From Anaerolineae bacterium CG2_30_57_67 (GTDB lineage Bacteria; Chloroflexota; Anaerolineae; Anaerolineales; Villigracilaceae): DNA of 58,145 nucleotides. The stretch lies in the NCBI GenBank assembly GCA_001872455.1, contig MNXJ01000063.1, forward strand, positions 1 to 58,145, in the 5' to 3' direction. The notes beneath the pieces were generated by a model. That model was not told the origin of the DNA. It did not search any database and was given only the letters and a program-made list of their open reading frames with translations. The translations under genes and the position numbers were made by a program. Below, piece by piece: positions 1-58,145 of the stretch (position 1 is the stretch's first letter; every line of letters begins with the position of its first letter).

Positions 1-405
1 CTGCTGGCGCAATCCGCCGCCCGCGCCGGAATCCGTTTTTTGCACATTTCCACCGATGCGGTTTTTGACGGCACCAAAGACGGCATCTACACCGAGTTGG
101 ATCAACCCAGCCCGCCGGGTGTTTACTCCGCGACCAAATTGCAAGGAGAAGTGAATGTACTCTCCACCAACCCCACCGCCATTGTGGCGCGGGTCAACTT
201 CTTTGGCTGGTCACTTTCCGGCACGCGCTCGCTCTCCGAGTTTTTCTACAACAAGTTGTCAACCGGCCAACCCGCCAACGGTTTTACCGACGTTTCCTTC
301 TGCCCCTTGTTCGTCGGCGACCTGGCAGAGATTTTGCTGCACATGCTGGAAAAAAACCTGGCGGGGCTGTACCACGTCGTCGCGGAGATTACACTCACTG
401 TTTGA
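1..405 (+). pseudogene. truncated RmlD-like sugar reductase (SDR family)
   Basis: The reading frame is already open at base 1, so the 5' end lies outside the window. It resembles dTDP-4-dehydrorhamnose reductase (RmlD) and related NAD-dependent SDR enzymes of nucleotide-sugar metabolism. Visible landmarks are HISTDAVFDG, the catalytic-type YSATK (Y-x3-K), and the family-like FCPLFVGDLAEILLHMLEK and GLYHVV. Family members continue about 60-80 residues past GLYHVV, but here the frame runs into unrelated sequence and stops at TGA 403-405. The new sequence at about 385-422 (GGAGATTACACTCACTG, then CGTCGCAATGACAT) looks like foreign or rearranged DNA. I read this as a gene that has lost its C-terminus. 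A still-active short variant is less likely. Confidence 0.6.
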
Positions 406-495
406 GGCTCGTCGCAATGACATCCTCCAAGCGGTAAATTGCAGTAAATTTTCTATTCGGGAAAAACTCTAATAACCAGTGGGCCAAATCAAGTC

Positions 496-2148
496 CTAAA
501 ACCCCTGCGCCATGTACTCACCCCACACCCCTCTCAGCGTGTTACAAATCTCTCCCAGCGTGATGTTGTTTTCAACGCATTCAATAAATAACGGCATCAA
601 ATTTTGCGTGCTTTTGGCCGCCTCCACCAACTTTCCAAGGAACTGTTCGGTTACTCTTTGCTCTCTATTCTCCCGCAACTTCTTCAACTTCTCCCTTTGT
701 CCCAATTCAATCACCGGATCAACCTTCAAACGTTCCAACGTGAGAACTTCGTCAACAGCGAATTGATTGACACCCACCACAATCTTTTCTTTGCGTTCAA
801 TCTCTTTTTGCGCGGCGTAAGCGGCATTTTGAATCTCGTTCTGCATGTAGCCGCGTTCAATGGATTGCAGCGCACCGCCCATTTCGTCAATTTTGGTGAT
901 GTAATCGCCCGCGCCTTTTTCGATTTCGTCGGTTAGATACTCCACCAAATAAGAACCAGCCAGCGGGTCAATGGAATCTGCGATACCTGATTCATAGGCG
1001 ATGATTTGCTGGGTGCGCAGTGCCACCCGCACCGATTTTTCGGTCGGCAACCACAGGGCTTCGTCCATGCTGTTGGTGTGCAAGCTTTGCGTACCGCCCA
1101 ACACCGCCGCCAGCGCCTGAAGCGTTACCCGCGCAACGTTGTTTTCGGGCTGTTGCGCCGTCAGCGTCGAGCCGGCGGTTTGCGTGTGGAAGCGTAACTG
1201 CCACGAAATCGGTTTTTGCGCTCCAAACCGTTCGCGCATGATCTTTGCCCACAGCCGCCGAGCCGCGCGGAATTTGGCGACTTCCTCCAGCAAGTTGTTG
1301 TGCGCGTTGAAGAAGAACGAGAGCTGACCTGCGAAGGCATCCACATCCAAGCCAGCCTTGAGCGCAGCTTCCACATACGCGATGCCATTGGCGAGCGTAA
1401 AACCCACTTCCTGCACGGCGGTGGAGCCTGCTTCGCGGATGTGATAGCCCGAGATTGAGATCGTGTTCCAATACGGCACTTCGGCGGCGCAGAATTGGAA
1501 GATGTCGGTAATGAGCCGCATGGACGGCGTGGGCGGAAAGATATACGTGCCGCGCGCTACATACTCTTTGAGAATGTCATTCTGAATCGTGCCGCGTAAC
1601 TGGCGCATATCTGCACCCTGACGTTTTGCCACGGCGATGTACATCGCCAGCAAAACCCCGGCGGGGGCGTTGATGGTCATCGAGGTGGAAACCTTGTCAA
1701 GTGGAATCTGGTCGAACAGCTGCGCCATGTCGTGAATGGATGAAATCGAAACGCCCACCTTGCCCACTTCGCCCTCGGCAATTGGGTCGTCCGCGTCGTA
1801 GCCGATTTGGGTCGGCAGGTCAAACGCCACCGAAAGCCCGGTCTGCCCGGCGCCGAGCAGGTAGCGGTAACGGCGATTCGACTCTTCGGCGGTGGAAAAT
1901 CCGGCATATTGGCGCATCGTCCAAAATCGCCCACGATACATCGTCGACTGAACACCGCGTGTGTAGGGGAATTCGCCTGGCAAGCCGAGCTTTTCCATGT
2001 AATCGGGGTCATTGTCGGTGGGCAAAATTATCGGTGGCAGTTCGATGCCGGAGGAAGTTTCAAAACGCGCTTTGCGTTCCGGAAATTTTTCCAGCGTTTT
2101 CTTGCGGGTGTTGGTAAGCCAGCGCAGGTATTCGGTTTGGTGGGCCAT
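496..2148 (-). CDS. methylmalonyl-CoA mutase family, catalytic (large) subunit
   Basis: A 550-residue cytoplasmic acyl-CoA mutase catalytic subunit, which would interconvert (R)-methylmalonyl-CoA and succinyl-CoA using coenzyme B12. Family motifs run in order: [74 protein letters not shown] and [15 protein letters not shown]. The protein ends without the C-terminal cobalamin-binding domain (no DxHxxG), so it must work with a separate B12-binding subunit, which is not in this window. I chose the ATG at 2148 because it is preceded by GGAGATTTTT; an in-frame ATG at 2181 would add 11 residues without a good ribosome site. The [10 protein letters not shown] motif favours methylmalonyl-CoA over isobutyryl-CoA, but substrate is not proven by sequence. 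No operon partner is present. Confidence 0.9.
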
Positions 2149-2290
2149 AAAAATCTCCGGGAATAAAAAATGTTGGCTCATGTGTGAAGAGTGTACAGGC
2201 TATAAGGTTTGGGCCGTTCAAAGAATAAAAATCTTAACACGAATTTTCCGAATGAAGCGAATAGCGTGAAAAAAAATTCGTCGGTCGCCC

Positions 2291-2323
2291 AATTTGCATA
2301 ATTTGCATAATTTGCATAATTTG
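2291..2323. repeat. short tandem repeat, 9-bp unit
   Basis: About 3.7 direct copies of AATTTGCAT lie upstream of the mutase gene. Copy number may vary between strains. No function is visible. It sits in the 467-base gene-free stretch between the mutase start and the TPR gene stop, which also holds the hairpin element and terminator listed next. Confidence 0.8.
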
Positions 2324-2400
2324 TGTTGAGGCCTGTCACCCTTGTAGTACACGGATTATACATGAGCCAACATCTTTACGTTTACGTTAAAAATTTGTAT

Positions 2401-2546
2401 CTGCTCAGCTATCGCTGTTTCGGCGGACTAAAGTCCTGCCTCAGAGCATGAAAGTCGGACACTTGCACTTGCGTCAGGGGCAAGTATAAATCCGACTCTT
2501 GCACCAGCCCGCTGAAAAGAGCGAAAAGGCAGTTGGGTTGAGCAGT
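2401..2546. repeat. interspersed multi-hairpin repeat, copy A
   Basis: A roughly 146-bp element bounded by inverted ends CTGCTCAG and TTGAGCAG. Inside it are an outer GGCGG...CCCGC pairing and small hairpins such as GGACTAAAGTCC and AAGTCGGA...TCCGACT. It shares this architecture with the elements at 23905-24070 and about 43430-43524. It has no coding capacity, so it is probably a non-autonomous mobile or REP-like repeat. Confidence 0.55.
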
Positions 2547-2560
2547 TATAAAAATTAATT

Positions 2561-2597
2561 AAAAGATGAAGCCGGCGTAAGAACGGCTTCATCTTTT
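2561..2597 (-). terminator. intrinsic terminator of the TPR gene
   Basis: A perfect 14-bp stem (AAAAGATGAAGCCG pairing with CGGCTTCATCTTTT) with a 9-nt loop, 19 nt past the TPR gene stop codon. On the minus strand it is followed by TTTTAATTAATTTTT. The A/T ends could let it work in both directions. Confidence 0.85.
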
Positions 2598-2615
2598 GTG
2601 TTTTTCATGGGCTTT

Positions 2616-4451
2616 TTACGGCGTTGCTGACGGCGCGCGTGTGTTGGTTGGCGAGGGCGTTTGACTGGGCTGACGGGTTTGCGTTGGCGTGATTGTGGCC
2701 GTAACCCGTGGCGTGGCGCTGGGTGTTTGTGGCGTTGGTGTGCGATAGGCCAGCGCCAACTGACTCACCTCTGCGCGTATTTCCGGGCTGACGGCTGCTT
2801 CGGGGAGCGCTAAAATTTCCAGCCAGTTTTTGTAAGCCTCGTCGGGAAAGTTCTCTTCGCGCAGTGAAAAAGCCTCGTAGTACAGGTAACGCGCTTTTTT
2901 GGCGTCACTATTTGCCAATATCTCAATCTTCAGTAAGGCGACGTAAGCATTGCCATAGTCGTCTTGCGCTTGTTGCGCGCGCGCAATTCCCAGCCCGGCA
3001 TCAAATGAGAGCGCATTGAGACGAAATGCTGCGCGAAAATCGGCTTCAGCCTGCTCAAAATTTTTCAGTGCCATCTGGGTTTCAGCGCGCCAGGTGTAGG
3101 CTTCGTCGCTGTTTTTGTCGAGGCGAATGGCCTGGTCAAGCGCAGTCAGCGCCTTTTCATATTCACCTTGTGACAGATACGATGCGCCCAAAAACGTAAA
3201 GGCCTCGGCGTTATCGGGTGAATACTGCAAGTAGAACTCCAAATTCTTGAGCGCATTTTCCAGGTCGCCAGTCGCGCGATAGGCCATTCCCAGCATCAGA
3301 TAACTGCTCAATTCTTCGGGGTCAAGCTGGTTGGCGTCCAATGCGGCTTGCAAGGCGCGTTCGTTGTTGCCCAGCGCCAACTCAGCGCGCGCCAGGCCAA
3401 TTTGCACCAGTGGCGAATCGGGCATCATCGCCTTGGCGCGGCGCAGGTCAAGCATCGCACCTTCTGGATCGTTTTTCTTCAATAGGTATAGGCCGCGTTC
3501 CAGGTAGGCTTCCCAGTAATTTGGGTCGTAGGCGATTGCCGCGTCCAGGTCAGTCTTAACATCTTTTTTGGGTGTCAGCGCCAGATTGGCGCGCGCCCGC
3601 CCCAGATACGGCGGCGCAAAGTTTGGGTTAATTTCAATTGCTTTTTGGTAATATTCCAGCGCTTGCTTGTAATTTCCCGCCAGGCGTTTGGACTCGCCCA
3701 TGAAAAACACGGCATCCACGGAGCCGGGCTGCGTGGTGGCAACCTGTTCCATCATCAGCGCCATCATTTCCCACTGATGGTCTTCATACGCGCTAATTGC
3801 CCCGCGAAAAGAATCCCCGGCAGTATCGCCGTGCGGCGTGAGCACATAAACCAGTGTGGGCGTATACGTCATCGCCACCAGCTCTGAAAGCGGGCGTAAC
3901 TCACCGGGGCGTGGCGTCGAAAAAATTGTTGGTGTGGGGGTTTGCGTAATTGCGTGACGTGTGCGTTGCGGGCGGAAAGTCCCCGTCAGCGCCATGCCGC
4001 CCACCAGCCCGCCAATCAATAGCACCCCGGTCACAATCACCGCTACCGCGCGGAAAATTGGATTGCCCACCAGCGCCTTAAAACCCGTCTGACGTGGGGC
4101 GTCATCGCTCAGTTTTACCTTGCTTTCCCATGGGCGCGGATGAAGCATCGGAAACGGCGGTTTGCTCTCGTCGGGCGGCAATGCGCCCATCAGCGTCAGG
4201 CCGCGCCGCGCCGCGGCGCTGTTTGGGTCGAGCCGGTACGCGGTTTGCAGGCAATACAGCCGCTCTTTGGGCGTCTCCATCGCCGCACTCAACCAGACCC
4301 AGTATTCCACGCGGGTCTGGTTGGTTTTCAAAAGATCGGTCAGCAGGTCGCGGGCTTCTGCCAGTTTGCCCTGCTCCACCAAATCCATTGCCGTGCGGAA
4401 TTTCATTTCCTCCGGCGAGATTTCGGGCTCAAGTGTGTCGTTCATAACCAT
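2616..4451 (-). CDS. membrane-anchored TPR protein
   Basis: A 611-residue protein of no assigned function. A cytoplasmic helical, TPR-like N-terminal part (about 15-90) is followed by one transmembrane helix at about 133-157. After that come about ten TPR-like repeats (about 210-570), recognisable by recurring A-x-x-x-Y/L-D-P-N spacing such as YYQKAIEINPNFAPPYLGRA. The C-terminal tail is rich in Thr, Pro and Ser. Such proteins usually act as scaffolds, here probably exposed on the outer face. The frame is open further upstream, but ATG 4451 (or 4445) is preferred. It lies 6 nt after a TACACT -10 box, which suggests leaderless translation; the N-terminal extension encoded upstream would be Arg-rich and unlike the family. 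Confidence 0.8.
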   Translation of the reverse strand: MVMNDTLEPEISPEEMKFRTAMDLVEQGKLAEARDLLTDLLKTNQTRVEYWVWLSAAMETPKERLYCLQTAYRLDPNSAAARRGLTLMGALPPDESKPPFPMLHPRPWESKVKLSDDAPRQTGFKALVGNPIFRAVAVIVTGVLLIGGLVGGMALTGTFRPQRTRHAITQTPTPTIFSTPRPGELRPLSELVAMTYTPTLVYVLTPHGDTAGDSFRGAISAYEDHQWEMMALMMEQVATTQPGSVDAVFFMGESKRLAGNYKQALEYYQKAIEINPNFAPPYLGRARANLALTPKKDVKTDLDAAIAYDPNYWEAYLERGLYLLKKNDPEGAMLDLRRAKAMMPDSPLVQIGLARAELALGNNERALQAALDANQLDPEELSSYLMLGMAYRATGDLENALKNLEFYLQYSPDNAEAFTFLGASYLSQGEYEKALTALDQAIRLDKNSDEAYTWRAETQMALKNFEQAEADFRAAFRLNALSFDAGLGIARAQQAQDDYGNAYVALLKIEILANSDAKKARYLYYEAFSLREENFPDEAYKNWLEILALPEAAVSPEIRAEVSQLALAYRTPTPQTPSATPRVTATITPTQTRQPSQTPSPTNTRAPSATP

Positions 4452-4457
4452 GCCTAA

Positions 4458-4486
4458 AGTGTAGCACAGCCGCAAAGGTGCGGCAA
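4458..4486 (-). promoter_or_regulatory. promoter of the TPR gene, apparently leaderless
   Basis: On the minus strand, TTGCCG, a 17-nt spacer and TACACT end 6 nt before ATG 4451. The expected transcription start is therefore at or next to the start codon. The promoter lies back to back with the one for the LysM gene. Confidence 0.5.
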
Positions 4487-4496
4487 GTCTCTGGGA

Positions 4497-4502
4497 TATA
4501 AT
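4497..4502 (+). promoter_or_regulatory. -10 box of the LysM lipoprotein gene
   Basis: A perfect TATAAT that overlaps ATG 4501 and ends 7 nt before ATG 4510. A -10 box cannot lie inside its own message, so the real start is probably ATG 4510, read from a leaderless mRNA. No good -35 is visible. Confidence 0.5.
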
Positions 4503-4509
4503 GAAAAAG

Positions 4510-5454
4510 ATGATTTGCCTTAGCCGTCGCCTGCTTCTGATTGTCTTGCTTTTCGGCCTTTCGGCTTGTTCCGCGCGCCGGACAGATGCTCCTCGGCTCG
4601 ACTCGCCGTCAAATTTGACGCCCTTCCTGCCAGGCCTGACGCCGTCAAGAAACGCTCCAACCCTGCGCGCGCCCACGCTGGTCAGTGTTTTGCCCAGCGC
4701 GACGCCTTTCGCGCACGTCCTCATGGCAGGTGAAACCATCAGCGCCCTGGCCGAGCGTTACAGCGTGAGCGTGGATGAAATTCTGACCGTTAATCCCGGC
4801 CTGCAACCGCAAGTGCTCCCTGTCGGGCAGGTAATTCTCATTCCCGCGCCTTCCGTTGCCAGCCAGCAGGCATTACCTACGCCGGTGTCGCTTCCCGTCA
4901 GTCCGGTGCGCTGTTCTCCTCAGCCGGGTGGTGTATGGTGTTTTGCGCTTGTTTCCAACCCTTCTGCCGAAACCATTGCCTTGCTGACCGGGCAAATGCG
5001 TCTGCTCGATTCGACCGGGCAGACGATTCAGACGCAGGCGGCGCTTGCGTTGCTTGATAATCTGCCGCCCGGGGCGGCATTGCCGTTGGCGGCTTTTTTT
5101 AGCCCGATGCCGACGGGTGTGTACGGCGCTGAGATGCGAATTATTACTGCTTTGCGTTTGCCCGTTCAGGCGGCGCCACTCGCGCCGGTTGTGCGCAATC
5201 TGTTTACGCAAGTGGATTTTCGTGGGCGTTCTGCGTCTGTCGCCGGGTATGTTTTTTTGCCAGAAAATGCAACCGCCGCCAATCAAATCTGGTTGGCGGC
5301 GGTTGGGTACGATCGAGACGGCGAATTGGCCGCCTTTCGGCGGGTGGAACTTCTAACGGCGCCGGCGCCCGGTCAGGCGCTGCCGTTTTCGTTGAAACTC
5401 TACAGCCTGGGGAATGCGCTTTGGCGGGTGGAAGTTTTTGCCGAGGCGCACTGA
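4510..5454 (+). CDS. LysM-domain lipoprotein
   Basis: A lipoprotein of about 314 residues. The N-terminus has a signal peptide and lipobox (FGLSAC), so the mature protein is probably lipid-anchored outside the membrane. A low-complexity Pro/Thr/Ser linker is followed by one LysM domain at roughly 75-120 (MAGETISALAERYSVSVDEI, then NPGLQPQVLPVGQVILIP), which normally binds peptidoglycan or other N-acetylglucosamine glycans. The remaining 190 residues look like a secreted beta-rich domain that I do not recognise. The start is ATG 4510 for the reason given for the TATAAT at 4497; ATG 4501 would add only three residues. It converges on the next gene with a 1-nt gap. Confidence 0.85.
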   Translation: MICLSRRLLLIVLLFGLSACSARRTDAPRLDSPSNLTPFLPGLTPSRNAPTLRAPTLVSVLPSATPFAHVLMAGETISALAERYSVSVDEILTVNPGLQPQVLPVGQVILIPAPSVASQQALPTPVSLPVSPVRCSPQPGGVWCFALVSNPSAETIALLTGQMRLLDSTGQTIQTQAALALLDNLPPGAALPLAAFFSPMPTGVYGAEMRIITALRLPVQAAPLAPVVRNLFTQVDFRGRSASVAGYVFLPENATAANQIWLAAVGYDRDGELAAFRRVELLTAPAPGQALPFSLKLYSLGNALWRVEVFAEAH

Positions 5455-5455
5455 T

Positions 5456-6877
5456 TTATTTCACCAGCCAGCCTTCGCTGGCGCAGGCTGGCTCCGCGCC
5501 CGGCCAGGTAACGCAAATCTGATAACTGTATCCGCCTTTTTGGTTGTTACCCTTCCATTCGATGTAGCTGCTGCCGCTGGCGGATGTGGGTGGAAAGGTG
5601 AGTTTTTGCTGGCTTCCATCTGGCAGAGTGATGGTGAGCGTTGGCTGCAAATCTTTCAGCGGTTGGGACGGCGTCTGGTTGTAAATTAGCAAGCTGATGA
5701 TTTGTGTTTCGCCTGGGGCGAGATAGGCGTTTTGCTCCCAAATGCGCAGCTGCAGGTTGGGCGTCAGGCCGGTGCGCGCGCGCAGGTAGTCGTATCCCAG
5801 CGCGGCAGGGTGAATTTGTGCGCCGATGGGCGCGCTGGGGTCAAAGTCGAGGCAGTAAGTGGTGAAACACTGACGGCGCAGACCGGTGAATTCAAACAGT
5901 TCGGTGGTTGGCGGGCCAGAGATTTCATTGCTTCCGTGCCGGGCGACATACTCGATGAAGGCGGTGGCAACGTTGTAGCCCAATCCGTCGCGCAGGGGAA
6001 TGAAACTAAACCCGGGCTCGTTGCGCGGCGCAGCCGGGGCTTGCGGTGCAACCCCTGCCATTTGTGGCAGGGCGCGCAGGCTCATCAGGCGCAAGTTGTC
6101 GGGGGGCGCGGTGACGATGATGTTTTCGTAAATCTGTTCCAAATTGCCGTCTGACGCCAGGTAGACGGGGGAAAGGGGGCTGCCGGTAAAAGAGTCGCCC
6201 AGACGTTCAGTCAGCGCCAAAAAAGGTTCGGGCGGCAAGTTCTGTGGCATGGCGTCGAAGGATTGTCCGGGCGCACAACCGGCGCTATTTTGGCGCTGAT
6301 GGCATTCCATCAACCCGTAAGGAAGCAGATGGACCGTGCCGGGTGGGTCGCTTAAGGCGCGGTACAGTCCCAAATTTTCAAAATATTGTTCCACCCGGTT
6401 TTGCTCGCGATTGACGCGCACCTCTGTCAGCGGGTCGCCCAAAAAACGCAGGCCGCCGAGTCGCTCAAAGCTGGGCATAAACTCTTCGTAGACAACATGT
6501 CCGTTGAAGGATGTGACACCTCGCTGATCTAAAATCGGCAGGGGCGCATCGGCGTTTACCAATCTTATGGCAGTCGGCGCAAATCCAAATTTCTCGCCTA
6601 TAGGCGCGCTGGGGTCGTAGCGCAAGACGGCATTTTCGGTAATTTGGTATTGCAGACCCTCTTCAACAAAGGACGGACCTAACGCCCGTCCCAACGTCGC
6701 TTCTCCGCCATACAAACTGTGAAAGTCACGGAAGAGCGGGTCAATTTCGACTTTTTGGGGCGGCGGTGGTGGGTTGCAGCCTGCCAGGAGCAGGATGAGT
6801 ACAAGCCCCAGGCAGAGTAAAAGATTGTGGCGTCTTGCGCGGGCGTTTGCGGATGGGAGCGTAAAGGTTGCATTCAT
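5456..6877 (-). CDS. lipoprotein of unknown function with duplicated LGFP-like segments
   Basis: A 473-residue exported lipoprotein. The N-terminal hydrophobic segment ends in a lipobox (LLLAGC at about 29-34), followed by a run of prolines. The body contains two copies of a motif of the type RYDPSAPIGEKFGFAPTAI and FDPSAPIGAQIHPAALG. Around these are segments resembling the repetitive secreted glycan-associated proteins common in Chloroflexota. The last 100 residues look like an immunoglobulin-like fold (TLTITLPDGSQQKLTFPP and SSYIEWKGNNQKGGYSYQI). I do not recognise a catalytic motif. A cell-envelope structural or binding role is the most that can be inferred. Confidence 0.8.
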   Translation of the reverse strand: MNATFTLPSANARARRHNLLLCLGLVLILLLAGCNPPPPPQKVEIDPLFRDFHSLYGGEATLGRALGPSFVEEGLQYQITENAVLRYDPSAPIGEKFGFAPTAIRLVNADAPLPILDQRGVTSFNGHVVYEEFMPSFERLGGLRFLGDPLTEVRVNREQNRVEQYFENLGLYRALSDPPGTVHLLPYGLMECHQRQNSAGCAPGQSFDAMPQNLPPEPFLALTERLGDSFTGSPLSPVYLASDGNLEQIYENIIVTAPPDNLRLMSLRALPQMAGVAPQAPAAPRNEPGFSFIPLRDGLGYNVATAFIEYVARHGSNEISGPPTTELFEFTGLRRQCFTTYCLDFDPSAPIGAQIHPAALGYDYLRARTGLTPNLQLRIWEQNAYLAPGETQIISLLIYNQTPSQPLKDLQPTLTITLPDGSQQKLTFPPTSASGSSYIEWKGNNQKGGYSYQICVTWPGAEPACASEGWLVK

Positions 6878-6954
6878 GGCTTTGGGCTTTCTGATTTTCC
6901 CCGTAATTATAATTTACACGAATTCCCGCACTCCTTCCAACTTCTTTGCAATGT

Positions 6955-6983
6955 TTGACGTGAGCATCCCAACCATGTATAAT
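6955..6983 (+). promoter_or_regulatory. sigma-70-type promoter of the signalling cluster
   Basis: TTGACG, a 17-nt spacer and TATAAT, with an expected transcript start near 6990. It is the only strong promoter I found before the run of ten same-strand genes at 7038-21858. It may drive all or most of them. Confidence 0.65.
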
Positions 6984-7037
6984 CGTGAGATATTATTCCT
7001 TCCCACATGACGTGTGGGCATTCCAATGAGGTCGCTC

Positions 7038-7862
7038 ATGGCTCTTCGGGGCAACCTGCGCGATTTTACTGTCACTCAATTACTTAACCTGATCAACCTG
7101 GCAAACAAAACCGGTACTCTCCTTGTGGAAGGACCGAATGAAGTTGCCAGGATTGCTTTTCGTGACGGTAAACTTGCTTACGCTCAACTCGGTCAGGAAG
7201 ACAACCGTCTGGCCGCAATCCTGCATCGCGCTAATCGCCTGACAACCGGGCAGTTGCGTGTAATTCAGATGCGCGCTTCCAGCCTGAGCGATAAGGAGCT
7301 GGGGCTTTCGCTTATTAATGCAAACTATCTCACGCAGGAAGATGTTCTCAATGCCCTGCATGCCTATTTTACCGATATTATTCGCCGCCTGTTTGCCTGG
7401 GTGGAGGGTACCTTTCACTTTGAAAACGAGATGCTGCCGCCGGAAGACCGTATCACGGTGCGGCTTGATTTGGAAAATCTCATTATCGAAGGCGCGCGTC
7501 AGTTGCGCGAGTTTGAGCAGTTGCAGGATGAAATTCCCAGCCTCGATATGGCGTTGCGCTTCACCGAGCGCCCTGGCGCAAACCTGCAAAAAATGAACCT
7601 GAGCGTGGAAGAATGGCGTGTGGTTTCATACATCAGCCCGCGCAATACCATTCAGCAAATTGCGGCGGCCTGTAAAATGAACGACATGGAAATCCGCCGC
7701 ATCATCTACGGCCTGCTTCAGGCCGGGCTGGTTGAAGTTGTCCGCATTGAAAATGTTCCCGCCGCAGTCGAGAAAGCTCGCGCGGCGGCCATGCCTGCTC
7801 AGAACAAAGAAGAGCAAAAATCGCTAGTGAATCGCTTAATTTCGCGGATTCGTTCCATCTAG
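7038..7862 (+). CDS. PATAN/DUF4388-domain protein
   Basis: A 274-residue soluble protein. Residues 1 to about 105 match the PATAN (DUF4388) pattern: ALRGNLRDFTVTQLLNLINL, KTGTLLVEG, ARIAFRDGKLAYAQLG. This domain is found in bacterial signalling proteins, often beside response regulators and Ras-like GTPases. Residues about 175-245 look like a winged helix (VEEWRVVSYISPRNTIQQIA, MEIRRIIYGLLQAGLVEVV). I chose ATG 7038 because GAGG lies 6 nt upstream; an upstream in-frame GTG (7014) and ATG (7026) are possible. It opens the ten-gene cluster and lies 71 nt before the GTPase. It could act as a GTPase effector or regulator, but this is inferred from neighbourhood only. Confidence 0.85.
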   Translation: MALRGNLRDFTVTQLLNLINLANKTGTLLVEGPNEVARIAFRDGKLAYAQLGQEDNRLAAILHRANRLTTGQLRVIQMRASSLSDKELGLSLINANYLTQEDVLNALHAYFTDIIRRLFAWVEGTFHFENEMLPPEDRITVRLDLENLIIEGARQLREFEQLQDEIPSLDMALRFTERPGANLQKMNLSVEEWRVVSYISPRNTIQQIAAACKMNDMEIRRIIYGLLQAGLVEVVRIENVPAAVEKARAAAMPAQNKEEQKSLVNRLISRIRSI

Positions 7863-7933
7863 CTAGTTAGTTTTTAATGTTCATCCTGATGCTTCAACAT
7901 TCATTTATCCTTGTCTTTCGAGGGTGAGATATT

Positions 7934-8476
7934 ATGCAAACGGTCAAAATGGTGGTAACAGGTCCCTTCAGCGCTGGCAAAACGGAGTTTATTCGTTCTG
8001 TCAGCGAAATAGATGTCGTTTCGACGGAGCGCAAAATTACTGGCGACTCGGAACGCACGGTTAAACAAGCAACAACGGTAGCCATGGATTTTGGGCGTAT
8101 TACCGTGGATGAAGACCTGGTGCTGTATCTCTTTGGCACTCCCGGCCAGAAGCGCTTTGACTTCATGTGGGAGATTCTCTCCGAAGGAATGCTAGGCTTT
8201 ATTGTCATGGTGGACAGCACCCGACCGGAAACTTTCCGTGAAGCGCGCTCCATCCTTGAAACCTTTCGCGCGTATGCGCCCACGCCCTACGTGGTTGCTG
8301 CCAACAAACAGGATGCCAGTGAAGCCTGGGAATTGGAAGATATGCGTCACGCCTTGCGCCTTGATTCAAAAGTCAAACTGCTCCCCTGCGTTGCCACCGA
8401 TAAAAATACAGTGAAAAACGTTCTGCTTGAATTGCTATACAGCATTCTGGCAGAAATGGAAACCAGCGAAAAATAA
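7934..8476 (+). CDS. MglA/Ras-like small GTPase
   Basis: A 180-residue single-domain GTPase. G1/P-loop GPFSAGKT is at 10-17, a switch I-type Thr pair (ATTVAMDFG) at 46-54, G3 as FGTPGQKRF at 67-75 (TPGQ instead of DxxG, as in the MglA and CvnD type), and G4 NKQD at 124-127. It fits the bacterial Ras-like group that includes myxobacterial MglA, a polarity switch, and the Streptomyces conservon GTPases. The neighbouring PATAN protein could be its partner. I see no Roadblock/LC7 (MglB-type) GAP in the cluster. The ATG follows GAGGGTGAGATATT, giving a fair ribosome site. It is probably cytoplasmic; no lipidation motif is visible. Confidence 0.92.
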   Translation: MQTVKMVVTGPFSAGKTEFIRSVSEIDVVSTERKITGDSERTVKQATTVAMDFGRITVDEDLVLYLFGTPGQKRFDFMWEILSEGMLGFIVMVDSTRPETFREARSILETFRAYAPTPYVVAANKQDASEAWELEDMRHALRLDSKVKLLPCVATDKNTVKNVLLELLYSILAEMETSEK

Positions 8477-8495
8477 CTTTTCATAGAATGCAACC

Positions 8496-9296
8496 GTGTC
8501 ATCAATCACTACCGATCAAGGTATCGTCCATTATGAGGTCTACGGGCGCGGACGACCAGTAATTTTGTTACATGGCTGGCTGGGCTCGTGGGGCCTCTGG
8601 CAAGAGACAATGGCCTATTTGGGCCGTTATTATCGCACCTATGCGTTGGATTTTTGGGGGTTTGGCGAATCAGGAAAGAAGCGCGATACTTATGCTGTGC
8701 AGGATTTTGTTGGTCTGGTAGACCAATTCATGGATCGTCTTGGCATTGCTCAGGCGCCGCTGGTTGGGCACAGCATGGGCGGCACTGTCAGTCTGGCAGT
8801 TGCAATTCAGTACCCGCAACGCGCGCGTAAAGTCATCGTTGTTGGCTCACCCATCGTTGGCTCATCACTGGCATTTCCCCTCAAATTAGCCGGATACCGT
8901 TTCATTGCCTTCTTTCTCTTCAATATGATGTGGGGCTTCCGCGCCGCCATGAAAGTTGCTTCTCCGTTCATTTGTTCTGACCCCAGCTTTCCGAAAATGA
9001 TGGATCGAGACTTGACCAGCACCACAATTGAATCCTTCTTGCGCAGCATTGCATCTCTGCGCCGCACCGACTTGCGCCCCATGCTTTCACAAATCAAAGT
9101 GCCGGTTATGGGCATGTACGGCGACCGCGACAACATCGTTAACCCGCGACAGTGGCAGCCCCTCGTGCAAGGCGTTCCACAAGCCAAAGTGGTACGCTGG
9201 GCGCGGGCGCAACACTTTGTCATGCTTGATACCCCGCAGGAATTTACGCAAACGCTCAAGGAATTTCTCGACGCCCCAGACGAGACGACAGCCTGA
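8496..9296 (+). CDS. alpha/beta hydrolase with intact triad
   Basis: A 266-residue hydrolase. The oxyanion region HGWLGSWGLW follows strand beta3; the nucleophile elbow GHSMGG gives Ser93; GDRD (about 206-209) supplies the acid and AQHFVMLD the histidine. The family includes esterases, haloperoxidase-like and C-C hydrolases; the substrate cannot be read from sequence. Initiation is at GTG 8496, with no in-frame ATG nearby. A TAGAAT hexamer ends 6 nt before the GTG, so an internal leaderless promoter is possible. It shares a stop-start overlap (TGATG) with the V4R gene. A paralogue with the same opening (GIVHYEV-x-GRGRPVI) ends the cluster at 21073-21858. Confidence 0.9.
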   Translation: MSSITTDQGIVHYEVYGRGRPVILLHGWLGSWGLWQETMAYLGRYYRTYALDFWGFGESGKKRDTYAVQDFVGLVDQFMDRLGIAQAPLVGHSMGGTVSLAVAIQYPQRARKVIVVGSPIVGSSLAFPLKLAGYRFIAFFLFNMMWGFRAAMKVASPFICSDPSFPKMMDRDLTSTTIESFLRSIASLRRTDLRPMLSQIKVPVMGMYGDRDNIVNPRQWQPLVQGVPQAKVVRWARAQHFVMLDTPQEFTQTLKEFLDAPDETTA

Positions 9297-9928
9297 TGAA
9301 TACTCCGAACCCAGAGTTTTTCTACCCAAACCGCATGGGGCGTATTCTCCTCCTGGCGATGGAGGAGATTTTGGGGGATGCCGCCCTAACAACCGTCCTC
9401 AACCTGGCTGGGGAACAACGTCAATTTGAATCCCTTCCGCCTCTGACACAGGCGTTGGAGTTCCCTTTTTCCACCGTTTCGCGGCTTCAATTTGCCCTGG
9501 AAGAACTTTACGGCCCCCGTGGTGGACGGGGGCTGTCTTTGCGTATTGGGCGCGCCTGCTTTTTGGGCGGCTTGCGCGAATTTGGGACTCATCTTGGGGT
9601 GGCCGATGCCGCTTTCCGCTTGCTCCCGCTTCAGACGAAATTGAAAATGGGCGCAAGCGCATTTTCTGGCTTGTTTAATAAAATCAGCGACCAGCGCGTG
9701 CGCCTGGAAGAAACCTCCAGCCAGATACTCTGGCATATTGAGCGTTGTCCGCTCTGCTGGGAGCGCCACGCTGAAGCCCCCGTTTGCCACCTGGCGGTAG
9801 GATTGTTGCAAGAATCGCTCTACTGGGTCAGCGGCGGCAAACTCTTCCATGTGGAGGAAATTGCCTGTCACGCTCGTGGCGATACTGATTGCGCCATTCT
9901 CATTGAAAAAAATCCCCTGGGAGGCTGA
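9296..9928 (+). CDS. V4R-domain protein
   Basis: A 210-residue protein whose C-terminal half (about 95-205) matches the V4R (4-vinyl reductase) small-molecule-binding domain, also found in the effector-binding part of XylR/DmpR-type regulators. The typical cysteine pattern is present: CPLC (151-154), PVCHLAVGLLQESLYW (C164), and EEIACHARGDTDC (C191 and C199). These may bind a metal or help hold the ligand pocket. No DNA-binding or catalytic domain is attached, so it is a candidate stand-alone sensor or carrier. It is translationally coupled to the hydrolase before it and lies 3 nt before the beta-helix gene, so the two flanking enzymes are plausible partners. Confidence 0.82.
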   Translation: MNTPNPEFFYPNRMGRILLLAMEEILGDAALTTVLNLAGEQRQFESLPPLTQALEFPFSTVSRLQFALEELYGPRGGRGLSLRIGRACFLGGLREFGTHLGVADAAFRLLPLQTKLKMGASAFSGLFNKISDQRVRLEETSSQILWHIERCPLCWERHAEAPVCHLAVGLLQESLYWVSGGKLFHVEEIACHARGDTDCAILIEKNPLGG

Positions 9929-9931
9929 GCC

Positions 9932-11206
9932 ATGCTAAAAATAATCCTTCAGGCGCAAAAAAAACTCTCCCCATTCAATGAGCGCGCGCGTGACTTGCGA
10001 ATTCAAAACACTCCGCTCTGGCTATTGCAGCGTGACGCTCTGGCGCCGTATACCTCGCGCGAGCAGGAAGTACCTGCCAATGCGCGTATGCCGATTTCGC
10101 ATGAGCCAATGATTGTCTACCGCGACAATCTCTTCTTCGACCCCCCTTACATCCGCGCTTTTATGGAAACCGCTTTGCGCAAGAACCGCCCGGTACGCGC
10201 TGCTTTTGCGCTGGATGACCCCGCTTTCCGTGAACACGCCCTGCCACTTTCCACATCTTACACCCCAGCTGGAAACCTGTACCTGGCTGATTTGTGGTAT
10301 TACCCTGAAGGCCCGGTGGCCGACCCTGAACCGTTGGTGGTTGATTTACAGTCGCGCGAAGTCGGCTACTATCACGTCCCATCCTATATGGCTGGTCAGC
10401 GTGGCAACCTGATCTTTCATGTACCCCAGCGTGCCATGATGTCCATTGATTGCTGGACGCATATTTTCATTGCCGACGTTGTTTTTGGCCTCTTTAAACG
10501 CGCCAACCGGGTTGAACTACAACTCAATAACGACTTGGCTTTCAAACTTAAAGTACTTGGCAAAGCCGTTTATGAGGGTCGTCAGGTGTTGGAATGTTCT
10601 GAACTGGTCACCATCGGCAAAAACTGCGTCATTGACCCGCACGCCATCATTCATGGCCCGACCACCATTGGCGATAACGTCACCGTTGGCGCCGGCGCGG
10701 TGATTGAAAACTGTATTATCGGCAATGATGTCAATGTTTCGCAAGGCTGTCAACTGATGCTTTCAGTGGTGGGCGATGGTACTTTTCTGCCCTTCCGCGC
10801 CGCCTTATTTATGACCACCATCATGGAAAATTCGATGGTGGCGCAAAATACCTGCCTGCAAATGTGCGTGATCGGGCGCAACACATTTTTGGGAGCAGGC
10901 TCAACCTTCACTGACTATAATTTAATCCCGGCCCCCATTCGTGCGCTCGATGGCAACGACCAGTTGAAAAATTCCAACCGCCCGGTACTGGGAGGTTGTG
11001 TCGGACACAACTGCCGCATTGGCGCGGGCATGATTATCTTCCCAGCGCGCACAATAGAATCAGATGTCGTTCTGGCCGCCTCGCGCGAACGTCGTGTAGT
11101 TGACCGCGATGTTAAATTTGCCGATAGCGACCATCACAAACTCAAAAATGCCAGTCAACATACGGTGCTGTACCGTCCTCAACAGCCCGAGTCTGACTCA
11201 TGGTAA
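9932..11206 (+). CDS. left-handed beta-helix (hexapeptide repeat) protein
   Basis: 424 residues. About 1-215 is a mixed domain I do not recognise. About 220-400 is a left-handed parallel beta-helix built from hexapeptide turns (IGKNCVIDPHAIIHGPTTIG, VTVGAGAVIENCIIG, CVIGRNTFLGAGSTF, IGAGMIIFPARTI). Such helices form trimeric acyl- or sugar-nucleotide transferases (LpxA, GlmU, LpxD) and some carbonic anhydrases. The overall plan of an N-terminal domain followed by a helix recalls GlmU, but I see no GlmU pyrophosphorylase signature. A transferase role acting on an acyl or sugar group is inferred. The gene lies 3 nt after the V4R gene and 3 nt before the acyl-ACP reductase-like gene. Confidence 0.8.
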   Translation: MLKIILQAQKKLSPFNERARDLRIQNTPLWLLQRDALAPYTSREQEVPANARMPISHEPMIVYRDNLFFDPPYIRAFMETALRKNRPVRAAFALDDPAFREHALPLSTSYTPAGNLYLADLWYYPEGPVADPEPLVVDLQSREVGYYHVPSYMAGQRGNLIFHVPQRAMMSIDCWTHIFIADVVFGLFKRANRVELQLNNDLAFKLKVLGKAVYEGRQVLECSELVTIGKNCVIDPHAIIHGPTTIGDNVTVGAGAVIENCIIGNDVNVSQGCQLMLSVVGDGTFLPFRAALFMTTIMENSMVAQNTCLQMCVIGRNTFLGAGSTFTDYNLIPAPIRALDGNDQLKNSNRPVLGGCVGHNCRIGAGMIIFPARTIESDVVLAASRERRVVDRDVKFADSDHHKLKNASQHTVLYRPQQPESDSW

Positions 11207-11209
11207 TTC

Positions 11210-12295
11210 ATGGACACTTTTGCCTTCATTATTCATCCAATTGACCCCAAGCGAGATGTCAGCCGAAAATATCCACTGTTAGGAAAAATTTTTAGCGAAA
11301 ATCAGATCAACTTTTTTTCAACCTTTTTCCCGCCAGTTTACATTTCTGAAATCACTGGAATTACATCTGCATCTACTGGCAAGGAAATCAAAGGTTGGTT
11401 TGTGGCTTGCCCGTTCACCCCGCGGCGCATGTTAGAATTGCCAGAGCCGATGGTTTACCGCAAAATCATCCAGACCGGGCGAATGGCAGAACGCCTGGGC
11501 GCGCAAATGCTTGGATTGGGAGCTTTCACCTCGGTTGTGGGTGATGCCGGACTGACCATTGCCCGCGCACTGAATGTTCCCGTTACCACCGGCGACGCCT
11601 ACACCGTTTCGATGGCGGTTCAAGCGATACGCGAGGCCGCCCACCAAATGGAAATTCCGCTCGAATCGGCAACTGCCGCCGTCGTTGGCGCTACCGGAGC
11701 AATTGGAAGAGTTTGTGCAGAACTTCTCGCAGATGCCGTAGGTGAGTTATACTTAATAGGTCGCAACATTGAAATGTTGGCAGCCTTGCGCGAACAATGG
11801 CAACCACATTGCCGCGCGCGCTTGCGCATCAGCGCAGACATGGATGTGCTTTCGCAGGCGCAACTGGTTTTGACCGTTACCAGCGCCGTCCACGACGTCA
11901 TCCGCCCTGAGAATCTTCAGCCGGGTAGTGTTGTCTGTGATGTCGCCCGCCCTCGTGATGTTTCTGCAATGGTGGCTGCTGCGCGAGACGATATACTTGT
12001 GATTGATGGCGGCATGGTGGATGTGCCAGGCTGTGTTGATTTTCATTTCAATTTTGGCTTTCCAGAAGGCAAGGCCTATGCTTGCATGGCCGAAACCATA
12101 GCCCTGACACTGGAAGGCCGTTTTGAAGATTACACCCTTGGAAAAGAGATTTCCCGCACCCGGGTGGATGAAATTACCGAAATCGCCACCCGGCACGGTT
12201 TTCGTCTTAGCGGCTTCCGTTCTTTTGAGCGCGAAGTCACAGCGGAACAAATCGACGTTGTACGTCGCAAGGCGCTCGCCAGCAAGCGACGCTAA
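11210..12295 (+). CDS. homologue of long-chain acyl-ACP reductase (cyanobacterial AAR type)
   Basis: 361 residues, close to the usual length (about 340) of cyanobacterial acyl-ACP reductase, which reduces fatty acyl-ACP to fatty aldehyde with NADPH. Shared features are the GLGAFTSVVGDAG segment (102-114), TTGDAYTVSMAVQAI (126-140), the Rossmann loop VVGATGAIGR (158-167), VIDGGMVDVPGCVDFHFNFG (264-283) and KAYACMAETIALTLEG (288-303). Cys292 sits where the acyl-thioester cysteine of AAR lies (QMFACFAES in cyanobacteria). No aldehyde-deformylating oxygenase gene is nearby, so alkanes are not implied. The family is often labelled shikimate or amino acid dehydrogenase, but the cysteine argues for an acyl reductase. 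Substrate is unproven. It is tightly spaced in the cluster. Confidence 0.78.
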   Translation: MDTFAFIIHPIDPKRDVSRKYPLLGKIFSENQINFFSTFFPPVYISEITGITSASTGKEIKGWFVACPFTPRRMLELPEPMVYRKIIQTGRMAERLGAQMLGLGAFTSVVGDAGLTIARALNVPVTTGDAYTVSMAVQAIREAAHQMEIPLESATAAVVGATGAIGRVCAELLADAVGELYLIGRNIEMLAALREQWQPHCRARLRISADMDVLSQAQLVLTVTSAVHDVIRPENLQPGSVVCDVARPRDVSAMVAAARDDILVIDGGMVDVPGCVDFHFNFGFPEGKAYACMAETIALTLEGRFEDYTLGKEISRTRVDEITEIATRHGFRLSGFRSFEREVTAEQIDVVRRKALASKRR

Positions 12296-12313
12296 ATTTT
12301 TTGGAGGCTCGTT

Positions 12314-13219
12314 ATGGGAAAAGCCCGTCTGTTGATTACCGAAGATGATGTAGACATCTCCAACATGCTAAAAATTTACTTCACCGGCTTGGGCTACGAG
12401 GTGGATGTCGCCATGCGCGGATCAGAAGCGCTGGAAAAAACCCGTCAGGTGTTGCCTCATCTGATTGTGCTGGATATCATGCTGCCGGATATTGATGGCT
12501 ATGAAGTCTGCCGCAATCTGCGTACTAGCACGCGCACCAGCCATATCCCGGTCATCTTCCTCACACAGAAAGATGAGCGCAGTGACCGCTTGCAAGGATT
12601 GGAACTGGGCGCGGATGATTACATCACCAAACCTTTTGACATTGAAGAATTGAAACTGCGCGTTCAGGGCGCCATCCGCCGCTCGGAGCGTGAAAGCCTG
12701 ACAGACCCGCGTTCCGGCCTGCCAGCAGGACGCCTCATCGAGGAACAGCTGCGCAAAATTATCCGTGAAAAAGGCTGGGCATTCCTCGATTTGCGCATCA
12801 ACAACTTTGTTGCCTTTAAAGATGTTTATGGTTTTGTTGCGGGCGACGATGTTTTGCGCTTTGCTGGAATGCTGATTGGTGAAGTGTTGGATGAGATTGG
12901 TACTTCAGGCGATTTTATTGGGCACGCCGGGGATGACAACTTCATCATCATCACCACCGAGGCCACCGCTGCTGCTATTCGTCAACGCCTGAAAGACCGC
13001 TTTGCCGAAGAAGTGCAGACGCACTACAACTTCATGGACCGTCAGCAGGGCTTCATCATGGTTCTTAACGCTGAAGGACAAACTGAAAAATTCCCACTAA
13101 TGTCTCTGGCGGTTGGCATTGTTGCCCCTGCGCAGCAATCGTTTGCCGATATTCGGGAAATTACCGAAATGGCCGCCGAAGCGCGTCGTCAGGATGTGGG
13201 GAACGCCCCAAAAGGATAA
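12314..13219 (+). CDS. response regulator with degenerate GGDEF domain
   Basis: 301 residues. REC domain 1 to about 120: acidic pair ED(D) at 10-12, phosphoacceptor Asp54 in VLDIMLPD, Thr84 and Lys106 in YITKPFD. The C-terminal domain (about 128-295) follows the GGDEF fold (DPRSGLPAGRLIEEQL, then LRINNFVAFKDVYG), but the active-site GGDEF is AGDDN (205-209). It is therefore unlikely to make cyclic di-GMP and may act as a nucleotide sensor or protein-binding output. ATG follows GGAGGCTCGTT. It lies 9 nt before the giant kinase gene and is a likely phosphotransfer partner. Confidence 0.9.
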   Translation: MGKARLLITEDDVDISNMLKIYFTGLGYEVDVAMRGSEALEKTRQVLPHLIVLDIMLPDIDGYEVCRNLRTSTRTSHIPVIFLTQKDERSDRLQGLELGADDYITKPFDIEELKLRVQGAIRRSERESLTDPRSGLPAGRLIEEQLRKIIREKGWAFLDLRINNFVAFKDVYGFVAGDDVLRFAGMLIGEVLDEIGTSGDFIGHAGDDNFIIITTEATAAAIRQRLKDRFAEEVQTHYNFMDRQQGFIMVLNAEGQTEKFPLMSLAVGIVAPAQQSFADIREITEMAAEARRQDVGNAPKG

Positions 13220-13228
13220 AGATCGTTC

Positions 13229-16200
13229 ATGCTTGGGCAACCGCTTGCCATCGGCACTGGCTTTCTGCTCTTTGGACTGGCGTTTATCTTGCTGGCCTGG
13301 TCGCTTTTGCGAATTGTTCCTCGCGTGCGACCCGCTTTGCGGGAGATGACGCCCCAGTCCTTTGTTAAGGTTAAAAGCCATCAGGACGCAATTTTGGTGG
13401 TTCAGGCGGGGGGACGAGTTTCCTTCTTAAACGAGATTGCGCGCGAGTGGTTTGACCTATCGGAGGGGGAATATCCGGGCATTGAGCGTATGAGTCGACG
13501 GGTGCGCCCCGGAGAAGTTTTCTTTGAAATCTGCGCGGCTGAAGGTCAGGCGCGTTTTTCCATTAATGGCAGTTTGGTAGATGCCACTTCTTACAACATC
13601 CCAGGCGCCAATCCCTCTATTTTGGTGACGATTCGCGCCGCCGGCGGCGCGATGTCACCGTCTGAAGGGGATACGTTTTCATCTGCTACGTTGCAAACGA
13701 TTGCTGAATTCGGCAGAGAAGTTGCCTCCAATCTCAACCTTGAAGCGACGTTGGAAACAACACTGACTCACATCGAACAGCTTGTTCCAGTTGATTTTAT
13801 CGAAGTAAAAGTACGAAATGCTGCGGGGGGGGTATTTACACCGTATAGCCTGGTCGGACCGGCGGGTTCAACGCGCACTTTGCAACCCAGCTCTGACAGC
13901 CAGTTTGGCGAATATGAGACTTTTTTGATTAAAGAAAAACGTGAGCTTTTTCTTCCGGATACCCGCGTTCCGGCATTGGCGCGTTTTGACCCGAAAGCCG
14001 GTCGTCTGGCTCCAATGGGTTCCTACATTGGCTTGCCATTAATCAGCGCTGGCGATATGGTTGGATTGCTTGAGGTGGGTGTTATCCCGGTGAATGGTTT
14101 TGCCGAAGATGATTTGCGCTTGCTGCGCATGGTTAGTGCGCAGGCGGCCATCGCCATTCGCAATGCCTTGACCTACGAAGACCAGCAACGCTGGACATCT
14201 CAATTGCTTGGGTTAACCAATCTTTCGCAAACGGTTGGCACGTTGCGTGATATCAAAGAACTTTTTCCCGGCCTGGTTGCGGGCATTGCATCCCTTTTTG
14301 ATGTCAATATTCTGGGCTTTTTGCTTTACGATGAACAGCGCCGTACGCTGGATGCGCAGGACCCCTTTGAAGGGCTTTCCAGCCAGTTCGTGGGCATTTA
14401 CCGCATCACTGTACCCGCCAACAGTTCGGCAGAGAAGCGCATTTTTAGTCAGGAACTTGTCACCAGTCTGGACGCTTCGCAAGACCCGGTGTGGGCTGAG
14501 TTGGGATTGCAGGACCTGTCGCAGGCCGCCAGTATGCGCGATACCACCCTCTCGCCGCTGGTTTCTGCCGGGCGATTTCTGGGATTTTTACAACTCTCCA
14601 ACCACAAACATGGAAACATTGCGCTTGCCCCTGATGAATTACGCCTGTTGAATTTGGTTACCAGCCAGGCGGCGGCCATCATTGACAATGCCTTGCTGGT
14701 GCAACAGGCGCGTCAGCGCAACCAACGCGCCGAGTCACTCCGTCGGATTGCCAATCTGGTAAGTTCCAACGCATCTCTGGATGAAATCCTACATTACTCT
14801 GTCAATGAGTCAGCCCGTCTGCTCCAGGCAGATTTTGCTTCGCTCTTTTTGCTGGACGAGGAGGAAGGCACCTTGCGCGCGCATCTCCCGTCCATTTATG
14901 GCGTGGAAGCAAACGAAAATGATGAAATTGCGCGGTTGGATATCAGACCGGCGCTTTTTCACCTGACAGTCGCCGGTAGTCAACGCCCCTTCCTTTCTGG
15001 CAACCTTTCCAGCGATCGGCGCGTCTTACCGATGTACCGGGCTTTTATCCGCCGGCTGAAGGTCGAATCTAGTATCAACGTTCCGCTGGTGGCGCACGGG
15101 CAAGGGATTGGCGAAATGATGTTCAGCGCCTGCGCCCCAGATTTGTTTAACAATTATGACCTGCAAGTTGCCTCTACCATTGCCAGCCAGTTGGCGGTTG
15201 CCATCGAAAACGCTCGCCACGGCGGCAGCTCTGGGGCTGAGATTTCACATCCTCAGACTGACCAGACGACCAGCATTATTCGAGTGGCGCGTGAGCTCAA
15301 TACCACCACCGACTTACGTGAGCAGTTGCGGATTCTCTACGATGAAGTTTTGAAAATCTCAGGCGCTGATTGTGGATCAGCTTTCTTGTTTGAAGAACAC
15401 CTGGCGTCAACCGCCGAACGCCAGGTGAGTATGTTTTTTGGGCATGCGATGACCGGAGGCATGACCAAACGCGCAACACGCGCCATTGAGTCCCACGCCC
15501 CGTTGTTGTGGACCGATTTTAACCAGGAGCTGCCGCACGATGGTGTCAAAGCAACCTTGTTGATGCCCGTTTTTTACCAGGAAAACACTTTCGGCCTGAT
15601 CGAACTGCACAGCGCTAACCCGGCTTGCTTTACCGATGACATTCAGTCTGCCGTCCGCGCGGTTGCGGTGCAGGCCGCGCTGGCGGTAGGAAATACAGTG
15701 CGTTATCGTGAGCAGCAACATCGTGTCGAAACGATGCGGCGTCGCGTTGAAGCGCTTAACCAATTATTTGAAACCTCGCGCAGCCTGCGGGCAGAATCGG
15801 AACTGGAAAACGCTTTGCAGGCGATTGCCCGGGGCATTCAGCGCGCAACCCCGTTTCAGATTGTGCTGATTAGTTTGCTGGAACCTCAGACCGGGTTGTT
15901 GCGCCGTGTGGTTGGCGCGGGCATTAGCCCCGAAACTTTTGCTACTTTGCAGGCGCACCAGCAACCCTGGGCATCTGTGGCGCAATTGCTGAAACCTCAG
16001 TTTGAAATTGGTGACTTGTTCTTCATCCCCAATGACCAGATGCCTTTGGTGCCAAGTGAAGTTCAAATGATTACGGTCACGTCTTCGACGAGCGAAGCCC
16101 CGAACTCTTGGAATCCCGATGACATGCTTGTCATTCCAATTTACGACCGAAACGACTCCCCGTTAGGGTTGATTAGCGTGGACGCGCCCCGCGATGGACA

Positions 16201-19200
16201 ACGTCCCGACCGCATCACCCTGGAGTTACTGGAAGGGCTTGCCTTGCAGGCCGCGTTGACCATTGCTGGTGGTCAGCGGTTGAGCGCTTTGCACGGTGAT
16301 ATGGACTTGCTCAACATGGAAGTAGACCGCCAAAAGAGCCTGGTCGGCTTCAGCCAGCGTAGTTTACCCATGCTCCTGCACAAAGATCTGGAACAAACTA
16401 TTTCCATCAGCGACCTCAATCAGCGTGGAATGCACATCCGCGCCGGATTGCAGTTGACAGAAGCCATCAGCCGCCAGGTGGACGCTTCTTCGGCGCTGCT
16501 CACCCTTGGGCAACAAATTCTTGCCAGTTTTGATATGACTGTCGCGCTGGTCGCCAAGGAAACGCCCGAAGGCCCGCGCATTATTCACATGTTGGGGAGT
16601 TTGCCGCGCGGCGCCAACCCAGACGCCATGTTCGGCCAGCGCAACCCGCTGCGCACCTGCCTGCAGGGCGGTGAAACCATCATCTCGGCCAATGTGGATG
16701 AAGACGAAACATGGCATGATACGCCTTTTTTGACCGCTATCAAAGCGAGATCGTTCATTGCCATTCCAGTTGTCATCAACAATCATCCGATTGCGGCGGT
16801 GCTGGCAGTGGATACTGAAGCCATGCCCACGCTTTCGTCCGATGACCGCCAGGTCTATTTTCAAATTAGCCGTCAGGTCTCGATTATTCTGCAAAATATC
16901 AGCCTGCTAAGCGAGACCCGTCAGCGTTTGGAAGAAGTCAACCTGCTGTTGGATTTCAGCCGCCGCTTGAGCGGCCTCAACCCGACCGAGATTTTACAGA
17001 CCCTGCTGGAAAGCGCCTTGCGCGTGGTCAATGCCGCCCATGCCGGTTTTGTCTTGTTGTGGGACGCGCGCGAAGAAGCCCTTTTGCCACAGGCCGCCTC
17101 CAGCTATGCAGATAACGAAAATATCCTTTCCATCCCTTACCGGATGGGCGAAGGCTTGCCGGGACGCGTGTTTGAAGAGCGCCAGCCGCGCCGGGTGGAT
17201 GAGATTAATTTCGCCGCTGATTACAACCTGCCTGCCGAACAATTACTCAAATACCGCAAGGCCACTGGTGGGCGCTTGCCCGTTTCCAGCATCTTAATTC
17301 CCATTCAGACCAGTCAGCGCAATTTGGGCATCGTCGTGCTGGATAATTTCAACGCGGTGGCGGCTTTTCGCGCCGATGACGAAGCCATTCTGCTCTCCCT
17401 CACCCAGCAGGTTGCGCTCTCGCTCGAAAATGTACGCCTTGTTCAGGCCACCCAGGAGCGCGCCGGACAGTTGCAGGCGCTTAACGCGGTCGCATCCACC
17501 ATCAGTTCATCGCTCAAACGCGAGGAATTAATTGCCTCCCTGCTTGATCGTCTGAAAGCCGTGATTGCCTACGATACAGCCATCCTTTGGCTGCGCCAGG
17601 AAAACCGCATGATTGTGGCAGAAGCCAGCGGTTTTGCCGATGACGAAGACCGCAAAGGCATCTCGGTGGATGTGGACGACAGTGTTCTACTGAAAGAAAT
17701 GACCCGTTCTGGTCAGGCGATTTCGGTTGGCGATGTGCGCTCCGACCAGCGTTTCCCCACACTGGTAGAGGCCACCCACCTCTCCTGGCTGGGCGTTCCG
17801 CTGATTGCCAAAGGCGAAGTGATTGGTGTGATCGCCGTTGAGAAACAGGAAGCCAACTTCTATAGCCGCGAACAAGTGCAATTGGCGGCCACTTTTGCCA
17901 GCCAGGCAGCGGTAGCGCTTGAAAATGCCAATCTCTTTGAAGAAAGTCTGCGCCGCGCCGCTGAACTGGACGAACGTTCACAACGCCTGGCATTGCTCAA
18001 CCAATTCTCATTTGACCTGAGCGCCTCGCTGAATACGGACCAGGTTTTGCATCTGACTGCCAATCAGTTGATGCGCGCCTTGTCGGCAGAGCGCGCCATG
18101 CTGATTTTGCTTGACCGTAACGGCAAGAACTCTCTGTTGAGTGTTTTACCCGATGAAACCGACCAGCCTGCCATCTACCGCACCTTGCCGGGTTCACCGA
18201 TGTTGGAACATCTGCGCCAGTCGCAGACGGTGTATACGGCGGAAGACATCACCACGCAGGCAGACCTGGCCTCTTTAACGGAATTCATGCCCCAGGCACG
18301 CGCCCTGCTCGCGTTGCCGATTTCCACCAGCCGGAACATCTACGCTATTTTGGTGCAGAGCGCCCTCCCGCGCCGCTTCTCCTCCACTGAAATTGAACTG
18401 ACACGTACGCTTGGAAACCAGGCCGGTATCGCTCTTGAAAACGCCGATTTGTATCAATCCACATTGGCAACTGCGGAACGTCTGGGAATTTTGAATCAGG
18501 TCTCAGCAGAAATCAACGCCAAGTTAGACCCGGAACAAATTTACGTTTCCATCCAGGAAGCAATTCGTAAACTGATGCCGGTTGACGCGTTTATTGTGGC
18601 GATTTTGGATGAAAACCAGGGTGATATTGACGCGGCTTATGTGATGGACATGGGCCAGCGTATCAGCGGTGTGCGTTTGTCGCTCGGGCAGGGGCTTAGC
18701 GGCAGCGTCATTGCCACCGGCCAACCCCTGATGACAATGGACGCTGCCGAAGCAGATCTGCGCGGCGGCGTGACAATTGGCGAAAAAGGTACGCCGCATT
18801 CCATTATTGCTGTTCCAATGCTTTCGGGCAGCAAAGTGATTGGCGTACTTTCTGCACAGAGTTATCAGTTTAATGCCTACGCCGATGCCGATTTGCAAAT
18901 TTTGGGTACGTTGGCGAACCAGGCCTCCGTTGCCATTCTGAATGGCCGTTTGTTTAGCGAAACCCAGCAATTGGCCGCCACCCTCGAACAACGCGTGGTA
19001 GACCGTACCGCTGAACTGGCGCACGAACAGCGCAATACTGAAACCCTTTTGCGAATTTTGACCGAAGTTTCGGCCAGCCTCGATCTCGACCGCGCGTTAG
19101 GGCGCACGCTGGCGCTCCTGAACGATGCTTTGGGCGCGGAACAGGGCACCATCATGCTTCTGCACCCTGAAGATAATATGTTGCATTATCGCGCCGGCTA

Positions 19201-20668
19201 TGGCTACGCCACCGGCGAAGATGAACAAGCGTCTCTGGTACAGAATAGTAATTTCAAACTAAAAGTGGGCGAAGGCCTGGCTGGTTGGGTGGTCAAGCAC
19301 CGTCAGCCAGTTTTGGTGGAAGATTTGTACAGCGACCCGCGCTGGGTGGTCTCGCAAAACAGTTCCCAGCAACACCGCAGCGCAATTGTCTCGCCGCTGA
19401 TGGCGGGTGAAGATGTGATTGGCTCGATTATGGTTTTCCACCGCAAGGTGGGCTTCTTCAGCGCCGACGCGCTTGAAATGGTCAAGGCCATTGGCGCACA
19501 GGTGGCAATTGCCATCAGCAACGCCCAACTCTATCAACTCATCCGCGACCAGGCTGAACGCCTTGGCACCATGTTACGCAATCAGCAGATGGAAGCCAGC
19601 CGCCAGACCGCTATTCTCGAGGCTGTGGCCGATGGCGTGTTGGTCACCGACCCGGCCAACATCGTCAGTTTTGTTAACAACTCAGTTGAATCTATCCTTG
19701 GGCTGACGCTAGAACAAATTGAAGGCCAACCGGTTGAAAATTTCTCTGGTTTATTTGGCAAAAGCTCACAAACCTGGATCGAAACCGTGCGTTCCTGGTC
19801 GGGGGACGCCTCGTCGGAACGCGCCGGAGAAACCTTTGCAGAACAAATTAACCTGGAAAATGGCCGCGTGGTACTGGTTCACCTGGCGCCGGTTATCTGG
19901 CAAAAGGAATTTCTTGGCACTGTTTCCATCTTCCGTGACATTACCCACGAAGTGGAAGTAGACCGCCTTAAGTCAGAGTTTGTTGCCACCGTCAGCCACG
20001 AATTGCGCACGCCCATGACTTCCATTCGCGGTTATGTTGATGTGCTGCTGATGGGCGCAGCGGGCGCGGTCAGTGAAAATCAACGCCACTTCCTCGATAT
20101 TGTCAAAAGTAATACTGAACGTCTCAACATTTTGGTCAACGACCTGCTGGATATTTCCCGCATCGAAGCCGGGCGTGTGACGCTTTCCTACCAATCGGTG
20201 GATTTGTGCGAGGCCGCCGAAAATGTCGTGGCGGATATGACTCGTCGCTCACAGGAAGAAAACAAACCGATGACGGTTACGCTTGATGCTGAACCAAAAT
20301 TGCCGCGCGTACTGGGCGATGCCGAACGTGTTCAGCAGATTATTAATAACCTGGTTGATAACGCTTACAACTACACCCCAGAAAACGGCCACATCACCAT
20401 TCGTATGCGCCGCGAAAACGACTCTGTGCGTGTGGACGTACAGGATTCTGGCATTGGCGTTGCGCCGGAAAATCAGGAGCGTGTTTTTGACCGCTTCTTC
20501 CGGGGTGAAGATCCGTTAGTTTTGGCGACCCCTGGCACTGGCTTGGGCCTGCCCATCGTGAAACAACTGGTGGAGATGCACCGTGGCAAAATCTGGATGA
20601 CCAGCGCGGGCATCCCTGGTCAGGGAAGCACATTCTCCTTTACCTTACCCGTGGAAAAATCTGAGTAG
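13229..20668 (+). CDS. giant multi-GAF hybrid sensor histidine kinase
   Basis: 2479 residues. An N-terminal membrane helix (about 6-28) is followed by a PAS-like segment (about 40-135). Then come about eleven GAF-type units at roughly 151-314, 324-494, 505-666, 681-828, 843-1018, 1070-1228, 1235-1408, 1415-1568, 1585-1741, 1751-1911 and 1940-2104. Most end in a helix of the form QAAVALENANLF. A short coiled coil (EQRVVDRTAELAHEQRN) precedes the last GAF. PAS is at about 2124-2241. HisKA carries SHELRTPMTS with His2257, and HATPase_c shows the N box NNLVDNAYNYTP, DSGIGVAP and GTGLGLPIVKQL. The kinase core is complete and should be active, autophosphorylating and passing phosphate to one of the flanking REC proteins. 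GAF boundaries are by eye; ligands are unknown. It stands out by size alone. Confidence 0.92.
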   Translation: MLGQPLAIGTGFLLFGLAFILLAWSLLRIVPRVRPALREMTPQSFVKVKSHQDAILVVQAGGRVSFLNEIAREWFDLSEGEYPGIERMSRRVRPGEVFFEICAAEGQARFSINGSLVDATSYNIPGANPSILVTIRAAGGAMSPSEGDTFSSATLQTIAEFGREVASNLNLEATLETTLTHIEQLVPVDFIEVKVRNAAGGVFTPYSLVGPAGSTRTLQPSSDSQFGEYETFLIKEKRELFLPDTRVPALARFDPKAGRLAPMGSYIGLPLISAGDMVGLLEVGVIPVNGFAEDDLRLLRMVSAQAAIAIRNALTYEDQQRWTSQLLGLTNLSQTVGTLRDIKELFPGLVAGIASLFDVNILGFLLYDEQRRTLDAQDPFEGLSSQFVGIYRITVPANSSAEKRIFSQELVTSLDASQDPVWAELGLQDLSQAASMRDTTLSPLVSAGRFLGFLQLSNHKHGNIALAPDELRLLNLVTSQAAAIIDNALLVQQARQRNQRAESLRRIANLVSSNASLDEILHYSVNESARLLQADFASLFLLDEEEGTLRAHLPSIYGVEANENDEIARLDIRPALFHLTVAGSQRPFLSGNLSSDRRVLPMYRAFIRRLKVESSINVPLVAHGQGIGEMMFSACAPDLFNNYDLQVASTIASQLAVAIENARHGGSSGAEISHPQTDQTTSIIRVARELNTTTDLREQLRILYDEVLKISGADCGSAFLFEEHLASTAERQVSMFFGHAMTGGMTKRATRAIESHAPLLWTDFNQELPHDGVKATLLMPVFYQENTFGLIELHSANPACFTDDIQSAVRAVAVQAALAVGNTVRYREQQHRVETMRRRVEALNQLFETSRSLRAESELENALQAIARGIQRATPFQIVLISLLEPQTGLLRRVVGAGISPETFATLQAHQQPWASVAQLLKPQFEIGDLFFIPNDQMPLVPSEVQMITVTSSTSEAPNSWNPDDMLVIPIYDRNDSPLGLISVDAPRDGQRPDRITLELLEGLALQAALTIAGGQRLSALHGDMDLLNMEVDRQKSLVGFSQRSLPMLLHKDLEQTISISDLNQRGMHIRAGLQLTEAISRQVDASSALLTLGQQILASFDMTVALVAKETPEGPRIIHMLGSLPRGANPDAMFGQRNPLRTCLQGGETIISANVDEDETWHDTPFLTAIKARSFIAIPVVINNHPIAAVLAVDTEAMPTLSSDDRQVYFQISRQVSIILQNISLLSETRQRLEEVNLLLDFSRRLSGLNPTEILQTLLESALRVVNAAHAGFVLLWDAREEALLPQAASSYADNENILSIPYRMGEGLPGRVFEERQPRRVDEINFAADYNLPAEQLLKYRKATGGRLPVSSILIPIQTSQRNLGIVVLDNFNAVAAFRADDEAILLSLTQQVALSLENVRLVQATQERAGQLQALNAVASTISSSLKREELIASLLDRLKAVIAYDTAILWLRQENRMIVAEASGFADDEDRKGISVDVDDSVLLKEMTRSGQAISVGDVRSDQRFPTLVEATHLSWLGVPLIAKGEVIGVIAVEKQEANFYSREQVQLAATFASQAAVALENANLFEESLRRAAELDERSQRLALLNQFSFDLSASLNTDQVLHLTANQLMRALSAERAMLILLDRNGKNSLLSVLPDETDQPAIYRTLPGSPMLEHLRQSQTVYTAEDITTQADLASLTEFMPQARALLALPISTSRNIYAILVQSALPRRFSSTEIELTRTLGNQAGIALENADLYQSTLATAERLGILNQVSAEINAKLDPEQIYVSIQEAIRKLMPVDAFIVAILDENQGDIDAAYVMDMGQRISGVRLSLGQGLSGSVIATGQPLMTMDAAEADLRGGVTIGEKGTPHSIIAVPMLSGSKVIGVLSAQSYQFNAYADADLQILGTLANQASVAILNGRLFSETQQLAATLEQRVVDRTAELAHEQRNTETLLRILTEVSASLDLDRALGRTLALLNDALGAEQGTIMLLHPEDNMLHYRAGYGYATGEDEQASLVQNSNFKLKVGEGLAGWVVKHRQPVLVEDLYSDPRWVVSQNSSQQHRSAIVSPLMAGEDVIGSIMVFHRKVGFFSADALEMVKAIGAQVAIAISNAQLYQLIRDQAERLGTMLRNQQMEASRQTAILEAVADGVLVTDPANIVSFVNNSVESILGLTLEQIEGQPVENFSGLFGKSSQTWIETVRSWSGDASSERAGETFAEQINLENGRVVLVHLAPVIWQKEFLGTVSIFRDITHEVEVDRLKSEFVATVSHELRTPMTSIRGYVDVLLMGAAGAVSENQRHFLDIVKSNTERLNILVNDLLDISRIEAGRVTLSYQSVDLCEAAENVVADMTRRSQEENKPMTVTLDAEPKLPRVLGDAERVQQIINNLVDNAYNYTPENGHITIRMRRENDSVRVDVQDSGIGVAPENQERVFDRFFRGEDPLVLATPGTGLGLPIVKQLVEMHRGKIWMTSAGIPGQGSTFSFTLPVEKSE

Positions 20669-20676
20669 GAGTTGGA

Positions 20677-21051
20677 ATGGCAAAGATTGTCATTGCGGAA
20701 GATGAACCCGACATTCGAGAATTAATCGCCTTTACCCTGCGTTTTGCCGGGCATGAGGTTGTTGCCGGGGCAAATGGCGAAGAAGGCTATGAACTGGTTA
20801 AGCGCGAAAAACCCGACCTGGCGATGTTTGATGTGCGCATGCCCAAAATGACCGGCTACGAAGCCTGTAAAAAAATTAAAGCGGAGCCGGAAATCGCCTC
20901 CACGCCGGTCGTTTTCCTCTCTGCCAAAGGCCAGGAATCCGAAATTGAGCAAGGGATGGCGGTTGGCGCAGAAGATTACCTGCTGAAGCCGTTTGCGCCC
21001 GATCAATTGGCCGCGCGTGTAAAAGAAATTTTGGCAAAATTTGGAAAATAA
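20677..21051 (+). CDS. single-domain CheY-like response regulator
   Basis: 124 residues, a stand-alone REC domain with all switch residues: acidic EDE at 8-10, Asp52 in MFDVRMPKM, Ser82 in VFLSAK and Lys104 in YLLKPFAP. There is no output domain, so it works by protein contact or as a phosphate shuttle. TAGGAG lies before the ATG, 8 nt after the kinase stop, so it is almost certainly co-translated with the kinase and a direct substrate. Confidence 0.93.
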   Translation: MAKIVIAEDEPDIRELIAFTLRFAGHEVVAGANGEEGYELVKREKPDLAMFDVRMPKMTGYEACKKIKAEPEIASTPVVFLSAKGQESEIEQGMAVGAEDYLLKPFAPDQLAARVKEILAKFGK

Positions 21052-21072
21052 ACTTTTGTTCAACTGGTTGAA

Positions 21073-21858
21073 ATGAGTGCGATTCTTCTTGACGGCGGTA
21101 TCGTTCACTACGAGGTGATTGGGCGCGGACGCCCGGTCATCTTTTTGCACGGCTGGGTTGGCTCGTGGCGATACTGGATTCCCGCGTTGCAAAGCGTCGG
21201 CATGAACTTTCGCGCATATGCCATAGACATGTGGGGTTTTGGCGATACCGCCCGTGAACCCGCCAACTACTCCCTCGAAAAACAAACCGCCATGGTTGAC
21301 CAGTTCTTGCAGGAACTTGGCATGGGGAAAGTTGCTCTGGTTGGACATGGTTTGGGCGGCCTGGTTGGCCTGCTTTACGCTCTGCGCCACCCTAACGTGG
21401 TAGACCGTATTATGGCAGTAGATGTGCCGGTAGACCTGGCGGGCGTTAATCCGCGCCTGCGCTCTGATTCTCTTCCTGCGCTGGCTGATTGGCTGGGTGG
21501 AAAAACTCCCGAAACGGAACCCGCTCGCGCTGACGCCGTCAAAGCCGATCCGACGGCGATTGCAGCCTCTTTCAACGACCCTGACTGGTTCAACATCGCC
21601 GAAAAACTGCTCGGCATGAACAGCGCCTGCCTGATGGTCTACGGTCAGAATGATCCCGCTATCAGTATCCCGCCGCTTGACCCGGCGCTGACGTCCTCCA
21701 TGTTGCACCTGCTCATCCTTGAAGGCCTGGGACATTTTCCCATGCTGGAAGATACGGCTCGCTTCAATAGCCTGCTGACCGACTTTTTTGCCCTTGACTC
21801 TGGCGAAAGCCCGCGCGATTTGCAGTTGAAGGAAGAGTGGAAGCGCCGCGTGCGCTAA
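21073..21858 (+). CDS. alpha/beta hydrolase-fold pseudoenzyme
   Basis: 261 residues, paralogous to the hydrolase at 8496-9296: both begin GIVHYEV-x-GRGRPVI and share HGW-x-GSW. The nucleophile elbow reads GHGLGG, so position 93 is Gly (codon GGT at 21349) where the paralogue has Ser93. Acid and histidine positions are still there (YGQNDPA and LEGLGHFPMLED). With no serine, ordinary ester hydrolysis is not expected; a binding, sensing or scaffolding role is plausible. It ends the ten-gene cluster, starting 21 nt after the response regulator. A sequencing error at one base (GGT for AGT) is the main alternative. Confidence 0.88.
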   Translation: MSAILLDGGIVHYEVIGRGRPVIFLHGWVGSWRYWIPALQSVGMNFRAYAIDMWGFGDTAREPANYSLEKQTAMVDQFLQELGMGKVALVGHGLGGLVGLLYALRHPNVVDRIMAVDVPVDLAGVNPRLRSDSLPALADWLGGKTPETEPARADAVKADPTAIAASFNDPDWFNIAEKLLGMNSACLMVYGQNDPAISIPPLDPALTSSMLHLLILEGLGHFPMLEDTARFNSLLTDFFALDSGESPRDLQLKEEWKRRVR

Positions 21859-21864
21859 AACGGG

Positions 21865-21870
21865 TATAAT
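21865..21870 (+). promoter_or_regulatory. -10 box of the thiamine operon
   Basis: A perfect TATAAT just after the hydrolase stop codon, 16 nt before the TPP riboswitch. No clear -35 hexamer is visible. The position fits initiation at the riboswitch 5' edge. Confidence 0.5.
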
Positions 21871-21881
21871 TACGCCCACAA

Positions 21882-21972
21882 TTGAACGGGGAGCCGCTTG
21901 CCGGCTGAGAGGAGCGTTGCCGCTCGACCCGCAGAACCTGAACCGGTTAGTACCGGCGGAGGGATGGTTGGT
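21882..21972 (+). ncRNA. TPP riboswitch (THI element)
   Basis: Conserved THI-box elements occur in order: ACGGGGAGCC, GGCTGAGAGGAG, the GACCCGCAGAACCTGAACC core, GGTTAGTACCGGCGGAGGGA. It binds thiamine pyrophosphate. A perfect Rho-independent terminator follows at 21983, so this is a transcription-terminating OFF switch. It controls a salvage operon (pyrophosphokinase plus importer), not de novo synthesis. Confidence 0.96.
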
Positions 21973-21982
21973 TTCACCTTTC

Positions 21983-22014
21983 ACATCTTCCGCGCCGGAA
22001 GATGTTTTTTGTTT
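21983..22014 (+). terminator. riboswitch-controlled terminator
   Basis: A perfect 9-bp stem (ACATCTTCC pairing with GGAAGATGT) with a 5-nt loop and the U-tract TTTTTTGTTTT. It lies between the TPP aptamer and the ribosome site (AGGAGG) of the pyrophosphokinase gene, where a TPP expression platform belongs. Confidence 0.92.
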
Positions 22015-22029
22015 TCAGGAGGTTTTGTC

Positions 22030-22671
22030 ATGACCCGTGCTGTGATTTTTGCCAATGGCGACCTGCCCAACCCGGGCGCAGCGCGCCTGCTGATTGCGCC
22101 CGATGATGCGCTGATTGCCGCAGATGGCGGCGCGCGTCACGCCCTCAAACTCGGCCTGATTCCCTCTGTCATTCTGGGCGATTTTGACTCGCTCTCCGAC
22201 GTGGAAGTGCGCATTTTCACCGATATGGGCGTTCACATGCTGCGCTACCCCACTTCCAAAGATGAAACTGACCTGGAATTGGCCCTGCAGCACGCGCTGA
22301 AAGTTGGCTATTCACCCATTTTGATTCTGGGCGCGCTCGGCGGGCGGCTGGATCAGACCCTCGGCAACCTGGCGCTGCTTTCGGCGGCGGAATGCATCCG
22401 CGCCGGGGCGCGCCTGGATGACGGCGAAACGGAAGCCTTTTTCATTGACGAACTCGGTGAAGTGACCGGCCAGCCCGGCGACACAGTTTCACTCATTCCC
22501 TGGGGCGGCACGGTGGACGGCATCACAACCGATGGCCTGTGCTACCTGCTGCATCAGGAAAGTTTGTCCCCGCAGCGCACGCGCGGAATCAGCAATGAAA
22601 TGCTGGCCGAAACCGCCAAAATCTACGTCAAAAGCGGTTTGCTGCTCTGCGTTCACCAGCGGAAAAAGTAA
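22030..22671 (+). CDS. thiamine pyrophosphokinase
   Basis: 213 residues. It converts thiamine and ATP to TPP. Motifs are AADGGARHALKLG, the metal-binding GDFDSLSD, YPTSKDETDLELAL and GALGGRLDQTLGNL. The C-terminal beta domain carries SLIPWGGTVDGITTDGLCYLL. I chose ATG 22030, with AGGAGG 8 nt upstream; the frame extends back through the riboswitch but that is not translated sequence. It is the first gene under the TPP riboswitch and is followed by a thiamine importer, so the operon imports and activates thiamine. Confidence 0.95.
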   Translation: MTRAVIFANGDLPNPGAARLLIAPDDALIAADGGARHALKLGLIPSVILGDFDSLSDVEVRIFTDMGVHMLRYPTSKDETDLELALQHALKVGYSPILILGALGGRLDQTLGNLALLSAAECIRAGARLDDGETEAFFIDELGEVTGQPGDTVSLIPWGGTVDGITTDGLCYLLHQESLSPQRTRGISNEMLAETAKIYVKSGLLLCVHQRKK

Positions 22672-22679
22672 ATTTTCGC

Positions 22680-22711
<32 letters not shown>

Positions 22712-22726
22712 CCAAAAGGAGTTTCC

Positions 22727-23779
22727 ATGAAACCATTTTTCGCTTTTCTGCTTTTGCTCAGTGTCTTGCTTTCGGCCTGCGCTCCGCAAGTGACGGCCAC
22801 CCCGCCCGCCGAACCGGCCACGCTGATTGTCATGACGCACGATTCCTTCGCCGTCAGCGATTCGCTCATTCAGGCTTTTGAGCAGGCCAATCAGGTCAAG
22901 GTCAGTTTCATCAAATCCGGTGACGCGGGCGCGGCGCTCAACAAAGCCATCCTCACCAAAGACGCGCCGCTGGCGGATGTCTTTTTCGGCGTGGACAACA
23001 CCTTCCTTTCGCGCGCGCTCGACGCAGATATTTTTGAGCCGTACAACGCCCCGGCCCTGGCGCAAATCTCCGCCGAATTGAAACTCGACCCGCAAAACCG
23101 CGCCCTGCCCGCCGATTTTGGCGACGTCTGCATCAACTACGACAAAGCCTGGTTTGCCGCGAAAGCCCTCACCCCACCCGCCTCGCTCGACGACCTGACC
23201 CGGCCAGAATATAAAGACTTGCTCGTCGTCGAGAATCCCGCCACTTCCTCGCCCGGCCTGGCTTTTTTGCTGGCGACGGTTGCCAAATATGGCGAAACCG
23301 GCTACCTTGACTACTGGCAAGCCCTGCGCGCCAACGGTGTGACGGTGGTGGATGGCTGGGATACCGCCTACTACACCAACTTTTCCGCCTCGTCCGGCAA
23401 AGGCCCGCAGCCGATGGTTGTCTCCTACGCTTCCAGCCCCGCCGCCGAGGTGATTTTCGCCTCCGAACCGCTGACCGACGCCCCGACCGCCTCTCTGCTC
23501 GACGGCTGTTTCCGCCAAATTGAGTTCGTCGGCATCCTGAAAGGCACACAAAACCGCGCCCTGGCCGAAAAATTTGTAGATTTTGTGCTGGATGTTCCCT
23601 TCCAGCAGGATATGCCCGGCCAAATGTTCGTCTATCCGGTCAACCCCGCCGCGCAACTGCCCGAAGCCTTCGCCAAATATGCCCAAACCGCGCCCGCCCC
23701 GCTGACGCTGCCCGCCGAAACCATCGCCGCCCAGCGTGACGCCTGGATTGAAGCCTTCACGCAAACTGTTTTGCGCTAA
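22727..23779 (+). CDS. thiB: thiamine ABC transporter substrate-binding lipoprotein
   Basis: 350 residues. The signal peptide ends in a lipobox (LSAC), so it is anchored outside the membrane. The mature part follows the ThiB/iron-type periplasmic-binding fold: TLIVMTHDSFAVSDSLIQAF, ADVFFGVDNTFLSRALDADI, FGDVCINYDKAWF, WDTAYYTNFSASSG, MVVSYASSPAAEVIF. The MTHDSF segment and the YASSPA motif are typical of thiamine-binding ThiB/TbpA. It delivers thiamine or TPP to ThiP/ThiQ. AAAAGGAG lies before ATG 22727. A 333-base repeat-rich gap separates it from the permease gene. Confidence 0.93.
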   Translation: MKPFFAFLLLLSVLLSACAPQVTATPPAEPATLIVMTHDSFAVSDSLIQAFEQANQVKVSFIKSGDAGAALNKAILTKDAPLADVFFGVDNTFLSRALDADIFEPYNAPALAQISAELKLDPQNRALPADFGDVCINYDKAWFAAKALTPPASLDDLTRPEYKDLLVVENPATSSPGLAFLLATVAKYGETGYLDYWQALRANGVTVVDGWDTAYYTNFSASSGKGPQPMVVSYASSPAAEVIFASEPLTDAPTASLLDGCFRQIEFVGILKGTQNRALAEKFVDFVLDVPFQQDMPGQMFVYPVNPAAQLPEAFAKYAQTAPAPLTLPAETIAAQRDAWIEAFTQTVLR

Positions 23780-23810
23780 TAACCCGTCACGCGATATTCA
23801 TTTCAGAGAT

Positions 23811-23873
23811 TGCAGGAGTCGAAAGTCTCCCGACTTTCGCGCAAAATCAGGAGATTTTGCACTCCGCCGCGCT
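23811..23873. repeat. short hairpin repeat (GTCGAAAGTCTCCC type)
   Basis: Paired blocks GAGTCGAAAGTCTCCC/GACTTTCGC and AAATCAGGAGATTTT. Related sequence recurs at about 30399-30473 and 43398-43430, always between genes. With the next element it fills the 333-base gap between thiB and thiP; I see no gene in that gap. Confidence 0.55.
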
Positions 23874-23904
23874 CCGTGCCGTCCCAAAATTTGTCTCCAA
23901 GTAA

Positions 23905-24070
23905 TTACTCAGCCATCAGGTATGTTGGCATAGCTCGGCGGGATAAATCCCTGTCTCAAGTCATGGAAGTCGGCTAAAGCCGACTCATTTGGACAGTCCG
24001 AAGGGCTTTTTTGTGTTGAGGCAGGGCTTCAGCCCGCCGAAACGGGTAAAAAAACAACAAACCTGAGCAG
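23905..24070. repeat. interspersed multi-hairpin repeat, copy B
   Basis: About 166 bp with inverted ends TTACTCAG and CTGAGCAG (6 of 8 pairs). The outer stem is TCGGCGGG with CCCGCCGA. Inner hairpins are AAGTCGGCTAAAGCCGACT and GGGATAAATCCC. The layout matches copies at 2401-2546 and about 43430-43524. It interrupts the spacing of the thiamine import operon. Confidence 0.6.
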
Positions 24071-24112
24071 TCATGTCTCCAAAATCATAGCAACGCGCAA
24101 GCGTAATTCCTC

Positions 24113-25770
24113 ATGCGAAACCGGCTGTTCCTGCTGCTCCCCGCGCTGATTTTCCTGGCGCTCCTCTTTTTCTTCCCGCTGGGGCGCATCCTCGCCTACA
24201 GCGCCGATTTCGCCTCCCTCAGCGCCGACCAGCTGCGCCGCGCCGCCGCCGTCACCGGCTTCACCACTTACCAGGCCGCGCTTTCCACCCTGCTGACGGT
24301 GGCGCTCGGCCTACCGCTGGCGGTTTTCTTTGCGCGCTATCGCTTCCCCGGCCAAAACGCCCTGCGCGCGCTGACGGCCATCCCGTTCATCCTGCCGACT
24401 GTGGTCGTCGCCGCCGGTTTCAGCGCCCTACTGGGGCCGCGCGGCTGGCTCAATTTGCTGGCGATGCGCATCTTTAGCCTGCCCACCCCGCCGCTGAATT
24501 TTCTCGGCACGCTCACCGCCATCCTGACTGCCCACGTTTTCTACAACACCACCATCGTCATCCGGTTGGTGGGCGGCGCGCTCGAAACCCTCGACCCGCG
24601 CCTGACGCAGGCCGCCCGTACCCTGGGCGACAGCCCGCTGCGCGCCTGGCTGCGCGTCACCCTGCCGCTGCTGCGTCCCGCCCTGTTGACCGCCGCCGCG
24701 CTGGTTTTCCTGTTCGATTTCACCAGTTACGGCGTCATCTTGCTGTTGGGCGGGCCGAAATTTTCCACGCTGGAAGTGGAAATTGCGGCACAGGCCACGC
24801 AGTTTTTGAATTTGCCGCTGGCGGCGCTGCTCTCGCTGATTCAGATTTTCTTCACCCTGGCATTTTCCGCCCTGTATGGCGACCAGGCGCGCCGCGGCCT
24901 GACTCCCGTCAAACCAGTCGAATCCACCCCGGGGCGGATTGCCCGCCGCGAAACGCCCCTGGTTTTGCTCGGCGCGCTCGTCACGCTGACGTTTTTCGCC
25001 CTGCCGCTGCTGGCGCTGCCGCTGCGCTCCGTCACCCGCCTCGAAGCCGCGCGCGGCGAGCGCACTTTTGCCGGGCAGGCGCTCACGCTGGATTATTACC
25101 GTGAACTTTTCATCAACCGGCGCGACTCGCTTTTTTATGTGCCGCCGCTGCAGGCCGCGCTCAACTCGCTGAATTTCGCCGCACAAACGGTGATTCTTTC
25201 GCTGGCGCTGGGCTTTCCCGCCGCCAAAGCGCTGGCGCGCCCCGGCAAACTGACGCGCTGGCTCAACCCGATTTTCATGCTGCCGCTGGGCGTCTCGGCG
25301 GTGACGCTGGGGCTGGGCGTTTTGCTGGCCTTCAGCCGCCCCATTTTCGGCTGGAAACTGCTCACCTCGCCGCTGCTGATTCCGCTGGCGCACAGCACGC
25401 TGGCGCTGCCCTTTGTCATCCGCAACTTGCAGACGGCGCTGGCGCTGCTGCCAGAACGCTACCGCGAGGCCGCCGCCGTGCTGGGCGCCTCGCCCTGGCA
25501 GGTCTGGCGGCGGGTGGAAGTTCCCCTGCTGGCGCGCGCCCTGCTCTCGGCGGGGATTTTCGCCTTCACCATCTCGCTCGGCGAATTTGGCGCGGCCTCG
25601 CTGCTGGCGCGCCCCGAAACTCCCACCCTGCCGACCGCCATTTACCGCTTCCTCTCACAGCCCGGCGGCCTGAACTATGGCCAGGCCATGGCGATGGCGA
25701 CCCTGCTGATGCTGCTAACCGGTCTTTCCATTGCGCTGATTGAAAAATTGCGCGTCAGCGAGGTGTTTTG

Positions 25771-25771
<1 letters not shown>
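24113..25771 (+). CDS. thiP: thiamine ABC transporter permease (fused double permease)
   Basis: 552 residues, the usual length for a ThiP-type permease in which two six-helix permease units are fused. About twelve membrane helices can be counted. Each half has an EAA-type cytoplasmic loop that docks the ATPase: TLDPRLTQAARTLGDSPLRA in the first and LPERYREAAAVLGASPWQVW in the second. It forms the channel for thiamine taken from ThiB. Its stop overlaps the start of the ATPase gene (TGATG). No strong ribosome site precedes the ATG. Confidence 0.92.
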
Positions 25772-26702
<931 letters not shown>

Positions 26703-26706
<4 letters not shown>

Positions 26707-27155
26707 AAATTACGGTGGTCAAGCGCAACGCGGCAGGCGAGGCCGTCTGGCAGTATCTGGGCGAGGTGTTGGCGCGCGGCGAGAATTATGTGCAGTTGCT
26801 GGCGCATTTTAATCGCCCCGACCAGCCCTTGATGGATACGGTGCTGCGCACGGGTGATGTTTTTTTGGAGACGTTTTACACCGACCGTTGGTACAACGTT
26901 TTTGAAATTCGAGACCGAGAGTCGGACGCGTTGAAGGGTTGGTACTGCAACTTGGGCCGCCCCGCGGTTTGGGATGCGCCCGAGGTGATTTCGTATGTGG
27001 ATTTGGCGTTGGATTTGTGGGTTTCATCCACGGGTCAGCAGACGGTGTTGGACGAGGATGAGTTCGCCGCGCTGGACTTGGATGAAAAAACGCGGCGCCG
27101 GGTGCGCGCCGCGTTGGGTGAGTTGCAGGCAATGCCTTGGCGGCAGTTGCTTTGA
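26703..27155 (+). CDS. DUF402-domain protein
   Basis: 150 residues matching DUF402: FYTDRWYNVFEIRD, KGWYCNLGRPAV, and the acidic segment ISYVDLALDLWV followed by VLDEDEFAAL. DUF402 proteins include FomD, a nucleotide-conjugate hydrolase, and nucleoside di/triphosphate phosphatases; the conserved acidic residues bind divalent metal. Its 4-nt overlap (ATGA) with the thiamine ATPase gene puts it in the same transcript. It could hydrolyse a thiamine or nucleotide phosphate, but that is only inferred from position. Confidence 0.82.
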
Positions 27156-27159
27156 GCGG

Positions 27160-27321
27160 CTATTGCAAGCCGAGCGCCTGCATAATCATGTCGGAAAAGG
27201 CGAAGAAGGTGCCAAGTGCGCCAAGACAGCAGCAACACAGCATCACGACGATGGCGACGATAATGACAGTTTTATTTTTGGTAAGACTGCCGGATGGGGT
27301 GGGAGTGGGGGCTTCGTTCAT
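27160..27321 (-). CDS. 53-residue membrane protein with tetracysteine helix, B
   Basis: A small protein: a Pro/Thr-rich N-terminus (EAPTPTPSGS), a KNK basic stop, then one hydrophobic helix with four consecutive cysteines (VVMLCCCCLGALG, Cys29-32) and a short amphipathic tail. It begins 3 nt after the stop of the sister gene at 27325-27489 and has the same plan, so the two are paralogues made from one message. Four adjacent cysteines inside a membrane helix could be acylated, bind metal or form disulfides. I know no family for it. Convergent with the DUF402 gene (5-nt gap). Confidence 0.6.
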   Translation of the reverse strand: MNEAPTPTPSGSLTKNKTVIIVAIVVMLCCCCLGALGTFFAFSDMIMQALGLQ

Positions 27322-27324
27322 GGC

Positions 27325-27489
27325 TTAGCGGATGAACTGGTCGCCGTTGTTCCACAGCCAGATGAGGACGGGAATGAGGACGACACAGCAGCAACAAAGG
27401 AAAGCGACCACGCCGCCGATGATCCAGGGTAATTTGTTGTTTTTGTCAGGTTCGGCGACAGGTTGGAGCGGAGTAGGTTCTTCCATCAT
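27325..27489 (-). CDS. 54-residue membrane protein with tetracysteine helix, A
   Basis: Starts ATG-ATG at 27489/27486 behind a clear AAGGAG. An acidic, Pro-rich N-terminus (EEPTPLQPVAEPD) and DKNNK precede a single membrane helix with Cys32-35 (AFLCCCCVVLIPVLIW) and a polar tail (NNGDQFIR). The strong ribosome site, the tight coupling with the next small gene and the shared cysteine run support a real gene. Function is unknown. Confidence 0.68.
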   Translation of the reverse strand: MMEEPTPLQPVAEPDKNNKLPWIIGGVVAFLCCCCVVLIPVLIWLWNNGDQFIR

Positions 27490-27624
27490 GGCGAAATCTC
27501 CTTGAGACGTGAAAAAAGAATGAATACGTTAAAATAATTCTATCACGCGCTGGGGATGATGTAGCCAGTTAATTTCTGGTCTGGTAACTCTTTTGTGGCT
27601 TTTACGACAATGTAGAAGTAAATT

Positions 27625-27638
27625 ATGACATTTGTCAT
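27625..27638. promoter_or_regulatory. palindrome upstream of the ccm operon
   Basis: A perfect ATGACA-TT-TGTCAT about 96 nt before the ccmE start, in the 244-nt gap between divergent units. It could be a dimeric regulator site for the ccm genes or the tetracysteine genes. The regulator is unknown. Confidence 0.35.
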
Positions 27639-27733
27639 CTGATTTTTTGTGCTTCTTTTCACATTCTATTAATCTAAATCTGTAAAATCATCATCAGTAC
27701 TCTGTGACGATTTTGACAAAAGGAGACTATTTT

Positions 27734-28222
27734 ATGAAATCACCACGCATTAAGTTTATTCTGGGCGGTCTGCTGATTTTGGCCGCAGTTGTATATCTTA
27801 TTTTTTCATCCACACAGGCCAGCGCGCAGTACTTTTTGACCGTTGATGAATTGATTGCCAAGGGCGATACGCTGATTGGGCGCGATTTGCGCGTCTCTGG
27901 CGCGATTATCGGCGACAACATTCAGTACGACCCGCAAACGCTCGAACTCAAGTTTACGGTGGCGCACGTCACCGGCGATAACGCTCAAATTGAAACCGAT
28001 GGCGGCCTGGCGGCGGTGCTTCATCAGGCGGTGATTGACCCCAATCGCAACCATCTGCAGGTAATTTACGTTGGCGTCAAGCCAGACCTGATGCGTAACG
28101 AAGCCCAGGCGATTATGACCGGCAAAATGGGCGCAGATGGCATCTTCCACGCCGATGAATTGCTGCTCAAATGCCCGACCAAATACGAACAGGCGCTTCC
28201 CGACCAGGTCAGCGGTCAGTAA
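27734..28222 (+). CDS. ccmE: cytochrome c maturation haem chaperone CcmE, CXXXY type
   Basis: 162 residues. An N-terminal membrane anchor (about 7-25) is followed by an OB-fold domain: TVDELIAKGD, LIGRDLRVSGAIIG, LEVKF-like LELKFTV, IYVGVKPDLMRNEAQAIMTGKM. CcmE holds haem covalently on its way to the CcmF/H ligase. The haem-attachment residue is Cys147 in KCPTKY (CXXXY) instead of the His of the proteobacterial HXXXY motif. Such variants are known from archaea and Desulfovibrio. AAAAGGAG precedes ATG 27734. It is the first gene of the ccm operon. Confidence 0.93.
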   Translation: MKSPRIKFILGGLLILAAVVYLIFSSTQASAQYFLTVDELIAKGDTLIGRDLRVSGAIIGDNIQYDPQTLELKFTVAHVTGDNAQIETDGGLAAVLHQAVIDPNRNHLQVIYVGVKPDLMRNEAQAIMTGKMGADGIFHADELLLKCPTKYEQALPDQVSGQ

Positions 28223-28305
28223 ATCGCTTGAATGGTTTCCCCGGCTGAAAAATGGGCAGCTACCCGCTCATTTTTCACGTTCTATTTTTCCCAGTGGAGT
28301 TCCTT

Positions 28306-30393
28306 ATGTTTGCAACATTTGGCTACGGCGTTTTATTGTTAACGTTTTTGATGGCACTTTACAGTATCGGCGCGTCTTTATTTGGCTATTTCCGCAAAGA
28401 CCAAAAGTGGGTGGAAAGCGCCCGGCTTTCCATGCTGCTGACCTTTCCCATGCTCAGCCTGGTTTCGGCCAGCCTGATTTATCTACTGGTGACGGGTAAT
28501 TTCAACGTCAAGTTTGTTTATGAAGTCACCAACCGTGCCATGCCGCTTTATCTGAAAATCACCTCGTGGTGGGGCGGTCAGGCTGGTTCGCTGTTGTTCT
28601 GGTCGTGGCTCATGTCGGCCTTTGCCACGGCGGTCACCTTCCGCAAGTGGGCGCGTGACCGCGAGTTTTTGCCCTGGGTGGTGATTGTTTGCAGCGTTAC
28701 GATGGTTTTTTTCATGGGGCTGAGCATCTTTTTCGAGAACCCCTTTGAAACTTTTTGGCAGACCATGGATGGGCAAATTGTCCCGGCTTTATTCCGCCCC
28801 ACCAATGCGATTCCCTTCACCGCGCCGGATGGACAGGGCTTAAACCCGCTTTTGCGTCACCCCGGCATGATCATTCACCCGCCGATGCTCTACCTCGGCT
28901 TCGTCAGTTTTGTCATCCCGTTTGCGTTTGCCATCGCTGCCCTGGCGACTGGCCGCACCGACGACCGCTGGATTCGAATCACCCGCCGTTGGGCGCTGTG
29001 GGCCTGGCTGTTTCTCTCGCTGGGGCTGGTGCTGGGCGGACGCTGGGCCTACGATGTGCTCGGCTGGGGCGGTTACTGGGGTTGGGACCCGGTGGAAATT
29101 GCCGCTTTCATGCCCTGGCTTTCAGGAACGGCCTTTCTGCACTCGGTCATGATTCAAGAAAAACGCGGCTTGCTCAAACATTGGAGCATGATTCTCATCA
29201 TTCTGACGTACTGCCTGGTCATCTTCGGCACATTTCTGACGCGTTCCGGCGTGCTTTCTTCGGTACATGCCTTTGCGCAAAGTGCCATCGGCCCATCGTT
29301 CTTTACTTTTATTTTTGTGACCTTCGTCATTTCTGTGGCGTTGCTACTCTGGCGTTGGGCTGATTTGAAATCGGAAAATCAGATGACCTCGATGCTGTCG
29401 CGCGAGGCGCTCTTCCTGCTCAACAACCTGCTCTTCATCAGCATTCTGGTGATTTGTTTCTGGGGCGTCATCTTCCCGCTGATTTCCGAACTTGCTACCG
29501 GTCAGAAAGTCACCGTTGGCCCACCTTTTTATGAACGCGCCACCGGCCCGCTCTTTGCCACGCTGGTGCTGCTGATGGGAATTGCCCCGCTCTCCGCCTG
29601 GGGACATTCCACCATCAAAACCCTCGGCAAGGCCGTTTGGAAACCGCTTGTAGCGGCGACGCTTGCCATGGCGGGCGTGGTGACGTACTTCCTGCTCAAC
29701 CGTTCCATCATCAACGATTACTTTCCCTACGCGCTGATTGGCTTCTTTGTGGTCATCTTCAGCGCCTTCGTGACCCTCTACGAGTTTTGGCGTGCGGCCA
29801 ACGCCCGCGCCCATGCTCAGAACGAAAATATTTTCCTGGCGCTGTGGCGGCTGGCCGGGCGCAACCGCCGCCGCTATGGCGGCTACACCATTCACCTGGG
29901 CGTTGTGTTGATGGCGATTGGAATTATTGGCATCGAAATGTTCCAGACTTCCACCCAGCGCACGATGAAAATTGGCGAAAGCATGGAAATTGCCGGCTAC
30001 ACCATTCGCTACGACTCGCTGGCGCAGTTTGAACACACCGACGGGCGCTGGGTCACCCGCGCCGAAGTCAGTGTCTTCCGCGATGGAAAATTTCTCGGCA
30101 CGCTGGCCCCGCGCTACGACCTGTATCCCGATGGGCAGCCGATGACCATCCCCGGCGTGCGGTCTACCGTTGTGGACGACCTGTACGTCTTGCTGGTCAA
30201 CTGGGAAGGCGTCAACGCTCAAGTCGCGCCATTCAAGGTTTATCACAACCCGTTGGTCAACTGGCTCTGGTTCGGCGCGATTATCTTCATCTTCGGCACA
30301 CTCGTCGCCGCCTGGCCGGATAAAGATCCGGAATCGGTAGCAGTCAGCGCGCGTAAACCACGTGAAACTGTTCCGGCTGGGATTACGGATTGA
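28306..30393 (+). CDS. ccmF: cytochrome c haem lyase subunit CcmF
   Basis: 695 residues, a polytopic membrane protein with about 13-15 helices. It carries the CcmF signatures: LKITSWWGGQAGSLLFWSWL and the haem-handling WWD-type motif WGGYWGWDPVEIAAFMPWL at about 253-271, with histidines nearby (RHPGMIIHPPMLYLG). The C-terminal extracytoplasmic domain with RYDLYPDGQPMTIPGVRS is also typical. Together with CcmH it ligates haem to apocytochrome c. I chose ATG 28306, with GTGGAG upstream; an in-frame ATG at 28252 lacks a ribosome site. Confidence 0.95.
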   Translation: MFATFGYGVLLLTFLMALYSIGASLFGYFRKDQKWVESARLSMLLTFPMLSLVSASLIYLLVTGNFNVKFVYEVTNRAMPLYLKITSWWGGQAGSLLFWSWLMSAFATAVTFRKWARDREFLPWVVIVCSVTMVFFMGLSIFFENPFETFWQTMDGQIVPALFRPTNAIPFTAPDGQGLNPLLRHPGMIIHPPMLYLGFVSFVIPFAFAIAALATGRTDDRWIRITRRWALWAWLFLSLGLVLGGRWAYDVLGWGGYWGWDPVEIAAFMPWLSGTAFLHSVMIQEKRGLLKHWSMILIILTYCLVIFGTFLTRSGVLSSVHAFAQSAIGPSFFTFIFVTFVISVALLLWRWADLKSENQMTSMLSREALFLLNNLLFISILVICFWGVIFPLISELATGQKVTVGPPFYERATGPLFATLVLLMGIAPLSAWGHSTIKTLGKAVWKPLVAATLAMAGVVTYFLLNRSIINDYFPYALIGFFVVIFSAFVTLYEFWRAANARAHAQNENIFLALWRLAGRNRRRYGGYTIHLGVVLMAIGIIGIEMFQTSTQRTMKIGESMEIAGYTIRYDSLAQFEHTDGRWVTRAEVSVFRDGKFLGTLAPRYDLYPDGQPMTIPGVRSTVVDDLYVLLVNWEGVNAQVAPFKVYHNPLVNWLWFGAIIFIFGTLVAAWPDKDPESVAVSARKPRETVPAGITD

Positions 30394-30398
30394 TTGCT

Positions 30399-30473
30399 AT
30401 GGAGACGCGAATCTCCTGATTTTCGCCTCCATTTCGTTAGTAAAAAATCGGGAGATTTTTAACTCCGGTTTTG
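30399..30473. repeat. short hairpin repeat between ccmF and ccmH
   Basis: Inverted blocks around GGAGACGCGAATCTCC, then AAAAATCGGGAGATTTTTAA. Related to the GTCGAAAGTCTCCC repeats at 23811 and about 43398. It fills most of the 93-nt ccmF-ccmH gap. Confidence 0.5.
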
Positions 30474-30486
30474 TTGGGAGTTGTTC

Positions 30487-30969
30487 ATGAAAAAAAACAT
30501 TTTTGCGCTTGTGTTGACCTTTTTACTGGCCGGTTTGTGGGCTGGCTCTGCCCTGGCGCAGGGCAAAACTCCCACCGACGACGATGTCAACGCCGTTGCC
30601 AGCCAGCTCTTTTGCCCGGTCTGCGAAAACACCCCGCTGGATGTTTGCCCGACGGCAGCCTGCAAGCAATGGCGCGAACTCATCCGCCTGAAACTTTCTG
30701 AAGGTTGGAGCGAGACGCAAATCAAAGAATATTTCGTGGCGCAATATGGCGCGCGCGTTCTGGCCGAACCGCCCCGCCAGGGATTTTCCTGGCTCGTTTA
30801 CATCGTGCCGCCGATATTGCTTGCCATTGGCGCTTATCTCGTTTTCACCACCCTACGCTCCATGCGCAAGCCCACGCCCGATGTGGCGCAGGTTTCTGTT
30901 GGCCTCGAAACGACAGTGGACGATGACGACCTGCGCCGTGTTGAAGAAGAGCTTAAGCGCTTGCAGTAA
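30487..30969 (+). CDS. ccmH: cytochrome c maturation protein CcmH, with extra CxxxxC
   Basis: 160 residues. Signal peptide to about Ala24, then the CcmH domain with the redox pair FCPVC (Cys43 and Cys46) and the sequence RLKLSEGWSETQIKEYFVAQYG typical of the family, ending in a membrane helix and a cytoplasmic tail. It keeps apocytochrome cysteines reduced for haem attachment. After the first pair the protein has two more cysteines (DVCPTAAC, Cys54 and Cys59) where well-known CcmH proteins have none. ATG 30487 follows GGGAG. Confidence 0.92.
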   Translation: MKKNIFALVLTFLLAGLWAGSALAQGKTPTDDDVNAVASQLFCPVCENTPLDVCPTAACKQWRELIRLKLSEGWSETQIKEYFVAQYGARVLAEPPRQGFSWLVYIVPPILLAIGAYLVFTTLRSMRKPTPDVAQVSVGLETTVDDDDLRRVEEELKRLQ

Positions 30970-30981
30970 AGGAGAATGCTC

Positions 30982-31554
30982 ATGACTGAAACTTCCCAGC
31001 CTGTCCGCAAAGGCGTCCCAATTTGGATTCAGGTCATTGTCTGGGCGGCGCTGGCCGTTTTGATGGTGATTGTTGCCCTCGGGCTGAAACGCTCCCAGCA
31101 GGGAACCGTCGCCCCCGGCGACAAAATTCCCGATTTCACCCTGACCTTTTTTGACGGCTACACCTACCAGAACCAGCCCCAAGTCAATCTCTCTGATCTG
31201 CGCGGAAAAGTCGTCATACTGAACTTTTGGGCATCGTGGTGCAAACCCTGCGAAGAAGAAGCCGCTCTGCTCGAAGCCGCCTGGAAATCCTACGAAGCCG
31301 ACGGTAAGGTCATCTTCATCGGCGCCGATTATGTGGACACCGAACCCGAAGCGCGCGGCTATCTGGCAAAATTCGGCATCACCTACCCCAACGGCCCCGA
31401 CCTGGGTACAAAAATCTCACAATTTTTCCGCATCAAGGGCGTTCCTGAAACGTATTTCATTGACGCCAACGGCGTCTTGCAATATGTCCAAATTGGCCCC
31501 TTCTCTTCAGAAGCCCAAATCCGTCAAATTATTGACACGATTCTGGCGCAATAG
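30982..31554 (+). CDS. membrane-anchored thioredoxin CcmG/TlpA type
   Basis: 190 residues. One N-terminal membrane helix (about 14-35), then a thioredoxin fold with WASWCKPC (Cys87 and Cys90) and the cis-Pro loop GVPETYFID. It supplies electrons to CcmH or to apocytochrome c on the outer face. GGAG lies 7 nt before ATG 30982; ATG 30976 is too close to the ribosome site. It is 12 nt after ccmH, which supports a CcmG role rather than a general TlpA. Confidence 0.92.
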   Translation: MTETSQPVRKGVPIWIQVIVWAALAVLMVIVALGLKRSQQGTVAPGDKIPDFTLTFFDGYTYQNQPQVNLSDLRGKVVILNFWASWCKPCEEEAALLEAAWKSYEADGKVIFIGADYVDTEPEARGYLAKFGITYPNGPDLGTKISQFFRIKGVPETYFIDANGVLQYVQIGPFSSEAQIRQIIDTILAQ

Positions 31555-31561
31555 GTGACTC

Positions 31562-32092
31562 ATGGATATAGGCGCACTTCTCTTACTTTTTGCTGTGGTT
31601 TTGGGCGTTGCCGGCTTTGTTGCGCGCCCGTTTTTTGAGCGGATTCGTATCAACGTGGCCTCGCCCGAAGAACATGAGCTTTCTTCTCTGCTGGCAGAAC
31701 GCGACCGTTTGATTACCACCTTGCAAGAACTGGATTTTGATCATAGCCTCGGAAAAATTCCCAGTGACGATTACCCTACCACTCGCGCCGATTTACTTCA
31801 GCGCGCCGCCGACGCTTTGCGCCGCCTCGACGCTTTTCAGATATCGGCTAACGCGGACGCCGCCGAATCGCGCGTCGAATCTGCCGTTGCCGCCCGTCGC
31901 GCCGATGCCGCTGTCGGGCAGACATCCGCTGCCCCGGTTGCCGCTCCGCTTGACGATGACGTCCTCGAAGACATCCTGGCCGCTCGCCGTGCTGCGCGTG
32001 GTGATAAATCGGCTGGCTTTTGCCCCAAATGTGGTAAACCCGTGCTCCGCTCAGACAAATTTTGCCCGCACTGCGGCAAAGGCATCAAATAA
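31562..32092 (+). CDS. CcmI-like helix protein fused to a zinc ribbon
   Basis: 176 residues. An N-terminal membrane helix (about 4-22), then a coiled segment LLAERDRLITTLQELDFDHS followed by LGKIPSDDYPTTRADLLQRA, which matches the N-terminal region of CcmI (L-x-E-L-x-x-D-x-x-x-G-K-I-x-x-x-D-Y). In place of the CcmI TPR domain there is an Ala-rich linker and a C-terminal zinc ribbon (CPKC-x11-CPHC). CcmI normally delivers apocytochrome c to CcmF/H. Position within the ccm operon (7 nt after ccmG) supports a link to this pathway; the job of the ribbon is unknown. Confidence 0.8.
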   Translation: MDIGALLLLFAVVLGVAGFVARPFFERIRINVASPEEHELSSLLAERDRLITTLQELDFDHSLGKIPSDDYPTTRADLLQRAADALRRLDAFQISANADAAESRVESAVAARRADAAVGQTSAAPVAAPLDDDVLEDILAARRAARGDKSAGFCPKCGKPVLRSDKFCPHCGKGIK

Positions 32093-32117
32093 TCCAGATG
32101 ACAAGGATTGATTTTCT

Positions 32118-34145
32118 ATGAAAACTCGTTTTCTCGTTTTTTTTGTGCTTTTGACGCTGGCGCTGGCGGGTTGCACCCTGGCTGAAGACATCACGCCGCC
32201 GCCCGGCTACATTTCGCCCACCCCGCCGCCCGTCATTGGGCCGCTCTACCCGCAAACGGCCCCCGACTTGGCGAACGGCGCCGCTATTTTTGCTGAAAAA
32301 TGTGCCCCCTGTCACGGCGCAACCGGATTGGGTGACGGCCCGAAGGCCTCGCAATTGCCGGTAACGGTTCCCACTCTCGGCTTGTCTGCCATTGCCCAGG
32401 GCGCCATCCCAGCTGACTGGTACACCGTTGTCACACAGGGACGCATGGACAAGATGATGCCGCCTTTTACCAGCCTGAACGATCAGGAACGCTGGAATGT
32501 TGTTGCGTATGCCCTTTCCATCAGCGTTAAAGCCGAAAATATCGCCCTTGGCAAACAGGTGTTTGCCAAGGTCTGCGCTGAATGTCATGGCCCCGATGGC
32601 GCTGGTGTGGCGAATGCCAACCTGGCCGACCCGGCGCTCGTCTCAAAATTGAGCAAAAATGATATTTTCCGCTTTGTCAGCAAAGGCATTGCCCCCGGCA
32701 TGCCCGGCACGGAATTAACGCTGGATGAAGCCTCGCGCCGCGCTGTGGCAGATTACGTTATCTCATGGAATTTTGGCGCGCCGGTAACGCTGGCCGCTGT
32801 TGCTACGCCGACTCTGGCTCCCGCGACGGCGACATCTGCGCCGCTCGAAACGGCGACCCAGGCCGCGGCTGAAGCCACTCCCATTGCTGGCGCATCGTCC
32901 ACGCTGGAAGCATCTCCCACAGCGACAACCGCTTCGGGTCTTGGGGTAGATGTCACTCCGGGCGTTGAAACGCCCCCCGCCGTGCTGCCCACTGTCGAAG
33001 TTACACCCGCCGCATCGCCCACGCCGGCCAATCCGCAAATTTCCATCACCGGCACGGTCACCAACGCTTCAGGCGCGGCGCTCCCGGCAAATTTCAAAGT
33101 GACTTTGCATGGTTTTGATCACGCGGCCACCAACGGTCAATTTACCGAAGCGGTTACGCTGGAAGCGACCGTGAAAAGTGACGGTTCCTTTGCTTTTACA
33201 GGCGTTGATGCCCCGGTGGGACGCGCTTTCTCTGTCACGACCGTCTACGACGGCAACCAGTACACCTCAGAAGTGGTTTTTGCTGAGGCTGGCAAACAGA
33301 TGTTGGAGATGCCTCTGACAGTCTATGGCACGACGACCGATACCTCGGCGCTGGTGGCTGACCAGTTGCATCTGTTGCTCGATTTTTCCACGCCCGACGT
33401 TGTCACGGTGATTGAGTTTTATGTCGTCTCAAACTCTGGTGAGAAGGCCGTGGTGGCCGCCAGTGAAGGCGGCGCGGTGACACAGTTTGTTTTACCTTCC
33501 GGGTACAGTAATCTGCAATTTCAGGAAGGCGCGTTAGGCGACCGCTATCTGCAAACGGAGCAAGGCTTTGCCGACACATTGCGGATTGCGCCCGGCAGCC
33601 AGAGTTACCAGTTGGCGTATGCTTTCGACCTGCCCTACGTCAAAAGCAATGTAATTAGCGCACCTGGCGTTAAATTTGACCAGACTTTTACCCTGCCCGT
33701 CTCAATTTTCTCCGTGCTGGCCGAACCAGGCATTCAGGTGACTGGCGAGGGTTTAACCGATGGCGGTATTCAGGATATGGGCGGAACGAAATTTCAGGTC
33801 TACAAGGCGGATGGATTCTCGGTTGGCAAAACTCTGAAAATTACCGTCTCTGGCGCGCCAGCCGCCAGCGCAGGCCAGACTCAGGGCGCGGATAGTACGC
33901 AAGGTATTCTGATTGGCGTGGCCGTGCTAGGCATTGTGCTGATTGCCGCCGGCGCGTATCTTTTCTGGCGCGATCGCCGCCGCCAGTTGGAAGAAGAATC
34001 TCCGCTAACAGAGGACCAGCAGAGTGAAGATGAAATTCTGGATGCGATTATCGCGCTGGAAGACCAGTTCAAGGCTGGCAATATCTCCGAAGAAGCCTAT
34101 CGCGCGCGCCGCGAAGAGCTGAAAGCCAAGTTGAAGGCTCTGTGA
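32118..34145 (+). CDS. dihaem cytochrome c lipoprotein
   Basis: 675 residues. Lipobox LAGC with Cys19. Two class I cytochrome c domains follow, with haem sites CAPCH (62-66) and CAECH (153-157) and candidate Met ligands in MDKMMPPF and GMPGTEL. A Thr/Ala/Pro-rich linker (about 225-310) leads to a carboxypeptidase-like beta domain and further beta structure, one membrane helix at about 596-617 and a cytoplasmic tail with EDQFKAGNISEEAYRARREE (SHOCT/CcmI-like). It sits in the middle of the ccm operon and is probably a client of it: an electron carrier tethered to the outer face, with an unusual second anchor. Confidence 0.88.
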   Translation: MKTRFLVFFVLLTLALAGCTLAEDITPPPGYISPTPPPVIGPLYPQTAPDLANGAAIFAEKCAPCHGATGLGDGPKASQLPVTVPTLGLSAIAQGAIPADWYTVVTQGRMDKMMPPFTSLNDQERWNVVAYALSISVKAENIALGKQVFAKVCAECHGPDGAGVANANLADPALVSKLSKNDIFRFVSKGIAPGMPGTELTLDEASRRAVADYVISWNFGAPVTLAAVATPTLAPATATSAPLETATQAAAEATPIAGASSTLEASPTATTASGLGVDVTPGVETPPAVLPTVEVTPAASPTPANPQISITGTVTNASGAALPANFKVTLHGFDHAATNGQFTEAVTLEATVKSDGSFAFTGVDAPVGRAFSVTTVYDGNQYTSEVVFAEAGKQMLEMPLTVYGTTTDTSALVADQLHLLLDFSTPDVVTVIEFYVVSNSGEKAVVAASEGGAVTQFVLPSGYSNLQFQEGALGDRYLQTEQGFADTLRIAPGSQSYQLAYAFDLPYVKSNVISAPGVKFDQTFTLPVSIFSVLAEPGIQVTGEGLTDGGIQDMGGTKFQVYKADGFSVGKTLKITVSGAPAASAGQTQGADSTQGILIGVAVLGIVLIAAGAYLFWRDRRRQLEEESPLTEDQQSEDEILDAIIALEDQFKAGNISEEAYRARREELKAKLKAL

Positions 34146-34147
34146 GC

Positions 34148-34852
34148 ATGATTGAAGTTCGCAAACTCATCAAGCGGTTTGGTCTAAAAACCATCTTGCG
34201 CGGCGTTGATTTTTCGGTTGCGCCGGGTGAGTTTGTGGCTCTGTTGGGACCCAACGGCGCGGGCAAGACGACTTTTCTCCGCATTCTTTCCACGCTCTCG
34301 CGCCCCAGCTTGGGCGCGGTGACGGTGGCTGGATTTCGCCTGCCGCAGGATGCCGCCGCGGTGCGCCGCCGACTGGGAGTGGTTTCGCACATGCCCCTGC
34401 TCTATGGCGATTTGACCGCCGAAGAAAATTTGCGATTCTTTGGGCGCATGTATGGTCTGGAAATGCTGGCGGCGCGTATTGACGACGTGCTGGAAATGGT
34501 TGGCCTGACGGCGCGGCGGCGTGATTTGGTGCGAACATTCTCGCGCGGAATGCAGCAACGTCTGGCAATTGGCCGCGCCGTGCTGCACAACCCCGATGTG
34601 ATGCTCTTCGATGAGCCCTACACCGGTCTCGACCAGGACGCTTCCGAAATGCTGGATGACGTTCTGCGCGAGGTGGCTGCCAAAGGCCGCACGGTAGTGA
34701 TGACCTCGCACGACCTGGCGCGCGCCGAAGAGCTGGCGACTCGTTTTGACATCCTCTCGCGCGGGGTTATTTCGGCTTCTGTCTCGCGCGCTGGGCTGGG
34801 CGCAAATAATTTGCTCGACTTTTACAAACAGGCGCTGGCAAATGGACAATAA
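34148..34852 (+). CDS. ccmA: haem exporter ATP-binding protein CcmA
   Basis: 234 residues. Walker A GPNGAGKTTFLR, signature FSRGMQQRLAIGRA, Walker B VMLFDEPYTGLD. With CcmB and CcmC it forms the complex that drives release of haem-loaded CcmE. ATG 34148 or GTG 34142 (overlapping the previous stop) are both possible; neither has a strong ribosome site. It overlaps ccmB by 11 nt. Confidence 0.92.
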   Translation: MIEVRKLIKRFGLKTILRGVDFSVAPGEFVALLGPNGAGKTTFLRILSTLSRPSLGAVTVAGFRLPQDAAAVRRRLGVVSHMPLLYGDLTAEENLRFFGRMYGLEMLAARIDDVLEMVGLTARRRDLVRTFSRGMQQRLAIGRAVLHNPDVMLFDEPYTGLDQDASEMLDDVLREVAAKGRTVVMTSHDLARAEELATRFDILSRGVISASVSRAGLGANNLLDFYKQALANGQ

Positions 34853-35546
34853 ACGCCCTTCCTCTTCGTACTTTCAAGCGGTACTGGCGGTGGCGTGGAA
34901 AGATTTGGCCGCCGAACTGCGCTCGCGCGAGTTGCTTTCGGCCATGCTGGTTTTTGCCCTGCTGGTGATTCTTATCTTCAATTTTTCGTTGGAGCTGGAC
35001 AAGGAAGCCCGCGAAAACGTGACGGCGGGCGTCTTGTGGACGACGTTCGCCTTCGCCGGAACGCTCGGCCTCAACCGTTCGATGGCGGTCGAAAAAGACC
35101 GCGGCTGCCTCGACGGTTTGTTGCTGGCCCCGGTTGACCGCTCGGCGATTTACTTTGGCAAGGCCATCAGCAACCTGGCCTTTATGCTTTTGGTTGAAAT
35201 TATCGTCTTGCCAGTGTACAGCATTTTGTACACCAGCGTTTCCACCATGCGCCTGTTTACTCCCGCTTTTTTGGGCGTGACCTTGCTTGGTTCCATCGGC
35301 TATGTGGCAGTAGGAACTTTGCTCGCCAGCATGGCCGTGCAAAGCCGTACCCGCGATGTCATGTTACCCATTTTGCTCTTCCCGGTGATTGTGCCGGTGC
35401 TGGTGGCCTCGGTGCAGGCCAGCCGGGCAATTTTGCAAGCGTTGGAAATGAGCGAAGTGATGGCCTGGGTCAATCTGCTGATTGTCTACGATGTCATTTT
35501 CATTGCACTGGCATTTATGGTATTTGACTATGTTGTCGAAGAATAG
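34842..35546 (+). CDS. ccmB: haem exporter membrane protein CcmB
   Basis: 234 residues, six membrane helices. Family segments are AVAWKDLAAELRSRELL, FAFAGTLGLNRSMAVEKDRG, CLDGLLLAPVDRSAIYFGKA and QSRTRDVMLPILLFPVIVPV. It is the permease partner of CcmA. I chose ATG 34842, overlapping the ccmA end; the frame is open further upstream, inside ccmA. Confidence 0.94.
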   Translation: MDNKRPSSSYFQAVLAVAWKDLAAELRSRELLSAMLVFALLVILIFNFSLELDKEARENVTAGVLWTTFAFAGTLGLNRSMAVEKDRGCLDGLLLAPVDRSAIYFGKAISNLAFMLLVEIIVLPVYSILYTSVSTMRLFTPAFLGVTLLGSIGYVAVGTLLASMAVQSRTRDVMLPILLFPVIVPVLVASVQASRAILQALEMSEVMAWVNLLIVYDVIFIALAFMVFDYVVEE

Positions 35547-35568
35547 ATTGTTTTTACAAGGAGCCTTC

Positions 35569-36267
35569 ATGTCTTCTCAACCTCGCACGCTACAAATTCT
35601 CAATTTCGTTTCTGGCTTGTTGCTGGCCGCCGCCGCATGGATGTCGCTGGGCTACGCCCCGACAGAACGGGTGATGGGCGCAGTTCAACGCGTCTTTTAT
35701 TTCCACGTCGCCACCGCCTGGGTCGGGATGCTCGGCTTTATCGTCGCCGCCGTAGCAGGGGTGATCTTCCTCGTTACCGGTAACCTGAAGTGGGACAAAA
35801 TCGGCCTGGCGGCTGTTGAAATCAGCCTGGCGTTCTTTTTCATCGCCATTGTGCTGGGTTCCATCTGGGCGCGTCCTATTTGGGGAACATGGTGGACGTG
35901 GGAGCCACGCCTGACCACTGCCGCGATTTTGGAAATGGTCTATCTGGCCTACCTGTTGTTGCGTCAGGGCGTGGAAGACCCGGAACGCCGCGCCCGTTTT
36001 GGAGCAGTGTATACCCTGTTAGGTGGCATCAGCGTCCCGGTCACGTTTGTTTCCATCCGCCTATTCCGCACAATTCACCCGGTGGTGATTATGGGTGGCA
36101 ATCCCAACGCTCAAGGTGGGTTCAGTATGGAAACTTCCATGCTCCAGACCATGCTCTTCTGCATCTTTGCCTTCTCGGTCATCTTTGTTACCCTTTTCTG
36201 GCATCGTCTGCGCCTGGGTGATCTGGCCGAAAAGGTGGAACAACTTAAATTAAAACTGATTCAATAA
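35569..36267 (+). CDS. ccmC: haem delivery protein CcmC
   Basis: 232 residues, six membrane helices. It has the haem-binding WWD motif WGTWWTWEPRLT at about 105-116 and flanking histidines (FYFHVATAW with His46 and the later TIHPVV). It attaches haem to CcmE. ACAAGGAG precedes ATG 35569. Spaced 22 nt from ccmB and 10 nt from ccmD. Confidence 0.95.
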   Translation: MSSQPRTLQILNFVSGLLLAAAAWMSLGYAPTERVMGAVQRVFYFHVATAWVGMLGFIVAAVAGVIFLVTGNLKWDKIGLAAVEISLAFFFIAIVLGSIWARPIWGTWWTWEPRLTTAAILEMVYLAYLLLRQGVEDPERRARFGAVYTLLGGISVPVTFVSIRLFRTIHPVVIMGGNPNAQGGFSMETSMLQTMLFCIFAFSVIFVTLFWHRLRLGDLAEKVEQLKLKLIQ

Positions 36268-36277
36268 GCGAGACTCC

Positions 36278-36457
36278 ATGGAACCAACCCCGAATACCCT
36301 TAACTACATGCTCTCTGGCTACACCATTTTTGCTGTCGTTTTCTTCGGCTACATCATCAGCCTGATTTCACGCTGGAAAAACCTGCGCGCTGAAGAAAAA
36401 ATGCTCGACGAGATGGAAAAAAACAGCAGTAGCAATTCAACAGCGAGTCCGCTATAA
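36278..36457 (+). CDS. ccmD: CcmD-like small membrane protein
   Basis: 59 residues. One membrane helix (GYTIFAVVFFGYIISLIS) followed by a basic and acidic coiled tail (RWKNLRAEEKMLDEME), the usual plan of CcmD, which helps CcmC-CcmE release. It lies 10 nt after ccmC, which is the standard place for ccmD. The last codons overlap a TATAAT at 36453-36458 that may serve the next gene. Confidence 0.85.
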   Translation: MEPTPNTLNYMLSGYTIFAVVFFGYIISLISRWKNLRAEEKMLDEMEKNSSSNSTASPL

Positions 36458-36458
36458 T
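36453..36458 (+). promoter_or_regulatory. -10 box for the transglycosylase-like gene
   Basis: A perfect TATAAT overlapping the ccmD stop codon, 22 nt before ATG 36481. No clear -35 hexamer. It suggests that the next gene can be transcribed separately from the ccm operon. Confidence 0.4.
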
Positions 36459-36480
36459 AAAGCAGGATTCGCTGTTCTTT

Positions 36481-38097
36481 ATGAAAAAGCGCGCGCTTCA
36501 GATTCTCTTCTTGCTGATAATTTTCTTTGTGGGGCTGGCGTTGCCTGCGCCGGTTCGCGCCGCCGATTCTCCGCCCGGCCCTGACCGTTTTACTAGCGTG
36601 ATGGTTGATATTACGCTTCATCAGTGGTGGTTGAGCGCCTGGAAAGACAACGAAGTTTCCTGTAGCCTGTGGGTGGAACACGCCGGTCTGCCAACGGATG
36701 ATGATGTTGTCATCCACTGCGGCCAGGAACTTTATCAGCAATGGAAAGACCAGTCGAAACCATGTGGGGAAGAAGACATTAACCTGTGCAAAGGTTATTA
36801 TTGGTTGCATGTGCGTGATAAAGCCGCTCAAAAAGAAATTCCACTGGCATTGCCCGAAGCGAAAGTGTGGGTTTCACTCGAAAACTGCGAACCTGATTCT
36901 GGCGGATGGTGCACCCTGCCTCCCCGGTTGATTCTCACCGCTGAAGAACCGCTCCCAAACTACGCCATTACCCGCATCGAGGGTGTGGCCGGAACCGATA
37001 AATTTCAATGCGAAGGCGCGCATTGCAAATTTCAACTCAACGCAACCCGCCCAGAAGGCATCACACTGCAATTTTGGGCGGTTTCCACTTACGGTGATAC
37101 CAGCCCGTTATTTGAAGCGAATGTGCGCGTCATCAGCACGGAACATGATGACAATTCCATCCTGTCGCGCTGGTATGTGGATGTTCTCAGCGCGCAGTGG
37201 ACCGGCAAGCCGAATGCATCCTGTTCGCAATCGTGGCAATCTTTTCCTCCGCCTGATGGCCTGCCGTTATGGTTGACCACGCCCGAAGCTTCTGAACAAT
37301 TGGCATCCAACCTGCCTTATGCCTATCTGGCTGGCAATTTGATTTCGCAAGGCGCTGTGGATGTGGAAGCCTGCGTTGACGGCGGCCTTGCGCAGGATGG
37401 CTCAGTCAGTGAATGTGGTACGCTTGCCGCCCGTCCGGCGGTCGCTGAATGGCAAAACCGCTTTGATACGCTGATTTTCGATGTCGCCCAGCAGACAGAA
37501 GTCCCCGCACAACTACTCAAGAATCTCTTTAGCCGTGAAAGCCAGTTCTGGCCGGGCGTTTTCCGCGAAAGCGAAGATGTCGGTTTGGGGCAACTGACTG
37601 AAGATGGCGCTGATACCACCCTGTTGTGGAATCCATCTTTTTATAAACAGTTTTGCCCGCTGATATTAGGGGAAGATGCTTGCGCCGGAGCCGGGTACGC
37701 CAAATTGAAAGCGGACCAGCAAGCCTTGTTGCGCGGCGCGCTGGTGCGCAGCGTGGATGCGACCTGTGAAAACTGCCCACTGGGGATTGACCTGACCCGC
37801 GCCGATTTCAGCGTCTCGGTGTTTGCCCGCACCCTGTTGGCGAGTTGTGAACAAACTGGCAGAATTCTTCAAAATGTTACCGGCAAACCTGCCGGGCAAG
37901 TGGCGTCTTACGAAGATTTGTGGCGCTTTACGTTGGTCAATTACAACGCTGGCCCGGGCTGCCTGGGTGATGCGGTTCAAGTAGCAGCGGCTGCCTCGCC
38001 GGATGCGCTCACCTGGGGTAACGTTTCGGGGATTTTTTCACCAACCTGCCAGGGAACTGTTCCATACGTCGAAGCGATTGCGCCGCCGGGGCCGTAA
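36481..38097 (+). CDS. secreted protein with lysozyme-like C-terminal domain
   Basis: 538 residues. Signal peptide to about Ala27. The N-terminal 300 residues are Cys-rich, probably disulfide-bonded and of a fold I do not recognise. The C-terminal 200 residues have the lytic transglycosylase plan: LLKNLFSRESQFWPG (candidate catalytic Glu353), DVGLGQLTEDG (in place of GLMQ) and FTLVNYNAGPGCL (in place of AYNAGPG). It would cleave peptidoglycan outside the cell. It is tail to tail with a second, canonical transglycosylase. Confidence 0.8.
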   Translation: MKKRALQILFLLIIFFVGLALPAPVRAADSPPGPDRFTSVMVDITLHQWWLSAWKDNEVSCSLWVEHAGLPTDDDVVIHCGQELYQQWKDQSKPCGEEDINLCKGYYWLHVRDKAAQKEIPLALPEAKVWVSLENCEPDSGGWCTLPPRLILTAEEPLPNYAITRIEGVAGTDKFQCEGAHCKFQLNATRPEGITLQFWAVSTYGDTSPLFEANVRVISTEHDDNSILSRWYVDVLSAQWTGKPNASCSQSWQSFPPPDGLPLWLTTPEASEQLASNLPYAYLAGNLISQGAVDVEACVDGGLAQDGSVSECGTLAARPAVAEWQNRFDTLIFDVAQQTEVPAQLLKNLFSRESQFWPGVFRESEDVGLGQLTEDGADTTLLWNPSFYKQFCPLILGEDACAGAGYAKLKADQQALLRGALVRSVDATCENCPLGIDLTRADFSVSVFARTLLASCEQTGRILQNVTGKPAGQVASYEDLWRFTLVNYNAGPGCLGDAVQVAAAASPDALTWGNVSGIFSPTCQGTVPYVEAIAPPGP

Positions 38098-38099
38098 TT

Positions 38100-38798
38100 T
38101 TATTGCCCCAGCCCGAGCCGTTGACGCGCCTGGGCGCACAGGCTGGCGCCTCCGGCTTGTAACCACTCTTGCAGGCGCGGGCTTGTAGATAGATTTAGAC
38201 GGGCATCGTTGTAAATTCCATCTCCCCAATAAGCGTACCGTATTGTTTCGGCAGGCCAAAGCGATTCCATCTGGTTGATCACGCCGATTCCACCGTTGTA
38301 GCCGGCGAAAGCCAGGCGTGGGTCGCCTGCTGCCTGTTCCAACGAGCGGCGCAGGTAGTCCAATCCGCGCAGGGCGTTGGTGTCGGGGTTGGCCATTTCT
38401 TCCCCGGCGGTGAAGTGAAACGGCATCACTTGAAACAACCCTGTCGCCCCGGCGCTGGAGCGAATGTCGGGATGTCCGCACGATTCGATTTGCATGACCG
38501 TCGCCGCCAGATTCGCATCCAGCCCATGCTCTGCCGCCCAGCGCGCCAGGTTTGCGCCCCAAAACTGCACTTCGGGTGTGAACAAGGGCGCAATTTGCCC
38601 GCTCGATGCAACCGGCAGGATGGGTAACGCCTCGGCGCGGGGAGAGTCAGAAAGGCCTCCTGCCCAAATCGCAAGCAGGAGGCCGACGCACAGCGCCGCC
38701 AACGGCGGTAACAAAAAACCAGACAGACAGCCGCCAGATTGCCGGGCTGTCTGTCTGCGTTTTCGTGGGGGCGAAGACTCAGAATACGCAGGGGTCAT
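38100..38798 (-). CDS. membrane-anchored SLT-type lytic transglycosylase
   Basis: 232 residues. A basic N-terminus and one membrane helix (about 27-47) are followed by an SLT domain: LDANLAATVMQIESCGHPDI (catalytic Glu105), SSAGATGLFQVMPFHF, ALRGLDYLRRSLEQA and AFAGYNGG. It cleaves glycan strands of peptidoglycan. It converges on the preceding gene with a 2-nt gap. No ribosome site is evident before ATG 38798; CAGAAT ends 6 nt upstream, so leaderless initiation is possible. Confidence 0.9.
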   Translation of the reverse strand: MTPAYSESSPPRKRRQTARQSGGCLSGFLLPPLAALCVGLLLAIWAGGLSDSPRAEALPILPVASSGQIAPLFTPEVQFWGANLARWAAEHGLDANLAATVMQIESCGHPDIRSSAGATGLFQVMPFHFTAGEEMANPDTNALRGLDYLRRSLEQAAGDPRLAFAGYNGGIGVINQMESLWPAETIRYAYWGDGIYNDARLNLSTSPRLQEWLQAGGASLCAQARQRLGLGQ

Positions 38799-38844
38799 GG
38801 GTTGATTCTGTCACAGGTTCGTTTGAGGCAGGATGGAAGTAAGT

Positions 38845-39711
38845 TTATTCGTCATAGGCTTCGCGCGCCGCGGGCAGAGGGTGATAGGTTGGCTCGGAGC
38901 GGGAAGGGTAGGTTGGTTCGGGGCGCGAGACCGGGCGCGGAGCGGGTTGCCGTAACTGTGATGCGGGCGTTAGCGTGGCTCGGCTGGATGTAGCACCGGC
39001 AGTATAGGCGTTTACACCTGACGTGTGGCCGCTGGCACCACCCGCAGCGTGAGCGCTGGCAGTTTGTGGACGCGGTGGAACATTGCCAGAGCGGTAGCCG
39101 TTGTTATACTCGCCAGAACGGTAATAACCGTTTTCGCGCGGAGCAGGCTGAGGTGTGACTGGGGCGGTTGTCCGGCGCGGGCGCGCTGTGCTCATGCTGA
39201 AGAGATGTTCTCCCGCTACCGAAAAGGTTCCGATAATCAGGATGCGAATGACCCAGACCATTACCGCCACGAAAACGGGAACAGCTTTTTGCAGGGTGTC
39301 GCCCCCAATGACGGCGGCGCCCTGGCTGGTGTGGCTGATGATGGCGACTGAGACGCCCCACCAGGTGAGCGTGGCGTTCATCGCCGCCGCCAAAATCCAC
39401 GCGCCGAAGAGGTACCAGACTTCGGCGGGTTCATCTGCGCCTTGTTCGGGGGTGAAGATGCGCGCGATTCCGGCAAAGTCAATGCCGCAAAAGGCGATGG
39501 AGAGAATGGTTGCCCATTGCATCCCAGCGAATTTTAGATTGCCAAGTACGTCGTTCAGGGCGAACTCGGTGGTGCTGAAGTTGAACACTTCAAAGGCCAG
39601 CAGCGCGCCCAAAATCATGAAGCCGAAGGCGCGGGCGCGCTGGTCAAGCAGGCCATTCCACATACGAGAGAAGTTGATGTCCATAGATCTGGAACGAAGC
39701 GCGTTATTCAT
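38845..39711 (-). CDS. four-helix membrane protein with disordered C-terminal tail
   Basis: 288 residues. About four membrane helices in the first 175 residues (for example AFGFMILGALLAFEVFNFST and VAVMVWVIRILIIGTFSVAG). A long tail follows, rich in Arg, Pro, Tyr, Ser and Gly, with repeated NGYYRSGEYNNGYRSG and RPEPTYPSRSEPTYHP. I do not recognise a family. AAGGAG precedes ATG 39711. Its promoter carries two palindromes, so it is tightly regulated, perhaps stress-inducible. Confidence 0.78.
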   Translation of the reverse strand: MNNALRSRSMDINFSRMWNGLLDQRARAFGFMILGALLAFEVFNFSTTEFALNDVLGNLKFAGMQWATILSIAFCGIDFAGIARIFTPEQGADEPAEVWYLFGAWILAAAMNATLTWWGVSVAIISHTSQGAAVIGGDTLQKAVPVFVAVMVWVIRILIIGTFSVAGEHLFSMSTARPRRTTAPVTPQPAPRENGYYRSGEYNNGYRSGNVPPRPQTASAHAAGGASGHTSGVNAYTAGATSSRATLTPASQLRQPAPRPVSRPEPTYPSRSEPTYHPLPAAREAYDE

Positions 39712-39723
39712 GAGAATCTCCTT

Positions 39724-39780
39724 TTAGAAAACTTGTTCTAACTTAGAGATATTATAGAACTTATATTCTATAAAAGTCAA
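39724..39780 (-). promoter_or_regulatory. promoter with two palindromic operators
   Basis: Minus strand: -35 TTGACT (39780-39775), 18-nt spacer, -10 TATAAT (39756-39751). Operator 1 (39752-39773) is TTATAGAA-N6-TTCTATAA and covers the spacer and most of the -10 box. Operator 2 (39724-39741) is TTAGAA-N6-TTCTAA, downstream of the start. Their centres are 30 bp apart, three helical turns, fitting two dimers on one face. Each resembles the Gram-positive LexA/DinR box GAAC-N4-GTTC with one mismatch, so a LexA-like repressor is possible but not shown. Confidence 0.7.
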
Positions 39781-39852
39781 GGGGCAATTTCTGGTGATTT
39801 TCATTGATATTTAGCGCCAGGTCTGGTAAAGTAAACACAAAGAAGAACTCCC

Positions 39853-40167
39853 ATGACTCAATCCCCCATTTTGAATTTTGTTACACTGATTGCCTATCAG
39901 GAAGGCAGCGTCGTCAGCCGCCAGGTTATCAAAGCCGAGGCGGGCAACGTGACGCTGTTCGCCTTTGACGCTGGTCAAGGCCTGAGCGAACATACCGCCC
40001 CGTTTGATGCGCTGGCGCACATTCTGGAAGGCCGCGCCGAAATTTTTATTGCCGGTGAATTGCACGAATTGCAGGCCGGGCAGGCGATACTTTTGCCCGC
40101 CAATCTGCCGCACGCGCTGAAAGCCCCCGAAGCGTTCAAAATGCTGCTGACGATGATTCGCGCCTGA
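39853..40167 (+). CDS. small cupin-domain protein
   Basis: 104 residues, a single cupin beta-barrel. Motif 1 contains SEHTAPFDALAHILEGRAEI and motif 2 LLPANLPHALKAPEAFKMLL; the histidines could bind a metal. Such small cupins are often metal-dependent enzymes or sensors, and the substrate cannot be told. AAGAAG lies before the ATG. It converges on the next gene with a 4-nt gap. Confidence 0.88.
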   Translation: MTQSPILNFVTLIAYQEGSVVSRQVIKAEAGNVTLFAFDAGQGLSEHTAPFDALAHILEGRAEIFIAGELHELQAGQAILLPANLPHALKAPEAFKMLLTMIRA

Positions 40168-40171
40168 TGTG

Positions 40172-40882
40172 TTAATCGTCAGGTCGTAGGTTTTTTTTTG
40201 CAAAAAGCTGGCTAATCAGCCTTCGCAGGGGAGAAAAAATGCCCAGGTGCGCCAGTATCAGCCCTGCTGTTATCAACATAAATAAAAAAAAGTAAATATG
40301 CCCGTAAATAAATTTTGGGTCATTGCCCGGTGTGAATAGATAATAGACAATCGTTGCAAAAAGATGGAAAACAGTCCCGGCCAACAAGGGAATGGAGAGT
40401 GGACGCATGTCAAATTCTTCCAACAGCAGAGTCAGGGCGACTAATATCACAAATCCCGTGATAATTAGCAACGAGTAAAGTGGCCGGTCGTATTGGTCCA
40501 GATAAGATCCCCTAAAGAGTTTAACAACCACCCATGTGTAAATTGCTAAAATTCCAGCCACAGTTCCCAGAGAGTACCCAATCAGAACGATTGGCAAAAC
40601 CAGATTACCAAACGCGCGAATACTGACCAGACAAATGACCCAACCGAGGAGAAATGCCAGCGCCAGCAAGAGCATTTTCTCTGTCACACCTGAAACCTGA
40701 TCTTGCATTAGCATATCCCAAGCCAACTTTGCCCCACCCAAAAGAGCGGTTGAGAGTATCATCAACCCCAACAGCATCGTAAACAGGCTGATTTCACGGC
40801 GTGTTTTGTTTTCGTGGCTGCGTTTTTGCTTGAGCGTATCGTAAAAGGGAGGAATTGTGTCTTTGTCGTCTTTTTGCGTCAT
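40172..40882 (-). CDS. polytopic membrane protein of unknown function
   Basis: 236 residues. A charged N-terminus (about 1-30) is followed by six or seven membrane helices, for example LFTMLLGLMILSTALLGGAK, MLLLALAFLLGWVICLVSI and FFLFMLITAGLILAHLGIF, and a basic C-terminus. I recognise no family or catalytic motif. It is transcribed divergently from the CPBP protease gene. Confidence 0.8.
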   Translation of the reverse strand: MTQKDDKDTIPPFYDTLKQKRSHENKTRREISLFTMLLGLMILSTALLGGAKLAWDMLMQDQVSGVTEKMLLLALAFLLGWVICLVSIRAFGNLVLPIVLIGYSLGTVAGILAIYTWVVVKLFRGSYLDQYDRPLYSLLIITGFVILVALTLLLEEFDMRPLSIPLLAGTVFHLFATIVYYLFTPGNDPKFIYGHIYFFLFMLITAGLILAHLGIFSPLRRLISQLFAKKNLRPDD

Positions 40883-40997
40883 AACTTCTTTCTCCGCTTT
40901 TTGTTATGAACTTGCAACGATTTTACCACGCCAGCCCAAGTGCACCTTCCCTGAGATTTTGGCATATAATTTTGCGATTCCGAAAGGACAAAAAATC

Positions 40998-41930
40998 ATG
41001 TTTTCCTGGCTCACGCATCCGCCTTTGTTTGAACTTGCCCGGCAGGCAAAGCGCCTGCCCCCCGTTTGGGCGGTACTTCCTCTGGCGTTGGTTTTTATGT
41101 TCGCTTCGCAATTGGGCGTTCTTCCCATTCTGATTGGGATGGGGTTGCTCTATGGTTTTTCTGCAGACGGTATTTCCGCTGCCGGACAGAGTGCGCTCGT
41201 CTCTGGCTTTTGGATGGCGCTGACCCTGATTTTTTCGTTCGGGCTGATGTTTTTCATCCTGTGGCTGTGGACGAAATTCTACGAAAAACGTTCCTTTGCC
41301 AGCCTCGGCTACGAAATCGGCGGCGCGGCGCGGCAGTATGGGCGCGGCCTGCTTTTTGGCGCGCTGCTCTTCGGCGGCGCGGTCGGCCTGCTGGCGATTT
41401 TCGGCTGCGCTGCGCCTGAAACCGGCGGCGACCCCGCCCTGGAAGGGCTGGCCGCGCTCGGCGGGGTGCTGATCGTTTTTCTCGGCTGGATGGTGCAGGG
41501 CGCTTCGGAAGAAATTCTCACCCGCGGCTGGGTTTTGCCGGTGCTCGGCGCGCGCTACGGCCCGTGGGTCGGCATCCTCGGCTCGGCGCTGTTTTTCGCT
41601 GCCATGCACGGCCTGAACGCCAACCTGAGCGGGCTGGCGCTCGTCAACCTGGCGCTCTTCGGCCTTTTTGCCGCTTTCTACGCCCTACGTGAAGGCTCGC
41701 TGTGGGGAATCAGCGCCCTGCATAGCGTCTGGAACTGGATTCAGGGTAACTTTTTCGGCTTTGAAGTCAGCGGCAGCAGTTTTGGCGGCGGCATGTTGCT
41801 CAACCTGCGCACAACCGGCCCCGATTGGTTCACCGGCGGCGCTTTCGGCCCCGAAGGCGGGCTGGCCGTCACAATCGTTTTGTTGATTGGCATCGCAGTT
41901 ATTTTTTTCTGGAGACCCAACCATGAATAA
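40998..41930 (+). CDS. CPBP (CAAX/bacteriocin-processing) intramembrane metalloprotease
   Basis: 310 residues, about eight membrane helices. The conserved glutamate pair and arginine lie in GASEEILTRGW (EExxxR), followed by FFAAMHGLN (motif 2 with His) and HSVWNWIQGNFFG (motif 3). Members cleave membrane-embedded substrates; the substrate here is unknown. AAAGGA precedes ATG 40998 and TATAAT lies at 40975-40980. It overlaps the next gene by 8 nt, so the two are co-translated. Confidence 0.9.
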   Translation: MFSWLTHPPLFELARQAKRLPPVWAVLPLALVFMFASQLGVLPILIGMGLLYGFSADGISAAGQSALVSGFWMALTLIFSFGLMFFILWLWTKFYEKRSFASLGYEIGGAARQYGRGLLFGALLFGGAVGLLAIFGCAAPETGGDPALEGLAALGGVLIVFLGWMVQGASEEILTRGWVLPVLGARYGPWVGILGSALFFAAMHGLNANLSGLALVNLALFGLFAAFYALREGSLWGISALHSVWNWIQGNFFGFEVSGSSFGGGMLLNLRTTGPDWFTGGAFGPEGGLAVTIVLLIGIAVIFFWRPNHE

Positions 41931-42624
41931 TTTTTTCGCCACCCTCGTCACGCTGACCGCCGCCCTGGCCTGGCTGCGGCTGATGGATTTCGCCGCCCAG
42001 CGCGGCTGGCTGGAAAGCCGCCTCAGCCGCAAAATCATCCACATTGGCACCGGCCCCATTTACGTTTTGTGCTGGCTGCTTTTTCTGCCGACGCCCGATG
42101 CCCGCTTTTGGGCGGCGCTCGTCCCGCTGGCAATCACCCTGCAATTTGCGCTGATTGGCTTCGGCCTCATCAAAGACGAGGCCTCCGTTCAGGCCATGTC
42201 GCGCAGCGGTGACCCGCGCGAGATTTTGCGCGGCCCGCTCTATTACGGCCTGGCTTTTGTGGCGCTGACGCTGATTTTTTGGAAAGATTCGCCGGTGGGG
42301 ATGGTGGCCTTAATGAGCATGTGCGGCGGCGACGGCATTGCCGACATCGTCGGGCGTAGAATCCAATCGCCCCGCTGGCCGTGGAGCCGCGAGAAAAGTG
42401 TGGCCGGTTCGCTGGCGGTTTTTCTCGGCGCCTTTTGGCTTTCGCTGGTGATTCTGGCGGTTTATGTGGCGCTGAATGTTTTCCCCGCCCCGTTGACGCG
42501 CTTCCTGCTGCCGCTGGCGGCGCTTTCGCTGCTGGCGGCAGCGGTTGAATCGCTGCCGCATAAAGACGTGGATAATCTCACCGTCACGCTGGCGGTGGCG
42601 GTGGCAGGCTGGTTTTTGCTGTAA
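41923..42624 (+). CDS. VTE5/SEC59-like polyprenol or phytol kinase
   Basis: 233 residues, about six membrane helices. It matches the phytol/dolichol kinase and CDP-diglyceride synthase-like group: SRKIIHIGTGPIYVLCW near the N-terminus, MCGGDGIADIVGRRI, REKSVAGSLAVFLGAF, and VESLPHKDVDNLTVTLAV. It would phosphorylate a long-chain isoprenoid alcohol in the membrane. I chose ATG 41923 with GGAGA upstream over GTG 41887, which lies inside the CPBP gene. It is followed by a strong terminator. Confidence 0.85.
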   Translation: MNNFFATLVTLTAALAWLRLMDFAAQRGWLESRLSRKIIHIGTGPIYVLCWLLFLPTPDARFWAALVPLAITLQFALIGFGLIKDEASVQAMSRSGDPREILRGPLYYGLAFVALTLIFWKDSPVGMVALMSMCGGDGIADIVGRRIQSPRWPWSREKSVAGSLAVFLGAFWLSLVILAVYVALNVFPAPLTRFLLPLAALSLLAAAVESLPHKDVDNLTVTLAVAVAGWFLL

Positions 42625-42666
42625 AAAAAAAGGTGAGCTGCGCCTGGCGCGGCTCACCTTTTTTTC
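42623..42666. terminator. bidirectional intrinsic terminator
   Basis: An 8-bp stem AGGTGAGC/GCTCACCT, extended by A and T runs on both sides, ending TTTTTTT on the plus strand and on the minus strand. It separates the kinase gene from the convergent lipoprotein gene and can serve both. Confidence 0.9.
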
Positions 42667-42682
42667 GAGAAACGAGTTTTTC

Positions 42683-43345
42683 TTACGGTTTGGCAACCGC
42701 GAAATTATCGAAGAGCGCGTCGGTGCCAGCCGTGTCAAACGTACCCGCAATCAGGCCCGCGTCGCCGCCGCCGGTCAGTTCGCTGTCGGTGACGCTCATC
42801 ACCTGCGTGCCGTTGACGTACAGCGTCAGTTGATTGCCCACGCAATCGGCACGCAGATGGTTGGTGGCATTGCCCATTTTAATCGCCGGGTTGGGGTCGG
42901 TGGCTTTTTCGGCCAGAAAACTGGAACTGCTGTCCACCATTTTGGCAATCATCGCAAACCCGTCGCTGCTGATGATGAAATAGTAGAAGTTGAAATTGCC
43001 GTTGACGGTGTTGTAGCGGCAAATCACGCCCATATCATTGTTTTCGGGCCCGGCGGTTTTGGTTACATCCACTTCCACGCTCACATCCGCGTCAAAGGAT
43101 TTGCCGGGGTTGGCCCAGGCATCGTACTGCGTGGATGAAACATAAATGCGGTAGGCGCCATTTGCATAATCGGTGGAGCCATTGTCGCCGCTGGCCTGGT
43201 CCCAGCCGCTGGATGTGCTGGAAAAATTATCTTGGAACAGGATGTTGGCCGATTGCGCCGGGGCGGAAGGGGCAGAGGCGGTGAATAAACTGCAGGCCAG
43301 GCTGGCCGCCAGTAAGACAATGATCATTACAATTGTTTTTTTCAT
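42683..43345 (-). CDS. lipoprotein with concanavalin-like sugar-binding fold
   Basis: 220 residues. Lipobox LAASLAC, then a beta-sandwich domain of the LamG/DUF1080 type: ILFQDNFSSTSSGWDQASGD, YANGAYRIYV, VSVEVDVTKTAGPENNDMGV, and LTLYVNGTQVMSV followed by GLIAGTFDTAGTDALFDNF. Secreted proteins of this form bind or process glycans and are frequent in Chloroflexota. AAGGAG precedes ATG 43345; the frame is open upstream, but the signal peptide fixes the start. Confidence 0.85.
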   Translation of the reverse strand: MKKTIVMIIVLLAASLACSLFTASAPSAPAQSANILFQDNFSSTSSGWDQASGDNGSTDYANGAYRIYVSSTQYDAWANPGKSFDADVSVEVDVTKTAGPENNDMGVICRYNTVNGNFNFYYFIISSDGFAMIAKMVDSSSSFLAEKATDPNPAIKMGNATNHLRADCVGNQLTLYVNGTQVMSVTDSELTGGGDAGLIAGTFDTAGTDALFDNFAVAKP

Positions 43346-43397
43346 CAGGTTCTCCTTTCCTAGCAGTATACAAAATTCTCTGCGCAAAAACAACCCT

Positions 43398-43524
43398 TGA
43401 GGGAGTCGAAAGTCTCCCAACTTTCGCACGCGGCACGGACTGAAGTCCGGCCTGATTTCGCCGTAAAAGTCCGCTTAAGCGGACTTGGTTGGGCTGAGGT
43501 CGGGCTTCCAGCCCGCCGAAAAAG
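43398..43524. repeat. hairpin repeats before the nad operon (copy C)
   Basis: Two adjacent elements. The first is the GAGTCGAAAGTCTCCC/AACTTTCGC hairpin seen at 23811. The second is a cluster of hairpins (GGACTGAAGTCC, AAGTCCGCTTAAGCGGACTT, TCGGGCTTCCAGCCCGCCGA) matching the inner part of the elements at 2401 and 23905. Non-coding. Confidence 0.55.
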
Positions 43525-43602
43525 GAATGGTTCTGCCGACTCCGTTAACTCCGCGTCCCAAACTCTGCGACATAAATGTCGCGCTCGGGTGACCTGCGCC
43601 TC

Positions 43603-43697
43603 TTGACAAGGGTTTTGAATGGTCTATAATCGTGTAAGTTTTACACAAAGCGGGTGACCGTTTTCTTTTTTCAATTTTGTTTGTGTAAATTTTACAC
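43603..43697 (+). promoter_or_regulatory. nad operon promoter with two identical-type operators
   Basis: -35 TTGACA (43603-43608), 16-nt spacer, -10 TATAAT (43625-43630). Operator 1 at 43632-43646 is GTGTAA-GTT-TTACAC at the transcript start. Operator 2 at 43683-43697 is GTGTAA-ATT-TTACAC, just before the AGGAG of nadC. Centres lie 51 bp apart. The site probably belongs to an NAD-metabolism repressor (NiaR-, NrtR- or NadQ-like in role); no such gene is in the window. Confidence 0.8.
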
Positions 43698-43708
43698 CAA
43701 AGGAGACC

Positions 43709-44575
43709 ATGACCCTTTCCTCCGAAATTCTCACAAGTATTATGCGCGCGCTGGCAGAAGACATCGGCGCGGGCGATGTTACCAGCCAGGCGATTTTTCC
43801 GCCCGCGGCGCAGGCGCGCGGGCAAATCATCGCCAAGCAAAACGGCGTGGTGGCCGGGCTGGAAGTGGCCGCCGCGGTCTTTGCCCGGCTCGACCCGCAG
43901 GTGGAATTTTCTCCGCTGGCGGCCGAGGGCGCGGCGGTGGAAAACCGTCAGCCGCTGGCGCGCCTGTCCGGCGCGGCGCGCGCCCTCTTCAGCGGGGAGC
44001 GCACGGCGCTCAATTTTTTGGGGCGCATGTCCGGCATCGCCACGCTCACCCGTCAGTTCGTGGAGGCGGTTTCCGGCACAGGGGCGCAAATCCTCGATAC
44101 GCGCAAAACCGCTCCCGGCCTGCGCGCCGCCGATAAACTGGCTGTCGCTCTCGGCGGCGGGAAAAATCACCGCATGGGGCTGTACGATCTGATTTTGCTC
44201 AAAGATAATCACATTGATTTTGCCGGTTCGGTGGCCGAAGCCGTGCGCCGCGCCCGCGCCGCTGAAAGCGGTCTGGAAATTGAAGTGGAAGTGCGCACGC
44301 TGGAGCAGCTGCAGGAAGCCCTGGCCTGCGGTGTGGAGCGGATTTTGCTCGACAACATGACGTTGGACGAGATGCGCGCGGCGGTGCGGCTGACGGCTGC
44401 CCGCGCGAAGTTGGAGGCCAGCGGCAACGTCAATTTACAGCGCGTGCGCGCCATTGCCGAAACCGGCGTGGATTTTATCTCCATCGGCGCGCTGACCCAT
44501 TCGGCGCCCACGCTGGATGTTTCACTCGATATTTTGGCGCTGGCGCGTGACGTCAGCCAACAAGGAGAATTTTGA
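43709..44575 (+). CDS. nadC: nicotinate-nucleotide pyrophosphorylase (quinolinate phosphoribosyltransferase)
   Basis: 288 residues, normal length. It makes nicotinate mononucleotide from quinolinate and PRPP. Motifs are EDIGAGDVTSQAIF, NFLGRMSGIATLT, ILDTRKTAPGLRAADKLAV, GGGKNHRMGLYDLILLKDNH, VEVRTLEQLQEAL and ILLDNMTLDEM; it ends with the FISIGALTHSAPTLDVSLD loop. AAAGGAG precedes the ATG. Its stop overlaps the nadA start by 1 nt. Confidence 0.96.
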   Translation: MTLSSEILTSIMRALAEDIGAGDVTSQAIFPPAAQARGQIIAKQNGVVAGLEVAAAVFARLDPQVEFSPLAAEGAAVENRQPLARLSGAARALFSGERTALNFLGRMSGIATLTRQFVEAVSGTGAQILDTRKTAPGLRAADKLAVALGGGKNHRMGLYDLILLKDNHIDFAGSVAEAVRRARAAESGLEIEVEVRTLEQLQEALACGVERILLDNMTLDEMRAAVRLTAARAKLEASGNVNLQRVRAIAETGVDFISIGALTHSAPTLDVSLDILALARDVSQQGEF

Positions 44576-45624
44576 TGAATGCCGAAGCCCAATCCCTGTA
44601 CGAAGACTTGAAGCGCCGTCTGGGAAATTTTGTCCCCGACGCGGAACTGTATTACAAGGCCGAAATTGCGGTGGAAATCAACCGGCTGAAGGCCGGGCGC
44701 AACGCCGTCATTTTGGGACACAATTACATGGAGCCGGTGCTTTTTCACTCCATCCCCGATTTCAAAGGCGATTCGCTCGACCTGAGCCGCAAGGCCGCCC
44801 AAACCGACAAAGATGTGATTGTTTTTTGCGGCGTGCGTTTTATGGCCGAAACCGCCAAAATTCTCAGCCCCGGCAAAACCGTGCTGCTGCCCGCCGAAAA
44901 AGCGGGCTGCTCGCTGGCTGAATCGATCACCGCCGAAGATGTGCGCGCGCTCAAGCGCAAATATCCCGGCGTGCCGGTGGTGACCTATGTCAATACCTAC
45001 GCCGATGTGAAGGCCGAGAGCGACATCTGCTGCACGTCCGGCAACGCCGTCGCCGTGGTGGAATCGCTGCACGCGGAGACGGTCATCTTTCTGCCCGACC
45101 AATATTTGGCGAGCAATGTGGCGCGTGAAACTGGCAAGCACATCATCTTCCCGCAAATTTCTTCCGCGCCCGCCGCAGCAGCGCCGGAGAATTTGCTCGA
45201 CGTGCAATTCATCGGCTGGCACGGACGCTGTGAAGTTCACGAAAAATTCACCGTGGAAGACATCCGCGCCGTGCGCAAACAATTCCCCGACGTGGCGGTG
45301 CTGACGCATCCCGAATGCTCGCCGGAAGTGGTGGCCGCCGCCGATTTTTCCGGCTCGACCAACGCCATGATTCGCTTTGTGCAGGAGAGCCGCGCGCCGC
45401 ATTTTCTGGTGCTGACGGAATGTTCGATGGGCGACAACATCGCCGCCGCCAACCCCGAAAAAGACCTGCTGCGTCTGTGCATGGTACGCTGTCCGCACAT
45501 GAACACCATCACCATGGAAAACGTGCGCGACTCGCTGCGCTTGAACCGCTTCGTCATCGAAATTCCTGAAAATATTCGCGCGCGCGCCTACCGGGCGGTG
45601 GAGCGCATGATTCAGATTGGATAA
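44575..45624 (+). CDS. nadA: quinolinate synthase
   Basis: 349 residues. It condenses iminoaspartate with dihydroxyacetone phosphate to quinolinate and carries a [4Fe-4S] cluster held by three cysteines, seen in EKAGCSLAES, GWHGRCEVHEKF and CMVRCPHMNT. Other family motifs are AVILGHNYMEPV, GDSLDLSRKAA, VFCGVRFMAETAKIL and LTHPECSPEVVAAADFSGST. ATG 44575 follows AAGGAG and overlaps the nadC stop (TGATG). Confidence 0.96.
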   Translation: MNAEAQSLYEDLKRRLGNFVPDAELYYKAEIAVEINRLKAGRNAVILGHNYMEPVLFHSIPDFKGDSLDLSRKAAQTDKDVIVFCGVRFMAETAKILSPGKTVLLPAEKAGCSLAESITAEDVRALKRKYPGVPVVTYVNTYADVKAESDICCTSGNAVAVVESLHAETVIFLPDQYLASNVARETGKHIIFPQISSAPAAAAPENLLDVQFIGWHGRCEVHEKFTVEDIRAVRKQFPDVAVLTHPECSPEVVAAADFSGSTNAMIRFVQESRAPHFLVLTECSMGDNIAAANPEKDLLRLCMVRCPHMNTITMENVRDSLRLNRFVIEIPENIRARAYRAVERMIQIG

Positions 45625-45626
45625 AA

Positions 45627-47222
45627 ATGAAAACGACTGACGTACTCATCATTGGTTCCGGCATTGCCGGGGCGACGGCGGCGCTGAAACTGGCGCAAGA
45701 CAACCCGGCGCGCCACATCATTCTCATCAACCGCGCGTCCGAGGCTGAAGAATCCAATTCGCGCTGGGCGCAGGGCGGAATTATTCACCGCGGGGCCGAC
45801 GATTCGGCGGAATTGCTGGAGAAGGATATTCTCGCCGCCGGAGCGGGGGCTTCGCTTCCGGCGGCGGCGCGCCTGCTGGCCGAGGAAGGGCCTCACCGGC
45901 TGGAGGAGATTCTCTTTGCGGCGGTCCCAATCGGCTTTGAGCGCGATGCGCGCGGCGAGTTGGCTTACAGCCAGGAGGCCGCCCATTCGCGGCGTCGCAT
46001 TTTGTATGTTGGCGACGGCACCGGCGCGGCCATCATGCAGGGGCTGATTGCGGCAGTGCGCCGCCTGCCGAACATCGAAATTTTGACCGACGCCACCGCC
46101 GTGGATTTGATTACCTTTCCCCATCACGCGCGCGACCCGCTGGCGACCTACGCGCCGGTGGCCTGTTACGGCGCCTATGTTTTCGACCGCAAAGGCAAAG
46201 CCATTCACCGCACGCTGGCGCGCAAGACGATTTTGGCGACCGGCGGGCTAGGACGGCTGTATCGCAACACCACCAATCCGCCGGGTTCGCGCGGCGACGG
46301 CCTGGCGATGGCGCATCGCGCCGGGGCGAAAATCATCAACGCCGAGTATGTTCAGTTTCACCCGACGGCGCTGGCCGCGCCGGGGGCCGAGGGATTTCTC
46401 ATCAGCGAGGCGGTGCGCGGCGAGGGCGGCATCTTGCTCACGCCGGAGGGCCAGCCTTTTATGCAGAAATATGACCCGCAGTGGCGCGACCTGGCCCCGC
46501 GCGATGTTGTCGCCCGCGCCATTCACACCGAAATGGAAACGCGCGGCTATTCCTACGTTTTGCTCGACCTTGCCAGCCACATGGCAGCCGAGGCGATTCG
46601 CGCGCGCTTCCCCAACATTTACGCCGAATGTCTGCGGGTTGGCGTGGATATTTCGCGCGAACCGATTCCGGTTGTGCCAGCGGCGCACTATTTTTGCGGT
46701 GGCGCGCAGGTGGATTTAAACGGGCGCACGAATATCGCCAACCTGTACGCGGTCGGTGAAGTGAGCTGTACCGGCCTGCACGGCGCGAACCGGCTGGCGT
46801 CCACCTCGCTGCTGGAGGGGTTGGTGTGGGGCGGGCGCGCCGCCGAGGATATTCTCGTCAGCGAGCCGGGGCGGCTGCCCACCCGCGAGGAAATCCCCGC
46901 CTGGGACGAATCCGGCTTGACGCAGGAATCGGACCCGGCGCTGATTGCGGGCGACATGCAGACCATTCAAAACATCATGTGGCACTACGTCGGCCTGGTG
47001 CGCAACGGCGAGCGGCTTTCGCGCGCCATCCGCGAACTGCGCCATTTGCAAAATGAGATTGAAATGTTCTACCGCGCCACCAAATTGAGCGACGGGCTGA
47101 TTGGCTTGCGCAACGCCGTCGAAGTTGCCCTGCTGATTGCCGAGGCGGCGCGTCACAACCGTCAGAGCCGCGGCTGTCACTTCCGCGAAGACGCGGTCAG
47201 CGGCGGCGACCGGCTGTTGTAG
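45627..47222 (+). CDS. nadB: L-aspartate oxidase
   Basis: 531 residues, normal length. A flavoprotein that oxidises L-aspartate to iminoaspartate for NadA. FAD-binding IGSGIAGATAALKLAQ at the N-terminus, SRWAQGGII, YVGDGTGAAIMQGLI, FHPTALAAPGAEGFLISEAV, AHYFCGGAQVDLNGRTNIAN and GLHGANRLASTSLLEGLVWG are all present, with the C-terminal helical domain. It starts 2 nt after nadA, so nadC-nadA-nadB form one operon for de novo NAD synthesis. Confidence 0.96.
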   Translation: MKTTDVLIIGSGIAGATAALKLAQDNPARHIILINRASEAEESNSRWAQGGIIHRGADDSAELLEKDILAAGAGASLPAAARLLAEEGPHRLEEILFAAVPIGFERDARGELAYSQEAAHSRRRILYVGDGTGAAIMQGLIAAVRRLPNIEILTDATAVDLITFPHHARDPLATYAPVACYGAYVFDRKGKAIHRTLARKTILATGGLGRLYRNTTNPPGSRGDGLAMAHRAGAKIINAEYVQFHPTALAAPGAEGFLISEAVRGEGGILLTPEGQPFMQKYDPQWRDLAPRDVVARAIHTEMETRGYSYVLLDLASHMAAEAIRARFPNIYAECLRVGVDISREPIPVVPAAHYFCGGAQVDLNGRTNIANLYAVGEVSCTGLHGANRLASTSLLEGLVWGGRAAEDILVSEPGRLPTREEIPAWDESGLTQESDPALIAGDMQTIQNIMWHYVGLVRNGERLSRAIRELRHLQNEIEMFYRATKLSDGLIGLRNAVEVALLIAEAARHNRQSRGCHFREDAVSGGDRLL

Positions 47223-47223
47223 G

Positions 47224-47907
47224 CTACAAATCTTCCAGCATTTTTAGCACATCGGCCAGGCAGGCGGCAAAAATTTCATTCATCACGTTTTCATCGGCCT
47301 GATACGCCCCGCCAAAAACGCCATCGCCGTAGATTTGGCGGGTGGTTTTGGCGTCCATCAGCCCCGGCACAAAGGGCGGAATTTTTGGCTCGGCGGGCAG
47401 GTCGGCGACGCGCGTAAACGGAAAGGCTTCCACCCAGTTGGCGTGGTTGGGCTTCAGCTCATACTTCACCGCAATTGCCTCCACCGAATGGGAATTCCAC
47501 CACTCGTACCAGTTGGCGCGCAGGCCGGGCAGGCTGTTCATCGTCTCGGTCAGCGCGGCGTCTGCGGCCTGATTGCCGCCGTGACCGTTCAGCACCAGCA
47601 GGCGGCGAAATCCGGCGGCGTAGAGTGAGCGCGTAATATCTTCGACGACCGCCGCCAGTGTGGCGGCGCGCAGGCTGAGCGTGCCGGGATACGCCAAAAA
47701 ATAGGGCGAAACGCCAAAATTGAGCGGTGGCGCGACCAGCACCCCGCTTTGCTGGCTGGCCGCATCCGCCAGCGCCAGCGGAATTTTGACATCCGTCAGC
47801 AGGCTCAAGTAGCCGTGCTGTTCGGTGGCGCCGATCACCAAAATCAGCCGGTCATCGTGGCGCAGATATTCTTCCACATCCATCCAGTTCAGTTCATCAA
47901 ATCGCAT
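47224..47907 (-). CDS. creatininase-family amidohydrolase
   Basis: 227 residues. Metal-binding signature GATEQHGYLSLLTDVKIPLA, APPLNFGVSPYFLAYPGTLS and VLNGHGGNQAADAAL match the creatininase/mycofactocin MftE/FAPy deformylase family. True substrates vary and cannot be read here. It ends 1 nt from nadB on the opposite strand and is divergent from the RNA methyltransferase gene, with only 32 nt between start codons. Confidence 0.88.
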   Translation of the reverse strand: MRFDELNWMDVEEYLRHDDRLILVIGATEQHGYLSLLTDVKIPLALADAASQQSGVLVAPPLNFGVSPYFLAYPGTLSLRAATLAAVVEDITRSLYAAGFRRLLVLNGHGGNQAADAALTETMNSLPGLRANWYEWWNSHSVEAIAVKYELKPNHANWVEAFPFTRVADLPAEPKIPPFVPGLMDAKTTRQIYGDGVFGGAYQADENVMNEIFAACLADVLKMLEDL

Positions 47908-47927
47908 GGTTGCCTCCGTGCCGCCAT

Positions 47928-47933
47928 TATAAT
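47928..47933 (+). promoter_or_regulatory. -10 box of a leaderless start
   Basis: A perfect TATAAT ending 6 nt before ATG 47940. The expected transcription start falls on the A of ATG, so the methyltransferase is probably translated without a 5' leader. No ribosome site is present in the intervening GTCCCC. Confidence 0.6.
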
Positions 47934-47939
47934 GTCCCC

Positions 47940-49324
47940 ATGCCTAATGTTCCCCTGCCGCCCCTGTTTTTAGACCGAATGCAGAAATTCCTCGGCGCCG
48001 AATTTCCCGCGTTTGCAGAAAGTTTGGAGGCCTCGCCCCGCAGCGGATTGCGCGTCAATACGCTGAAACTGACCCCGCAGCGCTTTCAGCAGCTCACCCC
48101 GCTGACGCTTGGGGCGCGCGTCCCGTGGTGCGACTCGGCCTTTGGGCTGATTCCGTCCGCCGTCAGCCCTGGCCTGCATCCGCATCATTTGGCCGGGCTG
48201 TACTATTTGCAAGACCCTTCTGCCATGTCGCCCGCCGAATTGCTCGCGCCGCAGCCGGGCGAGCGCGTGCTCGACCTTTCCGCCGCGCCGGGTGGAAAAA
48301 CCACCCACCTGGCGGCGCTGATGCGGGGGCGCGGCTTGCTGGTTGCCAACGACATCAAAGACAAACGGGTCGGCCATCTCATCCAAAATGCTGACCGCTG
48401 GGGGGCGCAAAACGTCATCGTCACCAACGAAACGCCGGAGCGCCTGGCCGACCATTTTGGCGCGTACTTTGACCGGGTGCTGGTAGACGCGCCCTGCTCT
48501 GGCGAGGGCATGTTCCGCAAAGACATGGGCGCCCGCGCCGACTGGTCGCCGGAGATGGTGGCGGGCTGCGCCGCGCGGCAGGGCAACATTCTGCGGGTGG
48601 CGGCCAAACTGGTGAAACCGGGCGGCTTTCTGCTCTACTCCACCTGCACCTTTGCCCCGGAGGAAGACGAGGGCGCGATCGGCGCTCTGCTGGGCGAATT
48701 TTCAGTCGTGGAACTGCCACTTTTTCCTGGCTTCATGCGCGGTCAGCCGGGCTGGCTGGGCGCGGAAGCGGCGGCGCAGCTGCGCGGCGCAGTGCGTCTT
48801 TTTCCGCACCGGCTGGCGGGCGACGGGCATTTTGTTTGCCTGCTGCAAAAAACGGAGGCGGGAACGGAGGGGGAAGCAGAAAAACGAATGGACAATCGGA
48901 TGGAAAATCGCATGGCCTATCCGGCGCGGGCGCAGATGGCGCTTTGGCGCGAATTCGCTGAAGAGACGCTCAGCGCCCCTTTGCCGGAAGACCGCTTGCG
49001 GCTGGGCGGCGAGCGGCTTTATCTCCTGCCCGAAGAATCCCCCGACTTTGGGCGGCTGCGCGTTCCCCGGCCTGGGGTCTGGCTGGGAACCTTCAAAAAA
49101 GAGCGCTTTGAACCGGCGCATCCGCTGGCGCTGACGGCTGCGCCGCGCAAAACCCATCCGCTGGCGGCTGATTCGCCCGAACTGGCGGCTTATTTGCGTG
49201 GAGAAACACTACCGTCCAGCGCAATCGGCTGGACGGTAGTGACGGTGGACGGTTTTGGCCTGGGCTGGGGCAAGGGCGTGCAGGGAACCTTGAAAAATCA
49301 CTACCCCAAGGGCTGGCTGCAGAA

Positions 49325-49328
<4 letters not shown>
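47940..49328 (+). CDS. RsmF/NSUN-type RNA m5C methyltransferase
   Basis: 462 residues. Rossmann SAM site LDLSAAPGGKTTHLAALM (about 112-129), the two catalytic cysteines in DAPCSGEGMF (about 184) and YSTCTFAPEED (about 234), and a C-terminal PUA-like/RsmF-C domain (about 310-462). The enzyme methylates cytosine C5 in rRNA or tRNA; RsmF-like proteins act on 16S rRNA. ATG 47940 is chosen from the TATAAT spacing. A 14-bp perfect hairpin lies inside the gene at 49207-49241. The stop overlaps the convergent MFS gene stop by 4 nt. Confidence 0.92.
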
Positions 49329-50737
<1,409 letters not shown>

Positions 50738-50793
50738 GAGTCCTCCGATGGACGACGAGGGGTGAAGTTCTGGTTTCGACGGCTTGATTTTAT

Positions 50794-50894
50794 GACTCTC
50801 TGGGAATCTCCGTGGTAAACCCCGTATTTTGGGGTATGAGCGTGCATACGCAACTCATACCCCAAAATACGGCACTCTTCACGGAAAATCCTGG
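50794..50894. repeat. long imperfect palindrome, copy 1
   Basis: About 100 bp that folds into one long hairpin: outer arms GGGAATCTCCGTG and CACGGAAAATCC, inner arms CCGTATTTTGGGGTATGAG and its complement around a 13-nt loop. A second copy lies about 50 bp downstream. Non-coding, likely a non-autonomous mobile or REP-type element. Together with the next four entries it fills the 792-base stretch without an intact gene. Confidence 0.75.
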
Positions 50895-50941
50895 AAACCT
50901 TATTCTATTACATTTTTTCGTATCTTCTCAAAGAATCGTGG

Positions 50942-51035
50942 CGGCTCTTTGGGAATTTTCGTGGTAAGACCCTGCATTTTGGGGTATGAACGTTCATGCT
51001 CCAAAATGCGGCACTCTTCACGGAAAATTAGGGAG
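50942..51035. repeat. long imperfect palindrome, copy 2
   Basis: A second copy of the 50794-50894 element, same orientation, sharing CGTGGTAA, ATTTTGGGGTATGA and CGGCACTCTTCACGGAAAAT. Paired changes (for example CTGCATTTTGG with CCAAAATGCGG) keep the stem, which suggests that the structure matters. It abuts the decayed transposase fragment. Confidence 0.75.
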
Positions 51036-51194
51036 ATCCAAATCTTAACATCAGTGATATTCTAGAAGAAAATATTCGGACGTTGGTGAAGACGTTACTC
51101 AATCAGATTGAGAAACTATCTGCCAGATTGCGTGATGCGCGCGCTATGATACAACAACGCGACGAAATCAACCAGTTGAAAGATGAGCAGGGCC
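51035..51194 (+). pseudogene. N-terminal fragment of an IS66-like transposase
   Basis: The frame reads DILEENIRTLVKTLLNQIEK, then RDARAMIQQRDEINQLKDEQG, the coiled-coil N-terminus common to IS66-type transposases (QxxDEINxLKxEQGKxxIKxN). The 5' end is cut by the palindrome and the 3' part is split off by the MITE at 51195. The family assignment rests on this short segment only. Confidence 0.5.
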
Positions 51195-51332
51195 AGGGTT
51201 TTCTTAAAGCGAAAAACCTCCAACGCGAATAACGCGAATGAGCAAATTCCACAAATTTTACTAGGGTTATTCGCGCCATTCGTCAATTCGCACTATTCGC
51301 GATAAAAAGCAGCGCGACTTTAAGAAACCCCT
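51195..51332. mobile_element. 138-bp MITE-like element
   Basis: Terminal inverted repeats of 15 bp with one mismatch (AGGGTTTTCTTAAAG at the left, CTTTAAGAAACCCCT at the right). The inside carries repeats of CGCGAATAACGCGAAT / ATTCGCG type and no gene. Near-perfect 11-bp direct repeats flank it (ATGAGCAGGGC at 51183-51193 and ATGATCAGGGC at 51333-51343), as expected for a target-site duplication. Confidence 0.7.
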
Positions 51333-51515
51333 ATGATCAGGGCAAATTCAATATCAAAGCCAACGTAACCAGCCGCGACAGAATATTCGTTAGAAAAAGA
51401 GCAAAAAAGACAGAATCGTCACGAGCCCATTCATGCTTCGCATGGCAAGGCGGCGCCGCAGACACTTACGACATCAATCACAATCGCAGAGAGGAGCGCA
51501 TTGGCTCACAGACTG
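51333..51515 (+). pseudogene. continuation of the decayed transposase after the MITE
   Basis: Right of the MITE the frame resumes with DQGKFNIKANVTSRD, the expected partner of the left fragment (LKDEQG). After a frameshift another frame reads EYSLEKEQKRQNRHEPIHAS, recalling the SSEKER segment of IS66-like transposases. The DDE catalytic part is missing. The sequence then runs into the cysteine hydrolase gene. Confidence 0.45.
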
Positions 51516-51529
51516 GCGTCACTTCGCAA

Positions 51530-52195
51530 ATGAAACGTGAACCCTATTTCAAGCCCGATACCCTGCGCGAAAAATCGCAGGAAATGTTATCTGCATTGGG
51601 AACATATCGCCAGCGACATCGCGCGCAATCTTTGCGGCCCTCATGCGCCGCGCTACTTGTGCTGGATATGCAGGATTATTTTTTGCAATCTGATTCGCAC
51701 GCGTACATTCCCAGCGCGTCTGCCATTGTTCCTGTGATTCGTTCCTTGATAAATATTTTTCAAAAAAAAAACCGCCCAGTAATTTTTACACGACAGGTCA
51801 ACACGTCACAGGACGCAGATATGATGGGCAAGTGGTGGAAAGGTCTTCTATCTCCCGATTCAACGCAAAGCGAGATAACTCTCGAATTGAATTTAACCAA
51901 TGGCGTCGTTCTCAATAAAACCCAATATGACGCGTTTTGGAAAACAGCGTTGGATGAAATTTTGCGTTCAATGAACGTTGAGCAAGTTGTAATTACGGGC
52001 GTGATGACTCATTTGTGCTGTGAGACCACAGCGCGCTCCGCATTTATGCGCGGTTATGAAGTCTTTTTCACAGCGGACGGTACAGCCACTTATACCGAAG
52101 CCCATCACTGTGCGGCGCTGTTGAATCTGGCTCACGGCTTCGCATTGCCTGTTTTGGCAAAAGAAGTATTAGATGGCTTTGATGAAACAAACTAA
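51530..52195 (+). CDS. isochorismatase-like cysteine hydrolase
   Basis: 221 residues. The catalytic triad of this family is visible: Asp46 in LLVLDMQDYF, Lys130 in VLNKTQYDAF and Cys163 in GVMTHLCCETTARSAFMRGY. Members hydrolyse isochorismate, nicotinamide, N-carbamoyl compounds or other amides; the substrate is not evident. ATG 51530 is preferred, although no ribosome site lies close. The frame is open upstream into the transposase remnant. It overlaps the flavoprotein gene by 14 nt, so the two are coupled. Codon use looks more A/T-rich than in the neighbours. Confidence 0.88.
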   Translation: MKREPYFKPDTLREKSQEMLSALGTYRQRHRAQSLRPSCAALLVLDMQDYFLQSDSHAYIPSASAIVPVIRSLINIFQKKNRPVIFTRQVNTSQDADMMGKWWKGLLSPDSTQSEITLELNLTNGVVLNKTQYDAFWKTALDEILRSMNVEQVVITGVMTHLCCETTARSAFMRGYEVFFTADGTATYTEAHHCAALLNLAHGFALPVLAKEVLDGFDETN

Positions 52196-53072
52196 CGTGT
52201 TGATCATCGGCGCAGGGCCGGCAGGAATCGCGGCGGCGATTCAGCTAAGGCGATACGATATTTCCTTTTTGCTTATCGAAAAAAAATGCGCAGGCGGGTT
52301 GCTTTGGAATGCAAACCTGGTGGAGAATTATCCGGGCTTTCCCAACGGAGTCACAGGTTCAAAGTTGGTCGCCCTGATGGAAAAGCAAATGCAAAGGCTC
52401 GGCATTGAGGTTTTGCACGCCGAAGTTGCAACCGTTTCTTTGGACGCGAATCGGTTTTTGGCCGTCACACGGCAGGCTTCATATCAGGCAAAGGTATTGG
52501 TCGTTGCCTCGGGTACGCGGGCGAAACCATTTCCCATCGCGATTCCCGAAGCGGCGCGACAATTCATATTTAGCGAGGTCGCGCCCTTATTGGACACGCA
52601 TAACAGGCGAATCGTGATCATCGGCGCTGGGGATGCGGCATTTGATTACGCCCTTAACCTTGCAAAGAAGAGGAATTTTGTCACTATTCTCAATCACGCG
52701 AGCGAAGTAAAATGCTTGGAATTATTGCGGAAACGCGCCGCCGCGCAAGCCAATATCATCTATCGCGCGCACGTTGCTGTCCGCGAGATAAAGGTCAATG
52801 AAACAACGGGCATCTTGCAGATTATGTGCGAAGCGGAAAGACGAATCAAAACTCTCGAAGCGGATCATCTCTTGTTCGCCATTGGGCGTCAACCGCAATT
52901 GGAATTTTTATCCGCAGAGATCCACAGCCGCAAGTCCGCGTTGATTGAGGCGCGCCGTTTGTATTTTATCGGTGACGTCAAAAATGAGTTGCTGCGCCAG
53001 ACTGCCATCGCGGCGGGAGATGGCTTACGCGCTGCAATGCAAATTTATCAAACGCTAAAGGAAAAAACATGA
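52182..53072 (+). CDS. thioredoxin reductase-like flavoprotein lacking the CxxC
   Basis: 296 residues, two-dinucleotide-binding-domain flavoprotein: FAD-binding LIIGAGPAGIAAAIQL, NAD(P)-binding IVIIGAGDAAFDYALNLAKK and the C-terminal RLYFIGDVKNELLRQTAIA. The region that holds CxxC in thioredoxin reductase (before the second Rossmann fold) has no such pair, so it should pass electrons to a partner such as ferredoxin or flavodoxin, or act directly on substrate. ATG 52182 or 52173 are both possible. It overlaps the radical SAM gene by 4 nt. It could be the electron source for that enzyme. Confidence 0.88.
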   Translation: MKQTNVLIIGAGPAGIAAAIQLRRYDISFLLIEKKCAGGLLWNANLVENYPGFPNGVTGSKLVALMEKQMQRLGIEVLHAEVATVSLDANRFLAVTRQASYQAKVLVVASGTRAKPFPIAIPEAARQFIFSEVAPLLDTHNRRIVIIGAGDAAFDYALNLAKKRNFVTILNHASEVKCLELLRKRAAAQANIIYRAHVAVREIKVNETTGILQIMCEAERRIKTLEADHLLFAIGRQPQLEFLSAEIHSRKSALIEARRLYFIGDVKNELLRQTAIAAGDGLRAAMQIYQTLKEKT

Positions 53073-54052
53073 AAGTATTTGCCCTCGCTGGAAATCCGAA
53101 GATTGCCACCGTGTACATGGCGGATATGGGCGGCGAGCGAATGTTGGAATTTGTGGAAGCCTGCCAACCGCCATACCCGCGCGAGGAACGTTGGATATTG
53201 ATGGTGTCTACGCTATATGGCTGTCCCGTAAAATGTCTCTTCTGCGACGCGGGCGGAGGCTATCGCGGCAAACCGAACGTGCAGGAGATTCTCGCGCAGA
53301 TTGATTACATGGTCGCGCAATGGTTCCCCGGCGGCGATATTTCTGCTTCAAAATTCAAAATCCAATTTGCGCGCATGGGCGAGCCAGCCTTGAACATGGC
53401 TGTATTGGATGTTCTGGAGGAATTACCACGCCGCTATCGCGTGCGGCGTTTGATCCCATCCATTTCAACCATTGCGCCGCTTGGAACCGATCCATTTTTC
53501 GAGCGCCTGATTGAGATCAAGGATGCCTTATACCCGAACGGAAATTTCCAGTTTCAATATTCAATCCATACCACCGACGTTGCGCGGCGCGATGAATTGA
53601 TTCCCGTGCGGAAGTGGGACTTTGCGCGTATGGCGAAGTATGGCACGCGCTTTTATAAACACGGCGATCGCAAGATTACGTTGAACTTCGCGCTGGCTGA
53701 GAATTCTCCCATCGAAACGGATGTCTTGCTGCGTTATTTTGACCCCGCGCGTTTTTTGATTAAACTAACTCCCGTCAATCCCACCAGCCGCGCCATCCAG
53801 AATAATCTGGCTTCCCTCATTGACGCGACAAAACCCGAAAGCGCCGAATTGATCTCGCGTCCACTGTTGGATGCGGGCTATAAAGTCATTGTCAGCATTG
53901 GCGAAGTAGAAGAGAACGAGATCGGCAGCAATTGCGGTCAGTATGTGCTGAATTATCTGGAAAGCGGCGTGGCTGTTGAAAATGGATATAGCTACGCCAT
54001 GCAAGCAATACCGGAAAAGACGGAAACTGTTTCGCGGCGGTCTGTGTGCTGA
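53069..54052 (+). CDS. RlmN/Cfr-like radical SAM enzyme
   Basis: 327 residues. The CxxxCxxC cluster motif is Cys52-x3-Cys56-x2-Cys59 (YGCPVKCLFCDAG). RlmN-type features follow: FARMGEPALNMAVL (compare GEPLLN), SIHTTDVARRDELIPV (compare SLHA...LMP), and EIGSNCGQYV, where Cys289 matches the methyl-carrying cysteine in the AACGQ motif of RlmN. It lacks the N-terminal HhH-like RNA-binding domain of RlmN. An enzyme that transfers a methyl group through a methylcysteine is plausible; the substrate is unknown. It is the third gene of an overlapping cassette. Confidence 0.85.
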   Translation: MKVFALAGNPKIATVYMADMGGERMLEFVEACQPPYPREERWILMVSTLYGCPVKCLFCDAGGGYRGKPNVQEILAQIDYMVAQWFPGGDISASKFKIQFARMGEPALNMAVLDVLEELPRRYRVRRLIPSISTIAPLGTDPFFERLIEIKDALYPNGNFQFQYSIHTTDVARRDELIPVRKWDFARMAKYGTRFYKHGDRKITLNFALAENSPIETDVLLRYFDPARFLIKLTPVNPTSRAIQNNLASLIDATKPESAELISRPLLDAGYKVIVSIGEVEENEIGSNCGQYVLNYLESGVAVENGYSYAMQAIPEKTETVSRRSVC

Positions 54053-54090
54053 TGCTGATGCTGACGCTTTTCCAAAGAAACGAGTGACTG

Positions 54091-54705
54091 ATGACCCTTC
54101 CCCTTTTTCTTCCTCGTTCTGTCACCATCACCGGCCACCTGGTGCGGCTCGAACCGCTTAGCCTGGAGCATGTCTCCGGGCTGGCCGCCATCAGCAACGA
54201 CCCAGCCATTTGGCGCTACATGCTCTACGGCAACATTGATTCTGAAGCAAAAATGCGTGCCTGGGTTGAAGATATGCTCACCCGCCAGGCCGCCGGAACC
54301 GATTTACCCTTCGCCGTGCGTCACCTGCCCAGCGGAAAACTGGCCGGGGCAACGCGCTACCTCGACCTCCGACCGGCGCATCGCGGGCTGGAAATCGGCG
54401 GCACCTGGTACGGGACCGAGTTTCAGCGCAGCGGCGTCAACACGGAAGCCAAGTACCTGCTCTTGCGTCACGCCTTTGAAACCCTCGGCGCAATTCGGGT
54501 GCAATTTAAAGCCGACAGCCGCAACGAGAAATCACTACGCGCCATCGAGCGGATTGGCGCGACCCGCGAGGGGATTCTGCGCAATCACATGATTTTGGCA
54601 GATGGCCTCTACCGGCATTCAATCTATTTCAGCGTCACCGCCGATGAATGGCCTGCCGTCAAAGCGCATCTGGAAGCGTTGTGCCATTCGCCTCTAATGG
54701 GTTGA
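54091..54705 (+). CDS. GNAT acetyltransferase, RimJ/RimL type
   Basis: 204 residues. The GNAT fold shows LVRLEPLSLEHVSGLAAISN, AGATRYLDLRPAHRGLEIGG, GTEFQRSGVNTEAKYLLLRH (acetyl-CoA pocket) and RVQFKADSRNEKSLRAIERI followed by GATREGILRNHMI. Members acetylate protein N-termini or small amines. It starts 38 nt after the radical SAM gene but has the GC-rich codon use of the core genome, so it may not belong to that cassette. Confidence 0.9.
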   Translation: MTLPLFLPRSVTITGHLVRLEPLSLEHVSGLAAISNDPAIWRYMLYGNIDSEAKMRAWVEDMLTRQAAGTDLPFAVRHLPSGKLAGATRYLDLRPAHRGLEIGGTWYGTEFQRSGVNTEAKYLLLRHAFETLGAIRVQFKADSRNEKSLRAIERIGATREGILRNHMILADGLYRHSIYFSVTADEWPAVKAHLEALCHSPLMG

Positions 54706-54760
54706 AAAGCGCAGCGAGTTTTACCTTCATCACGCGTAGTATTCGTTTATACGTTAAAAT

Positions 54761-54803
54761 GTAGGCAACGTTAGCGTAGCACGATTTTACGCTAGATAAC
54801 GTT
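54761..54803. promoter_or_regulatory. inverted repeat before the nucleoside phosphorylase
   Basis: TAGCGTA (54772-54778) and TACGCTA (54788-54794) form a palindrome with a 9-nt centre, flanked by further AACGTT blocks. It lies 27 nt before ATG 54821, upstream of AAGGAG. It could be an operator or a leader hairpin; no regulator is known. Confidence 0.4.
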
Positions 54804-54820
54804 ATTTCAAGGAGCCTGTC

Positions 54821-56119
54821 ATGCGCGCCGTGGACATCATCATCAGAAAACGCGATCACGAGCAACTTGCCCGCGAGGAAATTTATTTTTTCATTCAGGG
54901 CTTCACCAGTGGCGAAATTCCCGATTACCAGGCCTCTGCTCTTGCCATGGCGATTTTACTCAACGGCATGACCATGCGCGAAATCACCGACCTGACTCTG
55001 GCGATGGCGCACTCTGGTGCGATGCTTGATTTATCAGATGTGGTGGATGTGGTCGTGGATAAACATTCATCCGGTGGGGTGGGCGATAAAACTACGCTGG
55101 TAGTTTTGCCCATCGCCGCGGCCTGTGGCCTGTCCTGCGGAAAAATGTCGGGGCGCGGGCTGGGCTTCAGCGGCGGCACGCTTGATAAACTAGAATCCAT
55201 TCCCGGATACCGCGTTAACCTCAGTACCGAAGAATTCAAAAAGCAATTGCGTGAAATCGGCGTGGTGCTGACTGGTCAATCGCTCGACCTGGCTCCTGCT
55301 GACGGTAAGTTGTACGCCCTGCGCGACGTGACCGGCACGGTCAATTCCATTGCGCTGATTGCTTCATCCATCATGAGCAAAAAACTTGCCGCCGGAGCCA
55401 ACGCCATTGTTTTGGATGTCAAAACTGGCAATGGGGCCTTTATGCAAACGCTGGAGATGGCGCGTCAGTTGGCCGCTACCATGCGTTCCATTGGTCAACT
55501 GGCTGGGCGGCAGGTTGTCACCCTGCTTGGTGACATGAATCAGCCGCTGGGCGCGGCAGTGGGCAATGCTCTCGAAGTGAAAGAAGCTATTGAGACTCTG
55601 CATGGCAGCGGCGCGGAAGATTTCCGTGAACACTGCCTGATTTTGGTCAGTCACATGCTCTTACTGGGCAAACGCGCTGCATCGCTCGAAATCGGCCGGG
55701 CGATGGCTGAAAAAGCCATCGCCAGCGGCGCGGCTTTCGAAAAGTTCTGCCAACTGGTCAGCGCTCAGGGCGGCGACGAATCCTATGTGCGTCTGCCTCA
55801 GCGTTTCCCCCAGGCTGATTGGGTAGAAACGGTTACTTCTCCGCGCAGCGGATTCATTCAACAGGTTCACGCCCGTACCATCGGTGAGGCCGCTGTTACC
55901 CTTGGCGCTGGACGCGCCCAAAAAAGTGATGCGATTGATCACGCTGTTGGCTTTCTGATTCACAAAAAAGTGGGGGAGCGCGTTATTGCGGGTGAACCCC
56001 TTTTTTCCATTCACGCTCGTTCACAAACTCATGCCAATACGGTTCGTCAGACCGTGCTGGATGCTTTTCGCCTATCTGACCAACCGGTGGAGCCGCTTCC
56101 TTTGTTTTATCCGGCTTGA
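54821..56119 (+). CDS. pyrimidine-nucleoside (thymidine) phosphorylase
   Basis: 432 residues, normal length. Splits thymidine, uridine or deoxyuridine with phosphate to base and (deoxy)ribose 1-phosphate. Motifs: opening MRAVDIIIRKRDHEQLAREE, DKHSSGGVGDKTTLVVLPIA, the family signature SGRGLGFSGGTLDKLESIPG, DVTGTVNSIALIASSIMSKK and VKTGNGAFMQ. Whether it is the broad Pdp or the thymidine-specific DeoA type is not decided. AAGGAG precedes the ATG. Confidence 0.95.
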   Translation: MRAVDIIIRKRDHEQLAREEIYFFIQGFTSGEIPDYQASALAMAILLNGMTMREITDLTLAMAHSGAMLDLSDVVDVVVDKHSSGGVGDKTTLVVLPIAAACGLSCGKMSGRGLGFSGGTLDKLESIPGYRVNLSTEEFKKQLREIGVVLTGQSLDLAPADGKLYALRDVTGTVNSIALIASSIMSKKLAAGANAIVLDVKTGNGAFMQTLEMARQLAATMRSIGQLAGRQVVTLLGDMNQPLGAAVGNALEVKEAIETLHGSGAEDFREHCLILVSHMLLLGKRAASLEIGRAMAEKAIASGAAFEKFCQLVSAQGGDESYVRLPQRFPQADWVETVTSPRSGFIQQVHARTIGEAAVTLGAGRAQKSDAIDHAVGFLIHKKVGERVIAGEPLFSIHARSQTHANTVRQTVLDAFRLSDQPVEPLPLFYPA

Positions 56120-56182
56120 TTTTTACCCGCTTGCATAAATCACCAGTTTGGCGCATACTATTTAAACGGAGCGGATGTGTCT

Positions 56183-58145
56183 ATGAGTAAAATTACTTTG
56201 CGAGTCTATAATCATGAAATTGAGTCTCTCATCGACCAGAATCACTTGGACGATGCGGTGGCTCACTGCCAGCATATCCTCAAAACTTTTCCAAAGCACT
56301 TGGAAACATACCGTTTGCTGGGCAAATCTTATTTGGAATTGCATCGTTATGCCGATGCGGCAGATATTTTTCAACGTGTGCTGATGGTTGCGCCGGATGA
56401 TTTTGTTGCGCATCTGGGCATGAGTATCGCCTGCGACGAACAAAAGGACCTGGATGGCGCACTTTGGCACATGGAACGCACCTTCGAATCAAACCCGTCC
56501 AACGGCGGCGTACAGACTGAACTGCGTCGTTTGTATGGCCGCCGTGATGGCCTGGAACCACCCAAGATTCGCCTGACGCGCGGCGCTTTGGCACAAATGT
56601 ACGCCAAAGGCGGTCAGTATCCTCAGGCGATTGCTGAAATCAAAGCCGTATTGGCTGAAGATGATTCCCGCGTGGACATGAAAACGCTGCTGGCGCGTGT
56701 TTATTGGCGCGCCGGGCAAAAAGTGGATGCCATCGAACTTTGTAGCGATTTGTTGCGTCAATATCCCTATAGCCTGGACGCGAACCGCATTCTGGCCGAA
56801 ATTTTACCGGGAACCAGCCTTGAGCAGAGCGTTGACTTGTATAAAAAACGTGTTCAGGCGCTTGACCCATACACCGCTTTTGCCAGCCCCTCCTTGTTTG
56901 ACACTAATTCCGTTCCCGACACTGCTGTCACGCTCGAAAAGCTGGAAACGGACGATTCTCCCACTTGGAAGCAGGCGGCCCCCGCGTCAGTGGATTCCAA
57001 AGAAGACCAGCCTCTGCCAGATTTTTTGGCGCAGGCGGGGTGGGGACCATCTACGGGTGAATTTAAAGAGGGTCCGGTGGATTTTAGCGCCCCAGATGAA
57101 CCAGCCACGTCTCAACTGGCCGCCGCAGAAATTCCGGATTGGCTCAAAGCGATGGCGCCTTCCTCTCTTGGGAAAGACTCACCTCCGGCGCAAGCAGATG
57201 TTCCCGCCAAGGAAGATTTGGACTGGTTGACTGGCATGGGCATGGCCGCCACTACGGCGGCTACAGATGCCCCTGATTGGCTCAATCAGATGGGGGAACA
57301 ACCCAATGTCCCCGCCGCCGAAGAACCCGTCGCCCCGGCGCAGCCTGCCGATGTTCCTGACTGGCTAAACGGCCTGACCCCTGCCGCCGAAGAACCCGTC
57401 ACCCCGGCGCAGCCTGCCGATGTTCCCGATGTTCCTGATTGGCTAAACGGCCTGACCCCTGCCGCCGAAGAACCCGTCACCCCGGCGCAGCCTGCCGATG
57501 TTCCCGACTGGATGAGTGGCCTGCCCCCTGCCGCCGAAGAACCCGCCACCCCGGCGCAGCCTGCCGATGTTCCTGACTGGCTAAACGGCCTGACCCCTGC
57601 CGCCGAAGAACCCGTCACCCCGGCGCAAACCCAACCACGTCAACCTGTTGCGCTGCAAGCCGCGCTCGAAAACGACCAACCTGCCAGCGAACTCTCCGCC
57701 CCGATCACCTCCGGGCCGGGCGTTGGCGCAGATGACCAGGACGCAGCCTTCAAATGGTTGGAAAGTTTGGCCGCCGGACAAGGCGCAAAAGCCGAAGAAT
57801 TGCTCACGCACCCCGACGAGCGCCTCGACCAGGCTCCCGGCTGGGTTGGACAGGTGGATGCTCCTGCCGCTGAAGAACCCGTCGCCCCGGCGCAGCCTGC
57901 CGATGTTCCTGACTGGCTAAACGGCCTGACCCCTGCCGCCGAAGAACCCGTCACCCCGGCGCAGCCTGCCGATGTTCCCGATTGGATGAGTGGCCTGACC
58001 CCTGCCGCTGAAGAACCCGTCACCCCGGCGCAGCCTGCCGATGTTCCCGACTGGCTAAACGGCCTGACCCCTGCCGCTGAAGAACCCGTCACCCCAGCGC
58101 AAACCCAACCACGTCAACCTGTTGCGCTGCAAGCCGCGCTCGAAA
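56183..58145 (+). CDS. TPR protein with tandem DWL-type repeats (3' end outside the window)
   Basis: At least 654 residues, open to the window end. Residues 1 to about 230 are TPR-like helical repeats (LDDAVAHCQHILKTFPKHLE, YADAADIFQRVLMVAPDDFV, YPQAIAEIKAVLAEDDSRVD). The rest is low-complexity with scattered (I/V/A)PDWL motifs, then two arrays of a 23-residue unit (PAAEEPVTPAQPADVPDWLN plus GLT). Between the arrays lies AAFKWLESLAAGQGAKAEEL, a segment I recall from Anaerolineae TPR proteins. No signal peptide or membrane helix is seen, so it is probably a cytoplasmic scaffold. GGAG lies upstream of ATG 56183; GTG 56177 in the same frame is possible. Confidence 0.88.
   Translation, partial: MSKITLRVYNHEIESLIDQNHLDDAVAHCQHILKTFPKHLETYRLLGKSYLELHRYADAADIFQRVLMVAPDDFVAHLGMSIACDEQKDLDGALWHMERTFESNPSNGGVQTELRRLYGRRDGLEPPKIRLTRGALAQMYAKGGQYPQAIAEIKAVLAEDDSRVDMKTLLARVYWRAGQKVDAIELCSDLLRQYPYSLDANRILAEILPGTSLEQSVDLYKKRVQALDPYTAFASPSLFDTNSVPDTAVTLEKLETDDSPTWKQAAPASVDSKEDQPLPDFLAQAGWGPSTGEFKEGPVDFSAPDEPATSQLAAAEIPDWLKAMAPSSLGKDSPPAQADVPAKEDLDWLTGMGMAATTAATDAPDWLNQMGEQPNVPAAEEPVAPAQPADVPDWLNGLTPAAEEPVTPAQPADVPDVPDWLNGLTPAAEEPVTPAQPADVPDWMSGLPPAAEEPATPAQPADVPDWLNGLTPAAEEPVTPAQTQPRQPVALQAALENDQPASELSAPITSGPGVGADDQDAAFKWLESLAAGQGAKAEELLTHPDERLDQAPGWVGQVDAPAAEEPVAPAQPADVPDWLNGLTPAAEEPVTPAQPADVPDWMSGLTPAAEEPVTPAQPADVPDWLNGLTPAAEEPVTPAQTQPRQPVALQAALE
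57314..58145 (+). repeat. in-frame 69-bp tandem repeats with 474-bp higher-order copy
   Basis: Units begin at 57314, 57383, 57461, 57530 and 57599, and again at 57866, 57935, 58004 and 58073. Spacing is 69 bp, except one of 78 bp where three residues (DVP) are doubled. The unique stretch at 57623-57670 recurs at 58097-58145, so a 474-bp block is duplicated as well. The window ends inside the second copy. Confidence 0.92.

Follow-up and report, generated by a model that had tools for sequence, protein, structure and literature searches.

Described reductases with the fold of cyanobacterial acyl-ACP reductase (AAR) come with a known next enzyme for the aldehyde: in the available portions of the three papers concerned (PMC7089970, PMC8341465 and PMC9594044), this is either the aldehyde deformylating oxygenase (ADO) or an aminotransferase. 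AAR and PtTamH are thioester reductases by experiment (PMC7089970 and PMC9594044, respectively, each as far as its available text goes), and PigE showed reductase activity in cell lysate, while the purified protein was inactive as a reductase (PMC8341465). According to the same paper, glutamyl-tRNA reductase likewise hands its aldehyde to the next enzyme.

The window analysed here is a stretch of 58,145 nucleotides from Anaerolineae bacterium CG2_30_57_67 (Chloroflexota; contig MNXJ01000063.1). One of its genes probably encodes a stand-alone NAD(P)H-dependent acyl-thioester reductase whose aldehyde would go to a partner other than ADO, likeliest the hexapeptide protein of the adjoining gene, within a unit whose products are apparently made together. 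Comparison supports the fold, the cysteine and the nucleotide loop of the reductase; its catalysis, substrate and cofactor we infer. By analogy with AAR, PigE and PtTamH, Cys292 would be acylated from a thioester of CoA or acyl carrier protein, the loop GATGAIG would hold the NAD(P)H that gives the hydride, and the acyl group would be released as an aldehyde and passed on. AAR, PigE and PtTamH each pass their aldehyde to a following enzyme that is bound to them or fused with them, which makes the hexapeptide protein the prime candidate for a partner here. An AAR-like reductase that has no alkane partner and lies within a conserved signalling cluster probably makes a fatty aldehyde for a lipid or a signal. 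Among the open-literature matches listed, no title or abstract beginning described a Chloroflexota reductase or operon of this kind. The reductase gene and two of its sites are as follows.

11210–12295, + strand: reductase gene, ATG start, 361 amino acids; AAR-fold acyl-thioester reductase by profile, alignment, fold and tree
11687–11707, + strand: glycine-rich dinucleotide loop GATGAIG, residues 160–166, aligned with AAR 162–168 (GATGDIG)
12083–12085, + strand: codon of Cys292, the putative acyl-thioester cysteine, equivalent to AAR Cys294; present in 106/106 and 33/33 aligned rows

Family of the reductase

Two NCBIfam models lead the ranking for the reductase, the PigE profile NF053554 (214 bits, E = 3.1e-63, residues 4–354 on 2–356) and, second, the AAR profile TIGR04058 (113 bits, residues 28–332), and both scores fall far short of the curated cut-offs of 850 and 449.7 bits, respectively. 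Judged by profile score, the protein is therefore nearer to the thioester-reductase domain of PigE than to AAR. Sequence searches against solved structures at a threshold of 0.001 returned PigE (4ppm), AAR (6jzq), two further AAR chains and nothing more. PigE 4ppm matches residues 49–349 with E = 8.9e-38, a better value than that of the S. elongatus AAR, which aligns with the reductase over residues 11–332 to 11–335 (E = 8.9e-27) with 102 of 310 aligned residues identical. The full-length likeness to cyanobacterial AAR proposed in the earlier note is borne out by this alignment and by the fold (Z 37.3, below). The 361 residues contain no match to the class III aminotransferase family PF00202 in a Pfam scan.

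A tree of 33 reductase domains, with 6JZQ as the single cyanobacterial AAR, places the window reductase among Anaerolineales copies, its seven nearest rows being supported at 100/98. The wider set of stand-alone Chloroflexota copies is less firm (14 rows, 91/84), and L121 and L134 have no settled place. PigE-type rows are separate (100/100) on a long branch, fused Chloroflexota copies are separate as well (100/100), and 6JZQ sits on a long branch in an unsure position, where its grouping with L108, L109 and L165 (94/94) unites long branches. Since the tree sets the PigE-type rows apart, the protein is not a PigE despite its high score against that profile. The protein has the AAR fold, yet it is no AAR in the strict sense, because its scores stay far under the cut-offs for both AAR and PigE, Tyr247 of AAR is missing and it clusters with other Chloroflexota copies. 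The description as an AAR homologue thus stands for homology and fold and needs amending for kinship: the profile is nearer PigE, both scores are below cut-off and the tree joins the reductase to neither. Within the AAR/PigE reductases it forms a variant of its own.

The reductases of Chloroflexota are of at least four kinds (stand-alone, fused, aminotransferase-reductase and distant). Fused copies carry the reductase domain behind an N-terminal region of ~310 residues, for which the two proteins scanned (L157 and L159) gave no Pfam match; these genes lie at L157:4033–6087, L158:5636–7693, L159:4005–6290, L160:4794–6869 and L166:2791–4989, and some genomes carry two of them. An 849-residue aminotransferase-reductase protein with a layout like that of tambjamine TamH is encoded at L167:6018–8567 in a Chloroflexota genome. 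The distant kind has nearby either a gene resembling those of fatty acyl-AMP ligases (L171) or one for a thiamine-dependent enzyme (L165). A close copy of the reductase occurs in 27 of 41 genomes (the source genome and 40 relatives) and a distant copy alone in two more, 29 in total. The AAR profile TIGR04058 exceeded 449.7 bits in 0/301 Chloroflexota genomes and in 1/14 control genomes; besides S. elongatus, the controls Thermus composti, Deinobacterium chartae and Methanocaldococcus jannaschii gave matches under the cut-off.

The ten-gene unit

Ten genes on the same strand (7014–21858), separated by gaps of −1 to 71 bases, make up the unit in the order given here together with its flanking sites.

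6955–6983, + strand: promoter-like site TTGACG-17-TATAAT directly 5′ of the unit's first gene; a consensus match only
7014–7862, + strand: DUF4388 protein, 282 amino acids; PF14332, 94.3 bits, residues 12–166
7934–8476, + strand: small Ras/Arf-like GTPase, 180 amino acids; PF03029, PF00071, PF00025
8496–9296, + strand: alpha/beta hydrolase 1, 266 amino acids; PF00561, 109.8 bits; nucleophile motif GHSMG
9296–9928, + strand: V4R-domain protein, 210 amino acids; PF02830, 39.5 bits, residues 148–204
9932–11206, + strand: GlmU-like hexapeptide (left-handed beta helix) protein, 424 amino acids; PF00132, 52.2 bits
11210–12295, + strand: the reductase
12314–13219, + strand: response regulator with degenerate GGDEF domain, 301 amino acids; PF00072, PF00990
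13229–20668, + strand: giant sensor histidine kinase, 2479 amino acids; ~11 GAF matches, PAS, HisKA, HATPase
20677–21051, + strand: stand-alone response-regulator receiver, 124 amino acids; PF00072, 102.5 bits
21073–21858, + strand: alpha/beta hydrolase 2, 261 amino acids; PF00561, 73 bits; homologue of hydrolase 1
21983–22005, + strand: terminator-like hairpin 3′ of the last unit gene, 10 pairs then TTTTTGTTTT; a pattern match only

The unit's genes, including those for the GTPase and the two-component system, appear to be expressed together. The promoter-like site has 11/12 matches and is the best of 19 found in 6800–24200 (shuffles gave a mean of 10.2 sites), and the hairpin has the longest stem of the 32 found in that region. 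A listed thiamine pyrophosphokinase ORF (21898–22671 in the window) begins 5′ of the hairpin; translation of this ORF probably begins 3′ of the listed start. We take DUF4388 to be the PATAN domain, and V4R is presumably a domain for small hydrophobic ligands. Among the ten proteins, a Pfam scan revealed neither a carrier protein nor an acyl ligase, an aminotransferase or an alcohol dehydrogenase.

This arrangement is conserved. In the best 80 of 241 loci, on contigs titled Anaerolineae, Anaerolineales, Chloroflexi and similar, the hexapeptide gene adjoins the reductase in 79 (the exception is L066), and the regulator gene follows the reductase in all 80; several contigs stop within the unit. 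A hydrolase is encoded upstream in 65/80 loci, and V4R was detected in 53 of those and undetected in 12: it is a dispensable member of the unit. The GTPase is 79–94% identical to its counterparts where these were found in L001–L080, the highest value of the genes compared. The GHSMG motif is present in 60/68 best matches of hydrolase 1, the remaining eight having no G-x-S-x-G in the scanned stretch; hydrolases 1 and 2 share 44% identity over 120 amino acids, and the hydrolase beside the fused reductase of L157, at 25% identity to hydrolase 1, was discounted as the same partner. The receiver Asp of the response regulator is constant in 78/78 aligned sequences (the window and 77 of the 80 loci), and 70 of these 78 have HAGGDNF at the GGDEF site, where the window has HAGDDNF. 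With the site so degenerate, diguanylate cyclase activity is unlikely and synthesis of cyclic-di-GMP by this regulator is not expected.

Outside the order Anaerolineales, L162 has all ten genes in identical order; the kinase of the window is larger than the L162 counterpart (1644 amino acids, five GAF matches). L161 and L163, also outside the order, have the DUF4388, GTPase, hydrolase, hexapeptide and reductase genes, and neither shows a V4R gene, regulator or kinase like those of the window near the reductase. The tie of the reductase to the trio of DUF4388 protein, GTPase and hydrolase is thus wider than its tie to the two-component genes. The conserved signalling unit outweighs the missing oxygenase in interest.

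One possibility, which we consider unlikely, is that the signal is the aldehyde, or something derived from it, made by the reductase, bound by V4R, trimmed or released by the hydrolases and answered by the GAF kinase. The regulator that follows the reductase in all 80 loci and the place of the V4R gene between the hydrolase and hexapeptide genes are consistent with such a circuit; the 12 loci with an upstream hydrolase and undetected V4R, and the gene content of L161 and L163, argue against it, and ligand binding by V4R is our own assumption.

The hexapeptide neighbour and the fate of the aldehyde

The hexapeptide gene and the start of the reductase gene are 3 bases apart. The hexapeptide protein, as modelled, resembles sugar-nucleotide/acetyltransferase enzymes (against ST0452, Z 17.4 and rmsd 5.8 over 280 residues, from a low-confidence model with pLDDT 63). 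It is not GlmU: it scores 39.7 bits against the GlmU cut-off of 366.85, Gln305 (invariant in 20/20 aligned sequences) sits at the position of the GlmU His that we take to be an active-site residue, and a true GlmU is encoded elsewhere in the genome (540.5 bits).

Presence of the hexapeptide protein and of the reductase is strongly associated across 301 Chloroflexota genomes. Each is found in 53 genomes; 49 have both, 4 and 4 have a single one and 244 have neither (Fisher P = 1e-46 by genome, a value that ignores shared ancestry). Counted by family, 8 have both and 4 and 2 have one (P ~ 5e-7, assuming ~84 family labels). Thresholds were E 1e-10 or better for the reductase and 1e-20 or better for the hexapeptide protein, with at most five or six candidates scored per genome; the reductase threshold was set afterwards and reduces 69 matching genomes to 53, the other 16 having E above 1e-6. 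The pairing also holds in genomes in which the two genes lie far apart (e.g., 3535126 and 4439109 in G152), which favours a common task over a merely inherited order. On this analysis, the hexapeptide protein is the likeliest partner of the reductase.

The earlier note had claimed that no aldehyde deformylating oxygenase accompanies the reductase and that the aldehyde, if made, must go elsewhere. Both statements are supported: the ADO family PF11266 is absent from the source genome and from the 40 relatives (0/41), and 0/301 Chloroflexota genomes have a match above cut-off, with five weak matches below it. As a control, the model matched in S. elongatus and Caulobacter, above cut-off in one of the two. 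The source genome is 98.4% complete in 87 contigs, so a missed ADO is unlikely, though possible. These results speak against alkane synthesis through ADO.

Of the fates that had been suggested as examples (an alcohol, an ester, an ether lipid or a signal), the ester by its usual route is not supported, since the wax ester synthase family WS/DGAT (PF03007) is absent from the source genome and present in 1/41 genomes. A reductase whose aldehyde serves fatty alcohol and wax esters is accordingly improbable: wax esters are reported from some Chloroflexi (PMC9271869, citing earlier work, in its available text), but the synthase in one genome contrasts with the reductase in 29 of the 41, even if another ester synthase is possible.

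The link of the reductase to lipids comes from the neighbours of more distant copies. An acyltransferase gene (PF01553, L164:2718–3452) ends 10 bases 5′ of a stand-alone reductase, with a patatin-like gene on the opposite side, and the gene upstream of the reductase in L171 is fatty acyl-AMP ligase-like (PF00501; its best NCBIfam model is below cut-off). A ligase-like ORF 5′ of the L066 reductase, a fatty acyl-AMP ligase by eye, was discounted because an ORF on the opposite strand intervenes.

A 233-residue membrane protein (41923–42615, + strand, in the window) lies directly 5′ of the hexapeptide-reductase pair in four of the six loci opened (L049:3569–4270, L057:1098–1799, L065:42–776 and L076:5785–6486). 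It presumably resembles phytol/dolichol kinases, and the four copies scanned have no Pfam match. As a dedicated partner it was rejected: it occurs in 31/41 genomes, with and without the reductase, and is 30 kb away in the window, and because of this independent spread and distance we dropped it as specific evidence.

For the reductase paired with the hexapeptide protein, our guess is that the product might feed a membrane or surface lipid, with its output tuned by the signalling system. Tentatively, Anaerolineales may commonly possess a signal-controlled fatty-aldehyde module in which the reductase would deliver to the hexapeptide protein under the DUF4388/GTPase pair and a multi-GAF two-component system, and the end product would be a lipid, or a lipid signal, not described so far. 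Such a module would differ from both AAR-ADO and PigE/TamH. Its form in other Chloroflexota would comprise the reductase fused behind ~310 uncharacterised residues and a hexapeptide protein encoded elsewhere in the genome.

Active site, fold and known systems

The cysteine of an ACMAE motif, Cys292, had been assigned to the position of the catalytic cysteine of AAR, and the alignment agrees: it maps to AAR Cys294 and is invariant in all 106 aligned rows (93 distinct, the window being one), as are Glu295, Arg259, His9, Lys85 and Thr126. Arg185 and Arg247 each differ in one row, and residue 189 varies freely. These rows leave out L050, which has a broken ORF, and L108 onward, which are distant copies and repeats; L081 is the window and was entered once. 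Cys292, Glu295 and Thr126 are also constant across the wider 33-row set that includes AAR and PigE.

With residue roles taken from the available text of PMC7089970, the AAR residues that contact the NADPH phosphate (Arg189, Arg193 and Arg314) correspond to Arg185, Met189 and Lys312 in the reductase, two of the three being basic, and the ADO-docking residues Arg73, Arg79 and Lys80 correspond to Pro78, Arg84 and Lys85. Tyr247 of AAR is part of the acyl tunnel, and its alanine mutant fails to bind stearoyl-CoA (PMC7089970, same portion); the position is Arg247 in the reductase and in 105/106 rows. This replacement suggests that the substrate may be polar close to the thioester rather than a plain long-chain fatty acyl group.

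The loss of Tyr247 and of Arg193, the place in a signalling unit and the degenerate GGDEF domain next door could also be read as signs of a reductase that has lost catalysis and instead senses redox state or acyl thioesters on behalf of the two-component system. We doubt this strongly, because 105–106 of 106 rows preserve Cys292, the loop glycines, Arg185, Glu295, Arg259 and His9, which is what an enzyme would show.

For the acyl-thioester reductase that we prefer, a model built from 24 aligned sequences (pLDDT 92.7, pTM 0.90) predicts the AAR fold along the whole chain. Four AAR entries are the top structural matches (Z 36.2–37.3, rmsd 2.5–2.9 over 323–328 residues; 6JZY reaches Z 37.3 and rmsd 2.6 Å over 324 residues), and five TAD entries from the carmabin pathway have Z 34.3–35.5 (9E4S, Z 35.5 and rmsd 2.9 over 341 residues); the next family, glutamyl-tRNA reductase, drops to Z 14.5. 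Foldseek likewise ranks AAR and TAD top (TM-score 0.80/0.84). Overlay on AAR had been proposed as the test against a shikimate-type dehydrogenase, and AAR is the best match; the best shikimate-type entry listed, the dehydrogenase YdiB, gave Z 13.3 and rmsd 6.2 over 227 residues. In the profile search proposed alongside, the shikimate dehydrogenase models NF001312 (20.4 bits, cut-off 295) and NF001314 (15.3 bits, cut-off 248) stayed below their cut-offs. A shikimate/quinate-type or amino-acid dehydrogenase that shares with AAR the nucleotide domain alone is very improbable: the shikimate-dehydrogenase nucleotide domain PF01488 is the sole Pfam family above cut-off (39.4 vs. 24.3 bits), but it spans only residues 146–260, the invariant Cys292 lies outside it, and the whole-chain Z of 34–37 for AAR and TAD is far above that of YdiB.

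In this group, most of whose members have not been cultured, the reductase has a conserved setting without a known enzyme to consume its aldehyde. Should it produce aldehydes, one would predict a lipid or signal not yet described, with the hexapeptide protein as the leading partner; if it makes none, AAR-like genes without ADO are not to be taken as evidence of hydrocarbon synthesis.

Each of the known systems shares some features with the reductase and differs in others. The N-terminal domain of PigE (NF053554, 4ppm; prodigiosin pathway) gives the best profile and E-value and has the cysteine, Thr126, Glu295 and a PRD motif in common with it. In contrast, PigE carries a fused class III aminotransferase domain, which the reductase lacks and which is encoded nowhere in the unit; identity is ~30%, and the PigE-type rows stand apart in the tree. 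Cyanobacterial AAR (TIGR04058; 6JZQ, 6JZU, 6JZY, 6JZZ) shares the fold, the catalytic cysteine, the glycine loop and, as Arg84 and Lys85, the docking residues Arg79 and Lys80, whereas 30–33% identity, the sub-cut-off score, the absence of ADO, and Arg247, Met189 and Pro78 set the reductase apart. The C-terminal domain of PtTamH (tambjamine YP1) is AAR-like and takes acyl-ACP, not acyl-CoA, but PtTamH is fused to a transaminase and is NADH-specific (PMC9594044, in its available text). A PtTamH-like layout occurs in Chloroflexota in L167, and the row of this type (L136) is placed elsewhere in the tree from the window reductase. Finally, the carmabin TAD (9E4S, 9E4U, 9E56), whose entries are titled as NADH complexes and as a disulfide between a cysteine and dephospho-CoA, and on which an open-literature search gave no paper, matches the whole chain in fold (Z 35.5), but it shares only 18% identity with the reductase and comes from an amino acid adenylation domain protein.
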